Shown: positions 1-43,893 of the stretch, piece by piece | Layout of the letters: every line of letters starts with the position of its first letter | How positions within the stretch are numbered: the first letter of the stretch is position 1 | Origin: Candidatus Omnitrophota bacterium | GTDB lineage: Bacteria > Omnitrophota > Gorgyraeia > Gygaellales > Profunditerraquicolaceae | NCBI GenBank assembly: GCA_026387355.1 | Contig: JAPLLW010000009.1 | Span: forward strand, 401-44,293 | DNA: 43,893 bases | Direction: 5' to 3' | Translations under genes and position numbers: made by a program | Notes under the pieces: generated by a model | What the model saw: only the letters and a program-made list of their open reading frames with translations | Database searches by the model: none | Told to the model about the DNA's origin: nothing

Positions 1-993
1 TCCTTTAAAGATGAAGGCAAATTGGAGTATCTGGTTAGCGATATCAAGACCTATCCTGTGCTTATTATCGGAGGCGGCGTATCCAACAGCGCTTACGGTA
101 TAGGGCTATTGAAAGGGTGGTCAAATGCAGGCTCCCGGCCGGTATTTAAAATAGTTACAGGTTATTCGAGCGGGTCGATCCTCGCTACTGCCACCTTTGC
201 AGGAAAAGACTATGAAGGCCGGCTTGCGGATTTGTTTACCTCGATATCGACTAAAGATGTTGTGACACCAAGGAGCAGTTTTGCCATTCTATTCAGAGAT
301 TCTGTGGTTAGCTCAGCCCCGTTAGCTAAAAAAATCAATGATATTGTGGATGATGATTTAATGGCGAAGATTGCACAAGAGCATAAGAAGGGGCGCAGGC
401 TATATGTGGGAACCACGGATTTTGACGCCCAGGGGTTTGTTATATGGGATATGGGAGCGCTTGCATCCAAAGGAAGCCCTGATTCGGTGAAGATGTTCCG
501 CAAAATAATTCTGGCCTCATGTGCGTTTCCAGCTATGCTTCCTCCGGTTTATTTTCAAGTTGAAGCTGGCGGTAGGCGTTATGATGAGATGCATGTTGAT
601 GGCGGAGTTATTAGTGGACTTTTTTATATTTACCAGTTAATGGAAGGCGCGGAACCCAAAGGATTCAAAACTAGGGTTTATGTTCTAAACCTGTGTTATA
701 TGTCACCGCACTCTCGGCAGGTAGAAGACAATATGGTGGATATGACCTCGCGTCTGATTGAAACCAATGGAGTGGCAAAAATGATCGGGGACACTTACAG
801 GGTTTATGCATTCGCGAAAGAAAAAGGATGGGATTATAATTTAGCGTATATTCCAGAAGACTTTAAGTCTAATCAAAAAGAGATGCTCGATAAGCAGGAA
901 ATGCAGAGGCTTTTTAAGCGCGGATATGATGATGCGGTAGAAAGGTATAATTGGCACAAGGCTCCACCCGGACTTGTGGCAGAGGGTAAATAA
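1..993 (+). CDS. Patatin-like phospholipase family protein, 5' end cut by the window
   Basis: Serine acyl hydrolase of the patatin family, expected to cleave lipid acyl esters with a Ser-Asp dyad. Counting from the TTG at position 22, a glycine-rich oxyanion segment (IIGGGVSNSAYG) starts near residue 15, the nucleophile elbow G-Y-S-S-G puts Ser at residue 49, and the dyad Asp lies in VDGG at residue 193. The reading frame stays open to base 1 (SFKDEGK before the TTG), so the real start is probably outside the window. The first 14 nt downstream of the stop lead straight into the next small gene, and a run of lipid and glycan genes follows, which fits membrane-lipid turnover. Family assignment is from motifs; the substrate is unknown. 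Confidence 0.72.
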   Translation, partial: SFKDEGKLEYLVSDIKTYPVLIIGGGVSNSAYGIGLLKGWSNAGSRPVFKIVTGYSSGSILATATFAGKDYEGRLADLFTSISTKDVVTPRSSFAILFRDSVVSSAPLAKKINDIVDDDLMAKIAQEHKKGRRLYVGTTDFDAQGFVIWDMGALASKGSPDSVKMFRKIILASCAFPAMLPPVYFQVEAGGRRYDEMHVDGGVISGLFYIYQLMEGAEPKGFKTRVYVLNLCYMSPHSRQVEDNMVDMTSRLIETNGVAKMIGDTYRVYAFAKEKGWDYNLAYIPEDFKSNQKEMLDKQEMQRLFKRGYDDAVERYNWHKAPPGLVAEGK

Positions 994-1006
994 AGCTGGA
1001 GGATAT

Positions 1007-1201
1007 ATGAATAAAGGTATATCAGTTGCACTTTTGGTTGTAGGAGTTATTTTGTTAGTTGCCGGGCTTAATGCTTACCATTCGGCAAGTTCCGATGTTT
1101 CCCGCTTTTTTACGGGAGCACCTACAGATAAGGCACTCTGGCTTTTGATTGGTGGAGTGTTCGCCGGCATAGTTGGGTTTTTAGGTTTAGTTCGGAAGTA
1201 A
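1007..1201 (+). CDS. DUF3185 family small membrane protein
   Basis: A 64-residue protein with two hydrophobic segments (about residues 5-20 and 40-60) separated by a hydrophilic SSDVSRFFTGAPTDK stretch that is the conserved centre of the DUF3185 family. The function of that family is unknown. I start it at the ATG at 1007 because a GGAGG ribosome binding site lies at 998-1002. A longer frame opening at 974 would overlap the lipase gene and has no such site. It sits 13 nt after the lipase stop, so the two are probably co-transcribed. Confidence 0.75.
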   Translation: MNKGISVALLVVGVILLVAGLNAYHSASSDVSRFFTGAPTDKALWLLIGGVFAGIVGFLGLVRK

Positions 1202-1212
1202 AAGGTCTTCGC

Positions 1213-3942
1213 TTGAGATATAAAAATATGAAAGATAGAAAAGAGATTGTCCGATTTCTAATTGCAGGAACTATTATTAATGCAACAGACTTTAGTATCT
1301 ATTATATTTTATTTCATTTCTTGTCTTTTAGTATATCTAAAGGAATTTCTTTTATCTGTGCGGGGATTATTGGGTATTTGCTTAATAAATTTTGGACGTT
1401 TAAACATAACAAGCCATCGTCGTATGCTGAGGTTGGCCAGTATGCATTAATTAACTTTTTAGCTTTAGGCATTAATGTTTTAACAAATCAAAGTATTCTT
1501 AACGCCTGGCCTAGAGCTGTCTGGGTAGCCTTAATCATTGCTACGATAATAACAGGTTTGTTTACCTATATTTGCTTTAAATGGTGGGTTTTTAGAATTT
1601 CGTTGAAAGAGAAGGTAGTTAATCTTATGTGGTGTAAATGGTTTCCGTTGAGATTTGTTGTAAGGGCTGTTGCGCGCCGACAGGGTTTTTTGGATCCTAT
1701 TAAACTTATCTCTCAGATACAGAATTTTGCGCAACCATCAGAGGTGGCAGCTCCGATGGAACTGTTACGTTCAGGCGTTGTTTTGCATGCTCGTGGTTTG
1801 ATTAATAGTGTAGCCATCCAGCATAACCTTGATTGGGTCTGGCCTTATTGGGTAGAATGTCAATATAATCCTAGAAATGAGGCGTTTATTCCGCGATCCT
1901 TTTCGTTAACCCAAATTAATCTTACTCATAGAAATTGGACAGCTTTGGGCGTTCCCGATGGCATTGAATTTCCTCTTATCGATCCGCGCGGTCTAGTCAC
2001 ACCTTATTACGATAGCTGGTCTATTGATTTTTGGATTGTTCCAGAAGAGGGTAAGCCATTAATTCCCTCGCGTAGCCCAAGCGTATCTCAAAAGATGACT
2101 ATGGATGATAATCTTTGCGTGATTACAGAATTCCACCTTGATCAAGTGGAACCTCTCGGTTTAGAAGCTGTGGCTCCCTCCCCAAGGGGATTGAAGCTTA
2201 AATTGATAGCGCAAGTTATAGGTCCGGCTCAAGCACCAGTTTGTCAGGTTAAAGTCATGGGATCTGCTGGAGTCAAGGCGCGGTTGGTTGTTTCTCTTAG
2301 GCCTTATAATCCTGAAGGTGTCAGCTTTATAAATAATGTTACTCTTCTTGAAGATTCGTTGGGTTGGCAAGTAAATAGAAAAGATTTTGTCTATTTTGAT
2401 AAGCCTCCGGAACAATACGTGTTTTCGGATTATCATCGAGGTGATGTTTATAGTCGATTGTCTTTGAATGAGAATGAAAAAGAAGTTTCATGTAAAGTCG
2501 GTATGGCCAGTGCAGCTGCTGTTTTCTTATTGGAAGCAGGAAAATCAGAAGATGTTACCATTACAGTGCCTTTAACGAAAGATAAAATTGAGAAAGAATC
2601 TTATCTAAACTATAAAGAAATTGCAAGACTCGCGTGGAAGAAGAGTATTCAAGGCTCTTGTGTATTGCAAATTCCCGATGAACATTTTAAGTTTCTTTAC
2701 ACAGTTGCTATCCACACCATGATTTTGCATTCTCCCAAGGAAGTTTATCCTGGGCCGTATATTTACAGGCGGTTTTGGTTCCGTGATGCCGCCTTTATAT
2801 TAGATGCTTTGTTATGTGTTGGGTTAAAGGAGCGTGCTCGAAGGGCCCTGGATTGTTTTCGCGACCGTCAGACAGCCGGTGGTTATTTTCTTTCTCAGGA
2901 AGGCGAATGGGATTCTAACGGCGAGGCTTTATGGATTATGCATCGGTATTGTGAGATGACGGGGGATGTTCCACCAAAAGAGTGGATTGAATCAATTCAA
3001 AAAGCGGGTAAGTGGATTTGTAAAAAACTTCTATCTAGTAATTTGCAATCTCCCCACGCAGGATTATTACCTTCGGGATTTAGCGCCGAACATTTGGGTC
3101 CGAATGATTTTTATTATTGGGATGACTTTTGGGCGGTTGCGGGATTAAAAGCAGCGGCTTTTTTGTGTTCAGCTTACAAGGATAATGATCGGGCTCATTT
3201 ATTTGAAAGCCAATCGCAAGTATTGCTGGAGAGTATTAATCAAAGTTTAAAAATGATAGAGTTTCGTTTAAAAAGACTGGCAATACCAGCCTCTGCGTAT
3301 CGGCGTTTGGATTCGGGAGCAATCGGTTCTTTGGTTGCCGGTTATCCGCTCCGAGTTTTCAAACAGAATGATCCAAGAATTTTAGACACAGCTGCTTATT
3401 TAATGAAAAATTGTTTAGTTCATGGTGGATTTTTCCATGATATGACCCATTCAGGTATTAATCCTTACCTTACTTTACATTTAGCCCAAGTGCTTTTACG
3501 GGCAGGAGATCCCAGGTATTTTGATTTGATGTCAGCAGTGGCTAAGCTGGCTTCACCTACAGGACAATGGCCGGAGTCGGTGCACCCGCGCACGGGCGGC
3601 GGATGCATGGGGGATGGGCAACATGTTTGGGCTGCAGCAGAATGGGTTTTAATGATCAGAAATTGTTTTGTGCGCGAAGAAGATAACCGATTAATTCTAT
3701 GTTCTGGTATCCCACGGATCTGGCTAGAGAAGAATGAAACGATTTCGTTTGGTCCTGCGCCAACAAATTTTGGCAATATTCAACTTTCCATAAAACCGCA
3801 AGGGCAAAATATTCTTATCGAATGGCGCGGAGTTTGGTTTGCTCAAGAACCGCCAATTGATATTCAATTACCCGGTTTCAAGAGCGTAAGAATTACACCT
3901 GCAACGAATTCCCTGGAATTGAAATATGAGGCGAGTAAATGA
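1213..3942 (+). CDS. GtrA-like membrane domain fused to a glucoamylase-like (alpha/alpha)6 glycosidase domain
   Basis: The N-terminal ~135 residues read as a GtrA-type domain: four hydrophobic segments, the opening RFLIAGTIINATDF and the signature GYLLNKFWTF. GtrA proteins are thought to flip polyprenyl-phosphate sugars across the membrane. Residues ~180-460 look beta-rich. Residues ~480-860 resemble GH15 or debranching (alpha/alpha)6-barrel glycosidases, with RRFWFRDAAFILDAL and a candidate acid in EWDSNGEALW. The start is the TTG at 1213, preceded by AAAGG at 1201-1205; an ATG at 1228 is also possible. The gene overlaps the next one by 4 nt (ATGA). GtrA fused to a glycosidase is unusual. 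The GtrA call is strong; the exact glycosidase family and its substrate are uncertain. Confidence 0.68.
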   Translation: MRYKNMKDRKEIVRFLIAGTIINATDFSIYYILFHFLSFSISKGISFICAGIIGYLLNKFWTFKHNKPSSYAEVGQYALINFLALGINVLTNQSILNAWPRAVWVALIIATIITGLFTYICFKWWVFRISLKEKVVNLMWCKWFPLRFVVRAVARRQGFLDPIKLISQIQNFAQPSEVAAPMELLRSGVVLHARGLINSVAIQHNLDWVWPYWVECQYNPRNEAFIPRSFSLTQINLTHRNWTALGVPDGIEFPLIDPRGLVTPYYDSWSIDFWIVPEEGKPLIPSRSPSVSQKMTMDDNLCVITEFHLDQVEPLGLEAVAPSPRGLKLKLIAQVIGPAQAPVCQVKVMGSAGVKARLVVSLRPYNPEGVSFINNVTLLEDSLGWQVNRKDFVYFDKPPEQYVFSDYHRGDVYSRLSLNENEKEVSCKVGMASAAAVFLLEAGKSEDVTITVPLTKDKIEKESYLNYKEIARLAWKKSIQGSCVLQIPDEHFKFLYTVAIHTMILHSPKEVYPGPYIYRRFWFRDAAFILDALLCVGLKERARRALDCFRDRQTAGGYFLSQEGEWDSNGEALWIMHRYCEMTGDVPPKEWIESIQKAGKWICKKLLSSNLQSPHAGLLPSGFSAEHLGPNDFYYWDDFWAVAGLKAAAFLCSAYKDNDRAHLFESQSQVLLESINQSLKMIEFRLKRLAIPASAYRRLDSGAIGSLVAGYPLRVFKQNDPRILDTAAYLMKNCLVHGGFFHDMTHSGINPYLTLHLAQVLLRAGDPRYFDLMSAVAKLASPTGQWPESVHPRTGGGCMGDGQHVWAAAEWVLMIRNCFVREEDNRLILCSGIPRIWLEKNETISFGPAPTNFGNIQLSIKPQGQNILIEWRGVWFAQEPPIDIQLPGFKSVRITPATNSLELKYEASK

Positions 3943-5399
3943 CAAAAGGCATCGAAGATATATTTAAAGAAGTTATCATATTAAATTCAGGAAAGATAAT
4001 TTACGCGGAAGACATTGAGGAGCTTTATACTAAGGTTGCTCCGATTAAAGAGATGTGTGTTTTTGTAGTCTCTGGAATGAATGGGGCAAAAGGATCGAAA
4101 GTTCTTTGGGCAGTTATTCAGCCTGATCTTGACGAATTCAGGAAATTCGCCATGGTGAATCTACATTTAGCCATTAAGGAGAGATTTGATCAGACCTATC
4201 CATCGCTACCTATCCATAAAAGGCTTAGAGGTTTTACTATTGCGCTTGAGGATCTACCGCGTACCCTGTTTGGCAAGTTAGATAGATATGCGGTTAAGAA
4301 AATATATGAACCTAGAGTGAGGGCAGGAATAGAAGGTGCTCTTCCGGTACTAGATGAGCTCACGGTTTCAGATCAGCTGTTGATAGAATCCGAGACTGGC
4401 ATAAAAATTTTAAAATGCCTAAAGGAAATATCCGGTATTAAAAGGCCGGTAATACTTGAGGATTCTCTAGAGCTGGATCTAGGAATAGATTCGTTAGGCA
4501 GGATAGAATTGGCTTCATGTTTGCAGTTAGCTTTTAGAGTTGTAATAAAAGATGAAGCAATCTCACAAGCCTTTAGCGTAAAGGATCTTATTTTGGGAAT
4601 AACAGATGCGCTGAGGGAGGCTAAAAGTATCCCCTTAGAGGAGGATCAGAGGGTACCTTTAACACCAGGCTACTGGAAAAAACATTTACAAGTTTTGCCG
4701 AAAGAAGCACATTTGGGGGCGTTGGATTTCAGTAACGGTTTTTTTGCATGGCTGTCTCGGTTTATTATCATAACCATAAATTATTTGATTTTTAAATTGT
4801 TTTTCCGTGTGAAGGCTGAAGGAGCGGAGAATGTACCCAAAGAAGGCGCCTATATTTTATTTCCCAATCACACAAGCGATCTCGATGGTCCAGCTATTGC
4901 CGCTTGTTTACCGCGTAGACCGCATTTTCAGCTTTTTTACTTTGTCTTCATACCGTTTCTTTTCAGGCCTTTCGTGAAAACTTCTTTTGCAAGGAATTTC
5001 GTAAAGTTGGGGAGGCTTATTCCCTTTGATTATTCAACGCATTTCCTGGAATCATTACGCAGCGCTTATTTAGTATTGCAAATGCATAAAGGTTTATGTT
5101 TCTTTCCGGAAGGGTTGCGTAGTACTACTGGTAAAGTGGGAGAATTTAAAAAAGGGTTTGGTATTTTAGCTAAAGAGTCGGGCGCAAAGCTTGTGCCTGT
5201 AGCCATAGAAGGAGCTTTTGAGGCATGGGCTAGTACGGCAAAGTATCCTAAATGCCACCCGATTAGAGTTAGATTCGGTAAGCCGCTTCTGGTCGAAGAT
5301 TTAGAAAAGGAAGGGTTGGCCATGGGTGCGCATAATTCTTATGAAGCAATATCCGTGGCGGGGAGACAAGCGCTTATGGAGCTAAAGGATAAAAAATGA
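3939..5399 (+). CDS. Fusion of acyl-adenylate ligase C-terminal subdomain, acyl carrier domain and PlsC acyltransferase
   Basis: Three parts in 486 residues. Residues ~10-125 match only the small C-terminal subdomain of adenylate-forming acyl ligases: NSGKIIYAEDIEE, then LPRTLFGKLDRY with the catalytic-type Lys at 113. The ~400-residue ATP-binding core is absent. Residues ~140-210 are an acyl carrier domain with the phosphopantetheine serine at 185 (GIDSLG). Residues ~270-480 are a PlsC/LPLAT acyltransferase with the HX4D motif at His311/Asp316 and FPEG at 389-392. A likely role is loading an acyl chain on the carrier and transferring it to a glycerophosphate-type acceptor at the membrane; this is inference. 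It overlaps both neighbours by 4 nt (ATGA), indicating translational coupling. The missing ligase core is either a true split or a decayed fusion. Confidence 0.78.
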   Translation: MTKGIEDIFKEVIILNSGKIIYAEDIEELYTKVAPIKEMCVFVVSGMNGAKGSKVLWAVIQPDLDEFRKFAMVNLHLAIKERFDQTYPSLPIHKRLRGFTIALEDLPRTLFGKLDRYAVKKIYEPRVRAGIEGALPVLDELTVSDQLLIESETGIKILKCLKEISGIKRPVILEDSLELDLGIDSLGRIELASCLQLAFRVVIKDEAISQAFSVKDLILGITDALREAKSIPLEEDQRVPLTPGYWKKHLQVLPKEAHLGALDFSNGFFAWLSRFIIITINYLIFKLFFRVKAEGAENVPKEGAYILFPNHTSDLDGPAIAACLPRRPHFQLFYFVFIPFLFRPFVKTSFARNFVKLGRLIPFDYSTHFLESLRSAYLVLQMHKGLCFFPEGLRSTTGKVGEFKKGFGILAKESGAKLVPVAIEGAFEAWASTAKYPKCHPIRVRFGKPLLVEDLEKEGLAMGAHNSYEAISVAGRQALMELKDKK

Positions 5400-7477
5400 G
5401 AATTCTCATGATGACGAATACCTATTTCCCGATTGTAGGAGGACTAGAGCAATCGATTTATTCTTTTAGTGAAGAATTTAAAACTTTAGGGCATGAGGTT
5501 TTGATTGCTACTCCGAACTTTAGGGGAATGCCGGCAGAGGAACCGGGCGTTATTCGAATTCCGGCTTTTCAAAAATTTGGCGGGACTATTTTCTCTGTTA
5601 ACTTTCCGGCATCGGGACTCTTAACGAAACTAATGGAAGAATTCGCTCCGGATATAGTGCACAGTCATTGTCCGTTTTTCATGGGAGATTTGGCATTGCG
5701 CCTCAGTCGGCAGCACGCCATACCGCTGGTATATACTAATCATACGATGTTTGAGCAGTACGTGCATGATTGGCCAATTCAGAATGAGGGAGTCAAACGA
5801 TTTGTTGTCAAGCTTGCTGTCGGATATGCCAATTTAGCGGATCGAGTAATCGTCCCTTGTGAAAGTGTACAGGAAATCTTGCTTAAAAGAGGTGTTAAAA
5901 CTCCTATGGAAGTTATTCCTACAGGTGTAGATGTGAAGCGTTTTTCACAGGGCGGTGGAAAAGCTTTTCGGGAGCAGAATCAAATTCCTCCGGATGCTCT
6001 AGTGATCGGACATGCGGGGCGATTGGCGTTGGAGAAGAATTTGGACTTTTTGATAGATTGTATGATTGGAGTCTTAAAAAAAGATCCAAGGGTCCATGCA
6101 CTGATCGTGGGCCTTGGTCCAGCGAAAGAAATGATCCAGGAGACCTTTAAACAAGCCGGCCTTGAAAATAGATTACATTTAACTGGAGTCTTGCATTACC
6201 AGGCCCTGGTTGATGCTTATCTTGCTATGGACGTTTTCGCATTTGCCTCATTAAGTGAAACTCAAGGGATTGTTCTTATTGAAGCCATGGCAGCCGGTGT
6301 CCCGGTGGTGGCGTTGGATGCCCCGGGAGCACGGGATGTTGTTGAAGATTCTCTAAACGGTCGCTTGCTCAATGAAATGGATCAAGAAAGTTTTGTTAAT
6401 GCGCTTTTGTGGGTTTTAGCTCGCTCTCCCGAAGAATCGCAAATTATTAAGGAGGCCGCAAGAACAACAACGCAGAAATACTTGATCAATGTTTCTGCCA
6501 AACGTATGTTAGAAGTTTATGAAAAAGTTAGATCAAGAAAATCTATTTCAATGGGTAGGAAAAATAGTTCGCAGTTTCTTTTCTTTTGGCGTATTAAAGC
6601 GGAGTTGGATATTTGCAGAAATTATATTAAATCTGTAGCTACATCAATTTTCGAAGGTAATTTTCAAAAAACAGAATTCAGAATGATTGAGGGCGCAAAC
6701 GATAATCTCCCCGATGGTACGACGCCTCCTCCTGCGGGAGAAGCCGAACCTGGTTTATACGTTATGACCGAAGACGGGAAACGTATCGCTTTTTCTCATA
6801 TTAAAGGAGGATTTTCTAAAGTTGTTATTATAGCACCTGGTTTTTACAATAATAAAGATACGTTTTTGTTTAAAAAGATGGCTGAGGCATTCAGTAAAGA
6901 ATACGATGTTATTGTATTTGATTTTCGAGGACATGGTAAGTCTAGCGATGTGTTTACGTGGACAGCGCATGAACAAAAAGATTTGCGAGCGATCACTACC
7001 TACGCTAAGGAAAATCACTATACCAAGATTGGGGTGATTGGTTTCTCGCTGGGTGCTGCGATTGCATTGGTTGAAGCAAGCAACCATCAGAACATCGATA
7101 GCGTGATTGCTGTTAGCAGTCCGGAAGATTTAGGAAGTATCAATTTCCATTTCTGGGAAAAAGATATGTGGGCAGATCTAAAACTTAATTTTGGGTTCAA
7201 GGGGCGGGGTAAGGGTATCCGACCGGGTAGTCCAGCTTTAATGAAAATTCGGCCCCGCGATATCATTGATAAGATATCTCCCACGCCGATACTTTTCATT
7301 CATGGTGAAAAAGATTGGCTAGTCAAGATAAGGCATAGCCTGTTTTTATTTTACAAGGCAAAGGGTCCCAAAACCATGAAAATAATTAAGGATGGCGGAC
7401 ATTCGGAAAGGTTGTTTGATGCTTTTCCTGATCAGTTTATGAAAATATGCTTAGACCAATTTAGAGAAACTTTATAA
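5396..7477 (+). CDS. GT4-family glycosyltransferase fused to an alpha/beta hydrolase
   Basis: Residues 1-~385 form a GT-B fold glycosyltransferase of the GT4 type: the opening MRILMMTNTYFPIVGGLEQ, VIPTGVD, GHAGRLALEKN, and the donor-site segment SETQGIVLIEAMAAGVPVV. A linker of ~85 residues leads to an alpha/beta hydrolase (about residues 475-690) with VVIIAPGF, FDFRGHGKSS and the nucleophile elbow GFSLG (Ser551). LFIHGEKDWLV carries the candidate Asp and DGGHSE the candidate His. The transferase may add hexoses to a lipid acceptor while the hydrolase removes acyl groups; that pairing is inference. It starts 4 nt inside the preceding PlsC fusion gene. Confidence 0.8.
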   Translation: MRILMMTNTYFPIVGGLEQSIYSFSEEFKTLGHEVLIATPNFRGMPAEEPGVIRIPAFQKFGGTIFSVNFPASGLLTKLMEEFAPDIVHSHCPFFMGDLALRLSRQHAIPLVYTNHTMFEQYVHDWPIQNEGVKRFVVKLAVGYANLADRVIVPCESVQEILLKRGVKTPMEVIPTGVDVKRFSQGGGKAFREQNQIPPDALVIGHAGRLALEKNLDFLIDCMIGVLKKDPRVHALIVGLGPAKEMIQETFKQAGLENRLHLTGVLHYQALVDAYLAMDVFAFASLSETQGIVLIEAMAAGVPVVALDAPGARDVVEDSLNGRLLNEMDQESFVNALLWVLARSPEESQIIKEAARTTTQKYLINVSAKRMLEVYEKVRSRKSISMGRKNSSQFLFFWRIKAELDICRNYIKSVATSIFEGNFQKTEFRMIEGANDNLPDGTTPPPAGEAEPGLYVMTEDGKRIAFSHIKGGFSKVVIIAPGFYNNKDTFLFKKMAEAFSKEYDVIVFDFRGHGKSSDVFTWTAHEQKDLRAITTYAKENHYTKIGVIGFSLGAAIALVEASNHQNIDSVIAVSSPEDLGSINFHFWEKDMWADLKLNFGFKGRGKGIRPGSPALMKIRPRDIIDKISPTPILFIHGEKDWLVKIRHSLFLFYKAKGPKTMKIIKDGGHSERLFDAFPDQFMKICLDQFRETL

Positions 7478-7510
7478 AGAAATATTTCGAAAACGAAAAT
7501 GGGAGAGAGA

Positions 7511-9325
7511 ATGTCAGAAAAAGCTAAGACCGTGATAAAACATCCAGGCATGGGGGCTATACTTGGTGCAAAGGGTGTAACTTTTCGCGTATGGGTGCCT
7601 CATGCCGAACAGGTTTACGTGACTGGTACTTTCAATGACTGGAGTAAGACTTCAACGCCTCTGGTCAAAGAGGATAACGGCTACTGGTCGGTTGACGTGA
7701 CAAAGGCAAAAGTAGGGGATGAATACAGATATTTGATTCATGGCCCCAAGGAACCTCTCACTCGTATTGATCCTTATGCCAGAAAGGTAACCAGCTCAAT
7801 CGGTAATGGAGTTATCTACGATCCTAAAGTATTTGATTGGGGTAAGAGTAATTTTCGTATGGCCACGGGAAATGAGCTTGTAATTTATGAAATGCATATC
7901 GGTACCTTTAACGTGAAAGAAGAAGGGCGGCCGGGTACGTTTGACAGCGCCATTGAGAAATTACCCTATCTACAAAAACTGGGTATCAATGCCGTGGAAG
8001 TGATGCCGATCGCGGAGTTTGCGGGAGATTTTTCGTGGGGTTACAATCCAGCGCATCCTTTTGCCGTTGAGAGTATTTATGGTGGGCCGGATGCACTCAA
8101 GCGATTTGTGAAGGCGGCGCACGAACATGGTATTGCTGTTATTATAGATGTTGTTTACAACCACTTTGGCCCAGGCGATCTTGCTTTGTGGCAGTTTGAT
8201 GGTTGGAGTGAAAATGAAAAGGGAGGAATTTATTTTTACAATGACCATCGCTCGAATACACCTTGGGGCGATACGCGTCCTGATTATGGCCGGGGTGAAG
8301 TGCGCCAATATCTACGCGATAACGTCATGATGTGGTTTGAGGAGTACAAAGCCGACGGCTTACGCTGGGACATGATAGCCTATATTAAAAGCATTGACGG
8401 TAGCGATGACAATCCGGCTAGCGCTATTCCTGAAGGTTGGAGTTTGATGCAGTGGATCAATGTGGAAATTCAAAAACTCTTTCCCGGTAAGATCAGCATT
8501 GGCGAAAGTATGAAAAATAATCCCTGGGTTATTAAAGATGTAGGAGCTGGTGGCGCAGGTTTCAATGCGCAATGGGATGCTGAATTTGTTCATCCTGTTC
8601 GTCAGGCCGTCATCATAGGCGATGATAAACTCCGTGATCTGGGTTCAGTCAGTAAAGCTATTGAGCATCGTTATGATTTAGATGTTTTTCGGCGGATTAT
8701 TTATACCGAGTCACACGATGAGGTTGCCAATGGCCGGGCCCGCGTGCCTGAGGAGATCTGGCCCGGCAAAGTGGATAGCTGGTTTTCTAAGAAACGCTCT
8801 ACGTTGGCAGGTGCTCTTGTTCTTACTTCGCCAGGTATTCCGATGATTTTTGAAGGGCAAGAGTTGCTGGAAGACCGCTGGTTCCAGGATAAAGTCCCGA
8901 TTGACTGGTCCCGAGTTGATGACGAACACGGTATCTATAGAATGTATCGGGATGTAATCGCCCTACGGCGCAATCTATCGGGTGTGACGCGGGGGTTGTG
9001 CGGTCAAAATACTCATGTTTATCATTTTGACGATGTTGCCAAAATTATCGCTTTCCATCGTTGGGATAAACTTGGCCCAGCTGATAGCGTAGTTGTGGTG
9101 GTAAATATGATAAATCAAAACTGTGATGATTATCTCATCGGTTTTCCGCGAGCTGGATTGTGGAAAACACGCTTTAATAGTGATTCATATAAATACGGCC
9201 CAAATTTTGCAAATCATCCTACTCCTGATGTCGAGGCTAAGGAGGAGAAAATCGATGGGTTGCCTTGTTCCGGCAAAATCAGTATCGGGCCATACACGGT
9301 GGTAATTTTCTCGCAAGATGTATAA
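7511..9325 (+). CDS. GH13 alpha-glucan enzyme, 1,4-alpha-glucan branching enzyme type
   Basis: A CBM48 domain (residues ~10-100, with VYVTGTFNDWS) is followed by a GH13 barrel. Numbered from 7511, the catalytic set is visible: nucleophile Asp287 in GLRWDMI, acid/base Glu332 in SIGES and Asp403 in ESHDE. The region I motif VVYNHFGP is present. Length and CBM48 order fit branching enzymes or close relatives such as maltooligosyltrehalose trehalohydrolase. I prefer the ATG at 7511 because GGGAGAG lies just upstream; an in-frame ATG at 7499 would add four residues. The last 8 nt overlap the next gene. It would introduce alpha-1,6 branches in a glucan, consistent with the neighbouring glucoamylase-like and GT4 genes. 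Confidence 0.82.
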   Translation: MSEKAKTVIKHPGMGAILGAKGVTFRVWVPHAEQVYVTGTFNDWSKTSTPLVKEDNGYWSVDVTKAKVGDEYRYLIHGPKEPLTRIDPYARKVTSSIGNGVIYDPKVFDWGKSNFRMATGNELVIYEMHIGTFNVKEEGRPGTFDSAIEKLPYLQKLGINAVEVMPIAEFAGDFSWGYNPAHPFAVESIYGGPDALKRFVKAAHEHGIAVIIDVVYNHFGPGDLALWQFDGWSENEKGGIYFYNDHRSNTPWGDTRPDYGRGEVRQYLRDNVMMWFEEYKADGLRWDMIAYIKSIDGSDDNPASAIPEGWSLMQWINVEIQKLFPGKISIGESMKNNPWVIKDVGAGGAGFNAQWDAEFVHPVRQAVIIGDDKLRDLGSVSKAIEHRYDLDVFRRIIYTESHDEVANGRARVPEEIWPGKVDSWFSKKRSTLAGALVLTSPGIPMIFEGQELLEDRWFQDKVPIDWSRVDDEHGIYRMYRDVIALRRNLSGVTRGLCGQNTHVYHFDDVAKIIAFHRWDKLGPADSVVVVVNMINQNCDDYLIGFPRAGLWKTRFNSDSYKYGPNFANHPTPDVEAKEEKIDGLPCSGKISIGPYTVVIFSQDV

Positions 9326-9848
9326 GAATAAGTTTCTAATTAAAACTGAACTGAAGAAAACATTACAACATCTTTACCCCAAGCGGATTGATATATTAAT
9401 ATTGATTATAGCTTCCGCTGTATTGCTGTTTATCGGTCTACGTCTGCCTGTCCTTACCGTTCGTAAATTATGGGAGAGCAATACATTTTCTATCATATCG
9501 GGGGTAATAAATCTCTGGGAGGGGAAGAATTATATTCTTGCTTTTATTATTTTTTTCTTCTCCGTTATCTTTCCGATTGTAAAATTAGTAACACTCTTAT
9601 TGATTTGGTCTGTAAAGTTAATGGACCATCAAAGAAAATGGCTTCTGCGGGGTTTAGGTTTTTTGGGGAAATGGTCAATGTTGGATGTTTTTGTGATAGC
9701 TATTATTATTGTGTCCGTAAAATTGGGCGCCCTGGCAAGCGCCAAGACCGAAATAGGGATTTATTACTTCGGGGCATCGATTCTTTTGGCCATGCTTGTT
9801 ACCAACTTAGAGAGTAATTTAGTAAATCGTCCGGACAAGTCACAATAG
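9318..9848 (+). CDS. PqiA-like (paraquat-inducible protein A family) membrane protein
   Basis: A 176-residue integral membrane protein with four hydrophobic segments (about residues 26-46, 70-95, 115-135 and 145-160). The segment LGKWSMLDVFVIA, followed by a hydrophobic stretch and a glycine-rich turn, is the hallmark of the PqiA domain. PqiA family members act with MCE proteins in lipid traffic across the envelope, but no MCE gene is visible here and there is a single PqiA domain instead of two. It starts 8 nt inside the branching-enzyme gene, so it closes the glycan/lipid operon. Confidence 0.72.
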   Translation: MYKNKFLIKTELKKTLQHLYPKRIDILILIIASAVLLFIGLRLPVLTVRKLWESNTFSIISGVINLWEGKNYILAFIIFFFSVIFPIVKLVTLLLIWSVKLMDHQRKWLLRGLGFLGKWSMLDVFVIAIIIVSVKLGALASAKTEIGIYYFGASILLAMLVTNLESNLVNRPDKSQ

Positions 9849-9870
9849 AAGTAGCGTAATTAATAATACG

Positions 9871-10338
9871 ATGAGAGAAATAGAAAAAGCTTTAAAAGTT
9901 ATGAAAGTGAAGGAATTTGTTCAAGTAGCTACGGCTAATAAGGTAGGAAAGCCAAATTCCGCTCCGAAATTATTATTAAAGATAGATGGTGTGATAATTT
10001 ATTTTATCGATTACAGTATAGGTAAAACCGCTGAGAATCTAAGGGTTAATCCAGAGGTTTCTTTATCGTTTATTGATATCAATTCTCTTTTTGGATATAG
10101 GTTGAACGGCAAGGTAGAAATCATTGAAAAAGGCAAGATTTATGATAAATGCCTAAAAGAGTTACGGGAAAAGGAGATTGGGCTTTCTGTGGAGCGTATC
10201 GTCAAAGGAGTGCAGGATGGTATGGCGCATAAAGATTTTGAGTCGGAAATGCCTGAACGTTTTCTAATATATAAGGTTAAAATAGAAGAAGGTTGTGAAA
10301 TAACCCCTCGTGGTGTAATAAAACGGGAAAATAGCTGA
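9871..10338 (+). CDS. Pyridoxamine 5'-phosphate oxidase-like FMN-binding protein
   Basis: A 155-residue split-barrel flavoprotein of the PNPOx-like superfamily. Visible features are the N-terminal helix followed by FVQVATANKVGKPNSAPK, then IDYSIGKTAENLRVNPEVSLSF, the typical SxGKTAxNLRxNPxVSL pattern of this group, and a strand with GYRLNGKVEII. Such proteins bind FMN or related cofactors and their substrates are usually unknown. It lies 22 nt after the PqiA-like gene with no obvious terminator between, so it may be the tail of the same transcript. No partner gene suggests a specific reaction. Confidence 0.75.
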   Translation: MREIEKALKVMKVKEFVQVATANKVGKPNSAPKLLLKIDGVIIYFIDYSIGKTAENLRVNPEVSLSFIDINSLFGYRLNGKVEIIEKGKIYDKCLKELREKEIGLSVERIVKGVQDGMAHKDFESEMPERFLIYKVKIEEGCEITPRGVIKRENS

Positions 10339-10396
10339 TAGTATTAGGTAAATCTTCTTAAAGGGATGGACTTAACCGTTCAGCCATTTTTGTTTG

Positions 10397-10416
10397 TGCC
10401 CAAAATGTGCCCATCC
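10397..10416 (+). repeat. Direct repeat copy 1 flanking the permease gene
   Basis: The sequence tgcccaaaatgtgcccatcc recurs at 11948-11967 with one mismatch (19 of 20). Each copy also contains an internal near-repeat of TGCCCA. The two copies bracket the amino-acid permease gene on either side. Confidence 0.7.
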
Positions 10417-10484
10417 AAGTGAAAAGCATCGGGTAACAAAGGGGATAATTGGGTAACATTCAGATTTTCGAAGGGTAGAAGTTA

Positions 10485-11867
10485 ATGGAAAGAAAAAAAG
10501 TACTTGGGTTTTGGGATCTTACGTTATTTTCGTTTTGCGCGATTTTTGGCGTAGAGGCCATAGCAACTTCAGCTGCTATCGGGCCATCGGCGATATCCTG
10601 GTGGTTTATATGTATTGTCGGATATTTTCTCCCCTTTGGTTTGATTGCTGCTGAATTAGGCTCAACTTACCCTGAACAAGGAGGTATTTATATCTGGATC
10701 AAAAGAGGTTTGGGGAAAAAATGGGCAGCGCGAAGCACTTGGTATTACTGGGTTAGCCTGCCTTTGTGGGTGCCTGCAATATATATTGCGATCGCAGAAA
10801 TCATCGGGCATATGTTTTTTCCGAATATGAGTCTTTGGACGCAAATATTAATTGGGATTATAATGATATGGGTGGCTGTTTTAATCAATCTGTGTCCGCT
10901 TAAGGTTTCAAAATGGGTGCCTAACTTTGGTACGATTACAAGGCTTGCGGTGATAGTCGGGATGCTTGTTACAGCTGTAATATATTTTCTAAAGAATGGA
11001 AGATTTGCAAACGAAATCAATATGTCGAATATCATGCCGAATTTAAACGCGGCCATTGTATTTATTCCGATAATTATATACAACCTGGAAGGCTGCGAGC
11101 TTATATCCGCAGCTTCCGGGGAGATGAAGAATCCTGCGCGCGATATCCCGAAAGCAGTTATTTTATCTGCTATTGCGATAGCATCACTATATTTGATTAC
11201 AACATTTGCGGTTTGGGTCGTTATCCCAATCTCTGAAATAAATGTTGCCAGCGGAATACTCCAGGTATTTACAATTACATTTAGTGGCCACTGGATGCAG
11301 CGGGTTATCACTCTGGTTCTGGGTTTTCTTATATCATCTACCCTTTTTGCGGAAATAGTCGCATGGAACCTAGGAATGAATCGAACAGTTGCCGAAGCTG
11401 CTAACAACGGTGAATTACCCAAGACATTAGGAAAGATGACTAAAAATATGGCACCCATTGGCGCTTCTATTGTATCGGGGATTATTTCTACCATTGTGAT
11501 CATTGTTTATGGATTTATCGCCAAGAACGCAGGAGAGCTATTTTGGCACGTCGTTTCTTTTAGTTTAGTCGTCGGTTTGTTTTCGTATTTGATGCTTTTC
11601 CCAAGTTTTATTATTTCAAGAATTAAAGACAGAGAGGTTAAGCGGCCTTATCGCGTGCCTGGCCCGGATTGGTTTGCGATACTTCTGGCGGTTATGGCAG
11701 AAGTATTTATTTTGGTAGCGTTATTGGTGTTGATAATACAGCCAGGGCATGATTTCATGAGGTCTGCTTTACCGATCATTATTGGAGTTCTGGTAACCGT
11801 TATTGCCGGAGAAATTCTGGTAACTCATTCATCCAGAGCCTCTGAATTACGCAATAAATGTGGTTGA
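10485..11867 (+). CDS. APC superfamily amino-acid permease
   Basis: A 460-residue secondary transporter with about 12 hydrophobic segments. The N-terminus (LGFWDLTLFSFCAIFGVEAIATSA) is the TM1 region of amino acid/polyamine/organocation (APC) permeases, where the substrate backbone is bound. YPEQGGIYIWIKRGLGKKW follows TM2, and NLEGCELISAASGEMKNPARDIPKA matches the conserved TM6-TM7 segment; KRPYRVPG is typical near the C-terminus. The closest recognisable subgroup is the glutamate/GABA-antiporter-like one, but the substrate cannot be read from sequence. It stands alone between 20 bp direct repeats, with intergenic DNA on both sides, which suggests separate acquisition. Confidence 0.85.
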   Translation: MERKKVLGFWDLTLFSFCAIFGVEAIATSAAIGPSAISWWFICIVGYFLPFGLIAAELGSTYPEQGGIYIWIKRGLGKKWAARSTWYYWVSLPLWVPAIYIAIAEIIGHMFFPNMSLWTQILIGIIMIWVAVLINLCPLKVSKWVPNFGTITRLAVIVGMLVTAVIYFLKNGRFANEINMSNIMPNLNAAIVFIPIIIYNLEGCELISAASGEMKNPARDIPKAVILSAIAIASLYLITTFAVWVVIPISEINVASGILQVFTITFSGHWMQRVITLVLGFLISSTLFAEIVAWNLGMNRTVAEAANNGELPKTLGKMTKNMAPIGASIVSGIISTIVIIVYGFIAKNAGELFWHVVSFSLVVGLFSYLMLFPSFIISRIKDREVKRPYRVPGPDWFAILLAVMAEVFILVALLVLIIQPGHDFMRSALPIIIGVLVTVIAGEILVTHSSRASELRNKCG

Positions 11868-11947
11868 CAAAGATAAAATACTAAATAAATTGCAAAAAAA
11901 GTTTTTATTAAGATTTTCGAATGGTTAATGAACTAAGCGAATTCTTC

Positions 11948-11967
11948 TGCCCAAATTGTGCCCATCC
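11948..11967 (+). repeat. Direct repeat copy 2 flanking the permease gene
   Basis: The sequence tgcccaaattgtgcccatcc is the second copy of the 20 bp repeat at 10397-10416, with one substitution. It lies 80 nt after the permease stop codon. Confidence 0.7.
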
Positions 11968-12027
11968 TATACAGAAATAACACTAAACAAACCATAGCAA
12001 AACTAAACAGCCGGACACCATAACTCA

Positions 12028-12055
12028 TTGACAATACAACCGTTAGTTATATAAT
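12028..12055 (+). promoter_or_regulatory. Sigma-70 type promoter for the secreted-protein gene
   Basis: A perfect -35 box TTGACA at 12028-12033 and a perfect -10 box TATAAT at 12050-12055 are separated by 16 nt. Transcription would start near 12062 and give a leader of about 140 nt before the ATG at 12203. Confidence 0.7.
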
Positions 12056-12202
12056 GTTTTGTAACGACGAGAGTTAGGGAAATATGCTCGGCAGATTCAC
12101 TGCTTCTGCGTTTGTTTTTTAAGCACAAATTGGTCATTTGACCTTGTAGTAGATTAAATATTACTTAAGGCAAATTAAGATATCGGAGGATTTGGAAGTT
12201 TT

Positions 12203-12799
12203 ATGTTTAAGAAATTATACTTAAGTCTAATCCCGGCAATCTTATTTTTCGTATCTTTAGCTTTTGCCGCAGACGAAACCCTTACCATTACCACCTACTA
12301 TCCTTCTCCATATGGTAGTTATAATGAATTAAAAACAAATTACCTCCAGTTTGGAAAAATATCTGTTCCGCCAACCGAAAATGATCCTTGTGTTTTGGAT
12401 GATGAAGGAAAAGTTTCATATAATAGCAAAGAAAAGATGCTGTATTTATGCATTGGTAATTATTGGGTAAGATTAGTAAGGGATTTAAGTCAGGAGGAAG
12501 CAGGGAATAGAATGCTAAAAAAACAGGCAATTCCATCATTTGATTCTGCAAAAGAGGTGTTAAATGTGAAGGGGGATTTTAACGAGCATAAATACGATGA
12601 GTCTATTCTAGAATTAACTAAAGCCATTAATCTCGATCCCAATTATTTTGAAGGTTACAAGAAAAGAGCAGTTTTTTATTATTTCAAGCATGAATACGGT
12701 AATGCTTGGAATGATGTGCATAGTGCGGAGAAGTTGGGAGCTATAATTAGTCAGCGGTTTCTTGAGGATTTGAAGAAAGCATCGAATAGAAAAGATTGA
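12203..12799 (+). CDS. Secreted TPR-tailed protein with a TTYYPSPYGSY motif
   Basis: The first 22-23 residues are a signal peptide ending near AFA/AD. Directly after it comes TLTITTYYPSPYGSYNEL, a motif I associate with many exported Omnitrophota-type proteins. Then a short beta-rich segment with two cysteines follows (about residues 60-95), and residues ~125-195 form a TPR-like tail (YDESILELTKAINLDPNYFEGY). The last ~45 residues resemble the end of the TPR protein at 42387-42890: both have AWNDVH/SWADVH, then a leucine-glycine turn and LKKASxRxK. It has its own consensus promoter, and a GGAGG lies about 16 nt upstream of the ATG. Function is unknown; protein-protein contact at the cell surface is the most one can suggest. 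Confidence 0.7.
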   Translation: MFKKLYLSLIPAILFFVSLAFAADETLTITTYYPSPYGSYNELKTNYLQFGKISVPPTENDPCVLDDEGKVSYNSKEKMLYLCIGNYWVRLVRDLSQEEAGNRMLKKQAIPSFDSAKEVLNVKGDFNEHKYDESILELTKAINLDPNYFEGYKKRAVFYYFKHEYGNAWNDVHSAEKLGAIISQRFLEDLKKASNRKD

Positions 12800-12945
12800 T
12801 TATCTATTTAATTTTACGTCCTAAGTGATGAATACTTTTGATTAAAGTTTGGTCGGTGTATTCCCCCGCCTCTTTGATTTTTTGTATTTTTGTTTTTAGT
12901 CCAGTGCAACATTCCTAAACTTATGTTAATTAAGATGACTACCGA

Positions 12946-13806
12946 ATGAAGAAAATAATTGTTGTGTTTGCATTAGTCGTGTCTTTAGTTACCTCGGGTT
13001 GCGCTACTTTTCCGGGTAATCAGCTGCCAAAACAAGCAGTTAAGCTTCAGATTATGAAAGAAGCTTGTTTAGTCTCTGAGAATGTTTATTTTGATGAATT
13101 AACAGCTAATATTTTTCCAACTCCGCAGACGCCAAATATGGGAACACCGATAGAATATTTCGCTCCGTATTTGAGACAAGTTATTGTTGATGCGAGAGGT
13201 TCATTTATTTCTGTTTTCCAGGAAGCTGTGGATGCGCGAATGGCAATATTTAACGCGCTATCAAACCATGAAAAGAGAGTTTTGATATGCGGTAGCGCTA
13301 GGTACACTAAAGAAAAAATCGGAGGGGTGGTGAGGGAATCGGTTAGTTATGAAGATCTTACCGGAGATATGCCAATAGAGAAAGTAGTGGCTCTTTATAA
13401 ATCGTGGGTGGTTGCTGCAGAATCAACCGTATTGGCGAATAAAATGAGGTCAGATATAAAATTTCGCGAAGAAATACTAGCTTCCGGGGATGTATGGTTT
13501 GATTGTAAGACTTCTGTTGTGGAGGGAAATTCTTCTACTTGCTTTCTGGAAGGCCTCTTGTGCGTCTTAAGCGGTTCAATAATACCCGCTCATCATAGAA
13601 AAGACATCAATGTAAAGATTTCAATTTATACTATAAATGGGAAGATACATGAGTATGAATATAGGGATAGCTATAATTCAATTGTCTGGTTACTGTTTTT
13701 GCCTATTGGGCTAGTTCAGAATCCAGTTAGAATAATTAATTCAGTCATAAACAATATGGCAATCACGGCACTGCTTGATTATCAGAAAGATCAAGGTAAG
13801 GAGTAG
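12946..13806 (+). CDS. Hypothetical lipoprotein
   Basis: The N-terminus MKKIIVVFALVVSLVTSGC is a lipoprotein signal with the lipobox cysteine at residue 19, so the mature protein should be lipid-anchored. The remaining ~265 residues give no family I recognise. Visible features are a segment with DVWFDCKTSVVEGNSSTCFLEG carrying two cysteines (a possible disulfide), followed by a hydrophobic stretch (GLLCVLSGSIIP) and a second hydrophobic stretch near VWLLFLPIGLV. It lies between the TPR-tailed secreted protein and the radical SAM operon; 146 nt and 34 nt separate it from them. No function is proposed. Confidence 0.7.
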   Translation: MKKIIVVFALVVSLVTSGCATFPGNQLPKQAVKLQIMKEACLVSENVYFDELTANIFPTPQTPNMGTPIEYFAPYLRQVIVDARGSFISVFQEAVDARMAIFNALSNHEKRVLICGSARYTKEKIGGVVRESVSYEDLTGDMPIEKVVALYKSWVVAAESTVLANKMRSDIKFREEILASGDVWFDCKTSVVEGNSSTCFLEGLLCVLSGSIIPAHHRKDINVKISIYTINGKIHEYEYRDSYNSIVWLLFLPIGLVQNPVRIINSVINNMAITALLDYQKDQGKE

Positions 13807-13840
13807 CCTAGGTGATTTTTGTTGGTGAAACTGGTGGCGA

Positions 13841-14746
13841 ATGATGAGAAAACTAGATATAAAAATAGGCTACCGATGTAATAATTTCTGTCTTCATTGT
13901 GTCCAGGGAGATAAGCGTAAGAAATTTCCCAAAAGACCGATTAGAGATGTTTTACGTGAATTAGCCATAGCCAGGCATGAATGCGATGCGGTTGTCTTTA
14001 CCGGAGGGGAACCTACTCTCCATCCAAATTTCTTAAGTTTTGTAAAATTCGCAAAAAGATTGAACTACGCAGAGATACAAATACAAACCAATGGTAGAAT
14101 GTTCTCTAGCGTTGATTTCACTGAAAAATGCATAAAAGCGGGTGCAAATCATTTCGCTCCGTCGCTACATGGGCACAATAGCGATCTTCACGACTTTCTG
14201 ACTCATTCACCGGGAAGTTTTGCTCAGGTCTGCCAGGGGATAAGAAATATTAGGAAATATACAAAAAACATCATTTCTAATACAGTGATCAGCCGGTTTA
14301 ACTATCGTTATCTTCCTGAAATAGTGAAATTGCTTGTTGGTTTAAGAGTTGATCAAATACAACTTGCATATGTGCACATTACAGGAACTGCTTTAAAAAA
14401 TAAAGATACCATCCCGGAAAAGAAGTCAATTATTATGCCATATGTAAAGAAAGCGATACGTTTGGGGAAGGCGTCGGGGAAGAGGATGTGCACTGAGGCC
14501 ATTCCTTATTGTTTTATGGCTGGATATGAAAAATATATTGCAGAAGCTTTTATTCCTCCTACGAAGATGGTAGAACAATCATTTACCGTAGATAAATATG
14601 AAGAGTTTAGGGTAACTAAGGGTAAATCTAAAGGCCCCCATTGTAAAGATTGTATCTATTTTGTTAAGTGCGAAGGCCCATGGAGGGAATACCCTCTGAT
14701 TTTTGGCTGGGATGAATTTAAGCCGGTGCAAAAGAAGTTGAAATAA
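13841..14746 (+). CDS. Radical SAM protein with an auxiliary cysteine cluster
   Basis: A 301-residue radical S-adenosylmethionine enzyme. The CX3CX2C motif binding the catalytic [4Fe-4S] cluster is Cys13, Cys17 and Cys20 (CNNFCLHC), and the SAM-binding GGEP is at residues 55-58. Near the C-terminus Cys268, Cys271 and Cys277 (CKDC...KC) form a short auxiliary cluster site reminiscent of, but smaller than, a SPASM domain. This layout is common in enzymes that modify peptides or small cofactors. It is followed after 15 nt by a DUF483-like protein and then a TPR protein with no gap, so the three form an operon. A second ATG at 13844 is an equally possible start. Substrate unknown. Confidence 0.85.
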   Translation: MMRKLDIKIGYRCNNFCLHCVQGDKRKKFPKRPIRDVLRELAIARHECDAVVFTGGEPTLHPNFLSFVKFAKRLNYAEIQIQTNGRMFSSVDFTEKCIKAGANHFAPSLHGHNSDLHDFLTHSPGSFAQVCQGIRNIRKYTKNIISNTVISRFNYRYLPEIVKLLVGLRVDQIQLAYVHITGTALKNKDTIPEKKSIIMPYVKKAIRLGKASGKRMCTEAIPYCFMAGYEKYIAEAFIPPTKMVEQSFTVDKYEEFRVTKGKSKGPHCKDCIYFVKCEGPWREYPLIFGWDEFKPVQKKLK

Positions 14747-14761
14747 ATAAACTCGTAAATT

Positions 14762-15730
14762 ATGGACAAACTTTTATTTTCCAATTATAAGCCAGAAAGC
14801 TTCTGTCGGGAATTTGTAGAAATAAAAGGCAATTCTATGCAGTTGGCAATGTACATGTCTTTAGTTTTAGGATTTAAGCCTTTAATGGACGACTGGATCC
14901 CGGTTAAAAAGTTAGCGGAATTCAGAAAAGCCTGCCATAAGTATAAAATTTATATGCGGGAAGACGTTGTATTTGATCATCGCAAGAAAAACGAAATTAA
15001 ATCAAATGTTTTAGGAAAAGATTGTCTGACTACTACCTGTGCCCAGGGCCTTCCTTTCAAGGAAGGTGCCGGCGGGTTTCTGCATATATTTTTGTCAAAG
15101 GATAAAAACATACTTAAGAAAGGAGTATGGTACCCGCTGGTAATTAAAAATAGGGTTATTTTTCAGCCAAGGATTGATAATTTAAAATACGGATATGTTT
15201 TAGGATATCCGGATTGTTGTGTTAAGTTCTTCAGTAAATTCAATAACTGGAAAAAATACAGCTTTTTATACGAAGCATATAAGAATACAAGAAATAAGCC
15301 ATCGTTTCTGTGCAACCCTTTTCTAAAAGCCACAAGTTTTTCTTATATCTTCCATATGCCTTGCAGCTATAGCTGTAAAAACACAATTAGTTTAGTAAAT
15401 AATTTACGAAAAGAAATTAAAAAGAAAGAGCCGTATTTTGTAGCATTAACCGATAGTTATCTTAAGTCTGTGTTTTTAGTTTTTTACGAGGATAAAAGCT
15501 ATTGTTTTGACGGAGATTTAAAAGATGATTTGTTAAGATACCGTACCGCGTACTATACTTTTCCAGGTAAAACAAAAGATATCTATGGGAAGAATCTTAA
15601 AAAAGCGGATTCGCTTAAATTGGAATCCAGAAAGCTCATTTTGTATCACAGGAATAAGGTCAATGAGATTATTGATGTGCCTATGAATAGCACTGCTCCA
15701 GAATTTCCGTTTTTGATTAAGTTTTCATAG
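14762..15730 (+). CDS. DUF483-like cysteine-motif protein
   Basis: A 322-residue soluble protein. The recognisable part is GYPDCC (Cys152, Cys153), followed ~45 residues later by FHMPCSYSC (Cys201, Cys205). That paired-cysteine pattern is what I associate with the DUF483 family, whose function is not known to me. A further pair occurs in CLTTTC (about residues 88-93). Six conserved-looking cysteines could bind a metal or cluster, or be substrates of redox chemistry. It starts 15 nt after the radical SAM gene and its stop lies 1 nt before the next ATG, so it is very probably made together with both neighbours. The family call is from memory and could be wrong. Confidence 0.6.
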   Translation: MDKLLFSNYKPESFCREFVEIKGNSMQLAMYMSLVLGFKPLMDDWIPVKKLAEFRKACHKYKIYMREDVVFDHRKKNEIKSNVLGKDCLTTTCAQGLPFKEGAGGFLHIFLSKDKNILKKGVWYPLVIKNRVIFQPRIDNLKYGYVLGYPDCCVKFFSKFNNWKKYSFLYEAYKNTRNKPSFLCNPFLKATSFSYIFHMPCSYSCKNTISLVNNLRKEIKKKEPYFVALTDSYLKSVFLVFYEDKSYCFDGDLKDDLLRYRTAYYTFPGKTKDIYGKNLKKADSLKLESRKLILYHRNKVNEIIDVPMNSTAPEFPFLIKFS

Positions 15731-15731
15731 A

Positions 15732-16226
15732 ATGAAGAATAATCTATTAGAAATAAGAAAAGAATTTTATTTGATGACAGGAATCATGCCTATCCATGCA
15801 ACTAACTATTTAGAAAATAAGGCAATCCGTAAAGATATGATTTTTGAGCGATTAGCTGAGCAAACATTTGATAACCATAAAATGTTAAATGTTTTAATTA
15901 AGAAAATAAAGATATGGCTATCGCTTGATCAATCAGAGTTTACCAATTGTTTAGCTGGATATATATATTATTTAAATGAAGATTTTGAAAACGCCAAAAG
16001 ATATTTTTTAAGAGCAATTGAGCGAAACCCTAGTAATCTAGATAATTGGTTTGATTTGGCTTTTAGTTTGTATCATTCAGAAGAGCGAGAGCAAAAATTA
16101 GCTAAAGATATCCTTTTTAACTTTGATTTGTTTATTAAGCGATTTAGTAATCAAAAAGACAAACATAAGAGCATTTCTATTGTTCAGCTAACAAAGTTTG
16201 CCATGGTTTGCCATTGTAAAATGTAG
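15732..16226 (+). CDS. TPR-like protein of the radical SAM operon
   Basis: A 164-residue protein with no signal peptide. The middle (about residues 70-115) has a tetratricopeptide-like pair of helices: AGYIYYLNEDFENAKRYFLRAIERNPSNLDNWFDLAFSLY. The N-terminal 65 residues are not recognised. The C-terminus ends with two cysteines in MVCHCKM. The ATG begins 1 nt after the stop of the DUF483-like gene, so it is translationally coupled to it. TPR proteins usually present partner proteins, so it may act as an adaptor for the two upstream proteins; this is inference from position only. Confidence 0.65.
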   Translation: MKNNLLEIRKEFYLMTGIMPIHATNYLENKAIRKDMIFERLAEQTFDNHKMLNVLIKKIKIWLSLDQSEFTNCLAGYIYYLNEDFENAKRYFLRAIERNPSNLDNWFDLAFSLYHSEEREQKLAKDILFNFDLFIKRFSNQKDKHKSISIVQLTKFAMVCHCKM

Positions 16227-16249
16227 CTTCAATTGAAGGGTTTAGATAG

Positions 16250-16310
16250 TTGTCAAAATAAGCACCATGAAAAATCAGGCGAAGCGAATATGCGCGGGCC
16301 GTTTTGACAA
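16250..16310. repeat. 9 bp inverted repeat with a 43 nt spacer
   Basis: TTGTCAAAA at 16250-16258 is the exact inverse of TTTTGACAA at 16302-16310. There is no T-run directly after it, so it is not a clear terminator. It lies between the TPR gene and a small membrane-protein gene. Confidence 0.4.
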
Positions 16311-16350
16311 GTAGAGATTAAAAAATAAAGGGGCAGCTAAGTCAGGGTGG

Positions 16351-16815
16351 ATGGAAAAGAAAAGGTCAAAAGGAATTATTATTTTTAGTATTTTAATCTG
16401 TTCGTACGCATTATGGGATTTGAATACCTATTCCGATTTTAGGCACTATGCTTTTTTGTTCCAGCCTTTGCCGGAAAGAATAATTTTAGTCCGCTATTTC
16501 TTTTCTATTTTCTTAAGAATCGTTCTGGTTATCACAGGCATAGGTATTTTGTTTTTAAATGAATACTTTCGAAGAATAATATTATTTATTAGTTTTTTCA
16601 CTGTTGCAACCATTTATTGGAAGCATCCTGTGATTTGTTTTAAAAATATTGTAATGAATCTGGTAGCGCGAGGAGCATTTACATCTGACGTAACATTGAC
16701 GCCTGATACGGTAATATGGATATTGATTGTGATTAATTATATTATTGATATCAGTTTTGCTCTGTGCTTAATATATTTTTTTACACGTCCTCAGGTAAAG
16801 GAGCAATTCAAGTGA
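16351..16815 (+). CDS. Hypothetical four-helix membrane protein
   Basis: A 154-residue protein with about four hydrophobic segments (residues ~8-22, 45-65, 72-90 and 120-145) and short charged loops. It belongs to no family I recognise. The next gene encodes another small membrane protein of similar size, and the two may form a pair. The start at 16351 is preceded by AGGGTGG rather than a strong ribosome binding site, so the start is somewhat uncertain. No catalytic motif is visible. Confidence 0.6.
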   Translation: MEKKRSKGIIIFSILICSYALWDLNTYSDFRHYAFLFQPLPERIILVRYFFSIFLRIVLVITGIGILFLNEYFRRIILFISFFTVATIYWKHPVICFKNIVMNLVARGAFTSDVTLTPDTVIWILIVINYIIDISFALCLIYFFTRPQVKEQFK

Positions 16816-16872
16816 TTTTTAGTAGTGAAACTTGTGGTTAAATCAATTTAACAAAAAAAGAAAGGAGAGACA

Positions 16873-17226
16873 ATGATAAGCGAAAAAACAACAATTATAT
16901 TTATTAGGAGCGCAGCCATACTTGCTTTTATTGCTGGGTTAGTAACATTATTAATTATTTTTACAGGTAAGTTCGGGTTCAATATGTACAATCTGTTAGA
17001 TGTTTTTCTTTTTTGGGGTTTGAGCTTCGGGATACTTAAAAAAAGCAGAACTTGTGCCATCATAGTGTTGGTGTATCATTTATTAAACAGAATAGATATG
17101 TTTAGGAGGACGCAAAGTTTATCGATCTCGTTTGGTTTGGTTTCAATTATTGCTATTGTTATATATTTCTTGGGTATATTAGGAACATTTGCATACCATA
17201 AGAAGTTGAAATTGCAAAATAAATAA
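16873..17226 (+). CDS. Hypothetical small membrane protein
   Basis: A 117-residue protein with four hydrophobic segments (about residues 10-30, 38-52, 60-72 and 88-108) and a basic C-terminus. A strong ribosome binding site, AAAGGAGAG, lies 5 nt before the ATG and makes the start secure. No family is recognised. It follows the four-helix membrane protein by 57 nt and precedes the exported Ntn hydrolase gene. Confidence 0.65.
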   Translation: MISEKTTIIFIRSAAILAFIAGLVTLLIIFTGKFGFNMYNLLDVFLFWGLSFGILKKSRTCAIIVLVYHLLNRIDMFRRTQSLSISFGLVSIIAIVIYFLGILGTFAYHKKLKLQNK

Positions 17227-17302
17227 TCACCTAAATAAATAGTTATCCTTCAACAAGGTGGTAATTGGTCTTGAAGGCAGTAAAGGGCCAAAAGGAGGGG
17301 AT

Positions 17303-18430
17303 ATGTTAAAGATCGCCAGATATATTTTTGGGGTCATATTTTTGTTTATTTTTACCTCGGTTTCTTATGCCTGTACAAGTCTTAGAATAAAAACTACTGA
17401 TGGCTATGTTTTCTACGCCAGGACTTTGGAAGGGGTATCATTTGACTCCACAATTTCTATTATACCTAAAGATACGGTTTTTAAAGGAACCCTCCCTGAT
17501 GGCGCACAAAAAGGCTTGAGTTGGACCACTAAATATGGAATGGTCGGTATGAATGCATTTGGTTTACCCATGTTGATCGACGGCGTTAATGAGAAAGGGT
17601 TAGCCGTTGGAAATCTGATGTTTCCAGGTTTTGCCGAATATCAAACATTTGAAGCTAGGGATTCCTCAAAGACTATTGCGCAGTGGGAGGTAGTTAGTTG
17701 GATTTTATCTAATTTTGCCACAGTAGAAGAGGTTAAGGAAGGTATAAAGAATATTCGTGTCTGCAAGCAGGCGGATGATAAGAAAGGCTTTTTAGAGCTG
17801 CATTATACAATACATGATCCGAGTGGTGCAAGTTTAGTTATAGAATATGTTAAGGGAGAGCTAAAGGTTTATGATAACCCGATAGGCGTTTTTACTAATT
17901 CTCCTGCGTTTGATTGGCATCTAATTAATTTAAGAAACCATATCAATATTTCTGCAGTTAATGTACCTCTTTTTGAAATAGACGGACTGAAGGCGTCAGG
18001 CTTAGGACAGGGGACAGGAATGCTTGGCCTACCGGGAGACTATACGCCTCCTTCGAGATTTGTACGCATGACAGCGCTTGTGCTTTCAGCGCTTCCGGTA
18101 ACTGGTCCGGACGAAGGACTAAACTTAGCTATGACTTTGATAAATAATGTGGATATTGCAAAAGGGGCCGTTAGAGATATGGGTAGCAAAGGGCCCGTTT
18201 ATGATACTACAGACTGGGTGAATGTAACTGATTTAGGAAGAAAAAGATTTTATTTCCGTACCTATGATAATAAGAATTGGCGCTTTGTGGATGTAGATAA
18301 GGCGCTTAAGAATACTAAAGCAGTAATGTTTATACCTATTAAGACCGCCCCTGAATATACTGATGTTACGGGAGAGGCTAAAGAATATGGAAAGGTGCCT
18401 TTAGATTATTTTCCTGCTGGAAAGCCGTAA
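17303..18430 (+). CDS. Exported Ntn hydrolase of the choloylglycine hydrolase / penicillin V acylase family
   Basis: Cleaves linear amide C-N bonds using an N-terminal cysteine. The first 23 residues are a signal peptide ending VSYA, and the next residue, Cys24, is followed by TSLRIKTTDG, the typical start of the mature enzyme. Signal cleavage would therefore expose the catalytic Cys directly. Further family marks are the segment GLPMLIDGVNEKGLAVGNLMFPG and FTNSPAFDWHLINLRN, which holds the conserved Asn-Ser-Pro turn. I use the ATG at 17303, which has AAAGGAGGGG just upstream; a longer frame from a GTG at 17258 would bury the signal peptide. Possible substrates include N-acyl amino acids, acyl-homoserine lactones, bile-salt-like amides and penicillin V; which one cannot be read here. 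Confidence 0.87.
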   Translation: MLKIARYIFGVIFLFIFTSVSYACTSLRIKTTDGYVFYARTLEGVSFDSTISIIPKDTVFKGTLPDGAQKGLSWTTKYGMVGMNAFGLPMLIDGVNEKGLAVGNLMFPGFAEYQTFEARDSSKTIAQWEVVSWILSNFATVEEVKEGIKNIRVCKQADDKKGFLELHYTIHDPSGASLVIEYVKGELKVYDNPIGVFTNSPAFDWHLINLRNHINISAVNVPLFEIDGLKASGLGQGTGMLGLPGDYTPPSRFVRMTALVLSALPVTGPDEGLNLAMTLINNVDIAKGAVRDMGSKGPVYDTTDWVNVTDLGRKRFYFRTYDNKNWRFVDVDKALKNTKAVMFIPIKTAPEYTDVTGEAKEYGKVPLDYFPAGKP

Positions 18431-18558
18431 GATTAAAGTAAATATACCTAAATAATAAATTACAACTCAAAATTTAACTCAAAAGTCGTATTTTCGATTT
18501 TTCCTCACAAAATACTCCCATAATAAAGAAAACGCTTTCAAAAACTCGCCAAATAGCA

Positions 18559-18586
18559 TTGAATCTCCTTACCTATATAGTATAGT
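18559..18586 (+). promoter_or_regulatory. Candidate promoter of the giant gene
   Basis: TTGAAT at 18559-18564 and TATAGT at 18581-18586 are separated by 16 nt. The predicted transcription start is about 35-40 nt before the start codon of the giant gene. Each box has a mismatch to consensus. Confidence 0.4.
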
Positions 18587-18625
18587 TTTATTAGTCGGCC
18601 ACAGCACTAAGATCTAAAGAGAAGA

Positions 18626-21600
18626 GTGAGTAAAATGAGCCATAAGCCTAATAAAATTATATCTATTTTATTGTGTTTTTTGCTTATTTTTGAGCAGTCT
18701 GCATTTGCGCAACCGCTTGTCAATCTGAATATATCTAAGTATTTAGGTTTGCGTCAAGGCCCTTTATTACCGGATAGATTCAGGCCTTTGCATTTGCGCT
18801 ATCTTTCTTATGATATTAAAAAAAGCAATTTTCAATTGCTCCTAGATAGAGGAGATACGCAAGCCCCAGCTAAGAAAGAGATAGAAGATTCAACTAAAAC
18901 CCTTCTGAAATATTTCTTTATTGGCCTTACCCTCCCTAATGACGTTTTCTGGGTAAACTTACGCCCTGATTCCCCCGATGATATTATTGACAGTAGGTTG
19001 GCTAAAACTGATATTGGCAGAATTTTTCTTGAAGCGGATTTGCAACTCAAGAAAGACACTGCTAATTTTACTAATCCAAATACTCCTGTGGGTAAAGAGT
19101 ACTGGGATAAGCTTTATAAAAAAGCAGGCGAGCTTTTTGGTTCCGAAAATGTGACTATTCCTACTTTAACTAGGCCCTGGATTGTAGCTGATGAGATTAT
19201 TATCAGGGAGGCCGAAGCTAATGCCTATATTTACAAAGCTACCCTGAAGGTTATGCTTGAGCAGGATTATTTAAAGAATAGTGCCACGTATAACTTTGAT
19301 GACCCACGGTTAAAGAAATTAAATGAATATTCAAGTCAGCTTATTAGGGAGCTGGTTATTCCGAATCTGAATAAAGAGATTAATAATTCTAAAAGATACG
19401 CTGCTCTTAGGCAGGTTTATTATTCGTTAATATTAGCTCAGTGGTTTAAGGATCGTCAGCGTAACCAGAGTGGCCCATATTCTAAGCTAATTGATTCAGG
19501 TCGCCTAAGCGGTCTTGTTTTAACGGAAAAATATTCCAAAGATTCTTACTTTAAGGCCTATCAAGAATCATTTAAAAACGGTGAATATAATGTTAAAGAG
19601 CCGCGCCAGGGTCTTTATGGCCAGGTAGTCAGGAGCTATTTTTCCGGAGGAATGAATCTCGAGAATCTTAATAGGACTCAAGGCCAGACCTTGGCTAATT
19701 CTCCTATAGTTATAGCAGCCTTGGTCAATTCGGGGAGAAATATCTCAGCCAATGTAGAAATGGCAGGAGATTTTCAAGTAAGAGAAGTCTCTACTCAGTC
19801 TGTCCAAGCTACTCCGGTTGTTCAAGCCGCCCTACCTCTCCAAAATACTGTTACGGCCAGGGAAAATGTCAGTCCTTCAGTAAATACGCCTAAGCCAGGA
19901 AGGATTGGGACAAATTCCGAACCCGGAGATAACGGGGCCATAGGTAAAGGCAGCGCCCTTCAATTACGCCAGGCGATAAGAACCTCAAGTGTTCCTAATA
20001 AGGATATTGTTCTAAGAAAGATAAATGAGCTGAAAGAAAAGATCGCCTCGGCTACTTTGGGCGTTGAAGAAAAAAAGAATGCCGATTTAGTAATTGCAAA
20101 ACTAACGGAGTTATACCAGAAAAATGCCATTGAGGTATTTGACGCTATTGTCAAAGGGCAGGAAGATTATCTGCTTGCCTTCGCCGGGAGTAACAAGCTT
20201 GCGCTTATGTCAGATATGTTCTCTCCTCAATTTAGCGATTACCTGGATGAGCTTTTATTCCATGAAGGATATGTAGCAGTTTTTGGTGAAGGATCATATG
20301 ATGCGCACCGCGCAATAGTTTATGGGATCCAGAGAAAGATCTTTGGGCAGGAAAATCCTCTGCGCGATATTCTAAGAAGATACATAAATCAGCATAGCCC
20401 TAAAGTTAAAGAAGAAAGCAAGAATGCGCTTACTACCTTGCGAGATGCTTATCCTGCGGAGTATCCCCAAATATATAGCCTTATTATTAAAGCAATAGGT
20501 GAAGAGAATATTAATAAAATCAGCGAAGTCAATTTGAACGGTAGTAGTATTCAAATAAAACTTAATAACGGAGAAGTAAAAGTAGTTCCGCAAGATGTTT
20601 CAAAGCTAATCTTAAATGAATACGAGCGATCTAATTGTCTGCTATCGCAGCGCGATAATTCCGCAGTTATTCTTTTAGAAAATAAAACAACAGCTCTATC
20701 GTCAACCAGCCTAGTTGGTTATTTAAGTAATTTCTACAAGATTACCTGGGGTAATCCTCAAGCAAACGGCAGCGTAATCATTGGCCAAGATCAGTTGGTC
20801 GGGTTGTTGACCGATATGAAGACAGTTAAAATGTTCGGAAAGTTTACTAATCGCATTAATGCGATCCTAGCCAAATTAGAGAAACCTAATAGATATAAGT
20901 TAGGTTCTGAAGTCAGGAAAGAAATAGATTTACTTAGCGAAGAGATTAAGGATATCGCGCCTGTTTTAAGTGCAAGGCTTCAATTTACCAGCACAATGAA
21001 TGAAGATGAGTCTAAAGGGTTGCAGCCGCTATTTCTTGTGCGAAGCATTTCTCGCGCAGATATACTTTCAGCTTTAGGCATAAGATCAAGACCAGAACTT
21101 CTTGGCTTCTTAAATCACTCAGGATTAATGTCGGATTTGATGCGCGCATACGGGGAATCAGAGGTAGGTAATATATTTGTGGTTACCAGTGGAAACTTGT
21201 TAGATTTTTTGAATAGATTAAAAGAGAGTGATTTTATTAATTTACTAGCCATAGATTACTATCATCAAAAAGATAATTATATCGAAGCAGAAACTTCAGG
21301 AAATCCGCTGCGAGAGCCTTCGGTAATCTTGCCATTTGGGCAAAAAGAACCAGTCGTATTTCTGGAGTATCTTAGTCCTTTAAACAGAACTTTATTTAGT
21401 AGAGAAGTTAACCATATTAAGGGGTTTAATCAAAGAGGTATTCTAGCGCAAAAAGGATTTGTTACTCAAGTTGTAGGTTTTTTCCCGGGCCTTGGAAGTG
21501 CCAGTGATTATAGGGATCTTGGTAGCAAGTTGTATGATACGGGTATTCCTGAGGTCCAAAGGATATATAATGAAGCAGCCCGGGCATTAGGCTATATAAA

Positions 21601-24600
21601 AAATGGCAAACCTGATTCGAGCAGGTTATTTTTTAAGGCAGAAAATATGCCTCAAGATAAAACTGCGAAGATGGGTTTTATCTCTGCAGCATTTCTGGTG
21701 CATAATCTTGCGCTACATGCATATCTTAAACATCTTGCTCGAGAGAACTCTAATCCCATAAATTTCACGGCTTACACAGGCGAGAGCTTAGGTATACTTA
21801 CCGCAGCAGTAGCCAGTGGATCTCTTTCTGTAGCCGATGGTGTGAAAATTGCGCAATACTTCATTCCGCGCATTATCGAAACAGCTAATGAGGTTGTTGA
21901 TCAAGAACATCATGTTATAGGAATAAGCGCAGATAATATAAATCAAATTTTGCGTGAACTAACGCAAGAATTTGGCGCTGATTTTGAAGTGCATAAGTAT
22001 TTCTCCGGTTATCCTGAAAGCCAGGTAAATGTTTTTGTTTCTGCAAAAAGAGCCGCTGATTTCTACAGGGTTATGAGCCGTAAGTATCCGCAAGCAACAG
22101 TTAAAGAGCTTAAGCCGCCGACTACTTTTCTTGCGCATTCAAGTAAAGTTAAGAGTGCGCGTGAAGATTTGGTTAAATTTATCAGGCAAAACCGTATTTT
22201 GTTTCAACAGCCGCTAACGCCGGTTGTCTCCAATAATAACTCCGGTATCCTTACTAGCTCAGATGATATCCGGCAGGCAGTTTTAGGAATTATTGATGAA
22301 CCTATGCATTCGCAGGAAACATCCCGCCTTGTGGACACTCTTGGGGCTGATTTAGTTGTAGAGGTAGGACTTGGTGGAAAATCAGAATCTTTACTTAGTC
22401 AGAACCGGGTGAGAACCCCGGCTACTTCTTTTACCGGTAATGACAATGTTTTATTGCTTTCGGCATTAACTAGAGTCTCGCAATTAGAGAATGCGGTTGA
22501 AGAATTGAAACGGACAGGGAAGTCTCAGGAGTTAGATAGCCGTTATTATGATATTTTAAGGAGATTTTTTGTGATTGCCCAATCAAATCAGTTAGCTAGA
22601 AAAATGGGCTTTCGTGTTATAGAGAGGGGAATACAGGAGGGGATGTTGCAAGAGCACGCTATCTATTCGCCTGCCTTTTATGAGTTCTTAGAGATTTTCC
22701 AGAATACATATCTGTATCGTTTCTATGTCGAAACTTCCTTAACCCCGGAACTTGCATTGGACGATTTAGTGGTTTCAATGAGATTAAAGAGACGTATTTT
22801 AGCTTCTAAGGATCAACAGAAGATCGATTTAGACGCTGTTATAATGGACAAAAACGGCGTTAAATCTAATGTCTATTACCTTGATTATAAATATCCTGAA
22901 TCTGTGACTTTTAACTTTAGCCGCCTGCATATTCCAGACGAAGAGCTTGCTCGTAAGGCGAGTGAACTTATTGAAACACAGCCTATGGCAGCAGAAATCT
23001 ACGAAAAAATACGTCGAGATCTTAGGTTGCCAAGTTTAGATTATTTTACTAGCGCTTCTTATGATGATAATAGTGATAAAGCAGGCATACGCATGATTGT
23101 TTATCAATTCGTAATGTTTAAGCTCATGCAGCTATATCGACCGGCTGTCTTAGGACAGAACTTTTATTATGTTTCAGGAATGGACGATGTTGGTTTATGT
23201 ACTTCTTTAGCGGTAAGCGGGGCACTTTCTATAGAAAATGCTATTGCACTTTTCCAAAAACAGGGAATTATGAACTTTGCTATAAATGATGCAGTTATCA
23301 AGATAATCGATCCTAAAACAGGCGCTGTTTTGAAGAGCAAATCACAAATTTCGGAATTAATCAATAATTTGAGTGGAATTACAGCCAATCTTACAACAAT
23401 GAAAAATAACTTTAATAGCTGGATTGTTTCATTTGATGCCGCTGAGAAGTCTAAAGATAAGTTGCCGGTAATTTTTAATCAAGAACCCATTATTATTAGT
23501 AGTATGGAGGATATCTGGAGGAAAGATCTTAATGTTTTACTTGATGTTCTGGAAGAGCTGTCAATTCTTTTGTTTACCGATCAAAACGGTAAAGTATACC
23601 GTTTTGCAGAAGGTAGGGGGATTTCCACGGCCAATATTTATGCCTATGTGAATGCCGATGAAAGAGTAATTGGCTTTGGCAAGGGAGGAAGCGAGTCTTT
23701 AACTATTTTCTTGATGAAGCCGGGGAGCACAGAGATTACAGTGAGAAAGGTATTGAGCGAGCGTTTGATTACGGCTATCTGGGATCGTTCTGGAAGCGGG
23801 GTAATGCTTCCGCCATTTAAAAAGGCTCTGGCTCAGGCCCGTTTTTTGCAGGGGCTCCCAGAAGAAACCCAGCAATATTTTCCGAGAGTATCTAATATTG
23901 AAGAAAGGGATCTTCCTATTCCTCCGGGTACACCTGAGGCAGAGAAATTCGGAAGTGCTTATCACGAGTTAATTTATGATATGAATTTTATTCCCGGAGA
24001 TGAGGTGAGCGAATTTATCAGAAAATACAATCCTGCGCCAAAGGTGGTTGCGCGTTTATACGAAGAGATATTCCGCGTTCTAGAAGAAAAGGTGCATTCA
24101 CAGAGAAGAAGAGAGCCAAAACGTCCGAGTCTTGAATCTTCGTATTTTAAGAAGATTGAGGATCGTCTTGTCCTATCAAGAAAAACTGCCCCGCAAGTAT
24201 TTAACAATAACCTGCTAGATTCGGAGTACATCACTATTAACGGAGTGCGTTATTTGAATATTAAGGGTTTACTCAGAAGATTCAGGGAGCATCCTGAATA
24301 TTTGAAGATACTTGAGCCGGTTTTTCATTCGCTTGTCTCTGGAGATACCAATACCGAGAATATTAAGATAACCAATATAGAGCCAATACTCAGGGCAGTT
24401 AGAGAAGGAAATGCTAATTTTACCGCTGAAGAAATAGGTATTAAATTTTTTGATCCCCGGGCAATTGGATATTATGAAGATGGTAGAGATACCGGCTCAG
24501 ATGATCCAATGTATGATAATAAGCCCTGGCATAATTCTATCGGAGAATATGATGTTATTCACGGTGAGCATTTTGATTTAGTTGTCACTAAAAATTCTTC

Positions 24601-27600
24601 CGGTGGTGTGCAGCTTGAGATGAAGATTCATAGCGATAATCCTTACGCTGCTTCTTATGCGGGTATTGAGCAGTATTTTAAAGAGGTAATGACAAAGGCC
24701 CTGGATCTTGATAATCCGAATTCGGAGTTCTTAAAAAATGATCCCTATTGGGTGATTCGTTTTGCTTTTATTATGGGTACGCATTTTGCAGCCATGCCCC
24801 CGTTTCATTTTAAAACTGAAGAGGATGGTCGGTTGATTGATGATTATACCAACCAAAGGCGACCCGTAGCGATATACGCCGAAGGGATTAAATGGTTGAA
24901 TCTTGCGCTGGATATGTTAGAGGGGAGGAAGACAGAATATCTTGGTTTTAAAGTTCCTCAGGTTCCACAGGCTCCGCCAGCTAAATCGGTTGCTTTGGTT
25001 AAGCTAAGCGTGCCGATAAACGGCCCTCAACAATTAAGCAATGAATCGCGGACTTTTCTTAGCCCCTGGATGCGCATTGTGAGGGCAACTGCCGTAGGCC
25101 AGTATCCTGTTAATTTTGATAATCAAACCGCTTCTAATTTAAGGCAGGCACTTAAGGCGTTAGAAGGCAAGATCCCGGCGAGCAATAAGTATCAGAAATT
25201 CACCGGTCTTTTGACTAATTTGATTCTGGATATTAACAATCCGGTAAACAAAGTAGATGCGCAAGAATTAAAGAGGCGTACCGATGAATTAGTAGCTGCC
25301 CTTAAGGAGATTGAGGATCCTTCTGCTTATGTTTTAGCAAGCTCGATGTTATTCGATTCATTTGCAAAGCTCGGAGTTAACAGCGAGTTGTTGGTGAATG
25401 CTGATAGAGACTTAGTTAATGATGCGCTTTCAAAGCTAGCCCAAATTGAAATAGATAAGGGGGCTAAGGGGGCTTATGAAAGATTGCTTGCCTGCGTAAC
25501 AGTATTTTTGTCAATCGGACAATTGGGATTTAAAGATAGATTGACCCAGGAGAATAATTATGTGTCAGAATCTTTGGATTTATTGAGTAACATAGAGAGT
25601 GCTTTCTATAGAGGACGCTCAGCAGCTAGTTTATTCTCTGCGCTAAAGGTTTTAGGGTATGAGGGTTATATTTGGGGTGGGGATAAGGATTATTTTAAGG
25701 AAACATTAGATTACCTTGATGCTAATCTTTGGAAGGCAGCAGAGGCGCAAGTCGGGCATGAGGATATTTTTGATAGCGTTTATCCGGTGGTTACGATTTT
25801 GAATGCTATGGCTCTTTGTGGAAAACCAGAATACCTGACATATAAGAGAGATTGGGTTGAAGAGGGGAAGATATTTATAGATAAGATCTCGCCTTCTGAT
25901 CGTATGAATCAATTGCAGTATTTTCTTATAGCCTTACGTAATCTCGGAAAACTCAATGAGTATTTTCCTGATCTTAGAAGTTATCTAAAAAATATTATAG
26001 ATGCCTATATTGAGCATGGTAAGACTCACAAAGAAGATTCGCAGCTTTATGTGAGCATGGATGATACTTATGTAGTTGAAACATGCTGGATGTTTGGTTA
26101 TCAGGATTTAATACCGGATAGCATTATTAACCGGTTGGTAAGCAATATGGCAACATATAAGATTGGAGAATCTTATTTTAATATGGATTATGGTCTTAGC
26201 TATGCCTTGACAGCGTTAGCAGAAGTTGGCCAGTCTAATCTTTTATTTGAACCAAATGTTGATTTTGGTAACGAGGAGCCATTTAATTGGGTTATTAATC
26301 ATTTTACTCCAGCAGAAGTTAATTCTATTACCCTTCCTTATATTTTTCATTCAATAGTCGGATGCGCATTAAGGATGCGTGGACTAGGTAATCCGGAGAC
26401 TGCCATATTTAAGCCAGATCCTGTAGCAAGCAGGAGCACTCAGGTAGTCTCTAAGGCTATTACCGGGGTAGAGAGGTTGGGTTCTTTTAGTCGACAATCG
26501 CGCGCATTCTTCAGCCCGTGGATTAGGTTAGTAAGAGGATTTGCTCTAGGAGAAAATCCGGGAGAATTTGATTCTCAGATGGCCAGTAATCTGCGTCAAG
26601 CCTTAGCTGAGATAAATAATAAAGTATCTTCCGATAATAATTTTAACCGTTTTGCCAGCAGCCTTGCAGGGCTTATTCTTGATTTTAATGAACATAAAGG
26701 CCTTTCTGCTGAAGTGATGCGTCCAAGAATACAATCAATGGTTGAATCAATACAACAGATACAAGAGCCCGATCTTTACGTGCTTGCGTCTTCGGTTTTA
26801 ATTGATTCATTGGCAAAGTTAGGGATTGATTCTTCTTTTCTGGTCAATGACAATTTTGATTTAGTAGATGCAGCGCTTAAGAAGGCCCAGGAGATACCTC
26901 AGGAAAAAGGAGAGAAAGGCGCTTATGAGAGGCTAGCTGCTTATTCCACGCTCTTGTTAGCAGTGGGCAACTTGGGTTTAAAGGATCGCATTGTTAATGG
27001 AAAAGAAAACCATATTATTGCGGCTTTAAATTTAATAGAAACTATACCTAATGCTTTTTATCGCGGTAGAGGGGCATCTGCAATTTTCTTGACTGCTAGC
27101 ATGCTTGGTTATAAGGACCTGGTGATAAGTAGCGGCAAGGATTACTTGAAAGAGATATTGGATTATTTTGACGAGCATCTTGACACTCGAACCGATACTA
27201 CGCAAATGAAGAAACGGCCCATATTTAACACTGATCCGCTTTGTACAGTATTAAATGCCATTGCCTTTTTAAATAAACCGGAATATTTAAATTATAGAAG
27301 AAATTGGATTGAAGAGGCAAGGTGGTTTATGTCACAGTTGCCGCCTCATGCCGCTGCTTCTCAGGTGCAGTATTATATCTTCTCTTTGTATAATTTAGGT
27401 AAGCTCGGCGAATTTATCCCCAATGTCGATGAATATGTAAAAGAAGCTATAGATAATTACGTAAAATTTGGCGGGAATACAGATGCCTTAGATGATAATA
27501 TGAATGACGCTTATATGTTTGAAATCGCCTGGCAGATTGGCAGAACCGATTTAATTCCTCAAGCGATGGCTGATCGCATGCTTACGCAATTTTGCAAGTA

Positions 27601-28300
27601 TCCAGCGGGCGAGAAATACCGCAATTTCCCATTCGGAGGAGCATATATTTTATCTGCATTAGGCGAGGCAGGCAAGGCAGGTTTACTATTTAGTCCGCAT
27701 AATAGCTATGGTGGCCAGTCTCCGTTAATCTGGGCAATACGGAATTTTTCCGAAGGAGGCAGGGACGAAAGATCTACGCTTACCTATTTGCATTTTTCAA
27801 TAATAGATTCTGCTTTACGTATGAGAGGTAACAGCGGAGCAACTGAACAAGGAGATTTCCTTGGGGAGTTAGCGCCTAATTCAGCAAACGCTGGGCCTGC
27901 AAATCCTGTTCCTGGATCAACCAGAGGAGGTATTGATTTTCGTTCGCTTCCAGTGTTTACTGGAGCAGTGGGTAATTTAAGCTTGAAAAATAGTCCTGCT
28001 TCGATAGCTAGCCTAAAGAAAATGGAATTGTTCCGCGAGAGGCAAGAAATGCAAAAGTTAATTGATTCGGGAATTGTTCCTTCTGCCGAGCGCATAAAAG
28101 AGTTTGTTCAGGCCTCTTGTCTTCAGGGCAGGTTAAACAGTAATATTGATAAGGTAGTGCTTTGTATATCCGATATATTTAGGGCCGAGGAGGCTAACTG
28201 CTCACCTTCTGACCCGGTGCTTAAAGACATTTTAGCTATTCTTGAGTCAGACTTAACGGATAGTGAATTGAAGGATATCTTCGTAGGTGTTAAGGCATAA
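18626..28300 (+). CDS. Giant exported multidomain protein with acyltransferase and kinase-like modules
   Basis: About 3224 residues. The signal peptide is at 1-28 (SAFA/Q). Residues ~35-345 resemble a conserved N-terminal region of large Omnitrophota proteins. Residues ~945-1240 are a malonyl-CoA:ACP-type acyltransferase: FFPGLGS, GESLG with nucleophile Ser1054, and FLAHS with His1171. Residues ~1480-1560 repeat part of that fold, but the elbow reads GMDDVG (1518-1523) with no Ser. Residues ~1660-2010 resemble aminoglycoside/choline-type kinases: GFGKGGS, VRKV, SGDTNTEN (Asp1907, Asn1912; the usual His is Ser1905) and FFDPR (Asp1943). Two helical repeats fill ~2132-2589 and ~2614-3070. It starts at GTG 18626 or ATG 18635, has its own promoter, and ends at a terminator. 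Acyltransferase chemistry behind a signal peptide is puzzling. Role unknown. Confidence 0.82.
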   Translation: MSKMSHKPNKIISILLCFLLIFEQSAFAQPLVNLNISKYLGLRQGPLLPDRFRPLHLRYLSYDIKKSNFQLLLDRGDTQAPAKKEIEDSTKTLLKYFFIGLTLPNDVFWVNLRPDSPDDIIDSRLAKTDIGRIFLEADLQLKKDTANFTNPNTPVGKEYWDKLYKKAGELFGSENVTIPTLTRPWIVADEIIIREAEANAYIYKATLKVMLEQDYLKNSATYNFDDPRLKKLNEYSSQLIRELVIPNLNKEINNSKRYAALRQVYYSLILAQWFKDRQRNQSGPYSKLIDSGRLSGLVLTEKYSKDSYFKAYQESFKNGEYNVKEPRQGLYGQVVRSYFSGGMNLENLNRTQGQTLANSPIVIAALVNSGRNISANVEMAGDFQVREVSTQSVQATPVVQAALPLQNTVTARENVSPSVNTPKPGRIGTNSEPGDNGAIGKGSALQLRQAIRTSSVPNKDIVLRKINELKEKIASATLGVEEKKNADLVIAKLTELYQKNAIEVFDAIVKGQEDYLLAFAGSNKLALMSDMFSPQFSDYLDELLFHEGYVAVFGEGSYDAHRAIVYGIQRKIFGQENPLRDILRRYINQHSPKVKEESKNALTTLRDAYPAEYPQIYSLIIKAIGEENINKISEVNLNGSSIQIKLNNGEVKVVPQDVSKLILNEYERSNCLLSQRDNSAVILLENKTTALSSTSLVGYLSNFYKITWGNPQANGSVIIGQDQLVGLLTDMKTVKMFGKFTNRINAILAKLEKPNRYKLGSEVRKEIDLLSEEIKDIAPVLSARLQFTSTMNEDESKGLQPLFLVRSISRADILSALGIRSRPELLGFLNHSGLMSDLMRAYGESEVGNIFVVTSGNLLDFLNRLKESDFINLLAIDYYHQKDNYIEAETSGNPLREPSVILPFGQKEPVVFLEYLSPLNRTLFSREVNHIKGFNQRGILAQKGFVTQVVGFFPGLGSASDYRDLGSKLYDTGIPEVQRIYNEAARALGYIKNGKPDSSRLFFKAENMPQDKTAKMGFISAAFLVHNLALHAYLKHLARENSNPINFTAYTGESLGILTAAVASGSLSVADGVKIAQYFIPRIIETANEVVDQEHHVIGISADNINQILRELTQEFGADFEVHKYFSGYPESQVNVFVSAKRAADFYRVMSRKYPQATVKELKPPTTFLAHSSKVKSAREDLVKFIRQNRILFQQPLTPVVSNNNSGILTSSDDIRQAVLGIIDEPMHSQETSRLVDTLGADLVVEVGLGGKSESLLSQNRVRTPATSFTGNDNVLLLSALTRVSQLENAVEELKRTGKSQELDSRYYDILRRFFVIAQSNQLARKMGFRVIERGIQEGMLQEHAIYSPAFYEFLEIFQNTYLYRFYVETSLTPELALDDLVVSMRLKRRILASKDQQKIDLDAVIMDKNGVKSNVYYLDYKYPESVTFNFSRLHIPDEELARKASELIETQPMAAEIYEKIRRDLRLPSLDYFTSASYDDNSDKAGIRMIVYQFVMFKLMQLYRPAVLGQNFYYVSGMDDVGLCTSLAVSGALSIENAIALFQKQGIMNFAINDAVIKIIDPKTGAVLKSKSQISELINNLSGITANLTTMKNNFNSWIVSFDAAEKSKDKLPVIFNQEPIIISSMEDIWRKDLNVLLDVLEELSILLFTDQNGKVYRFAEGRGISTANIYAYVNADERVIGFGKGGSESLTIFLMKPGSTEITVRKVLSERLITAIWDRSGSGVMLPPFKKALAQARFLQGLPEETQQYFPRVSNIEERDLPIPPGTPEAEKFGSAYHELIYDMNFIPGDEVSEFIRKYNPAPKVVARLYEEIFRVLEEKVHSQRRREPKRPSLESSYFKKIEDRLVLSRKTAPQVFNNNLLDSEYITINGVRYLNIKGLLRRFREHPEYLKILEPVFHSLVSGDTNTENIKITNIEPILRAVREGNANFTAEEIGIKFFDPRAIGYYEDGRDTGSDDPMYDNKPWHNSIGEYDVIHGEHFDLVVTKNSSGGVQLEMKIHSDNPYAASYAGIEQYFKEVMTKALDLDNPNSEFLKNDPYWVIRFAFIMGTHFAAMPPFHFKTEEDGRLIDDYTNQRRPVAIYAEGIKWLNLALDMLEGRKTEYLGFKVPQVPQAPPAKSVALVKLSVPINGPQQLSNESRTFLSPWMRIVRATAVGQYPVNFDNQTASNLRQALKALEGKIPASNKYQKFTGLLTNLILDINNPVNKVDAQELKRRTDELVAALKEIEDPSAYVLASSMLFDSFAKLGVNSELLVNADRDLVNDALSKLAQIEIDKGAKGAYERLLACVTVFLSIGQLGFKDRLTQENNYVSESLDLLSNIESAFYRGRSAASLFSALKVLGYEGYIWGGDKDYFKETLDYLDANLWKAAEAQVGHEDIFDSVYPVVTILNAMALCGKPEYLTYKRDWVEEGKIFIDKISPSDRMNQLQYFLIALRNLGKLNEYFPDLRSYLKNIIDAYIEHGKTHKEDSQLYVSMDDTYVVETCWMFGYQDLIPDSIINRLVSNMATYKIGESYFNMDYGLSYALTALAEVGQSNLLFEPNVDFGNEEPFNWVINHFTPAEVNSITLPYIFHSIVGCALRMRGLGNPETAIFKPDPVASRSTQVVSKAITGVERLGSFSRQSRAFFSPWIRLVRGFALGENPGEFDSQMASNLRQALAEINNKVSSDNNFNRFASSLAGLILDFNEHKGLSAEVMRPRIQSMVESIQQIQEPDLYVLASSVLIDSLAKLGIDSSFLVNDNFDLVDAALKKAQEIPQEKGEKGAYERLAAYSTLLLAVGNLGLKDRIVNGKENHIIAALNLIETIPNAFYRGRGASAIFLTASMLGYKDLVISSGKDYLKEILDYFDEHLDTRTDTTQMKKRPIFNTDPLCTVLNAIAFLNKPEYLNYRRNWIEEARWFMSQLPPHAAASQVQYYIFSLYNLGKLGEFIPNVDEYVKEAIDNYVKFGGNTDALDDNMNDAYMFEIAWQIGRTDLIPQAMADRMLTQFCKYPAGEKYRNFPFGGAYILSALGEAGKAGLLFSPHNSYGGQSPLIWAIRNFSEGGRDERSTLTYLHFSIIDSALRMRGNSGATEQGDFLGELAPNSANAGPANPVPGSTRGGIDFRSLPVFTGAVGNLSLKNSPASIASLKKMELFRERQEMQKLIDSGIVPSAERIKEFVQASCLQGRLNSNIDKVVLCISDIFRAEEANCSPSDPVLKDILAILESDLTDSELKDIFVGVKA
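25020..26390 (+). repeat. Internal coding repeat A of the giant gene
   Basis: Encodes about 457 residues, mostly helical, from LSNESRTFLSPWMRIVRA to CALRMRG. It aligns without large gaps to repeat B at 26465-27836: SNLRQAL, YVLASS, AKLG, KGAYERL, a D-x-Y segment and ALRMRG recur in the same order. The protein similarity is clear, but the DNA has diverged. Confidence 0.8.
26465..27836 (+). repeat. Internal coding repeat B of the giant gene
   Basis: Second copy of the 457-residue helical unit, from LGSFSRQSRAFFSPWIRLV to SALRMRG. The alternating helices with GG-A-L-ALGEAGK turns suggest an alpha/alpha solenoid or toroid, but no catalytic motif is visible. Confidence 0.8.
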
Positions 28301-28304
28301 GCTT

Positions 28305-28367
28305 AAAGGGGCATCCCGTCTTTTGGTGTTGTGGCCAAAGAGACCTTCCTTTCGATGCCCCTTTTTT
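28305..28367 (+). terminator. Terminator of the giant gene
   Basis: AAAGGGGCATC at 28305-28315 pairs with GATGCCCCTTT at 28354-28364, followed by a T-run. The 38 nt between the arms can form a further TTTGG/CCAAA hairpin. It starts 5 nt after the stop codon. Confidence 0.8.
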
Positions 28368-28413
28368 AATTCTCTAATTGATCTTTCGATGAACAATAAC
28401 TGACATTAATCCC

Positions 28414-28442
28414 TTGTAAAGGCTTGTGTTATGCCATAAAAT
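28414..28442 (+). promoter_or_regulatory. Candidate promoter of the binding-protein/cyclase operon
   Basis: TTGTAA at 28414-28419 and TAAAAT at 28437-28442 are separated by 17 nt, about 70 nt before the start codon at 28516 and downstream of the giant gene's terminator. Confidence 0.4.
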
Positions 28443-28515
28443 ATTGTAAAATAGCAGCTATCCATAATAAAGGAATACGATATAGCCCTGTCAAAGCAGT
28501 AGTTAATTTTTCACT

Positions 28516-29496
28516 ATGAAAATTAGGCAATTTACAATTTGTCTTGTTATATTATTGTTGACGCAAGGTAGCGCACTTTATGCTGCGCAGAGTAACTATC
28601 GCGGCAAGAAGATACTTTATGTTAATTCATACCATAAAGGATACGATTGGAGCGATGGAGAGCAGAGGGGGGCTCAGAGGGCTCTTTCTAAAACCGGGGT
28701 AGATTTAAAGATTGTTTACATGGATACAAAGAATAATCCTTCCGTAGATTCTTGCAAGGAAGCGGCATTAAGAGTTAAAAAAATCATTGATGAATTTAAG
28801 CCTGATGTACTTATCACCTCTGATGATAACGCCTTTGTTTACGTAGTGGTGCCTTATTTTCGCGATACTAGCTTACCTGTGGTTTTTTGCGGATTTAATT
28901 GGGATATGTCTTCTTATGGGGCACCGTACAAAAATACGACAGGTATGATTGAAATCGGCCTTAATGGAGAACTCTATAGCCATTTAAGAAAGTTTTCCAA
29001 GGGTAACAGGGTTGGGTTCTTGTGTTTTGATGCTGCGCATGAGCGTGCCGGTTATAAAAGAGGCATTAAATATATTAAGAGCAATAGCTTTTACCCGGCA
29101 TTTGTAAAGGATTTTAGTTCTTGGAAAAGAGAGTTTCTCAATCTTCAAGATAAATCAGATATGATTATTATCGGGTCGCGCGAAGGTATCCAGGGTTGGG
29201 ATGAAGCAGAAGCAACTAATTTTATATACAATAATGTGCGCGTGCCAACAGGCTCGGATATGGATCTTGTGGCGCCTTTTTGTCTTATAGGTTTGCTGAA
29301 ATTGCCTGAAGAGCAAGGTGAATATGCTGCTTTGGCCGCCTTGCGTATTCTTAATGGCGAGAAACCTTATCAAATCCCAGTTGTAAATAATAGAAAAGGG
29401 ATATTGCTATTGAATTTTGATATAGCCGGAAAACTCGGGATAATTTTCCCGCCATCAATGATTAAAAGTGCGCAAAAAATAATCAACAAGGAGTAA
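28516..29496 (+). CDS. Periplasmic ABC-type substrate-binding protein
   Basis: A 326-residue exported protein with a signal peptide (residues 1-~24, ending near LYAAQ). The mature part begins KKILYVNSYHKGYDWSDGEQRG and continues with alternating beta/alpha elements (VYMDTKNN, PDVLITSDDNAFVYVVVPYFRDTSLPVVFCG), the pattern of the ABC substrate-binding family represented by PF04392. No permease or ATPase gene is nearby. Instead a membrane diguanylate cyclase gene starts 4 nt after its stop, so it more likely acts as the ligand sensor for that cyclase than as part of a transporter. The ligand is unknown. Confidence 0.75.
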   Translation: MKIRQFTICLVILLLTQGSALYAAQSNYRGKKILYVNSYHKGYDWSDGEQRGAQRALSKTGVDLKIVYMDTKNNPSVDSCKEAALRVKKIIDEFKPDVLITSDDNAFVYVVVPYFRDTSLPVVFCGFNWDMSSYGAPYKNTTGMIEIGLNGELYSHLRKFSKGNRVGFLCFDAAHERAGYKRGIKYIKSNSFYPAFVKDFSSWKREFLNLQDKSDMIIIGSREGIQGWDEAEATNFIYNNVRVPTGSDMDLVAPFCLIGLLKLPEEQGEYAALAALRILNGEKPYQIPVVNNRKGILLLNFDIAGKLGIIFPPSMIKSAQKIINKE

Positions 29497-29499
29497 GTT

Positions 29500-31110
29500 A
29501 TGATACGTTTTCCTATCGGGCAGAAGATTTTCTACGGTTTCTCCATAATCATATTACTCTCGTTAGCAGCTCTTTATGTATCATTCCCGTATTTAAATAA
29601 AATTAATGCTTTATCTTCTCAGATATTGCCTCTTGAGCGGGAAGTTAATTTCTCTCATAAATATAGTGAGGCAGTAAGATTTCTAGAAAGTAAAATTGAG
29701 CTTTATCTTGTGATAGGAAGCCAGGAAGCTAAAGAGAATGCGCTCTCTTCTCTAGGCCAACTAGAACAGATTACCAAAGAGATTGCTCAAGATCAGAGTT
29801 TAATGAGATTGCAAGGGTTAGTTATCTTAGCCAGGAAATTAAGCAGTACGACAAGTATTCTATTCGATGCTATAGCTAAAAAAGAACCAGCCCAAAAGAT
29901 TAACAGTTGCATTCTAGATACGGTTGTTAATACTCAGGCTTTTGAGGTAAACCAAAAGTATTTACAGAGTCAGAATTTAGAGAATACGTTAAGAATTGCT
30001 GTTGAAGAGAAGATGATTGTTTCAACGCTCTTAAACACCTTTGTTTATTTAGGCTTAGCTATTATATTAATCGGGTTTATTATAGGTTTTCTTCTTACAA
30101 GTGTAATTGTCCGTAATTTACTAAAGCTCCAAAGAGTTACCAAAGATATTGCCGCGGGAAACTTTGATTCACGCGTAGATGTTCAATCTAAGGATGAAAT
30201 CGGAGAACTGGCTGATTCATTCAATCTTATGTTAATGGAGCTTAAGAAGAGTACTGTTTCCAATGATTATTTAGAGAGCCTTATTAATAGTATGGCGGAT
30301 ATGCTGGTTGTCGTTGACGTACATTTGACAATACTACGCGTAAATAGGGCGGTATGTGGATTATTGGGATATGAGGAAGATGAACTCTTGGGCTCGCCGC
30401 TTACTAAACTCTTTTCGCCAACTCAGACACTTTTTAATAACCAAGATTTCAGGGAGCATATTAAAAAAGGCGGATTAATTGATTACGAGATGCATTACCG
30501 GACTAAGGATGATATAGATATCCCCGTTCTTTTCAGCGCCTCAATTATGAAAGATAAGGATAAAAATGTTAGTTTTATTATTTGTACTGCTCAGGACATC
30601 ACAATATTAAAAAAGGCAGAGCAGGAATTGCGGGCTTTATCCTTAAAAGACGCGCTCACCGGGCTTTATAACCGTAGAGGGCTCTTGGCGCTTGGTGAGC
30701 AGCAGATTAGGTTTGCCCGTCGTAATAAGGAAGATGTAATGCTACTCTTTCTAGATATGGATAACATGAAGTGGATTAACGATACCTTTGGGCATGCCGA
30801 GGGGGATAAGGCGCTTATAGATGTGGCGAAGGTAATGAAGAAAACATTTCGCGATCCGGATATCATAGCTCGTATTGGTGGAGATGAGTTTGTGGTAATT
30901 GCGGTTCAGGCTGCCAAGCATGAAGAGAATACGCTTATTAACCGCCTGAAGAGTAATCTCGATGCCAGGAATAAAGAGGAGGGGCATTGTTGTCCTCTGT
31001 CTCTTAGTATAGGAGTAGCGATCTGCGAAGCTTTATACATTGGCTCTGTTGATGAATTTATTAAACAGGCAGATGAAATGATGTATCAGGATAAGAAAAA
31101 GAAGTCTTAG
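29500..31110 (+). CDS. Membrane HAMP-PAS-GGDEF diguanylate cyclase
   Basis: A 536-residue signalling protein that should make cyclic di-GMP from GTP. TM1 is about residues 12-30, a helical periplasmic domain of ~140 residues follows, and TM2 is about 178-202. A HAMP domain is at ~203-255 (AAGNFDSRVDVQSKDEIGEL), PAS at ~260-375 (NRAVCGLLGYEEDELLG) and GGDEF at ~380-535. The active motif is intact, with GGDEF at 460-464, and the allosteric inhibitory RxxD site is present at 451-454 (RDPD), so product feedback is expected. AAGGAG lies before the start. It is coupled to the preceding binding-protein gene by a 3 nt gap, suggesting a two-part sensor. Confidence 0.9.
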   Translation: MIRFPIGQKIFYGFSIIILLSLAALYVSFPYLNKINALSSQILPLEREVNFSHKYSEAVRFLESKIELYLVIGSQEAKENALSSLGQLEQITKEIAQDQSLMRLQGLVILARKLSSTTSILFDAIAKKEPAQKINSCILDTVVNTQAFEVNQKYLQSQNLENTLRIAVEEKMIVSTLLNTFVYLGLAIILIGFIIGFLLTSVIVRNLLKLQRVTKDIAAGNFDSRVDVQSKDEIGELADSFNLMLMELKKSTVSNDYLESLINSMADMLVVVDVHLTILRVNRAVCGLLGYEEDELLGSPLTKLFSPTQTLFNNQDFREHIKKGGLIDYEMHYRTKDDIDIPVLFSASIMKDKDKNVSFIICTAQDITILKKAEQELRALSLKDALTGLYNRRGLLALGEQQIRFARRNKEDVMLLFLDMDNMKWINDTFGHAEGDKALIDVAKVMKKTFRDPDIIARIGGDEFVVIAVQAAKHEENTLINRLKSNLDARNKEEGHCCPLSLSIGVAICEALYIGSVDEFIKQADEMMYQDKKKKS

Positions 31111-31142
31111 TAATTAGCGCAAAGTTTTGTTAAGGAGAGGGT

Positions 31143-32018
31143 ATGAATATTTTTGTGGGTAATTTATTGTTTGAAGCAACTGATGTTGATGTTAAGAAAT
31201 TATTTGAAGGTTTTGGGGATGTTGCTTCTGTCACAATCGTAATGGAGAAAAAAGGTATAAAATCTAGGGGTTTTGGATTCGTGGAGATGCTTGATGAAAA
31301 TCAGGCCCAAGCCGCTATTACAGCTTTAGACGGAAAAGATTTTATGGGGCGCGCTATCAACGTAAGCCCCGCTCTTCCTAAAACAGAAAAGAGTCTTCAA
31401 AAAAAGAAGAAGGTTCATATTAAGGTTGAAGCACAACTACCGGCTTCTCCTCGTGAATTTGTTTCTAGGCCCGGACAATATATGGGAGGTAGGCGTACGC
31501 GTAGTTATGCGATGAAGCGCTCGGCAGAAGGGGTTAGTTTGCCCTTTAGGCCCCGCAGGTCGAGCAATGATAATCCTATGCGTTGGAGAAAGAAAAGGGA
31601 TCAACCTAAGCCGTGGCAGAAAAACGATACCGGAGTTAAACCTTGGGAAAAATCCGAGGAAGGATCTAAGCCTTGGAATAAATCCGGTGGAGTTTCAAAG
31701 CCTTGGGAGAAAAAAAACGAAGGTTCCATGCCTTGGAAAAAGACCGGTGTGGCTTCTAAGCCTTGGGAGAAGCCGAGGGATGGATCCAGGCCTTGGAAGA
31801 AATCTGAAGGAGGATTTAAGCCTTGGAAGAAAAGTGAAGAAGGATCTAGGTCTTGGAAAAAACCCGATGGAGCTTCAACGCCCTGGAAGAAAACCGAAGG
31901 AGTCTCTAAAACTTGGAAGAAAGCCGAAGGGGAATCTAGGCCTTGGAAGAAAAGTCCCGGGCGAATAACAGAATCAGGATTTAAAAAGCCTAAGAAATGG
32001 AGTAAAAAGGGTGCTTAA
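31143..32018 (+). CDS. RRM RNA-binding protein with a tandem decapeptide tail
   Basis: Residues 1-~78 are a single RNA-recognition motif with both ribonucleoprotein signatures: RNP2 IFVGNL at 3-8 and RNP1 SRGFGFVE at 41-48. Single RRM proteins in bacteria are often cold- or stress-linked RNA binders. Residues ~80-155 are basic and low in structure. Residues 156-275 are twelve units of exactly ten residues on the pattern K-P-W-K-K-x-E-G-x-S, giving a strongly basic, tryptophan-rich tail that probably binds RNA and is disordered. A clean AAGGAGAGGGT lies upstream of the ATG. The stop overlaps the next gene by 8 nt. Confidence 0.9.
   Translation: MNIFVGNLLFEATDVDVKKLFEGFGDVASVTIVMEKKGIKSRGFGFVEMLDENQAQAAITALDGKDFMGRAINVSPALPKTEKSLQKKKKVHIKVEAQLPASPREFVSRPGQYMGGRRTRSYAMKRSAEGVSLPFRPRRSSNDNPMRWRKKRDQPKPWQKNDTGVKPWEKSEEGSKPWNKSGGVSKPWEKKNEGSMPWKKTGVASKPWEKPRDGSRPWKKSEGGFKPWKKSEEGSRSWKKPDGASTPWKKTEGVSKTWKKAEGESRPWKKSPGRITESGFKKPKKWSKKGA
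31608..31967 (+). repeat. Twelve 30 bp tandem coding repeats
   Basis: Twelve consecutive 30 bp units encode the decapeptide K/R-P-W-x-K-x-x-x-x-x. The Trp and the following basic positions are almost invariant; the last six codons of each unit vary. The unit length is constant throughout, with no insertions or deletions. Confidence 0.9.
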
Positions 32019-33393
32019 AAAGCTTACTTTACTTATAGCTATTTCTATGGGTTTAGGTTTTTGGGCTCAAAGTTCAGGCTTTAACTCCCAGCAGTCTCTA
32101 GCTATTGCCATATTCTTCTCTTCGGTAATGGGGACTCTTTTCTTCTGGGATTTTCGCTTGAGTTTCGCTCTTTTAGGCACCTCGGTGCTTTTGGTTACCA
32201 AAACCATTGATCTGGAGCACTTAATAAAATATTCTTCTTTAGAAGTTATACTTTTCTTAGTTGGGATGATGGTGCTTGTTGGGTTACTGAAAGAAAACGG
32301 GCTATTTATTCTGATATCTAGAACTCTTTTGGCGGCTAAACATATTACTGCCCGTAAATTAATTATAATCATATCTGTAATATCAGCGCTTTTGTCCGCT
32401 TCAATTGATGAAGTTACATCTATTATATTTATGACCGCTGCAATTCTAGAAGTTTGTAATCATCTTGATATCGACCCTGTTCCGTTAATGATTATGTCAA
32501 TCTTTGCTACAAATATTGGAAGTTTTGCTACTGTATTGGGGAATCCCATCGGTATATTAATAGCCACGAAATCAGGGCTTAGCTTTGAGGATTTTATTAT
32601 AAAGGCTGCCCCTGTTGCAATATTGTGTCTTTTAGCAAGTATAGGCATTTGTATTGTTTGGTATAGAAAAGCGCTTAATGAAATGGACCGCAAGATTAAA
32701 CATTTCAAGAGTAGTGAAATTGCCGCGATGCGCATAAAAGAACCTATTAGCAAGGGGTTAAAGGTGAGTCTCACGATATTCGCAGTGACCTTATTTTTTA
32801 TAGCAATACACTCCCGGATTGAGCATTTTTTGGGATTATTGCCTAATACTGTGCTTCTTACTGTGCCTCTTTTTGCTAGCGGACTGGTTTTAATCTGGAA
32901 GAGGCATAATGCCAGGGATCGGATTGAAAAAGATGTGGAGTGGTGGACGCTATTATTCTTTTTGCTCCTATTTGCCCAAGCAGGAACACTTAAGTATACC
33001 GGAGCCACAGATGTACTCTCCAGAAATATCATCAATTTAACTGGTCCAAACAGTTTCTTGTTAACTTCAGTAATACTGTGGATTTCTTCGATAGGTTCAG
33101 CTATCTTGGATAATGTAGTTATAGTTGCAGCATTGATTCCGGCGGTACTTAGTTTTAAAGAATTAGGCATTGCAACCCAACCTCTCTGGTGGGCGCTTCT
33201 TTTTGGAGGATGCCTCGGAGGAAACATTACACTGGTTGGTTCAACAGCTAATATTGTTGCCCTGGGTATTTTAGAGAAAGAAAAGAAGATCCGTATCACT
33301 TTTATGCGCTGGTTTGGGGTAGGTTTAACCGTAGGGATTACAACAACTATTATCGCTTGGGCCGTGTTATTATTCATACCTTGGTATCGATAG
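32011..33393 (+). CDS. ArsB/NhaD (SLC13-like) ion transporter
   Basis: A 460-residue membrane protein with about 11-12 hydrophobic segments. The conserved core ALLSASIDEVTSIIFMTAAI, then ATNIGSFATVLGNPIGILIATKSG, and in the second half SAILDNVVIVAALIP and LGGNITLVGSTANIVALGI, is the inverted-repeat hairpin pair of the ion transporter superfamily that includes NhaD sodium/proton antiporters and ArsB arsenite pumps. No arsenic genes are nearby, so cation/proton exchange or organic-anion transport is equally possible. It starts at GTG 32011 inside the end of the RRM gene, implying coupled translation of an RNA-binding protein and a transporter. Confidence 0.8.
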   Translation: MLKKLTLLIAISMGLGFWAQSSGFNSQQSLAIAIFFSSVMGTLFFWDFRLSFALLGTSVLLVTKTIDLEHLIKYSSLEVILFLVGMMVLVGLLKENGLFILISRTLLAAKHITARKLIIIISVISALLSASIDEVTSIIFMTAAILEVCNHLDIDPVPLMIMSIFATNIGSFATVLGNPIGILIATKSGLSFEDFIIKAAPVAILCLLASIGICIVWYRKALNEMDRKIKHFKSSEIAAMRIKEPISKGLKVSLTIFAVTLFFIAIHSRIEHFLGLLPNTVLLTVPLFASGLVLIWKRHNARDRIEKDVEWWTLLFFLLLFAQAGTLKYTGATDVLSRNIINLTGPNSFLLTSVILWISSIGSAILDNVVIVAALIPAVLSFKELGIATQPLWWALLFGGCLGGNITLVGSTANIVALGILEKEKKIRITFMRWFGVGLTVGITTTIIAWAVLLFIPWYR

Positions 33394-33436
33394 TAACGTT
33401 TAGATTTCTAGCTGTTTTTTTAAGCCGCTTAATTCG

Positions 33437-33465
33437 TTGACAATAAAGTTGTTAAGTTATAAGAT
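33437..33465 (+). promoter_or_regulatory. Candidate promoter of the CpaF-type ATPase gene
   Basis: A perfect -35 TTGACA at 33437-33442 and TAAGAT at 33460-33465 are separated by 17 nt. The start codon follows 28 nt later, with GAGAGGAG upstream of it. Confidence 0.5.
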
Positions 33466-33493
33466 AACTAAAAACTCCAAGAGAGGAGCATAA

Positions 33494-34837
33494 ATGGAAA
33501 AAGAAAAGATTGCTATAGAGAATGAAATTCTTGAAAGATTGGCAGGAAAAGTCTTTTTGCTTCAGGATTTATCCCGTAAGCGCGAGATTATCTTTCAGAC
33601 TTTTCTAGAGGTGTATAACTCAGCAGGCGGTCAAAACCTAGTAAGCAGGTTGCAGAATCTGGATTTGGAACAACTCTTTAATGAATTTTTATCCTATGGT
33701 GTAATTGACGAATTTCTGGCTGATCCTGACGTCGAAGATATTATGATAAATTATCTTATGCCTATCTATGTTCATAAAACAAAACATGGCTTGGTTAAGA
33801 CGGATAAGAAGTTTGGTTCCAGGGAAGAGATAGATCTTTTTATTAAGAAGCTGGTTATTTTCTCAGGCAGAAAGACTATAAACAAAATAAATAACGTTGA
33901 GCTTGTTGAGATAAAAGGAAGGGGAAATATTGTCTACTCTCCATTTGGCCCGCAAATTACTATAACTCGCGCAAAAGAGAGGCCCTTGAGTATAATCGAG
34001 CTACTTGAAAACGGGACATTTAATCCTGAAATCGCTGCACAATTCTGGATTTATGTCGAGGGCCTGGGGATAAAGCCCGCAAATATTATTATTTCCGGAG
34101 GCCCGGGTACAGGAAAATCTACTTTATTAAATGCGCTTTTTAGTTTTATTCCGTCAAATGACAGAATTGTGGTTATTGAAGACACCTTAGAGTTAAATAC
34201 TAGCCTTGAAGAAAATTGCTCCCGTTTGGAAAGCGATGAGGATACAAGTCTTGCGGATCTAGTAAAGAATTCTTTGCGTATGCGTCCTGATAGAATAATT
34301 GTAGGAGAGGTTAGGGGCCAGGAAGCGCAGGATTTGATGACCGCAATGAATATTGGTAAATATTGCATGGGGACACTGCATGCTTCAACTGCGCGCGAGA
34401 CAATTATTCGTTTAGAAAATGAACCAATGAATGCACCTGAGGTATTGGTAAACCTGGTTGATGTTTTTGTAATAATGCGCCGGTATAATCTCAACGGCAA
34501 GATATCCCGCGTCGTGGGTGAGTTGGTTGAGACTACCGGTATGGCGGATAAAACCATACTTCTTTCAAGCTTGTGGTCTTATGATCTTGCGACGACTAGC
34601 TTTCATGAGTCAGCAGTGAGCAGTGAATACCGCGATAGGCTTGCGCATGTAAGCGGGAAGACTCCGGTTGAGGTTATGGAAGAGATCAGGGTGCGCGCCA
34701 ATATCTTAAGGGCATTGGTTAAGAAGGGAATAAAAGAGATGGAGGCAGTAACTGCCTTCTGTCGCAAATACGCAAGCGATCCTCAGGCTGCTTTAGAAGA
34801 ATTAGGGGTTAAACGCCAGGATTTATTGAAACAGTAG
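33494..34837 (+). CDS. CpaF/TadA-type secretion or pilus ATPase
   Basis: A 447-residue hexameric ATPase of the type II/IV secretion superfamily, which powers assembly of Tad/Flp pili or related systems. Order: helical N-terminal domain (VIDEFLADPDVEDIMIN, typical of CpaF), Walker A GGPGTGKST at ~202-210, Asp box VVIEDTLEL, Walker B region RPDRIIVGEVRG, and the His-box-like GTLHASTARETI. The C-terminal ~100 residues (EEIRVRANILRALVKKGI) recall archaeal-type secretion ATPases. No other pilus gene (prepilin, CpaB, TadB/C) is visible in the window, so its partners must be elsewhere. It has its own promoter and precedes tRNA-Arg by only 5 nt. Confidence 0.85.
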   Translation: MEKEKIAIENEILERLAGKVFLLQDLSRKREIIFQTFLEVYNSAGGQNLVSRLQNLDLEQLFNEFLSYGVIDEFLADPDVEDIMINYLMPIYVHKTKHGLVKTDKKFGSREEIDLFIKKLVIFSGRKTINKINNVELVEIKGRGNIVYSPFGPQITITRAKERPLSIIELLENGTFNPEIAAQFWIYVEGLGIKPANIIISGGPGTGKSTLLNALFSFIPSNDRIVVIEDTLELNTSLEENCSRLESDEDTSLADLVKNSLRMRPDRIIVGEVRGQEAQDLMTAMNIGKYCMGTLHASTARETIIRLENEPMNAPEVLVNLVDVFVIMRRYNLNGKISRVVGELVETTGMADKTILLSSLWSYDLATTSFHESAVSSEYRDRLAHVSGKTPVEVMEEIRVRANILRALVKKGIKEMEAVTAFCRKYASDPQAALEELGVKRQDLLKQ

Positions 34838-34842
34838 TTATT

Positions 34843-34916
34843 GCGCCTGTAGCTCAATTGGATAGAGCACTAGCCTACGGAGCTAGTTGTTGTTGGTTCA
34901 AATCCAACCAGGCGCA
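34843..34916 (+). tRNA. tRNA-Arg(ACG)
   Basis: A complete cloverleaf: acceptor stem GCGCCTG/CAGGCGC, D-arm GCTC...GAGC, anticodon stem CTAGC/GCTAG with loop CTACGGA giving anticodon ACG (34877-34879), and T-arm GTTGG TTCAAAT CCAAC. CCA is not encoded. It needs A-to-I editing at its first anticodon base to read CGC and CGA, and the gene for the editing enzyme begins 36 nt downstream. Confidence 0.95.
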
Positions 34917-34951
34917 TAAATTTGTAATACAATAATTAGAAGAAGTTCTTT

Positions 34952-35416
34952 ATGAGTAAAATAGAAGAATTTTTCATGTCCGAGGCACTTAAAGAAGCCC
35001 GGAAAGCGATAGATGAAGACGAGGTCCCTGTAGGAGCAGTTATTGTCCATGAGGGTAGGATTATTGCTCGTGGGCATAATCAGATAGAACGTCTTAAGGA
35101 TCCCACCGCACACGCAGAGATGCTCGCGCTTACCTCTGCTACTAATTATCTGGGTACAAAGTGGTTGAATGAGGCTAGCCTCTATGTTACAATTGAACCA
35201 TGCAGTATGTGCGCAGGGGCCCTGGTTTTGGCACGCATAAAGAATATTTATTTTGGCGCAAAAGATTCTAAAACCGGAGCCTGCGGTTCAGTGTTAAATA
35301 TTGCAAATCATGGTAAACTAAACCACCGCATTAAAATAAAAAGCGGGATATTAGAAGAGGAATCTGCTTCCTTGCTTAAAGAATTCTTCAAGAAGAAGCG
35401 CATCAAAAATAAATAA
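34952..35416 (+). CDS. tadA: tRNA-specific adenosine deaminase
   Basis: Converts adenosine 34 of tRNA-Arg(ACG) to inosine. Zinc-dependent deaminase fold: His54-Ala-Glu56 (AHAEM) supplies a ligand and the proton shuttle, and Cys84 and Cys87 in EPCSMCAGAL complete the zinc site. PVGAVIV and the C-terminal segment KTGACGSVLNI are typical of TadA rather than of cytidine or guanine deaminases. At 154 residues it has the usual length. The start at 34952 has AGAAG upstream; an internal ATG at 34976 is possible. It lies between tRNA-Arg(ACG), its substrate, and tRNA-Ser(GCT), and may share a transcript with both. Confidence 0.92.
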   Translation: MSKIEEFFMSEALKEARKAIDEDEVPVGAVIVHEGRIIARGHNQIERLKDPTAHAEMLALTSATNYLGTKWLNEASLYVTIEPCSMCAGALVLARIKNIYFGAKDSKTGACGSVLNIANHGKLNHRIKIKSGILEEESASLLKEFFKKKRIKNK

Positions 35417-35423
35417 ATCATTT

Positions 35424-35512
35424 GGAGAGGTGGCTGAGTGGTCGATAGCAGTTGCCTGCTAAGCAATTGTCCTGGGTAACTGGGACCCTGGGTCCGAATC
35501 CCAGCCTCTCCG
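35424..35512 (+). tRNA. tRNA-Ser(GCT)
   Basis: A class II tRNA with acceptor GGAGAGG/CCTCTCC, anticodon stem GTTGC/GCAAT with loop CTGCTAA giving anticodon GCT (35458-35460), a long variable arm with GTCC/GGAC pairing, and T-arm CTGGG TCCGAAT CCCAG. CCA is not encoded. The last two bases are also the first two bases of a 14 bp inverted repeat. Confidence 0.95.
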
Positions 35513-35824
35513 TTTTACTTCGCCCTTTAATAGACGTCTAAAAACTTTGGCGGGCTTCGTAAAACTATATGCACATTGTATATATACTTAAAAGCCTAAA
35601 AGATCCAAAGCGACATTACATTGGCTTTACTCAAGATTTAGAAAGAAGATTAAGGGAGCATAATAATAAACAATCGGTATATTCAAGTGTTTATGCTCCA
35701 TGGGAATTAGGAACATATATAGTTTTTAGAAGTAAAGTTTTAGCGAAAGACTTTGAAAAGTATTTAAAACACGGTTCAGGGAATGCATTCCTGAAGAAAA
35801 GGTTTATAGAGGCGAAGTAAAACG
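35511..35824. mobile_element. 314 bp GIY-YIG unit with 14 bp perfect terminal inverted repeats
   Basis: CGTTTTACTTCGCC at 35511-35524 is the exact inverse of GGCGAAGTAAAACG at 35811-35824. The left arm begins in the last bases of tRNA-Ser and the right arm contains the stop codon of the GIY-YIG gene, so the repeats enclose that gene exactly. A sub-terminal motif, GGCGGGCTTCGTAAAA at 35549-35564, partly repeats the right arm. I see no target-site duplication. Confidence 0.6.
35569..35820 (+). CDS. GIY-YIG domain endonuclease, single domain
   Basis: An 83-residue protein consisting of one GIY-YIG nuclease domain. The motif appears as VYILKS near residue 4 and HYIGFTQDLERRLREHN near residue 16, with the catalytic Arg in the following helix and a Glu in KDFEKYLK as the metal ligand. 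This small standalone subfamily (YhbQ/UPF0213 type) has no settled role, though the domain cuts DNA in homing enzymes and in UvrC. No strong ribosome binding site precedes the ATG. The gene sits entirely within 14 bp inverted repeats, right after tRNA-Ser, which suggests that it moves or is maintained as a unit. Confidence 0.85.
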   Translation: MHIVYILKSLKDPKRHYIGFTQDLERRLREHNNKQSVYSSVYAPWELGTYIVFRSKVLAKDFEKYLKHGSGNAFLKKRFIEAK

Positions 35825-35879
35825 TTCTGTGTAGCGCGTTAAAGCTATAAAGAATTCTATTAAAGCGCGTAGCAGAACG
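35823..35879. repeat. Hairpin between the GIY-YIG unit and dnaX
   Basis: CGTTCTG at 35823-35829 pairs with CAGAACG at 35873-35879, and the inner GCGCG at 35834-35838 and 35865-35869 can pair as CGCG/CGCG. It abuts the right inverted repeat and ends 19 nt before the dnaX start. It has no T-run directly after it, only a TTTTG further on. Confidence 0.5.
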
Positions 35880-35898
35880 AAGCTTTTGTTTTTTCACT

Positions 35899-37455
35899 AT
35901 GTCATACACTGTTTTTGCTTTAAAATGGCGGCCGGGTAATTTTGACGAGATTGTTGCGCAAGATAGCGTAGTCTCTACCTTAAAGAACGCTCTGCAAAAA
36001 AATCGTCTTGCGCATGCCTATCTTTTTGCTGGTCCCCGCGGAGTCGGCAAGACTTCAACTGCTAGGATTCTAGCTAAAGCCCTTAATTGTAAAGAGGGTC
36101 CTACCATACATCCTTGCGGAAAATGCAGCGCCTGTCTTGATATAACCCAAAGCCGTTCTTTAGATGTTATTGAAATCGATGGCGCGTCAAATACCGGGGT
36201 AGAAGATGTGCGTACCTTACGCGAAAATGTCAAGTTTGCCCCGGCTTCCGGTAAATTTAAGATTTATATTATTGATGAAGTGCACATGCTTTCAACTCAG
36301 GCATTTAATGCCCTGCTCAAGACATTAGAAGAGCCGCCTGAATTTGTTAAGTTTATTTTTGCTACCACTCATCCTGATAAAATCCCGTCGACCGTACTCT
36401 CGCGTTGCCAGCGTATGGATTTTCGCAGGATTTCCGTAATGGAGATTATCTCTCAGCTTGAGAAGATCGTTAAGCTTGAGAAGATAGGCGTGGATAAAGA
36501 AGTCCTCTTTGCTATCGCCAAGACTAGCGACGGAGCCCTGCGCGACGCGGAATCAATCTTAGATCAGCTGGTTTCATTCTCTAAGAATCGCGTTTCCTTG
36601 AAAGATGTTATCTCTGTTTTTGGTTTAGTTGAGCAGGATGTATTATTTGAAATTACCGATAAAATCATTGAGAAGAATCCTAAAGAAGTTTTAGATTTAT
36701 TTAACAGGCTCGTTGATGAGGGTAAGGATATAGGCGTTTTCTTAAATAATTTAATTGAGCATTTCAGGAACTTAATGATTGCCAAAGTCACTAAGGCAGA
36801 TGCAAAGTTAATTGACCTGCCTCAAGATATCTGCGATAGGCTGTTAAAACAGAGCCAGGGCTTAAGCCTTGAGGAAATATTTGGAGCTTTTACGATTCTT
36901 GCTAATACCCAAGAGATGGCTAGGAGGCTTGATTCATTGCGTATACCTTTAGAGGTAAATTTAATCCGTCTTTCAAATGACAAAAAAAGCTTTCCAGCTG
37001 TAGATATAAAGGTGCCCTCGGTAAAAATAAACTCCGTAAAAGAAGAAGTCCCATTAAAAGAAATGCCAAAGGAGGATAAGGATTACGATTATTCCGGACC
37101 GGTAGCTAACATTTCTTTAGATAATATCAAAGATGTATGGCAGAATATTCTTGATGGCCTAAGCCAGGTTAAGATGTCTGTGGCATCATATCTTAGCGAG
37201 GGAGAGCCTTTTGCTATCCAAGGCAATTTACTTACTATTTCTTTTCCTAAAAGTCACTCGTTACATAAGGAGTCTCTTGAGAAAAGAGAGAATAAAGAGA
37301 TTGTCGAGAAGAGTTTATTTGAGAAGCTGAATGCGCCACTCAAAGTGCATTTTGTTTTTTCGGCGCAGCTTAAGCCTAAAGCTGATGATTCAAATAATCA
37401 GATCGTTAAAACCGCTATGAATACATTCCACGGCAGATTGATTAAAGAGGGCTGA
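35899..37455 (+). CDS. dnaX: DNA polymerase III subunit gamma/tau
   Basis: Clamp-loader ATPase of the replisome. Residues 1-~230 are the AAA+ core: RPGNFDEIVAQD, Walker A GPRGVGKTS (45-53), a zinc site from Cys64, Cys73, Cys76 and Cys79, the IIDEVHM Walker B, and the sensor segment STVLSRCQRMDF. Residues ~230-360 are the helical domain III. The tail to 518 is divergent, as in tau subunits. A run of seven A at 36982-36988, at the domain III/tail junction, would in either shifted frame lead to an early stop and a gamma-like product. It overlaps recR by 1 nt; dnaX-recR is a common bacterial gene pair. Confidence 0.95.
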   Translation: MSYTVFALKWRPGNFDEIVAQDSVVSTLKNALQKNRLAHAYLFAGPRGVGKTSTARILAKALNCKEGPTIHPCGKCSACLDITQSRSLDVIEIDGASNTGVEDVRTLRENVKFAPASGKFKIYIIDEVHMLSTQAFNALLKTLEEPPEFVKFIFATTHPDKIPSTVLSRCQRMDFRRISVMEIISQLEKIVKLEKIGVDKEVLFAIAKTSDGALRDAESILDQLVSFSKNRVSLKDVISVFGLVEQDVLFEITDKIIEKNPKEVLDLFNRLVDEGKDIGVFLNNLIEHFRNLMIAKVTKADAKLIDLPQDICDRLLKQSQGLSLEEIFGAFTILANTQEMARRLDSLRIPLEVNLIRLSNDKKSFPAVDIKVPSVKINSVKEEVPLKEMPKEDKDYDYSGPVANISLDNIKDVWQNILDGLSQVKMSVASYLSEGEPFAIQGNLLTISFPKSHSLHKESLEKRENKEIVEKSLFEKLNAPLKVHFVFSAQLKPKADDSNNQIVKTAMNTFHGRLIKEG

Positions 37456-38054
37456 TGGCAAATTATACCGAATCCATAGAAAAATTAATCGAAAATCTTA
37501 TTAAGTTCCCCGGTGTGGGCAGGAGAAGCGCTGAGCGGATTATTAGTTATATACTCGGTGCGCCCAAAGATGAAATTAAGAATTTATCCGAGGCAATAAG
37601 TAAAGTAAAAGCGAGCGTGCGTTTTTGCAGTCTTTGCCATAATTTAAGCGAAGAAGAGCTCTGTAAAATCTGCCAGGACTCTCGCAGGCAAAAAGATGTT
37701 ATTTGTATTGTTGAAAAACCCAGTGATGTCACAGCGATAGAAAAGGCAGGAAGCTTTACCGGAGTGTACCATGTTCTATTAGGTTCAATATCTCCTTTAG
37801 AAGGTAGAGGCCCTAGTGATCTTAAGATAGATTCTCTGATTAGTAGGATTAAGCAAAATAACATAAAGGAAATAATTATTGCTACTGATGCCGATATTGA
37901 AGGCGAAACTACTTCGTTATATCTTACTAAGCTAATTAAGCCCTTAGGGGTTAAGCTTAGTCGTATTGGCCTGGGCCTGCCAGTTGGGTCGAATCTTGAA
38001 TACGCAGATTCTACTACCCTATCCAAATCTTTAGAGTCCCGTCGAACTATTTAG
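37455..38054 (+). CDS. recR: Recombination mediator protein RecR
   Basis: Acts with RecF and RecO to load RecA at single-strand gaps. The 199 residues show the helix-hairpin-helix opening (LIKFPGVGRRSAERI), a C4 zinc finger CSLC-x9-CKIC, a Toprim domain (ICIVEKPSDVTAIE and ATDADIEGETT), and the C-terminal IGLGLPVGSNLEYADSTTLSKSL motif. Length and order are standard. The ATG shares its first base with the last base of the dnaX stop, and the ABC-F gene follows 3 nt later, so all three are one operon. Confidence 0.95.
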   Translation: MANYTESIEKLIENLIKFPGVGRRSAERIISYILGAPKDEIKNLSEAISKVKASVRFCSLCHNLSEEELCKICQDSRRQKDVICIVEKPSDVTAIEKAGSFTGVYHVLLGSISPLEGRGPSDLKIDSLISRIKQNNIKEIIIATDADIEGETTSLYLTKLIKPLGVKLSRIGLGLPVGSNLEYADSTTLSKSLESRRTI

Positions 38055-38057
38055 TCT

Positions 38058-39995
38058 ATGATCACTATATCTAACCTATCCAAATCTTACGGTAAGAAAA
38101 CACTTTTTGAGAATATCTCTCTAAATATAAACAGGGGAGAAAAGATCGGCCTCATCGGGCCTAATGGCACAGGTAAGAGTACGCTTTTTTCTCTTATTTT
38201 AGGAGAAATTGAGTCTTCGGCAGGAGAGGTCAGGTTAATTAAGAATACGCATATCGGTTATCTTGCCCAGGAAGGAAATTTTAAATCCGAACGCACAGTA
38301 CTTGCAGAGTTAGTCGAAGGGGATGGCCGCATTATTCAGCTTAAGCGGGAGAAAGAAGAACTAGAAGATAAAGAGCTTGCCGGATCAAAACATTATGGTG
38401 AGGTATTACATAGCTTAGAGACGTTGGGGTTTTTCGAATTAGAACATAAGGCCAAGAAGATCCTTATGGGCTTAGGTTTTAAGGAGAAGGATTTTAATCG
38501 TCCCATAAATCAGATGAGCGGTGGTTGGCAGATGCGCACTTTATTAGCTAAGCTACTTACATATTCTTATGATTTACTTTTATTGGATGAACCTACAAAT
38601 TACTTGGATTTAAACGCAGCGCTCTGGCTTAAGGATTACCTGGCAACGTTTAGGGGAACTTTTATTATGATTTCTCATGACCGGGCATTCTTAACAGATG
38701 TAACAAATTATACCTTAATTCTTGAAAATGGTTCAATTGCTAAGGTAGAGGGTAACTATGAACATTACGAGCAGATAAAGAAGGAGAAGCGTATCCATCT
38801 TGAGAAACAATTTAAGGAGCAGGAGAAGAAGCGCGAACAGCTTGAGACTTTTGTCGCGCGTTTTCATGCTCAGCCGAATAAAGCTGCAGCTGTACGTTCA
38901 AAGCGCACAGCTTTAGAGCGATTGGAGAAAGAGGCAGTTGTTTTACCTATGGATGTTCGCGAAAGTATTAGTAGTTTTAGTTTTCCAGCAACCAGAAGGA
39001 GCGGACACAAGATAATTACTCTTAATCAAGTAATTAAGAATTACGGTGATATACAAGTTTACCAGGATTTAGATTTTGAAATTACCCAAGGTGAAAAAGC
39101 GGTTCTTGCCGGTGAAAATGGCGCGGGTAAGTCAACCCTTTTAAAAATATTAGCAGGAGTGGTTAATATTGATTCAGGGGAGCGAATCGTAGGCCACAAT
39201 GTGGACATCGGATATTTTTCCCAAACGCGCACAGATGTATTAAGTATGGAGAATACGGTCTTAAGAGAGGCATATTCTGCTGCGCCCGGATTCATGTCGG
39301 AAGAGACTATCCGTACTATTCTGGGAGCATTTTTATTTACCGGAGATGATGCTGATAAAAAAGTTAAGGTTTTATCCGGCGGAGAAAAGAGTAGGCTTAT
39401 TTTGGCCAAGCTTTTGATTGACCCGCCGAATTTCTTACTTTTGGATGAGCCGACTACACATTTAGATGTTGATGCGGTTGATGCTCTTGTCAGGGCGCTA
39501 AATGATTATCAAGGGACGCTGGTATTCATAAGCCATGATATTTATTTTGTGCGTTCTATAGCTAATGTTGTTTACGAGGTTAAGTTAGGGAGGATCAGGA
39601 AATTTCCCGGTAGTTTTGATTATTATTTTGAGAAGAAAGATCAGGGAGAAGTAGCTGCGCAGGAGCATAAACATAAAAATAAGCTTGATCCGCATAAGCA
39701 TGGAATAGACGAAGAGAAGCTAAAGGCAAAAGAAGAGGAGAAGAGACTTAAGGAGGAGGAGAAGAAACGCAAGGCTCATAATATTTTGCTACGCGATAAG
39801 ATAAACAGGCTAAATAAAAAAATAGAGGTTTTACAATTAGAGAGCTATGCCAAGTCGCGCGCATTATCCGACCCTAAGATTTATCGCAGAGATGACGATA
39901 TGGCCGCTGAATACGGCCGCCGCCTTAAAACAATCGAAAAAGAAATTCTTGAAATAGAAGAGGAAATTAGGTTGTTGGAGGCAAAAATCATTTGA
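38058..39995 (+). CDS. ABC-F family ATPase
   Basis: A soluble protein with two ABC ATPase domains and no membrane segment, expected to bind the ribosome E site and modulate translation. Domain 1 has GPNGTGKST (~34-42) and MSGGWQMR; domain 2 has GENGAGKST and LSGGEKSR; both have LLDEPT. The ~75-residue inter-domain linker is rich in Glu, Lys and Arg (HLEKQFKEQEKKREQLETFVARF). The C-terminal ~110 residues contain a His/Lys-rich stretch and a coiled coil, as in Uup/ABCF3-like members. The stop codon lies inside the left arm of a 94 bp palindromic element. Confidence 0.92.
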   Translation: MITISNLSKSYGKKTLFENISLNINRGEKIGLIGPNGTGKSTLFSLILGEIESSAGEVRLIKNTHIGYLAQEGNFKSERTVLAELVEGDGRIIQLKREKEELEDKELAGSKHYGEVLHSLETLGFFELEHKAKKILMGLGFKEKDFNRPINQMSGGWQMRTLLAKLLTYSYDLLLLDEPTNYLDLNAALWLKDYLATFRGTFIMISHDRAFLTDVTNYTLILENGSIAKVEGNYEHYEQIKKEKRIHLEKQFKEQEKKREQLETFVARFHAQPNKAAAVRSKRTALERLEKEAVVLPMDVRESISSFSFPATRRSGHKIITLNQVIKNYGDIQVYQDLDFEITQGEKAVLAGENGAGKSTLLKILAGVVNIDSGERIVGHNVDIGYFSQTRTDVLSMENTVLREAYSAAPGFMSEETIRTILGAFLFTGDDADKKVKVLSGGEKSRLILAKLLIDPPNFLLLDEPTTHLDVDAVDALVRALNDYQGTLVFISHDIYFVRSIANVVYEVKLGRIRKFPGSFDYYFEKKDQGEVAAQEHKHKNKLDPHKHGIDEEKLKAKEEEKRLKEEEKKRKAHNILLRDKINRLNKKIEVLQLESYAKSRALSDPKIYRRDDDMAAEYGRRLKTIEKEILEIEEEIRLLEAKII

Positions 39996-40087
39996 TTTAA
40001 CGGGTGACTGCGGAGCCGAGGCCCCTGTCCGCGCGCAACGTAAGTGAGCACGGACGGGGTGGCGCAGCAGGCAGGACCCGTTAAATC
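39994..40087. repeat. 94 bp GC-rich palindromic element with 12 bp perfect ends
   Basis: GATTTAACGGGT at 39994-40005 is the exact inverse of ACCCGTTAAATC at 40076-40087. Inside, CTGC/GCAG and CCCC-T-GTCCG (40022-40031) with CGGACGGGG (40051-40059) extend the fold. The left arm overlaps the TGA of the ABC-F gene. A short CCCT/AGGG hairpin and a T5 run (40100-40104) follow, so it may serve as a terminator, yet its GC-rich core is unlike its neighbours and looks inserted. Confidence 0.6.
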
Positions 40088-40106
40088 CCTATTAGGGGCT
40101 TTTTGC

Positions 40107-40134
40107 TTGACTGCACATCTATTTCATGTAAAAT
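40107..40134 (+). promoter_or_regulatory. Promoter of tRNA-Asn
   Basis: TTGACT at 40107-40112 and TAAAAT at 40129-40134 are separated by 16 nt. Transcription would begin near 40141, three bases before the tRNA. Confidence 0.6.
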
Positions 40135-40143
40135 AATCACCAT

Positions 40144-40216
40144 TCCCCCTTAGCTCAGTTGGTAGAGCGAGAGACTGTTAATCTCCAGGTCCGAGGTTCG
40201 AGTCCTCGAGGGGGAG
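40144..40216 (+). tRNA. tRNA-Asn(GTT)
   Basis: Acceptor TCCCCCT/AGGGGGA, D-arm GCTC...GAGC, anticodon stem AGAGA/TCTCC (one A-C mismatch at the top) with loop CTGTTAA giving anticodon GTT (40177-40179), and T-arm CGAGG TTCGAGT CCTCG. CCA is not encoded. The last 13 bases and the next 3 recur at 43147-43162. Confidence 0.95.
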
Positions 40217-40219
40217 TTA
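40204..40219 (+). repeat. Attachment-site-like repeat, copy at the tRNA-Asn 3' end
   Basis: CCTCGAGGGGGAGTTA covers the tRNA's T-stem/acceptor end and three bases beyond. An identical 16-mer lies at 43147-43162, 2943 bp downstream in the same orientation. Confidence 0.6.
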
Positions 40220-40233
40220 TATTTTAAAAATGC

Positions 40234-40269
40234 ACTCCTGTTAATTTTATTTGACAGGAGTATTTTTTT
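40234..40269 (+). terminator. Terminator after tRNA-Asn
   Basis: ACTCCTGT (40234-40241) pairs with ACAGGAGT (40254-40261), followed by A and seven T. Confidence 0.85.
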
Positions 40270-40310
40270 GTATTATTATTAGCATATGCCAATAACTAAA
40301 AGGAAACTAT

Positions 40311-40607
40311 ATGTCTAGGCCTTGCAGATGCAGAAGAATAAGATGTAGCCCAGATAAGAATTACTTTAAACCTCGCGGCATTCCTTTGGATAGTTTAGAA
40401 GAGGTAAATCTTACTCTAGATGAGTTAGAGGCAGTGAGGCTTGCGGATTTTGAAAATTTGTATCAGGAAGATGCAGCAAGGAAAATGGATATTTCCCGGC
40501 AGACCTTCGGTAATATTATAAAATCAGCTCATAAGAAGATAGCGGATGTCCTTCTAAACGCTAAGGCGTTAAAGATTGAAGGCGGAACAGTTAAAAGGAT
40601 GGACTAA
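40311..40607 (+). CDS. DUF134 (UPF0251) predicted DNA-binding protein
   Basis: A 98-residue protein with the family's opening MSRPCRCRRI and FKPRGIPL, then LDELEAVRLADFENLYQEDAARKMDISRQTFGNIIKSAHKKIADVL, a sigma-factor-like helix-turn-helix. Members of this family are found next to NifX/NifB-like cluster-binding proteins in anaerobes, as here, and are probably their transcription regulators. AAAAGGAAA precedes the ATG. The next gene starts at the base after its stop, so it is the first gene of a five-gene operon and may regulate it. Confidence 0.88.
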   Translation: MSRPCRCRRIRCSPDKNYFKPRGIPLDSLEEVNLTLDELEAVRLADFENLYQEDAARKMDISRQTFGNIIKSAHKKIADVLLNAKALKIEGGTVKRMD

Positions 40608-41204
40608 GTGGATAATTTGATAAAGCAGGATCAGGATAGACTCAAGCTATTTAAGAAATATGGCTACGATATTACAAGGGCTAGGAATTTAATTCTCACT
40701 AAAGCCAAGTTGACTAAAGGGAAAATCCTTGAAGTTGGTACAGGCAAAGGACACATGGCTATTGTTTTAGCCAAGAAAGGTTTTAAGTTAACTTCTATTG
40801 ATTTAGATAGAAAAGCTCAGCATATCGCTAAAATCAGTCTTAAAGTTATGAAACTTGATAGATCGGTAAATCTTAAGATGATGAATGCTGAAAGATTACA
40901 ATATAAAGATAACTCTTTTGATTCTGTGATTTCGGTTAACTTTATTCATCACGCCAAGAATCCTAATAAGTGTTTAAATGAGATGATACGCGTAACTAGG
41001 GACAAGCTTATTATAGCTGATATAAATAAGCGAGGAGGGCGTATCATGGAAAAGGTGCACAGACTAGATGGTCACAGCCATTCAGCTTCTAAAATGTCAT
41101 TAGATGGAATAGGGCTATTATTAAAGAGATCTGGTATGAAGGTAAAAGTTTATAGAGGTACATGTCAGACTATTTTTACAGCTAAGAAAGGAGTAGTAAA
41201 ATGA
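40608..41204 (+). CDS. Class I SAM-dependent methyltransferase
   Basis: A 198-residue Rossmann-type methyltransferase. Motif I is ILEVGTGKGHMAIVLAKKG, the acidic end of strand 2 is TSIDLD, and motif IV-like SVISVNFIHHAKNPNKCLNEMIRVTR follows. The start is a GTG directly after the DUF134 stop, and the end overlaps the NifX-like gene by 4 nt (ATGA). The substrate is unknown; its neighbours are metal-cluster, ferredoxin and DsrE-type proteins, so a cofactor or small molecule is as likely as a macromolecule. Confidence 0.85.
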   Translation: MDNLIKQDQDRLKLFKKYGYDITRARNLILTKAKLTKGKILEVGTGKGHMAIVLAKKGFKLTSIDLDRKAQHIAKISLKVMKLDRSVNLKMMNAERLQYKDNSFDSVISVNFIHHAKNPNKCLNEMIRVTRDKLIIADINKRGGRIMEKVHRLDGHSHSASKMSLDGIGLLLKRSGMKVKVYRGTCQTIFTAKKGVVK

Positions 41205-41566
41205 GATTATGTATTCCAACAGAAACAAATGAAGGCAAGAACGCAAAGGTTTTTGGTCATTTTGGTAGCGCGCCGTATTTTACCATTGTTGATACGGAAA
41301 AAGATTTCGTAGAGATTATTGATAATGCCAATCAACATCATGCGCATGGTATGTGCCAGCCAATGAACGCGTTAATGGGAAAGAAGATTGATGCTGTGGT
41401 GACCGGTGGAATGGGCGCTCGAGCGGTTCAAGGGCTTAACCAGAGCGGGATCAAGGCTTATCGGGCTATCCCTGGAACAGTTGCAGATATTGCTAGCCAG
41501 TTCATCAAGGGCGGACTTGAAGAGATAACTGTTCAGAATGCCTGCGCGCAACACGGTTGCCACTAA
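41201..41566 (+). CDS. NifX/NifB-type iron-molybdenum cluster-binding protein
   Basis: A 121-residue protein of the dinitrogenase iron-molybdenum cofactor family. The opening MRLCIPTE, the segment VFGHFGSAPYFTIVD and KIDAVVTGGMGARAVQGLNQSGIKAY are family hallmarks. It adds a His-rich loop (HHAHGMC) and a Cys/His-rich end (NACAQHGCH), suggesting metal or cluster binding. No nitrogenase genes are visible, and such stand-alone members are widespread in anaerobes with unknown targets. It overlaps the methyltransferase gene by 4 nt and is 12 nt before the ferredoxin gene. Confidence 0.88.
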   Translation: MRLCIPTETNEGKNAKVFGHFGSAPYFTIVDTEKDFVEIIDNANQHHAHGMCQPMNALMGKKIDAVVTGGMGARAVQGLNQSGIKAYRAIPGTVADIASQFIKGGLEEITVQNACAQHGCH

Positions 41567-41578
41567 ATAAATTTCTTT

Positions 41579-41767
41579 ATGAATAAGATTGTGATTATTG
41601 ACGAATCTCTATGTATTGGTTGTGCCAAATGCGTAGAATTATGCCCAAAGAAGATACTATATATTGATAAAATTAATCAAAAATGTAAAGTGACTGATGA
41701 AGCAAAGTGCGATAAGCTAAGAGGGTGCGAACGGATATGTCCAGTTAAGGCTATAAAGATTATCTAA
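41579..41767 (+). CDS. Small ferredoxin-like 4Fe-4S protein
   Basis: A 62-residue protein with a classical cluster motif C-x2-C-x2-C-x3-C-P at Cys12, 15, 18 and 22. The second half also has four cysteines (36, 44, 50 and 54, the last followed by Pro), but with a non-standard spacing, so the second site may be altered or bind with a different geometry. It should carry electrons or hold a cluster for the adjacent NifX-like or DsrE-like proteins. Confidence 0.85.
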   Translation: MNKIVIIDESLCIGCAKCVELCPKKILYIDKINQKCKVTDEAKCDKLRGCERICPVKAIKII

Positions 41768-41784
41768 TCAGGATGGAGGGTAGG

Positions 41785-42105
41785 ATGAAAATAGGGGTGA
41801 TTATTTCAAGCAATGATGCAGAGACCTCTTGGAATGCGCTTCGATACGCAATCTTTTGTCTTGGACAGAAAGATGAAGTTAAGGTATTTTTGACTGGAAA
41901 GGGTGTTGAATATCAGAAAATAAGCACCGATAAATTCAACACCATAGGGCAGGCAGAAAAGTTACTTAAATCTGGCGGAAAAATACTTGCCTGTGGGACT
42001 TGCATTAAATCTCGGAATCAGGAAGGTACTGAAATGTGTCCTATCTCTACTATGAAGGACATGTACGAGATTATAAAGGAAAGCGATAAAATAGTAACAT
42101 TTTGA
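41785..42105 (+). CDS. DsrE-family sulfur-relay-like protein
   Basis: A 106-residue protein beginning MKIGVIISSNDAETSWNALRYAIFCL, with VKVFLTGKGVE and the cysteine segment KILACGTCIKSR, the pattern of DsrE/DsrF/TusD proteins that handle sulfur. CGTC offers two candidate active cysteines, and a third is in EMCPIS. I start at 41785 because GGAGGG lies just upstream; the ATG at 41773 is inside that site region. It is the last gene of the DUF134 operon, 17 nt after the ferredoxin gene. Confidence 0.85.
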   Translation: MKIGVIISSNDAETSWNALRYAIFCLGQKDEVKVFLTGKGVEYQKISTDKFNTIGQAEKLLKSGGKILACGTCIKSRNQEGTEMCPISTMKDMYEIIKESDKIVTF

Positions 42106-42110
42106 TTAAT

Positions 42111-42132
42111 GTCCGCCCATAAGGGGGTGGAC
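42111..42132. other. 8 bp hairpin after the DsrE gene
   Basis: GTCCGCCC (42111-42118) pairs with GGGTGGAC (42125-42132), including one G-T pair. No T-run follows, so it may be a processing or decay block rather than a terminator. The remaining DNA to 42253 shows nothing I can name. Confidence 0.4.
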
Positions 42133-42253
42133 AGGCCTTATCTATCTCTAATAAAAGCGGACAAAACGAACAAATCTTCGTTCCAACTCTTATCTCAGAA
42201 TCTCGTAAATTTCTTGCAATCAGCTAAGATCATACCTATAATAAGGGTTGCAT

Positions 42254-42296
42254 GGTAAGAGATACTGTTATTAGTAACACCCCTTAGGGGAGTAAA
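42254..42296 (+). repeat. 43 bp repeat copy 1, upstream of the TPR gene
   Basis: Matches 42974-43016 at 40 of 43 positions, with the last 30 bases identical. The core contains two small palindromes, GTTATTAGTAAC and CCCCTTAGGGG. Confidence 0.8.
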
Positions 42297-42339
42297 TTAC
42301 TTTAACTTTCTGTAATAATTTATATTGAAAAGTTTCTTG

Positions 42340-42367
42340 TTGCTTAAGAAAATGTAAGTGTTATACT
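42340..42367 (+). promoter_or_regulatory. Candidate promoter of the TPR gene
   Basis: TTGCTT at 42340-42345 and TATACT at 42362-42367 are separated by 16 nt, leaving a short leader with a strong AAAAGGAGG before the ATG at 42387. Confidence 0.45.
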
Positions 42368-42386
42368 TATTTTAAAAGGAGGTTTT

Positions 42387-42890
42387 ATGATAACTAAAAG
42401 AACGATGTTATTGGGGGTGCTATTATTAGCCATGATTGTCATTACATGTTCTGCTATGGCTCAGGAAAAGAGTTATAACGAAATGCAGATTGAACTAACT
42501 ACAAAAGCGATTAGTAATAATCCTAATGATGTCTCTGCTTATTATCAACGAGCAGGAATCTATCATGAACAAGGAGAACTCGATTTGGCTTTAATAGATT
42601 ACAATAAAGTAATTGAACTGAAACCTGATTTTTCCACTCTTGTCTATTGTGGCCGTGGTGATGTCTATACTTTGAAAGGCGATTTTGACAAGGCCATTGC
42701 TGATTATAGCAAAGCCATAGAAATGCAGCCAGATTTTGATTATTCCTATTACTTGAGGGCTATAGCCTATGCAAACAAAAAAGAATATAACAAAAGCTGG
42801 GCAGATGTGCATAAGGCAGAAGGATTAGGATACCCGGTAAAACCCGAATTCCTCGCTGAACTTAAAAAAGCATCAGGTAGAGATAAATAG
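42387..42890 (+). CDS. Exported tetratricopeptide repeat protein
   Basis: Signal peptide at residues 1-25 (ending AMA/Q), then three to four TPR units: SAYYQRAGIYHEQGELDLALIDYNKVIELKP, then GRGDVYTLKGDFDKAIADYSKAIEMQP, then SYYLRAIAYANKKEYNKSWADVHKAEGLG. The C-terminus LKKASGRDK closely matches that of the secreted protein at 12203-12799 (LKKASNRKD), as does the preceding TPR helix, so the two share a module. The ribosome binding site is strong. The gene lies alone between two 43 bp repeats that are exactly 720 bp apart. It probably scaffolds protein contacts outside the cytoplasm; its partners are unknown. Confidence 0.85.
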   Translation: MITKRTMLLGVLLLAMIVITCSAMAQEKSYNEMQIELTTKAISNNPNDVSAYYQRAGIYHEQGELDLALIDYNKVIELKPDFSTLVYCGRGDVYTLKGDFDKAIADYSKAIEMQPDFDYSYYLRAIAYANKKEYNKSWADVHKAEGLGYPVKPEFLAELKKASGRDK

Positions 42891-42973
42891 GTTAATTTTC
42901 GTTATAACTTTATCTCTGTTTGGATGAATATGCTTAATAACTGCTACATTTTAGCTGCAATAATATGTATCTA

Positions 42974-43016
42974 GGTTAGAGATATAGTTATTAGTAACAC
43001 CCCTTAGGGGAGTAAA
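42974..43016 (+). repeat. 43 bp repeat copy 2, downstream of the TPR gene
   Basis: Second copy of the repeat at 42254-42296, in the same orientation. It runs directly into the terminator-like hairpin at 43014-43058. Confidence 0.8.
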
Positions 43017-43058
43017 ATTTGGCGCTTAGGAATAGGCGCCTTTTTATTGCCAAATTTT
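43014..43058 (+). terminator. Nested hairpin terminator
   Basis: The inner stem GGCGC (43021-43025)/GCGCC (43036-43040) is followed by TTTTT. The outer arms AAAATTTGGC (43014-43023) and GCCAAATTTT (43049-43058) are a perfect 10 bp inverted repeat, so two alternative folds are possible. Confidence 0.65.
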
Positions 43059-43128
43059 ACTGTATGCGAGAGGACGAGAACCTTGGTTCGAGCGACCGAG
43101 CCTGGTTATTTTATGTGTGCGAGGGAGT

Positions 43129-43145
43129 GCCGGACGCAGTCCGGC
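43129..43145. repeat. 7 bp palindromic hairpin next to the duplicated tRNA end
   Basis: GCCGGAC/GTCCGGC with a GCA loop, GC-rich in an AT-rich setting. Another 6 bp hairpin (GGTTCG...CGAGCC, about 43085-43102) lies upstream. The whole stretch 43062-43162 is structured and does not look coding. Confidence 0.6.
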
Positions 43146-43146
43146 G

Positions 43147-43162
43147 CCTCGAGGGGGAGTTA
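43147..43162 (+). repeat. Attachment-site-like repeat, distal copy of the tRNA-Asn 3' end
   Basis: CCTCGAGGGGGAGTTA is identical to 40204-40219. There is no complete tRNA here; only this 3' fragment and an isolated GGTTCGAG about 50 nt upstream resemble tRNA-Asn. Confidence 0.6.
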
Positions 43163-43175
43163 ATTATTTTCTTAG

Positions 43176-43206
43176 GGCTGAACCTAAAAGGTTTCAGCCT
43201 TTTTTG
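43176..43206 (+). terminator. Terminator before the response regulator gene
   Basis: GGCTGAACC (43176-43184) pairs with GGTTTCAGCC (43190-43199) with a one-base bulge, followed by six T. Confidence 0.75.
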
Positions 43207-43261
43207 TTTGCTTAAAATATCTAAATTTGTGGTAAAATATAAACAGAAAAGGAAAGATTAA

Positions 43262-43893
43262 ATGAAAGAAACCATACTAATTATAGAAGACGAAAAAGAT
43301 ATAGTTAAGATGTTGGACTATAATCTTAAAAAAGAAGGCTTCAAGACTTTAATTGCTCATGATGGAGAAGATGCTATTGATGCGGCAATTACCAAACTCC
43401 CTGATCTTATTCTTCTAGATTTAATGTTACCTGGTTTAGACGGTCTGGAAGTTTGTAAATCGCTTAAGGCTGAAAGAAAAACAGCTTCTATTCCTGTAAT
43501 TATGCTCACAGCCAAAGCTCAGGAATCAGATAAAGTTGTAGGCCTTGAGCTGGGAGCTGATGATTACGTAACCAAACCTTTTAGTCCGAGAGAGCTTATC
43601 GCTAGGATAAAAGCAGTGCTTCGTCGTGGTAAAGAGAAAGACAAGCTCCCTGATGTCTTAAAGATAGGCGACTTAACTTTAGATTTATCCAAAATAGCAG
43701 TGACAGTTAAAGATAAGCCGGTTGAACTTACTGCAAAAGAATTCGAGCTTTTAAAGACTTTAATAAAAGCAAAAGGCAGGATGCTTTCCCGTGATTACCT
43801 TTTAGATAATATCTGGGGTTTTGATCATGCTATAGAGATCCAAACCCGCACCATAGATGTGCATATTAGGACTCTACGCAAGAAATTAAAGAC
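43262..43893 (+). CDS. OmpR/PhoB-family response regulator, 3' end cut by the window
   Basis: The visible 210 residues hold a receiver domain (IIEDEKD with acidic pair Glu9/Asp10, phosphoacceptor Asp53 in LLDLMLPGLDG, and the conserved Lys in VTKPFSPREL) and most of a winged-helix DNA-binding domain (VELTAKEFELLKTL, then TRTIDVHIRTLRKKLK). This is the layout of PhoB/PhoP-type transcription regulators. The frame is open to the last base, so only the final ~15-20 residues are missing; a histidine kinase gene would be expected next. AAAGGAAAG precedes the ATG and a terminator separates it from upstream genes. Confidence 0.93.
   Translation, partial: MKETILIIEDEKDIVKMLDYNLKKEGFKTLIAHDGEDAIDAAITKLPDLILLDLMLPGLDGLEVCKSLKAERKTASIPVIMLTAKAQESDKVVGLELGADDYVTKPFSPRELIARIKAVLRRGKEKDKLPDVLKIGDLTLDLSKIAVTVKDKPVELTAKEFELLKTLIKAKGRMLSRDYLLDNIWGFDHAIEIQTRTIDVHIRTLRKKLK

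Follow-up and report, generated by a model that had tools for sequence, protein, structure and literature searches.

How can a protein that carries an export signal also carry an enzyme domain that draws on cytosolic substrates? We consider one open reading frame of Candidatus Omnitrophota, in a 43,893-nucleotide stretch of DNA (the whole of which we call the window), for which the original prediction had pointed to an export signal at the N-terminus and to a downstream acyltransferase that depends on coenzyme A and acyl carrier protein. The conflict between the two is real, and it is not peculiar to this gene, in that the same N-terminal module appears to export many other enzymes. The parts of the gene and its protein are as follows, all on the + strand.

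18626-28300, +, focus open reading frame, 3224 aa, 9.7 kb
18626-18709, +, signal peptide, residues 1-28 (ending ...LLCFLLIFEQSAFA, then Q), conserved in 60 family N-termini with FAQ nearly invariant
18626-19651, +, constant N-module, residues 1-342, ending in YFSGG, 45-68% identical to most family N-termini
19652-21448, +, unassigned linker or region, residues 343-941
21461-22480, +, acyltransferase (AT) of FabD fold, residues 946-1285, from the TIGR00128 match, AlphaFold2 model, Foldseek and tree
21785-21787, +, codon of Ser1054
22136-22138, +, codon of His1171
22481-24958, +, X region of AT-X, residues 1286-2111; AT-X as a whole is ~42% identical to Streptomyces plasmid proteins
25016-26467, +, Y copy 1, residues 2131-2614, 34-37% identical to the gene adjoining AT-X on Streptomyces plasmids
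26468-27829, +, Y copy 2, residues 2615-3068, 30-34% identical to the same Y gene, a tandem duplicate of copy 1
27926-28297, +, constant C-module, residues 3101-3224, starting GGIDFRSLPV, helical, which blastp also finds in 35 fetched relatives
28308-28361, +, terminator-like hairpin (GGGGCATC...GATGCCCC TTTTTT) 3' of the stop codon, read directly from the letters

The frame starts with GTG and has an alternative in-frame ATG three codons on, at 18635; a start downstream of the signal sequence had been raised as a possible objection, and the signal peptide is retained from either codon. The loop of the hairpin is longer than an automated hairpin scan allows. A Pfam scan of the whole 3224-residue protein gives no significant match, the acyltransferase and the C-module included, and Pfam and NCBIfam searches find no family in residues 343-941, where sequence conservation ends at the GG that precedes the region. 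Just upstream of the gene (17258-18430) lies a frame with a signal peptide that resembles choloylglycine hydrolases and penicillin acylases, and the next gene downstream, at 28516, resembles periplasmic-binding proteins; both resemblances come from reading the sequence.

The acyltransferase and its plasmid relatives

We begin with the fold of the acyltransferase. Residues 952-1250 match the NCBIfam model of fabD (TIGR00128) with E=5.5e-10 and 39.2 bits, far below the equivalog cut-off of 260.9 bits, and a PDB sequence search returns the FabD entry 5ypv (E=1e-9). The AlphaFold2 model of the domain (pLDDT 87, pTM 0.87) was built from an alignment that contained FabD rows, so that independent support for the fold comes from the profile match. 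Structure prediction had been proposed as the deciding comparison with FabD, and a FabD-like fold is what it gives: Foldseek places the model with VinK and FabD structures at E ~3e-18, and the TM-scores of FabD entries are mostly 0.75-0.84 (on the target). Ser1054 in GESLG and His1171, named beforehand as the catalytic residues, do align with the FabD dyad, lie 117 residues apart as had been counted, and are both kept in relatives.

The active site also differs from that of FabD: Gln11 is replaced by Leu, Arg117 by Phe1079, and GHSxG by GESLG. In the same alignment the FabD rows of the host and of a relative carry the conserved Gln and Arg of the E. coli reference row. Because Gln11 and the malonyl-binding Arg117 are both replaced, malonyl specificity appears unlikely, so that of the predicted malonyl/acyl-CoA:ACP transferase the fold stands and the malonyl label does not. 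Set against FabD (TIGR00128, PF00698), the domain is alike in fold, Ser-His dyad and overall length, but it is 22-26% identical, has GESxG for GHSxG, and falls in a separate AT-X clade with support of 98-99 (the tree places G158, a very long row, with uncertainty). VinK and PksD, acyltransferases or hydrolases of polyketide pathways, are the nearest or near folds in Foldseek, yet they share 16-19% identity with the domain, and the focus protein has no PKS module. The genome of the window encodes its own canonical, standalone FabD; that the domain is a duplicate of it is ruled out by its grouping with AT-X proteins.

The domain is in fact part of an AT-X protein of ~1170 residues, which exists as a separate gene in Streptomyces, Acinetobacter and, as a fragment, Cellulomonas. 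The architecture of the focus protein had been thought to be without a name; this holds for the domain libraries and literature searched, and AT-X itself is known as a separate plasmid gene. The Streptomyces AT-X (1240-1257 aa, annotated as ACP S-malonyltransferase, without a signal peptide) aligns with 99% of residues 942-2110 at 41-42% identity, and the Cellulomonas fragment, on a contig of 75% GC, is 37% identical over residues 942-2110. In Streptomyces a gene Y of ~500 aa follows, the product of which matches residues 2131-2615 and again 2615-3068. The pair is carried by plasmids of Streptomyces sp. NBC_00503 and NBC_00388 and by pRW1 of Acinetobacter larvae (loci L132, L133 and L134); the Streptomyces pair adjoins an MFS transporter and an ArsR regulator. 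Between the plasmid pair and the focus protein the full length of AT-X (~42%), Y (34-37%, Streptomyces) and the order AT-X then Y are alike, whereas the Streptomyces pair is two proteins without a signal peptide and the focus cargo is fused, with Y doubled, between export modules.

Does the fused order occur elsewhere in the phylum? A search for it in other Omnitrophota genomes had been suggested, and in G421 we find AT-X-Y-Y likewise fused in the same order, 46% identical over residues 946-3069, behind an N-terminus that is unrelated to the N-module and has its own signal peptide. This second module (G421:C237, 7581-9260, GKTVIHIQDAHCNYGAQ...VTGGFHTGNISKLF) gives no match in a family search. 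From the unfused plasmid pair and the G421 fusion behind a different signal-peptide N-terminus, the comparison of sequences indicates that a mobile two-gene AT-X/Y operon has come to sit behind export modules of two different kinds. Within the class, the acyltransferase has its closest relatives in giant frames of 3,130, 29,111 and 44,856 aa, and others occur in named Omnitrophota MAGs. Methyltransferase, acetyltransferase and histidine-phosphatase domains lie near the acyltransferases in the two longest (L124 and L126, in G211 and G158).

The X region has kinase-like motifs (VRK, GDTNTEN, DPRA) that line up with APH cargo at a non-significant hhalign E=0.43, and a PDB profile search of the region gives no match; the motifs are only a lead. 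Most APH-kinase matches in the genomes of the searched relatives lie in frames of 1,112-7,918 aa, and kinases may be a frequent cargo.

Constant ends and exchangeable cargo

We turn our attention to the two ends of the protein. For the family comparison 60 loci were fetched and their open reading frames extracted, the searched assemblies being drafts and many of them MAGs. Searched alone, the N-module profile matches the starts of giant frames in 137 of the 384 phylum genomes, and all the matches listed fall in one class. One genome gives up to 78 first-look candidates, with at most a few per genome scored. In the search for relatives, an N-terminus of ~345 residues is joined to unrelated remainders in 50 of 58, an upper figure, as the search also catches plain FabD. 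Identity in the N-module, signal peptide included, is 45-68% across most genera, about 32% being reached by the most distant members, and it stops abruptly at YFSGG; [YF]x[SF]GG is present in 58 of 59 members. The C-module of ~120 residues starts at GGIDF[R]xLPI, and of the 49 complete members 42 carry GGI[DN] close to the C-terminus, the other 7 having no such motif.

In the AlphaFold model of a short member (L066, 776 aa) the N-module is confident and ends at the GG, the C-module is confident and helical, and the cargo is poorly modelled; Foldseek finds no significant PDB match for the whole model, N-module included. The papers searched contain no description of the two modules, and the carrier family is apparently undescribed. 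The window's genome holds a second copy of the N-module, split across two frames (G000:C2:7588-8806), and a GGID motif was looked for downstream of it and not found; either the copy is broken or the assembly is wrong at this point. In the cargo of L035-L094, SS[PA][VILM] is seen 118 times where 11.6 are expected (ten-fold), at some sites near module boundaries; as a linker motif of the family it was set aside, SSP and SSA being absent from the focus protein.

The cargo between the two modules includes, by Pfam, methyltransferases, triosephosphate isomerase (TIM), phosphoglycerate kinase (PGK), fructose bisphosphatase, class II aldolase, phosphoglucomutase, transaldolase, phosphoglucose isomerase, ABC1 kinase, acetyltransferases and an ADP-ribosyltransferase domain, among others, together with enolase and pyruvate phosphate dikinase (PPDK). 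Active-site motifs are intact where checked (TIM GNWKM, GHSERR and AYEPVWAIG; PPDK GGMTSHAA and CGEHGG), and PPDK keeps its catalytic Cys in a chain that has few other cysteines. The carrier copies of TIM are extra copies, since each of the genomes checked (G024, G045 and G048) also has a standalone TIM.

A constant sorting part with exchangeable cargo is also found in polymorphic toxins and in type IX secretion cargo. The carriers, however, have constant modules at both ends, with the cargo in the centre and metabolic enzymes in place of toxins, whereas polymorphic toxins have the variable toxin domain at the C-terminus, where the focus protein has a constant module. Polymorphic toxins also adjoin an immunity gene, and the gene next to the focus frame is the one at 28516 that resembles periplasmic-binding proteins. 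The C-terminal domain of type IX cargo is an Ig-like beta-sandwich, while the carrier C-module is mostly helical in the L066 model and that of the focus protein has no family match. In the excerpts of Seymour 2023 (PMC10066038) and of the lipocone paper (PMC12419801), giant proteins of Omnitrophota are described that share with the carriers the phylum, a multi-domain build, some methylase or signalling domains and a proposed predatory role. These excerpts call them poorly conserved with few domains, and do not describe shared modules or metabolic cargo; Seymour 2023 also works, as excerpted, with a criterion of >20 kb, and the focus frame is 9.7 kb.

Where the cargo acts

The location of the carriers can be approached from the signal peptide and from the cysteine content. 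The predicted export signal at residues 1-28 is borne out by a KPNK n-region, an LLCFLLIF h-region and a cleavage-like site between SAFA and Q. By simple heuristics, as opposed to a trained predictor, 59 of 60 family N-termini have a hydrophobic core and a net positive n-region within their first 75 residues, with a median h-region Kyte-Doolittle value of 2.9. Cysteine makes up 0.24% of the family cargo (per-member median 0.21%) and a median of 1.19% in the window's open reading frames, about five-fold more (Mann-Whitney p ~1e-8, indicative only, the members being related). Paired comparisons give the same picture: the focus acyltransferase has 0 cysteines and the FabD of its own genome 5, and TIM has 0-1 in giant frames and 3-4 as a standalone protein. 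Since the cargo is poor in cysteine and the signal peptides are conserved, the carrier proteins are, as judged from their sequences, extracytoplasmic.

We propose that the focus gene encodes an exported enzyme carrier, one of a family found throughout the class, and that the cargo of these carriers acts outside the cytosol of the producer, plausibly in a partner or prey cell or on its surface, and we give this proposal an even chance. A carrier would be one polypeptide, with a signal peptide and a folded N-module of ~315 residues, a variable cargo and a helical C-module of ~120 residues. Sec export would move it out of the cytoplasm, and the GG at each cargo boundary, where the constant parts end, is from the sequence pattern a possible cut site for release of the cargo. 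In the focus protein the cargo would be the horizontally spread AT-X/Y operon as a single chain with Y doubled, and the acyltransferase a Ser/His enzyme of non-malonyl type that transfers or hydrolyses acyl groups and is coupled to the X region. Because the metabolites needed are found only in cytosol, the most likely place of work for the cargo enzymes would be another cell, a partner or prey, on its surface or within it. The sequences establish the architecture, the spread of the family, the FabD fold, the conserved signal peptide, the depletion of cysteine and, for several members, intact active sites, whereas release at the GG, the recipient and the substrate are inferred. The excerpts of PMC10066038 and PMC12419801 present Omnitrophota as host-dependent or predatory, with giant proteins as adhesins or effectors, a lifestyle that fits action on another cell without proving it. 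No injection system was recognised within the window.

With this family, a single-gene oddity becomes a defined group searchable with two profiles (N-module and C-module). Its cargo suggests that uncultured bacteria, proposed to be host-dependent, export working metabolic enzymes, and it shows that a carrier has captured a plasmid-borne two-gene enzyme system entire. It offers a testable answer for many large "domain-poor" Omnitrophota proteins, which may be carriers. A stronger form of the proposal, which we regard as doubtful, is that entire metabolic pathways are exported by a class of Omnitrophota. The constant end modules would carry active enzymes, of lower glycolysis and of acyl chemistry, out of the cell, and cuts at the paired GG sites would free them in a second cell or in a compartment beyond the cytoplasm, with the result that central metabolism would run outside the producer's cytoplasm.

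The main rival, which we consider unlikely, keeps the cargo with the producer: the carriers would fill either its periplasm or a membrane-enclosed space within the cell, and the enzymes would operate there as a pathway, much as a bacterial version of the glycosome. Two pairs of adjoining carriers speak for it, as they hold consecutive steps of lower glycolysis.

G048:C23 (L127), 1799-7876 and 7975-15867, tandem carriers with enolase+PPDK and aldolase+TIM
G024:C53 (L135), 399-7907 and 8418-12569, tandem carriers with PGK+PPDK and TIM+enolase

Intact active sites, export and low cysteine would be consistent with such a compartment as well. However, ATP, CoA and sugar phosphates have no known source there, the AT-X-Y cargo of the focus protein is unrelated to glycolysis, and most cargo makes up no pathway set. 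Next to the G048 pair lies a frame that reads as an RND-type transporter (16176-19280), and a further N-module frame (L094) adjoins the G024 pair on the same contig.

More unlikely again is a surface role, in which the cargo domains are adhesins or binding scaffolds and catalysis is irrelevant. Surface glycolytic enzymes such as enolase and TIM are known adhesins elsewhere, which counts for this role. So does the proposal, in the excerpts of Seymour 2023 (PMC10066038), that the giant Omnitrophota frames encode adhesins. Against it, catalytic residues are kept, down to the PPDK cysteine, and AT-X retains its GESxG Ser and its His from Omnitrophota to Streptomyces.

It is quite improbable that the N-terminus is no export signal and the protein a membrane-tethered polyprotein in the cytoplasm, a reading whose appeal is that the cargo's substrates are cytosolic. 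The n-region is positive, the FAQ cleavage-like site is conserved, and a hydropathy scan found no other strongly hydrophobic segment in the focus protein. A lysine-rich or positive N-terminus followed by a single hydrophobic segment leaves the remainder outside, cleaved or not, so that an uncleaved anchor, offered originally as a way out of the conflict, would not rescue a cytosolic domain. A membrane anchor with cytosolic cargo was judged unlikely on this topology, the lone hydrophobic segment and the cysteine depletion, and the unrelated signal peptide ahead of the same cargo in G421 also weighs against a cytoplasmic protein. An assembly or start-site artefact fusing unrelated genes, conceivable for a gene from a draft assembly, is in essence refuted, as long frames of many kinds, from dozens of independent genomes, have the same two end modules and the fused AT-X-Y-Y recurs in G421.
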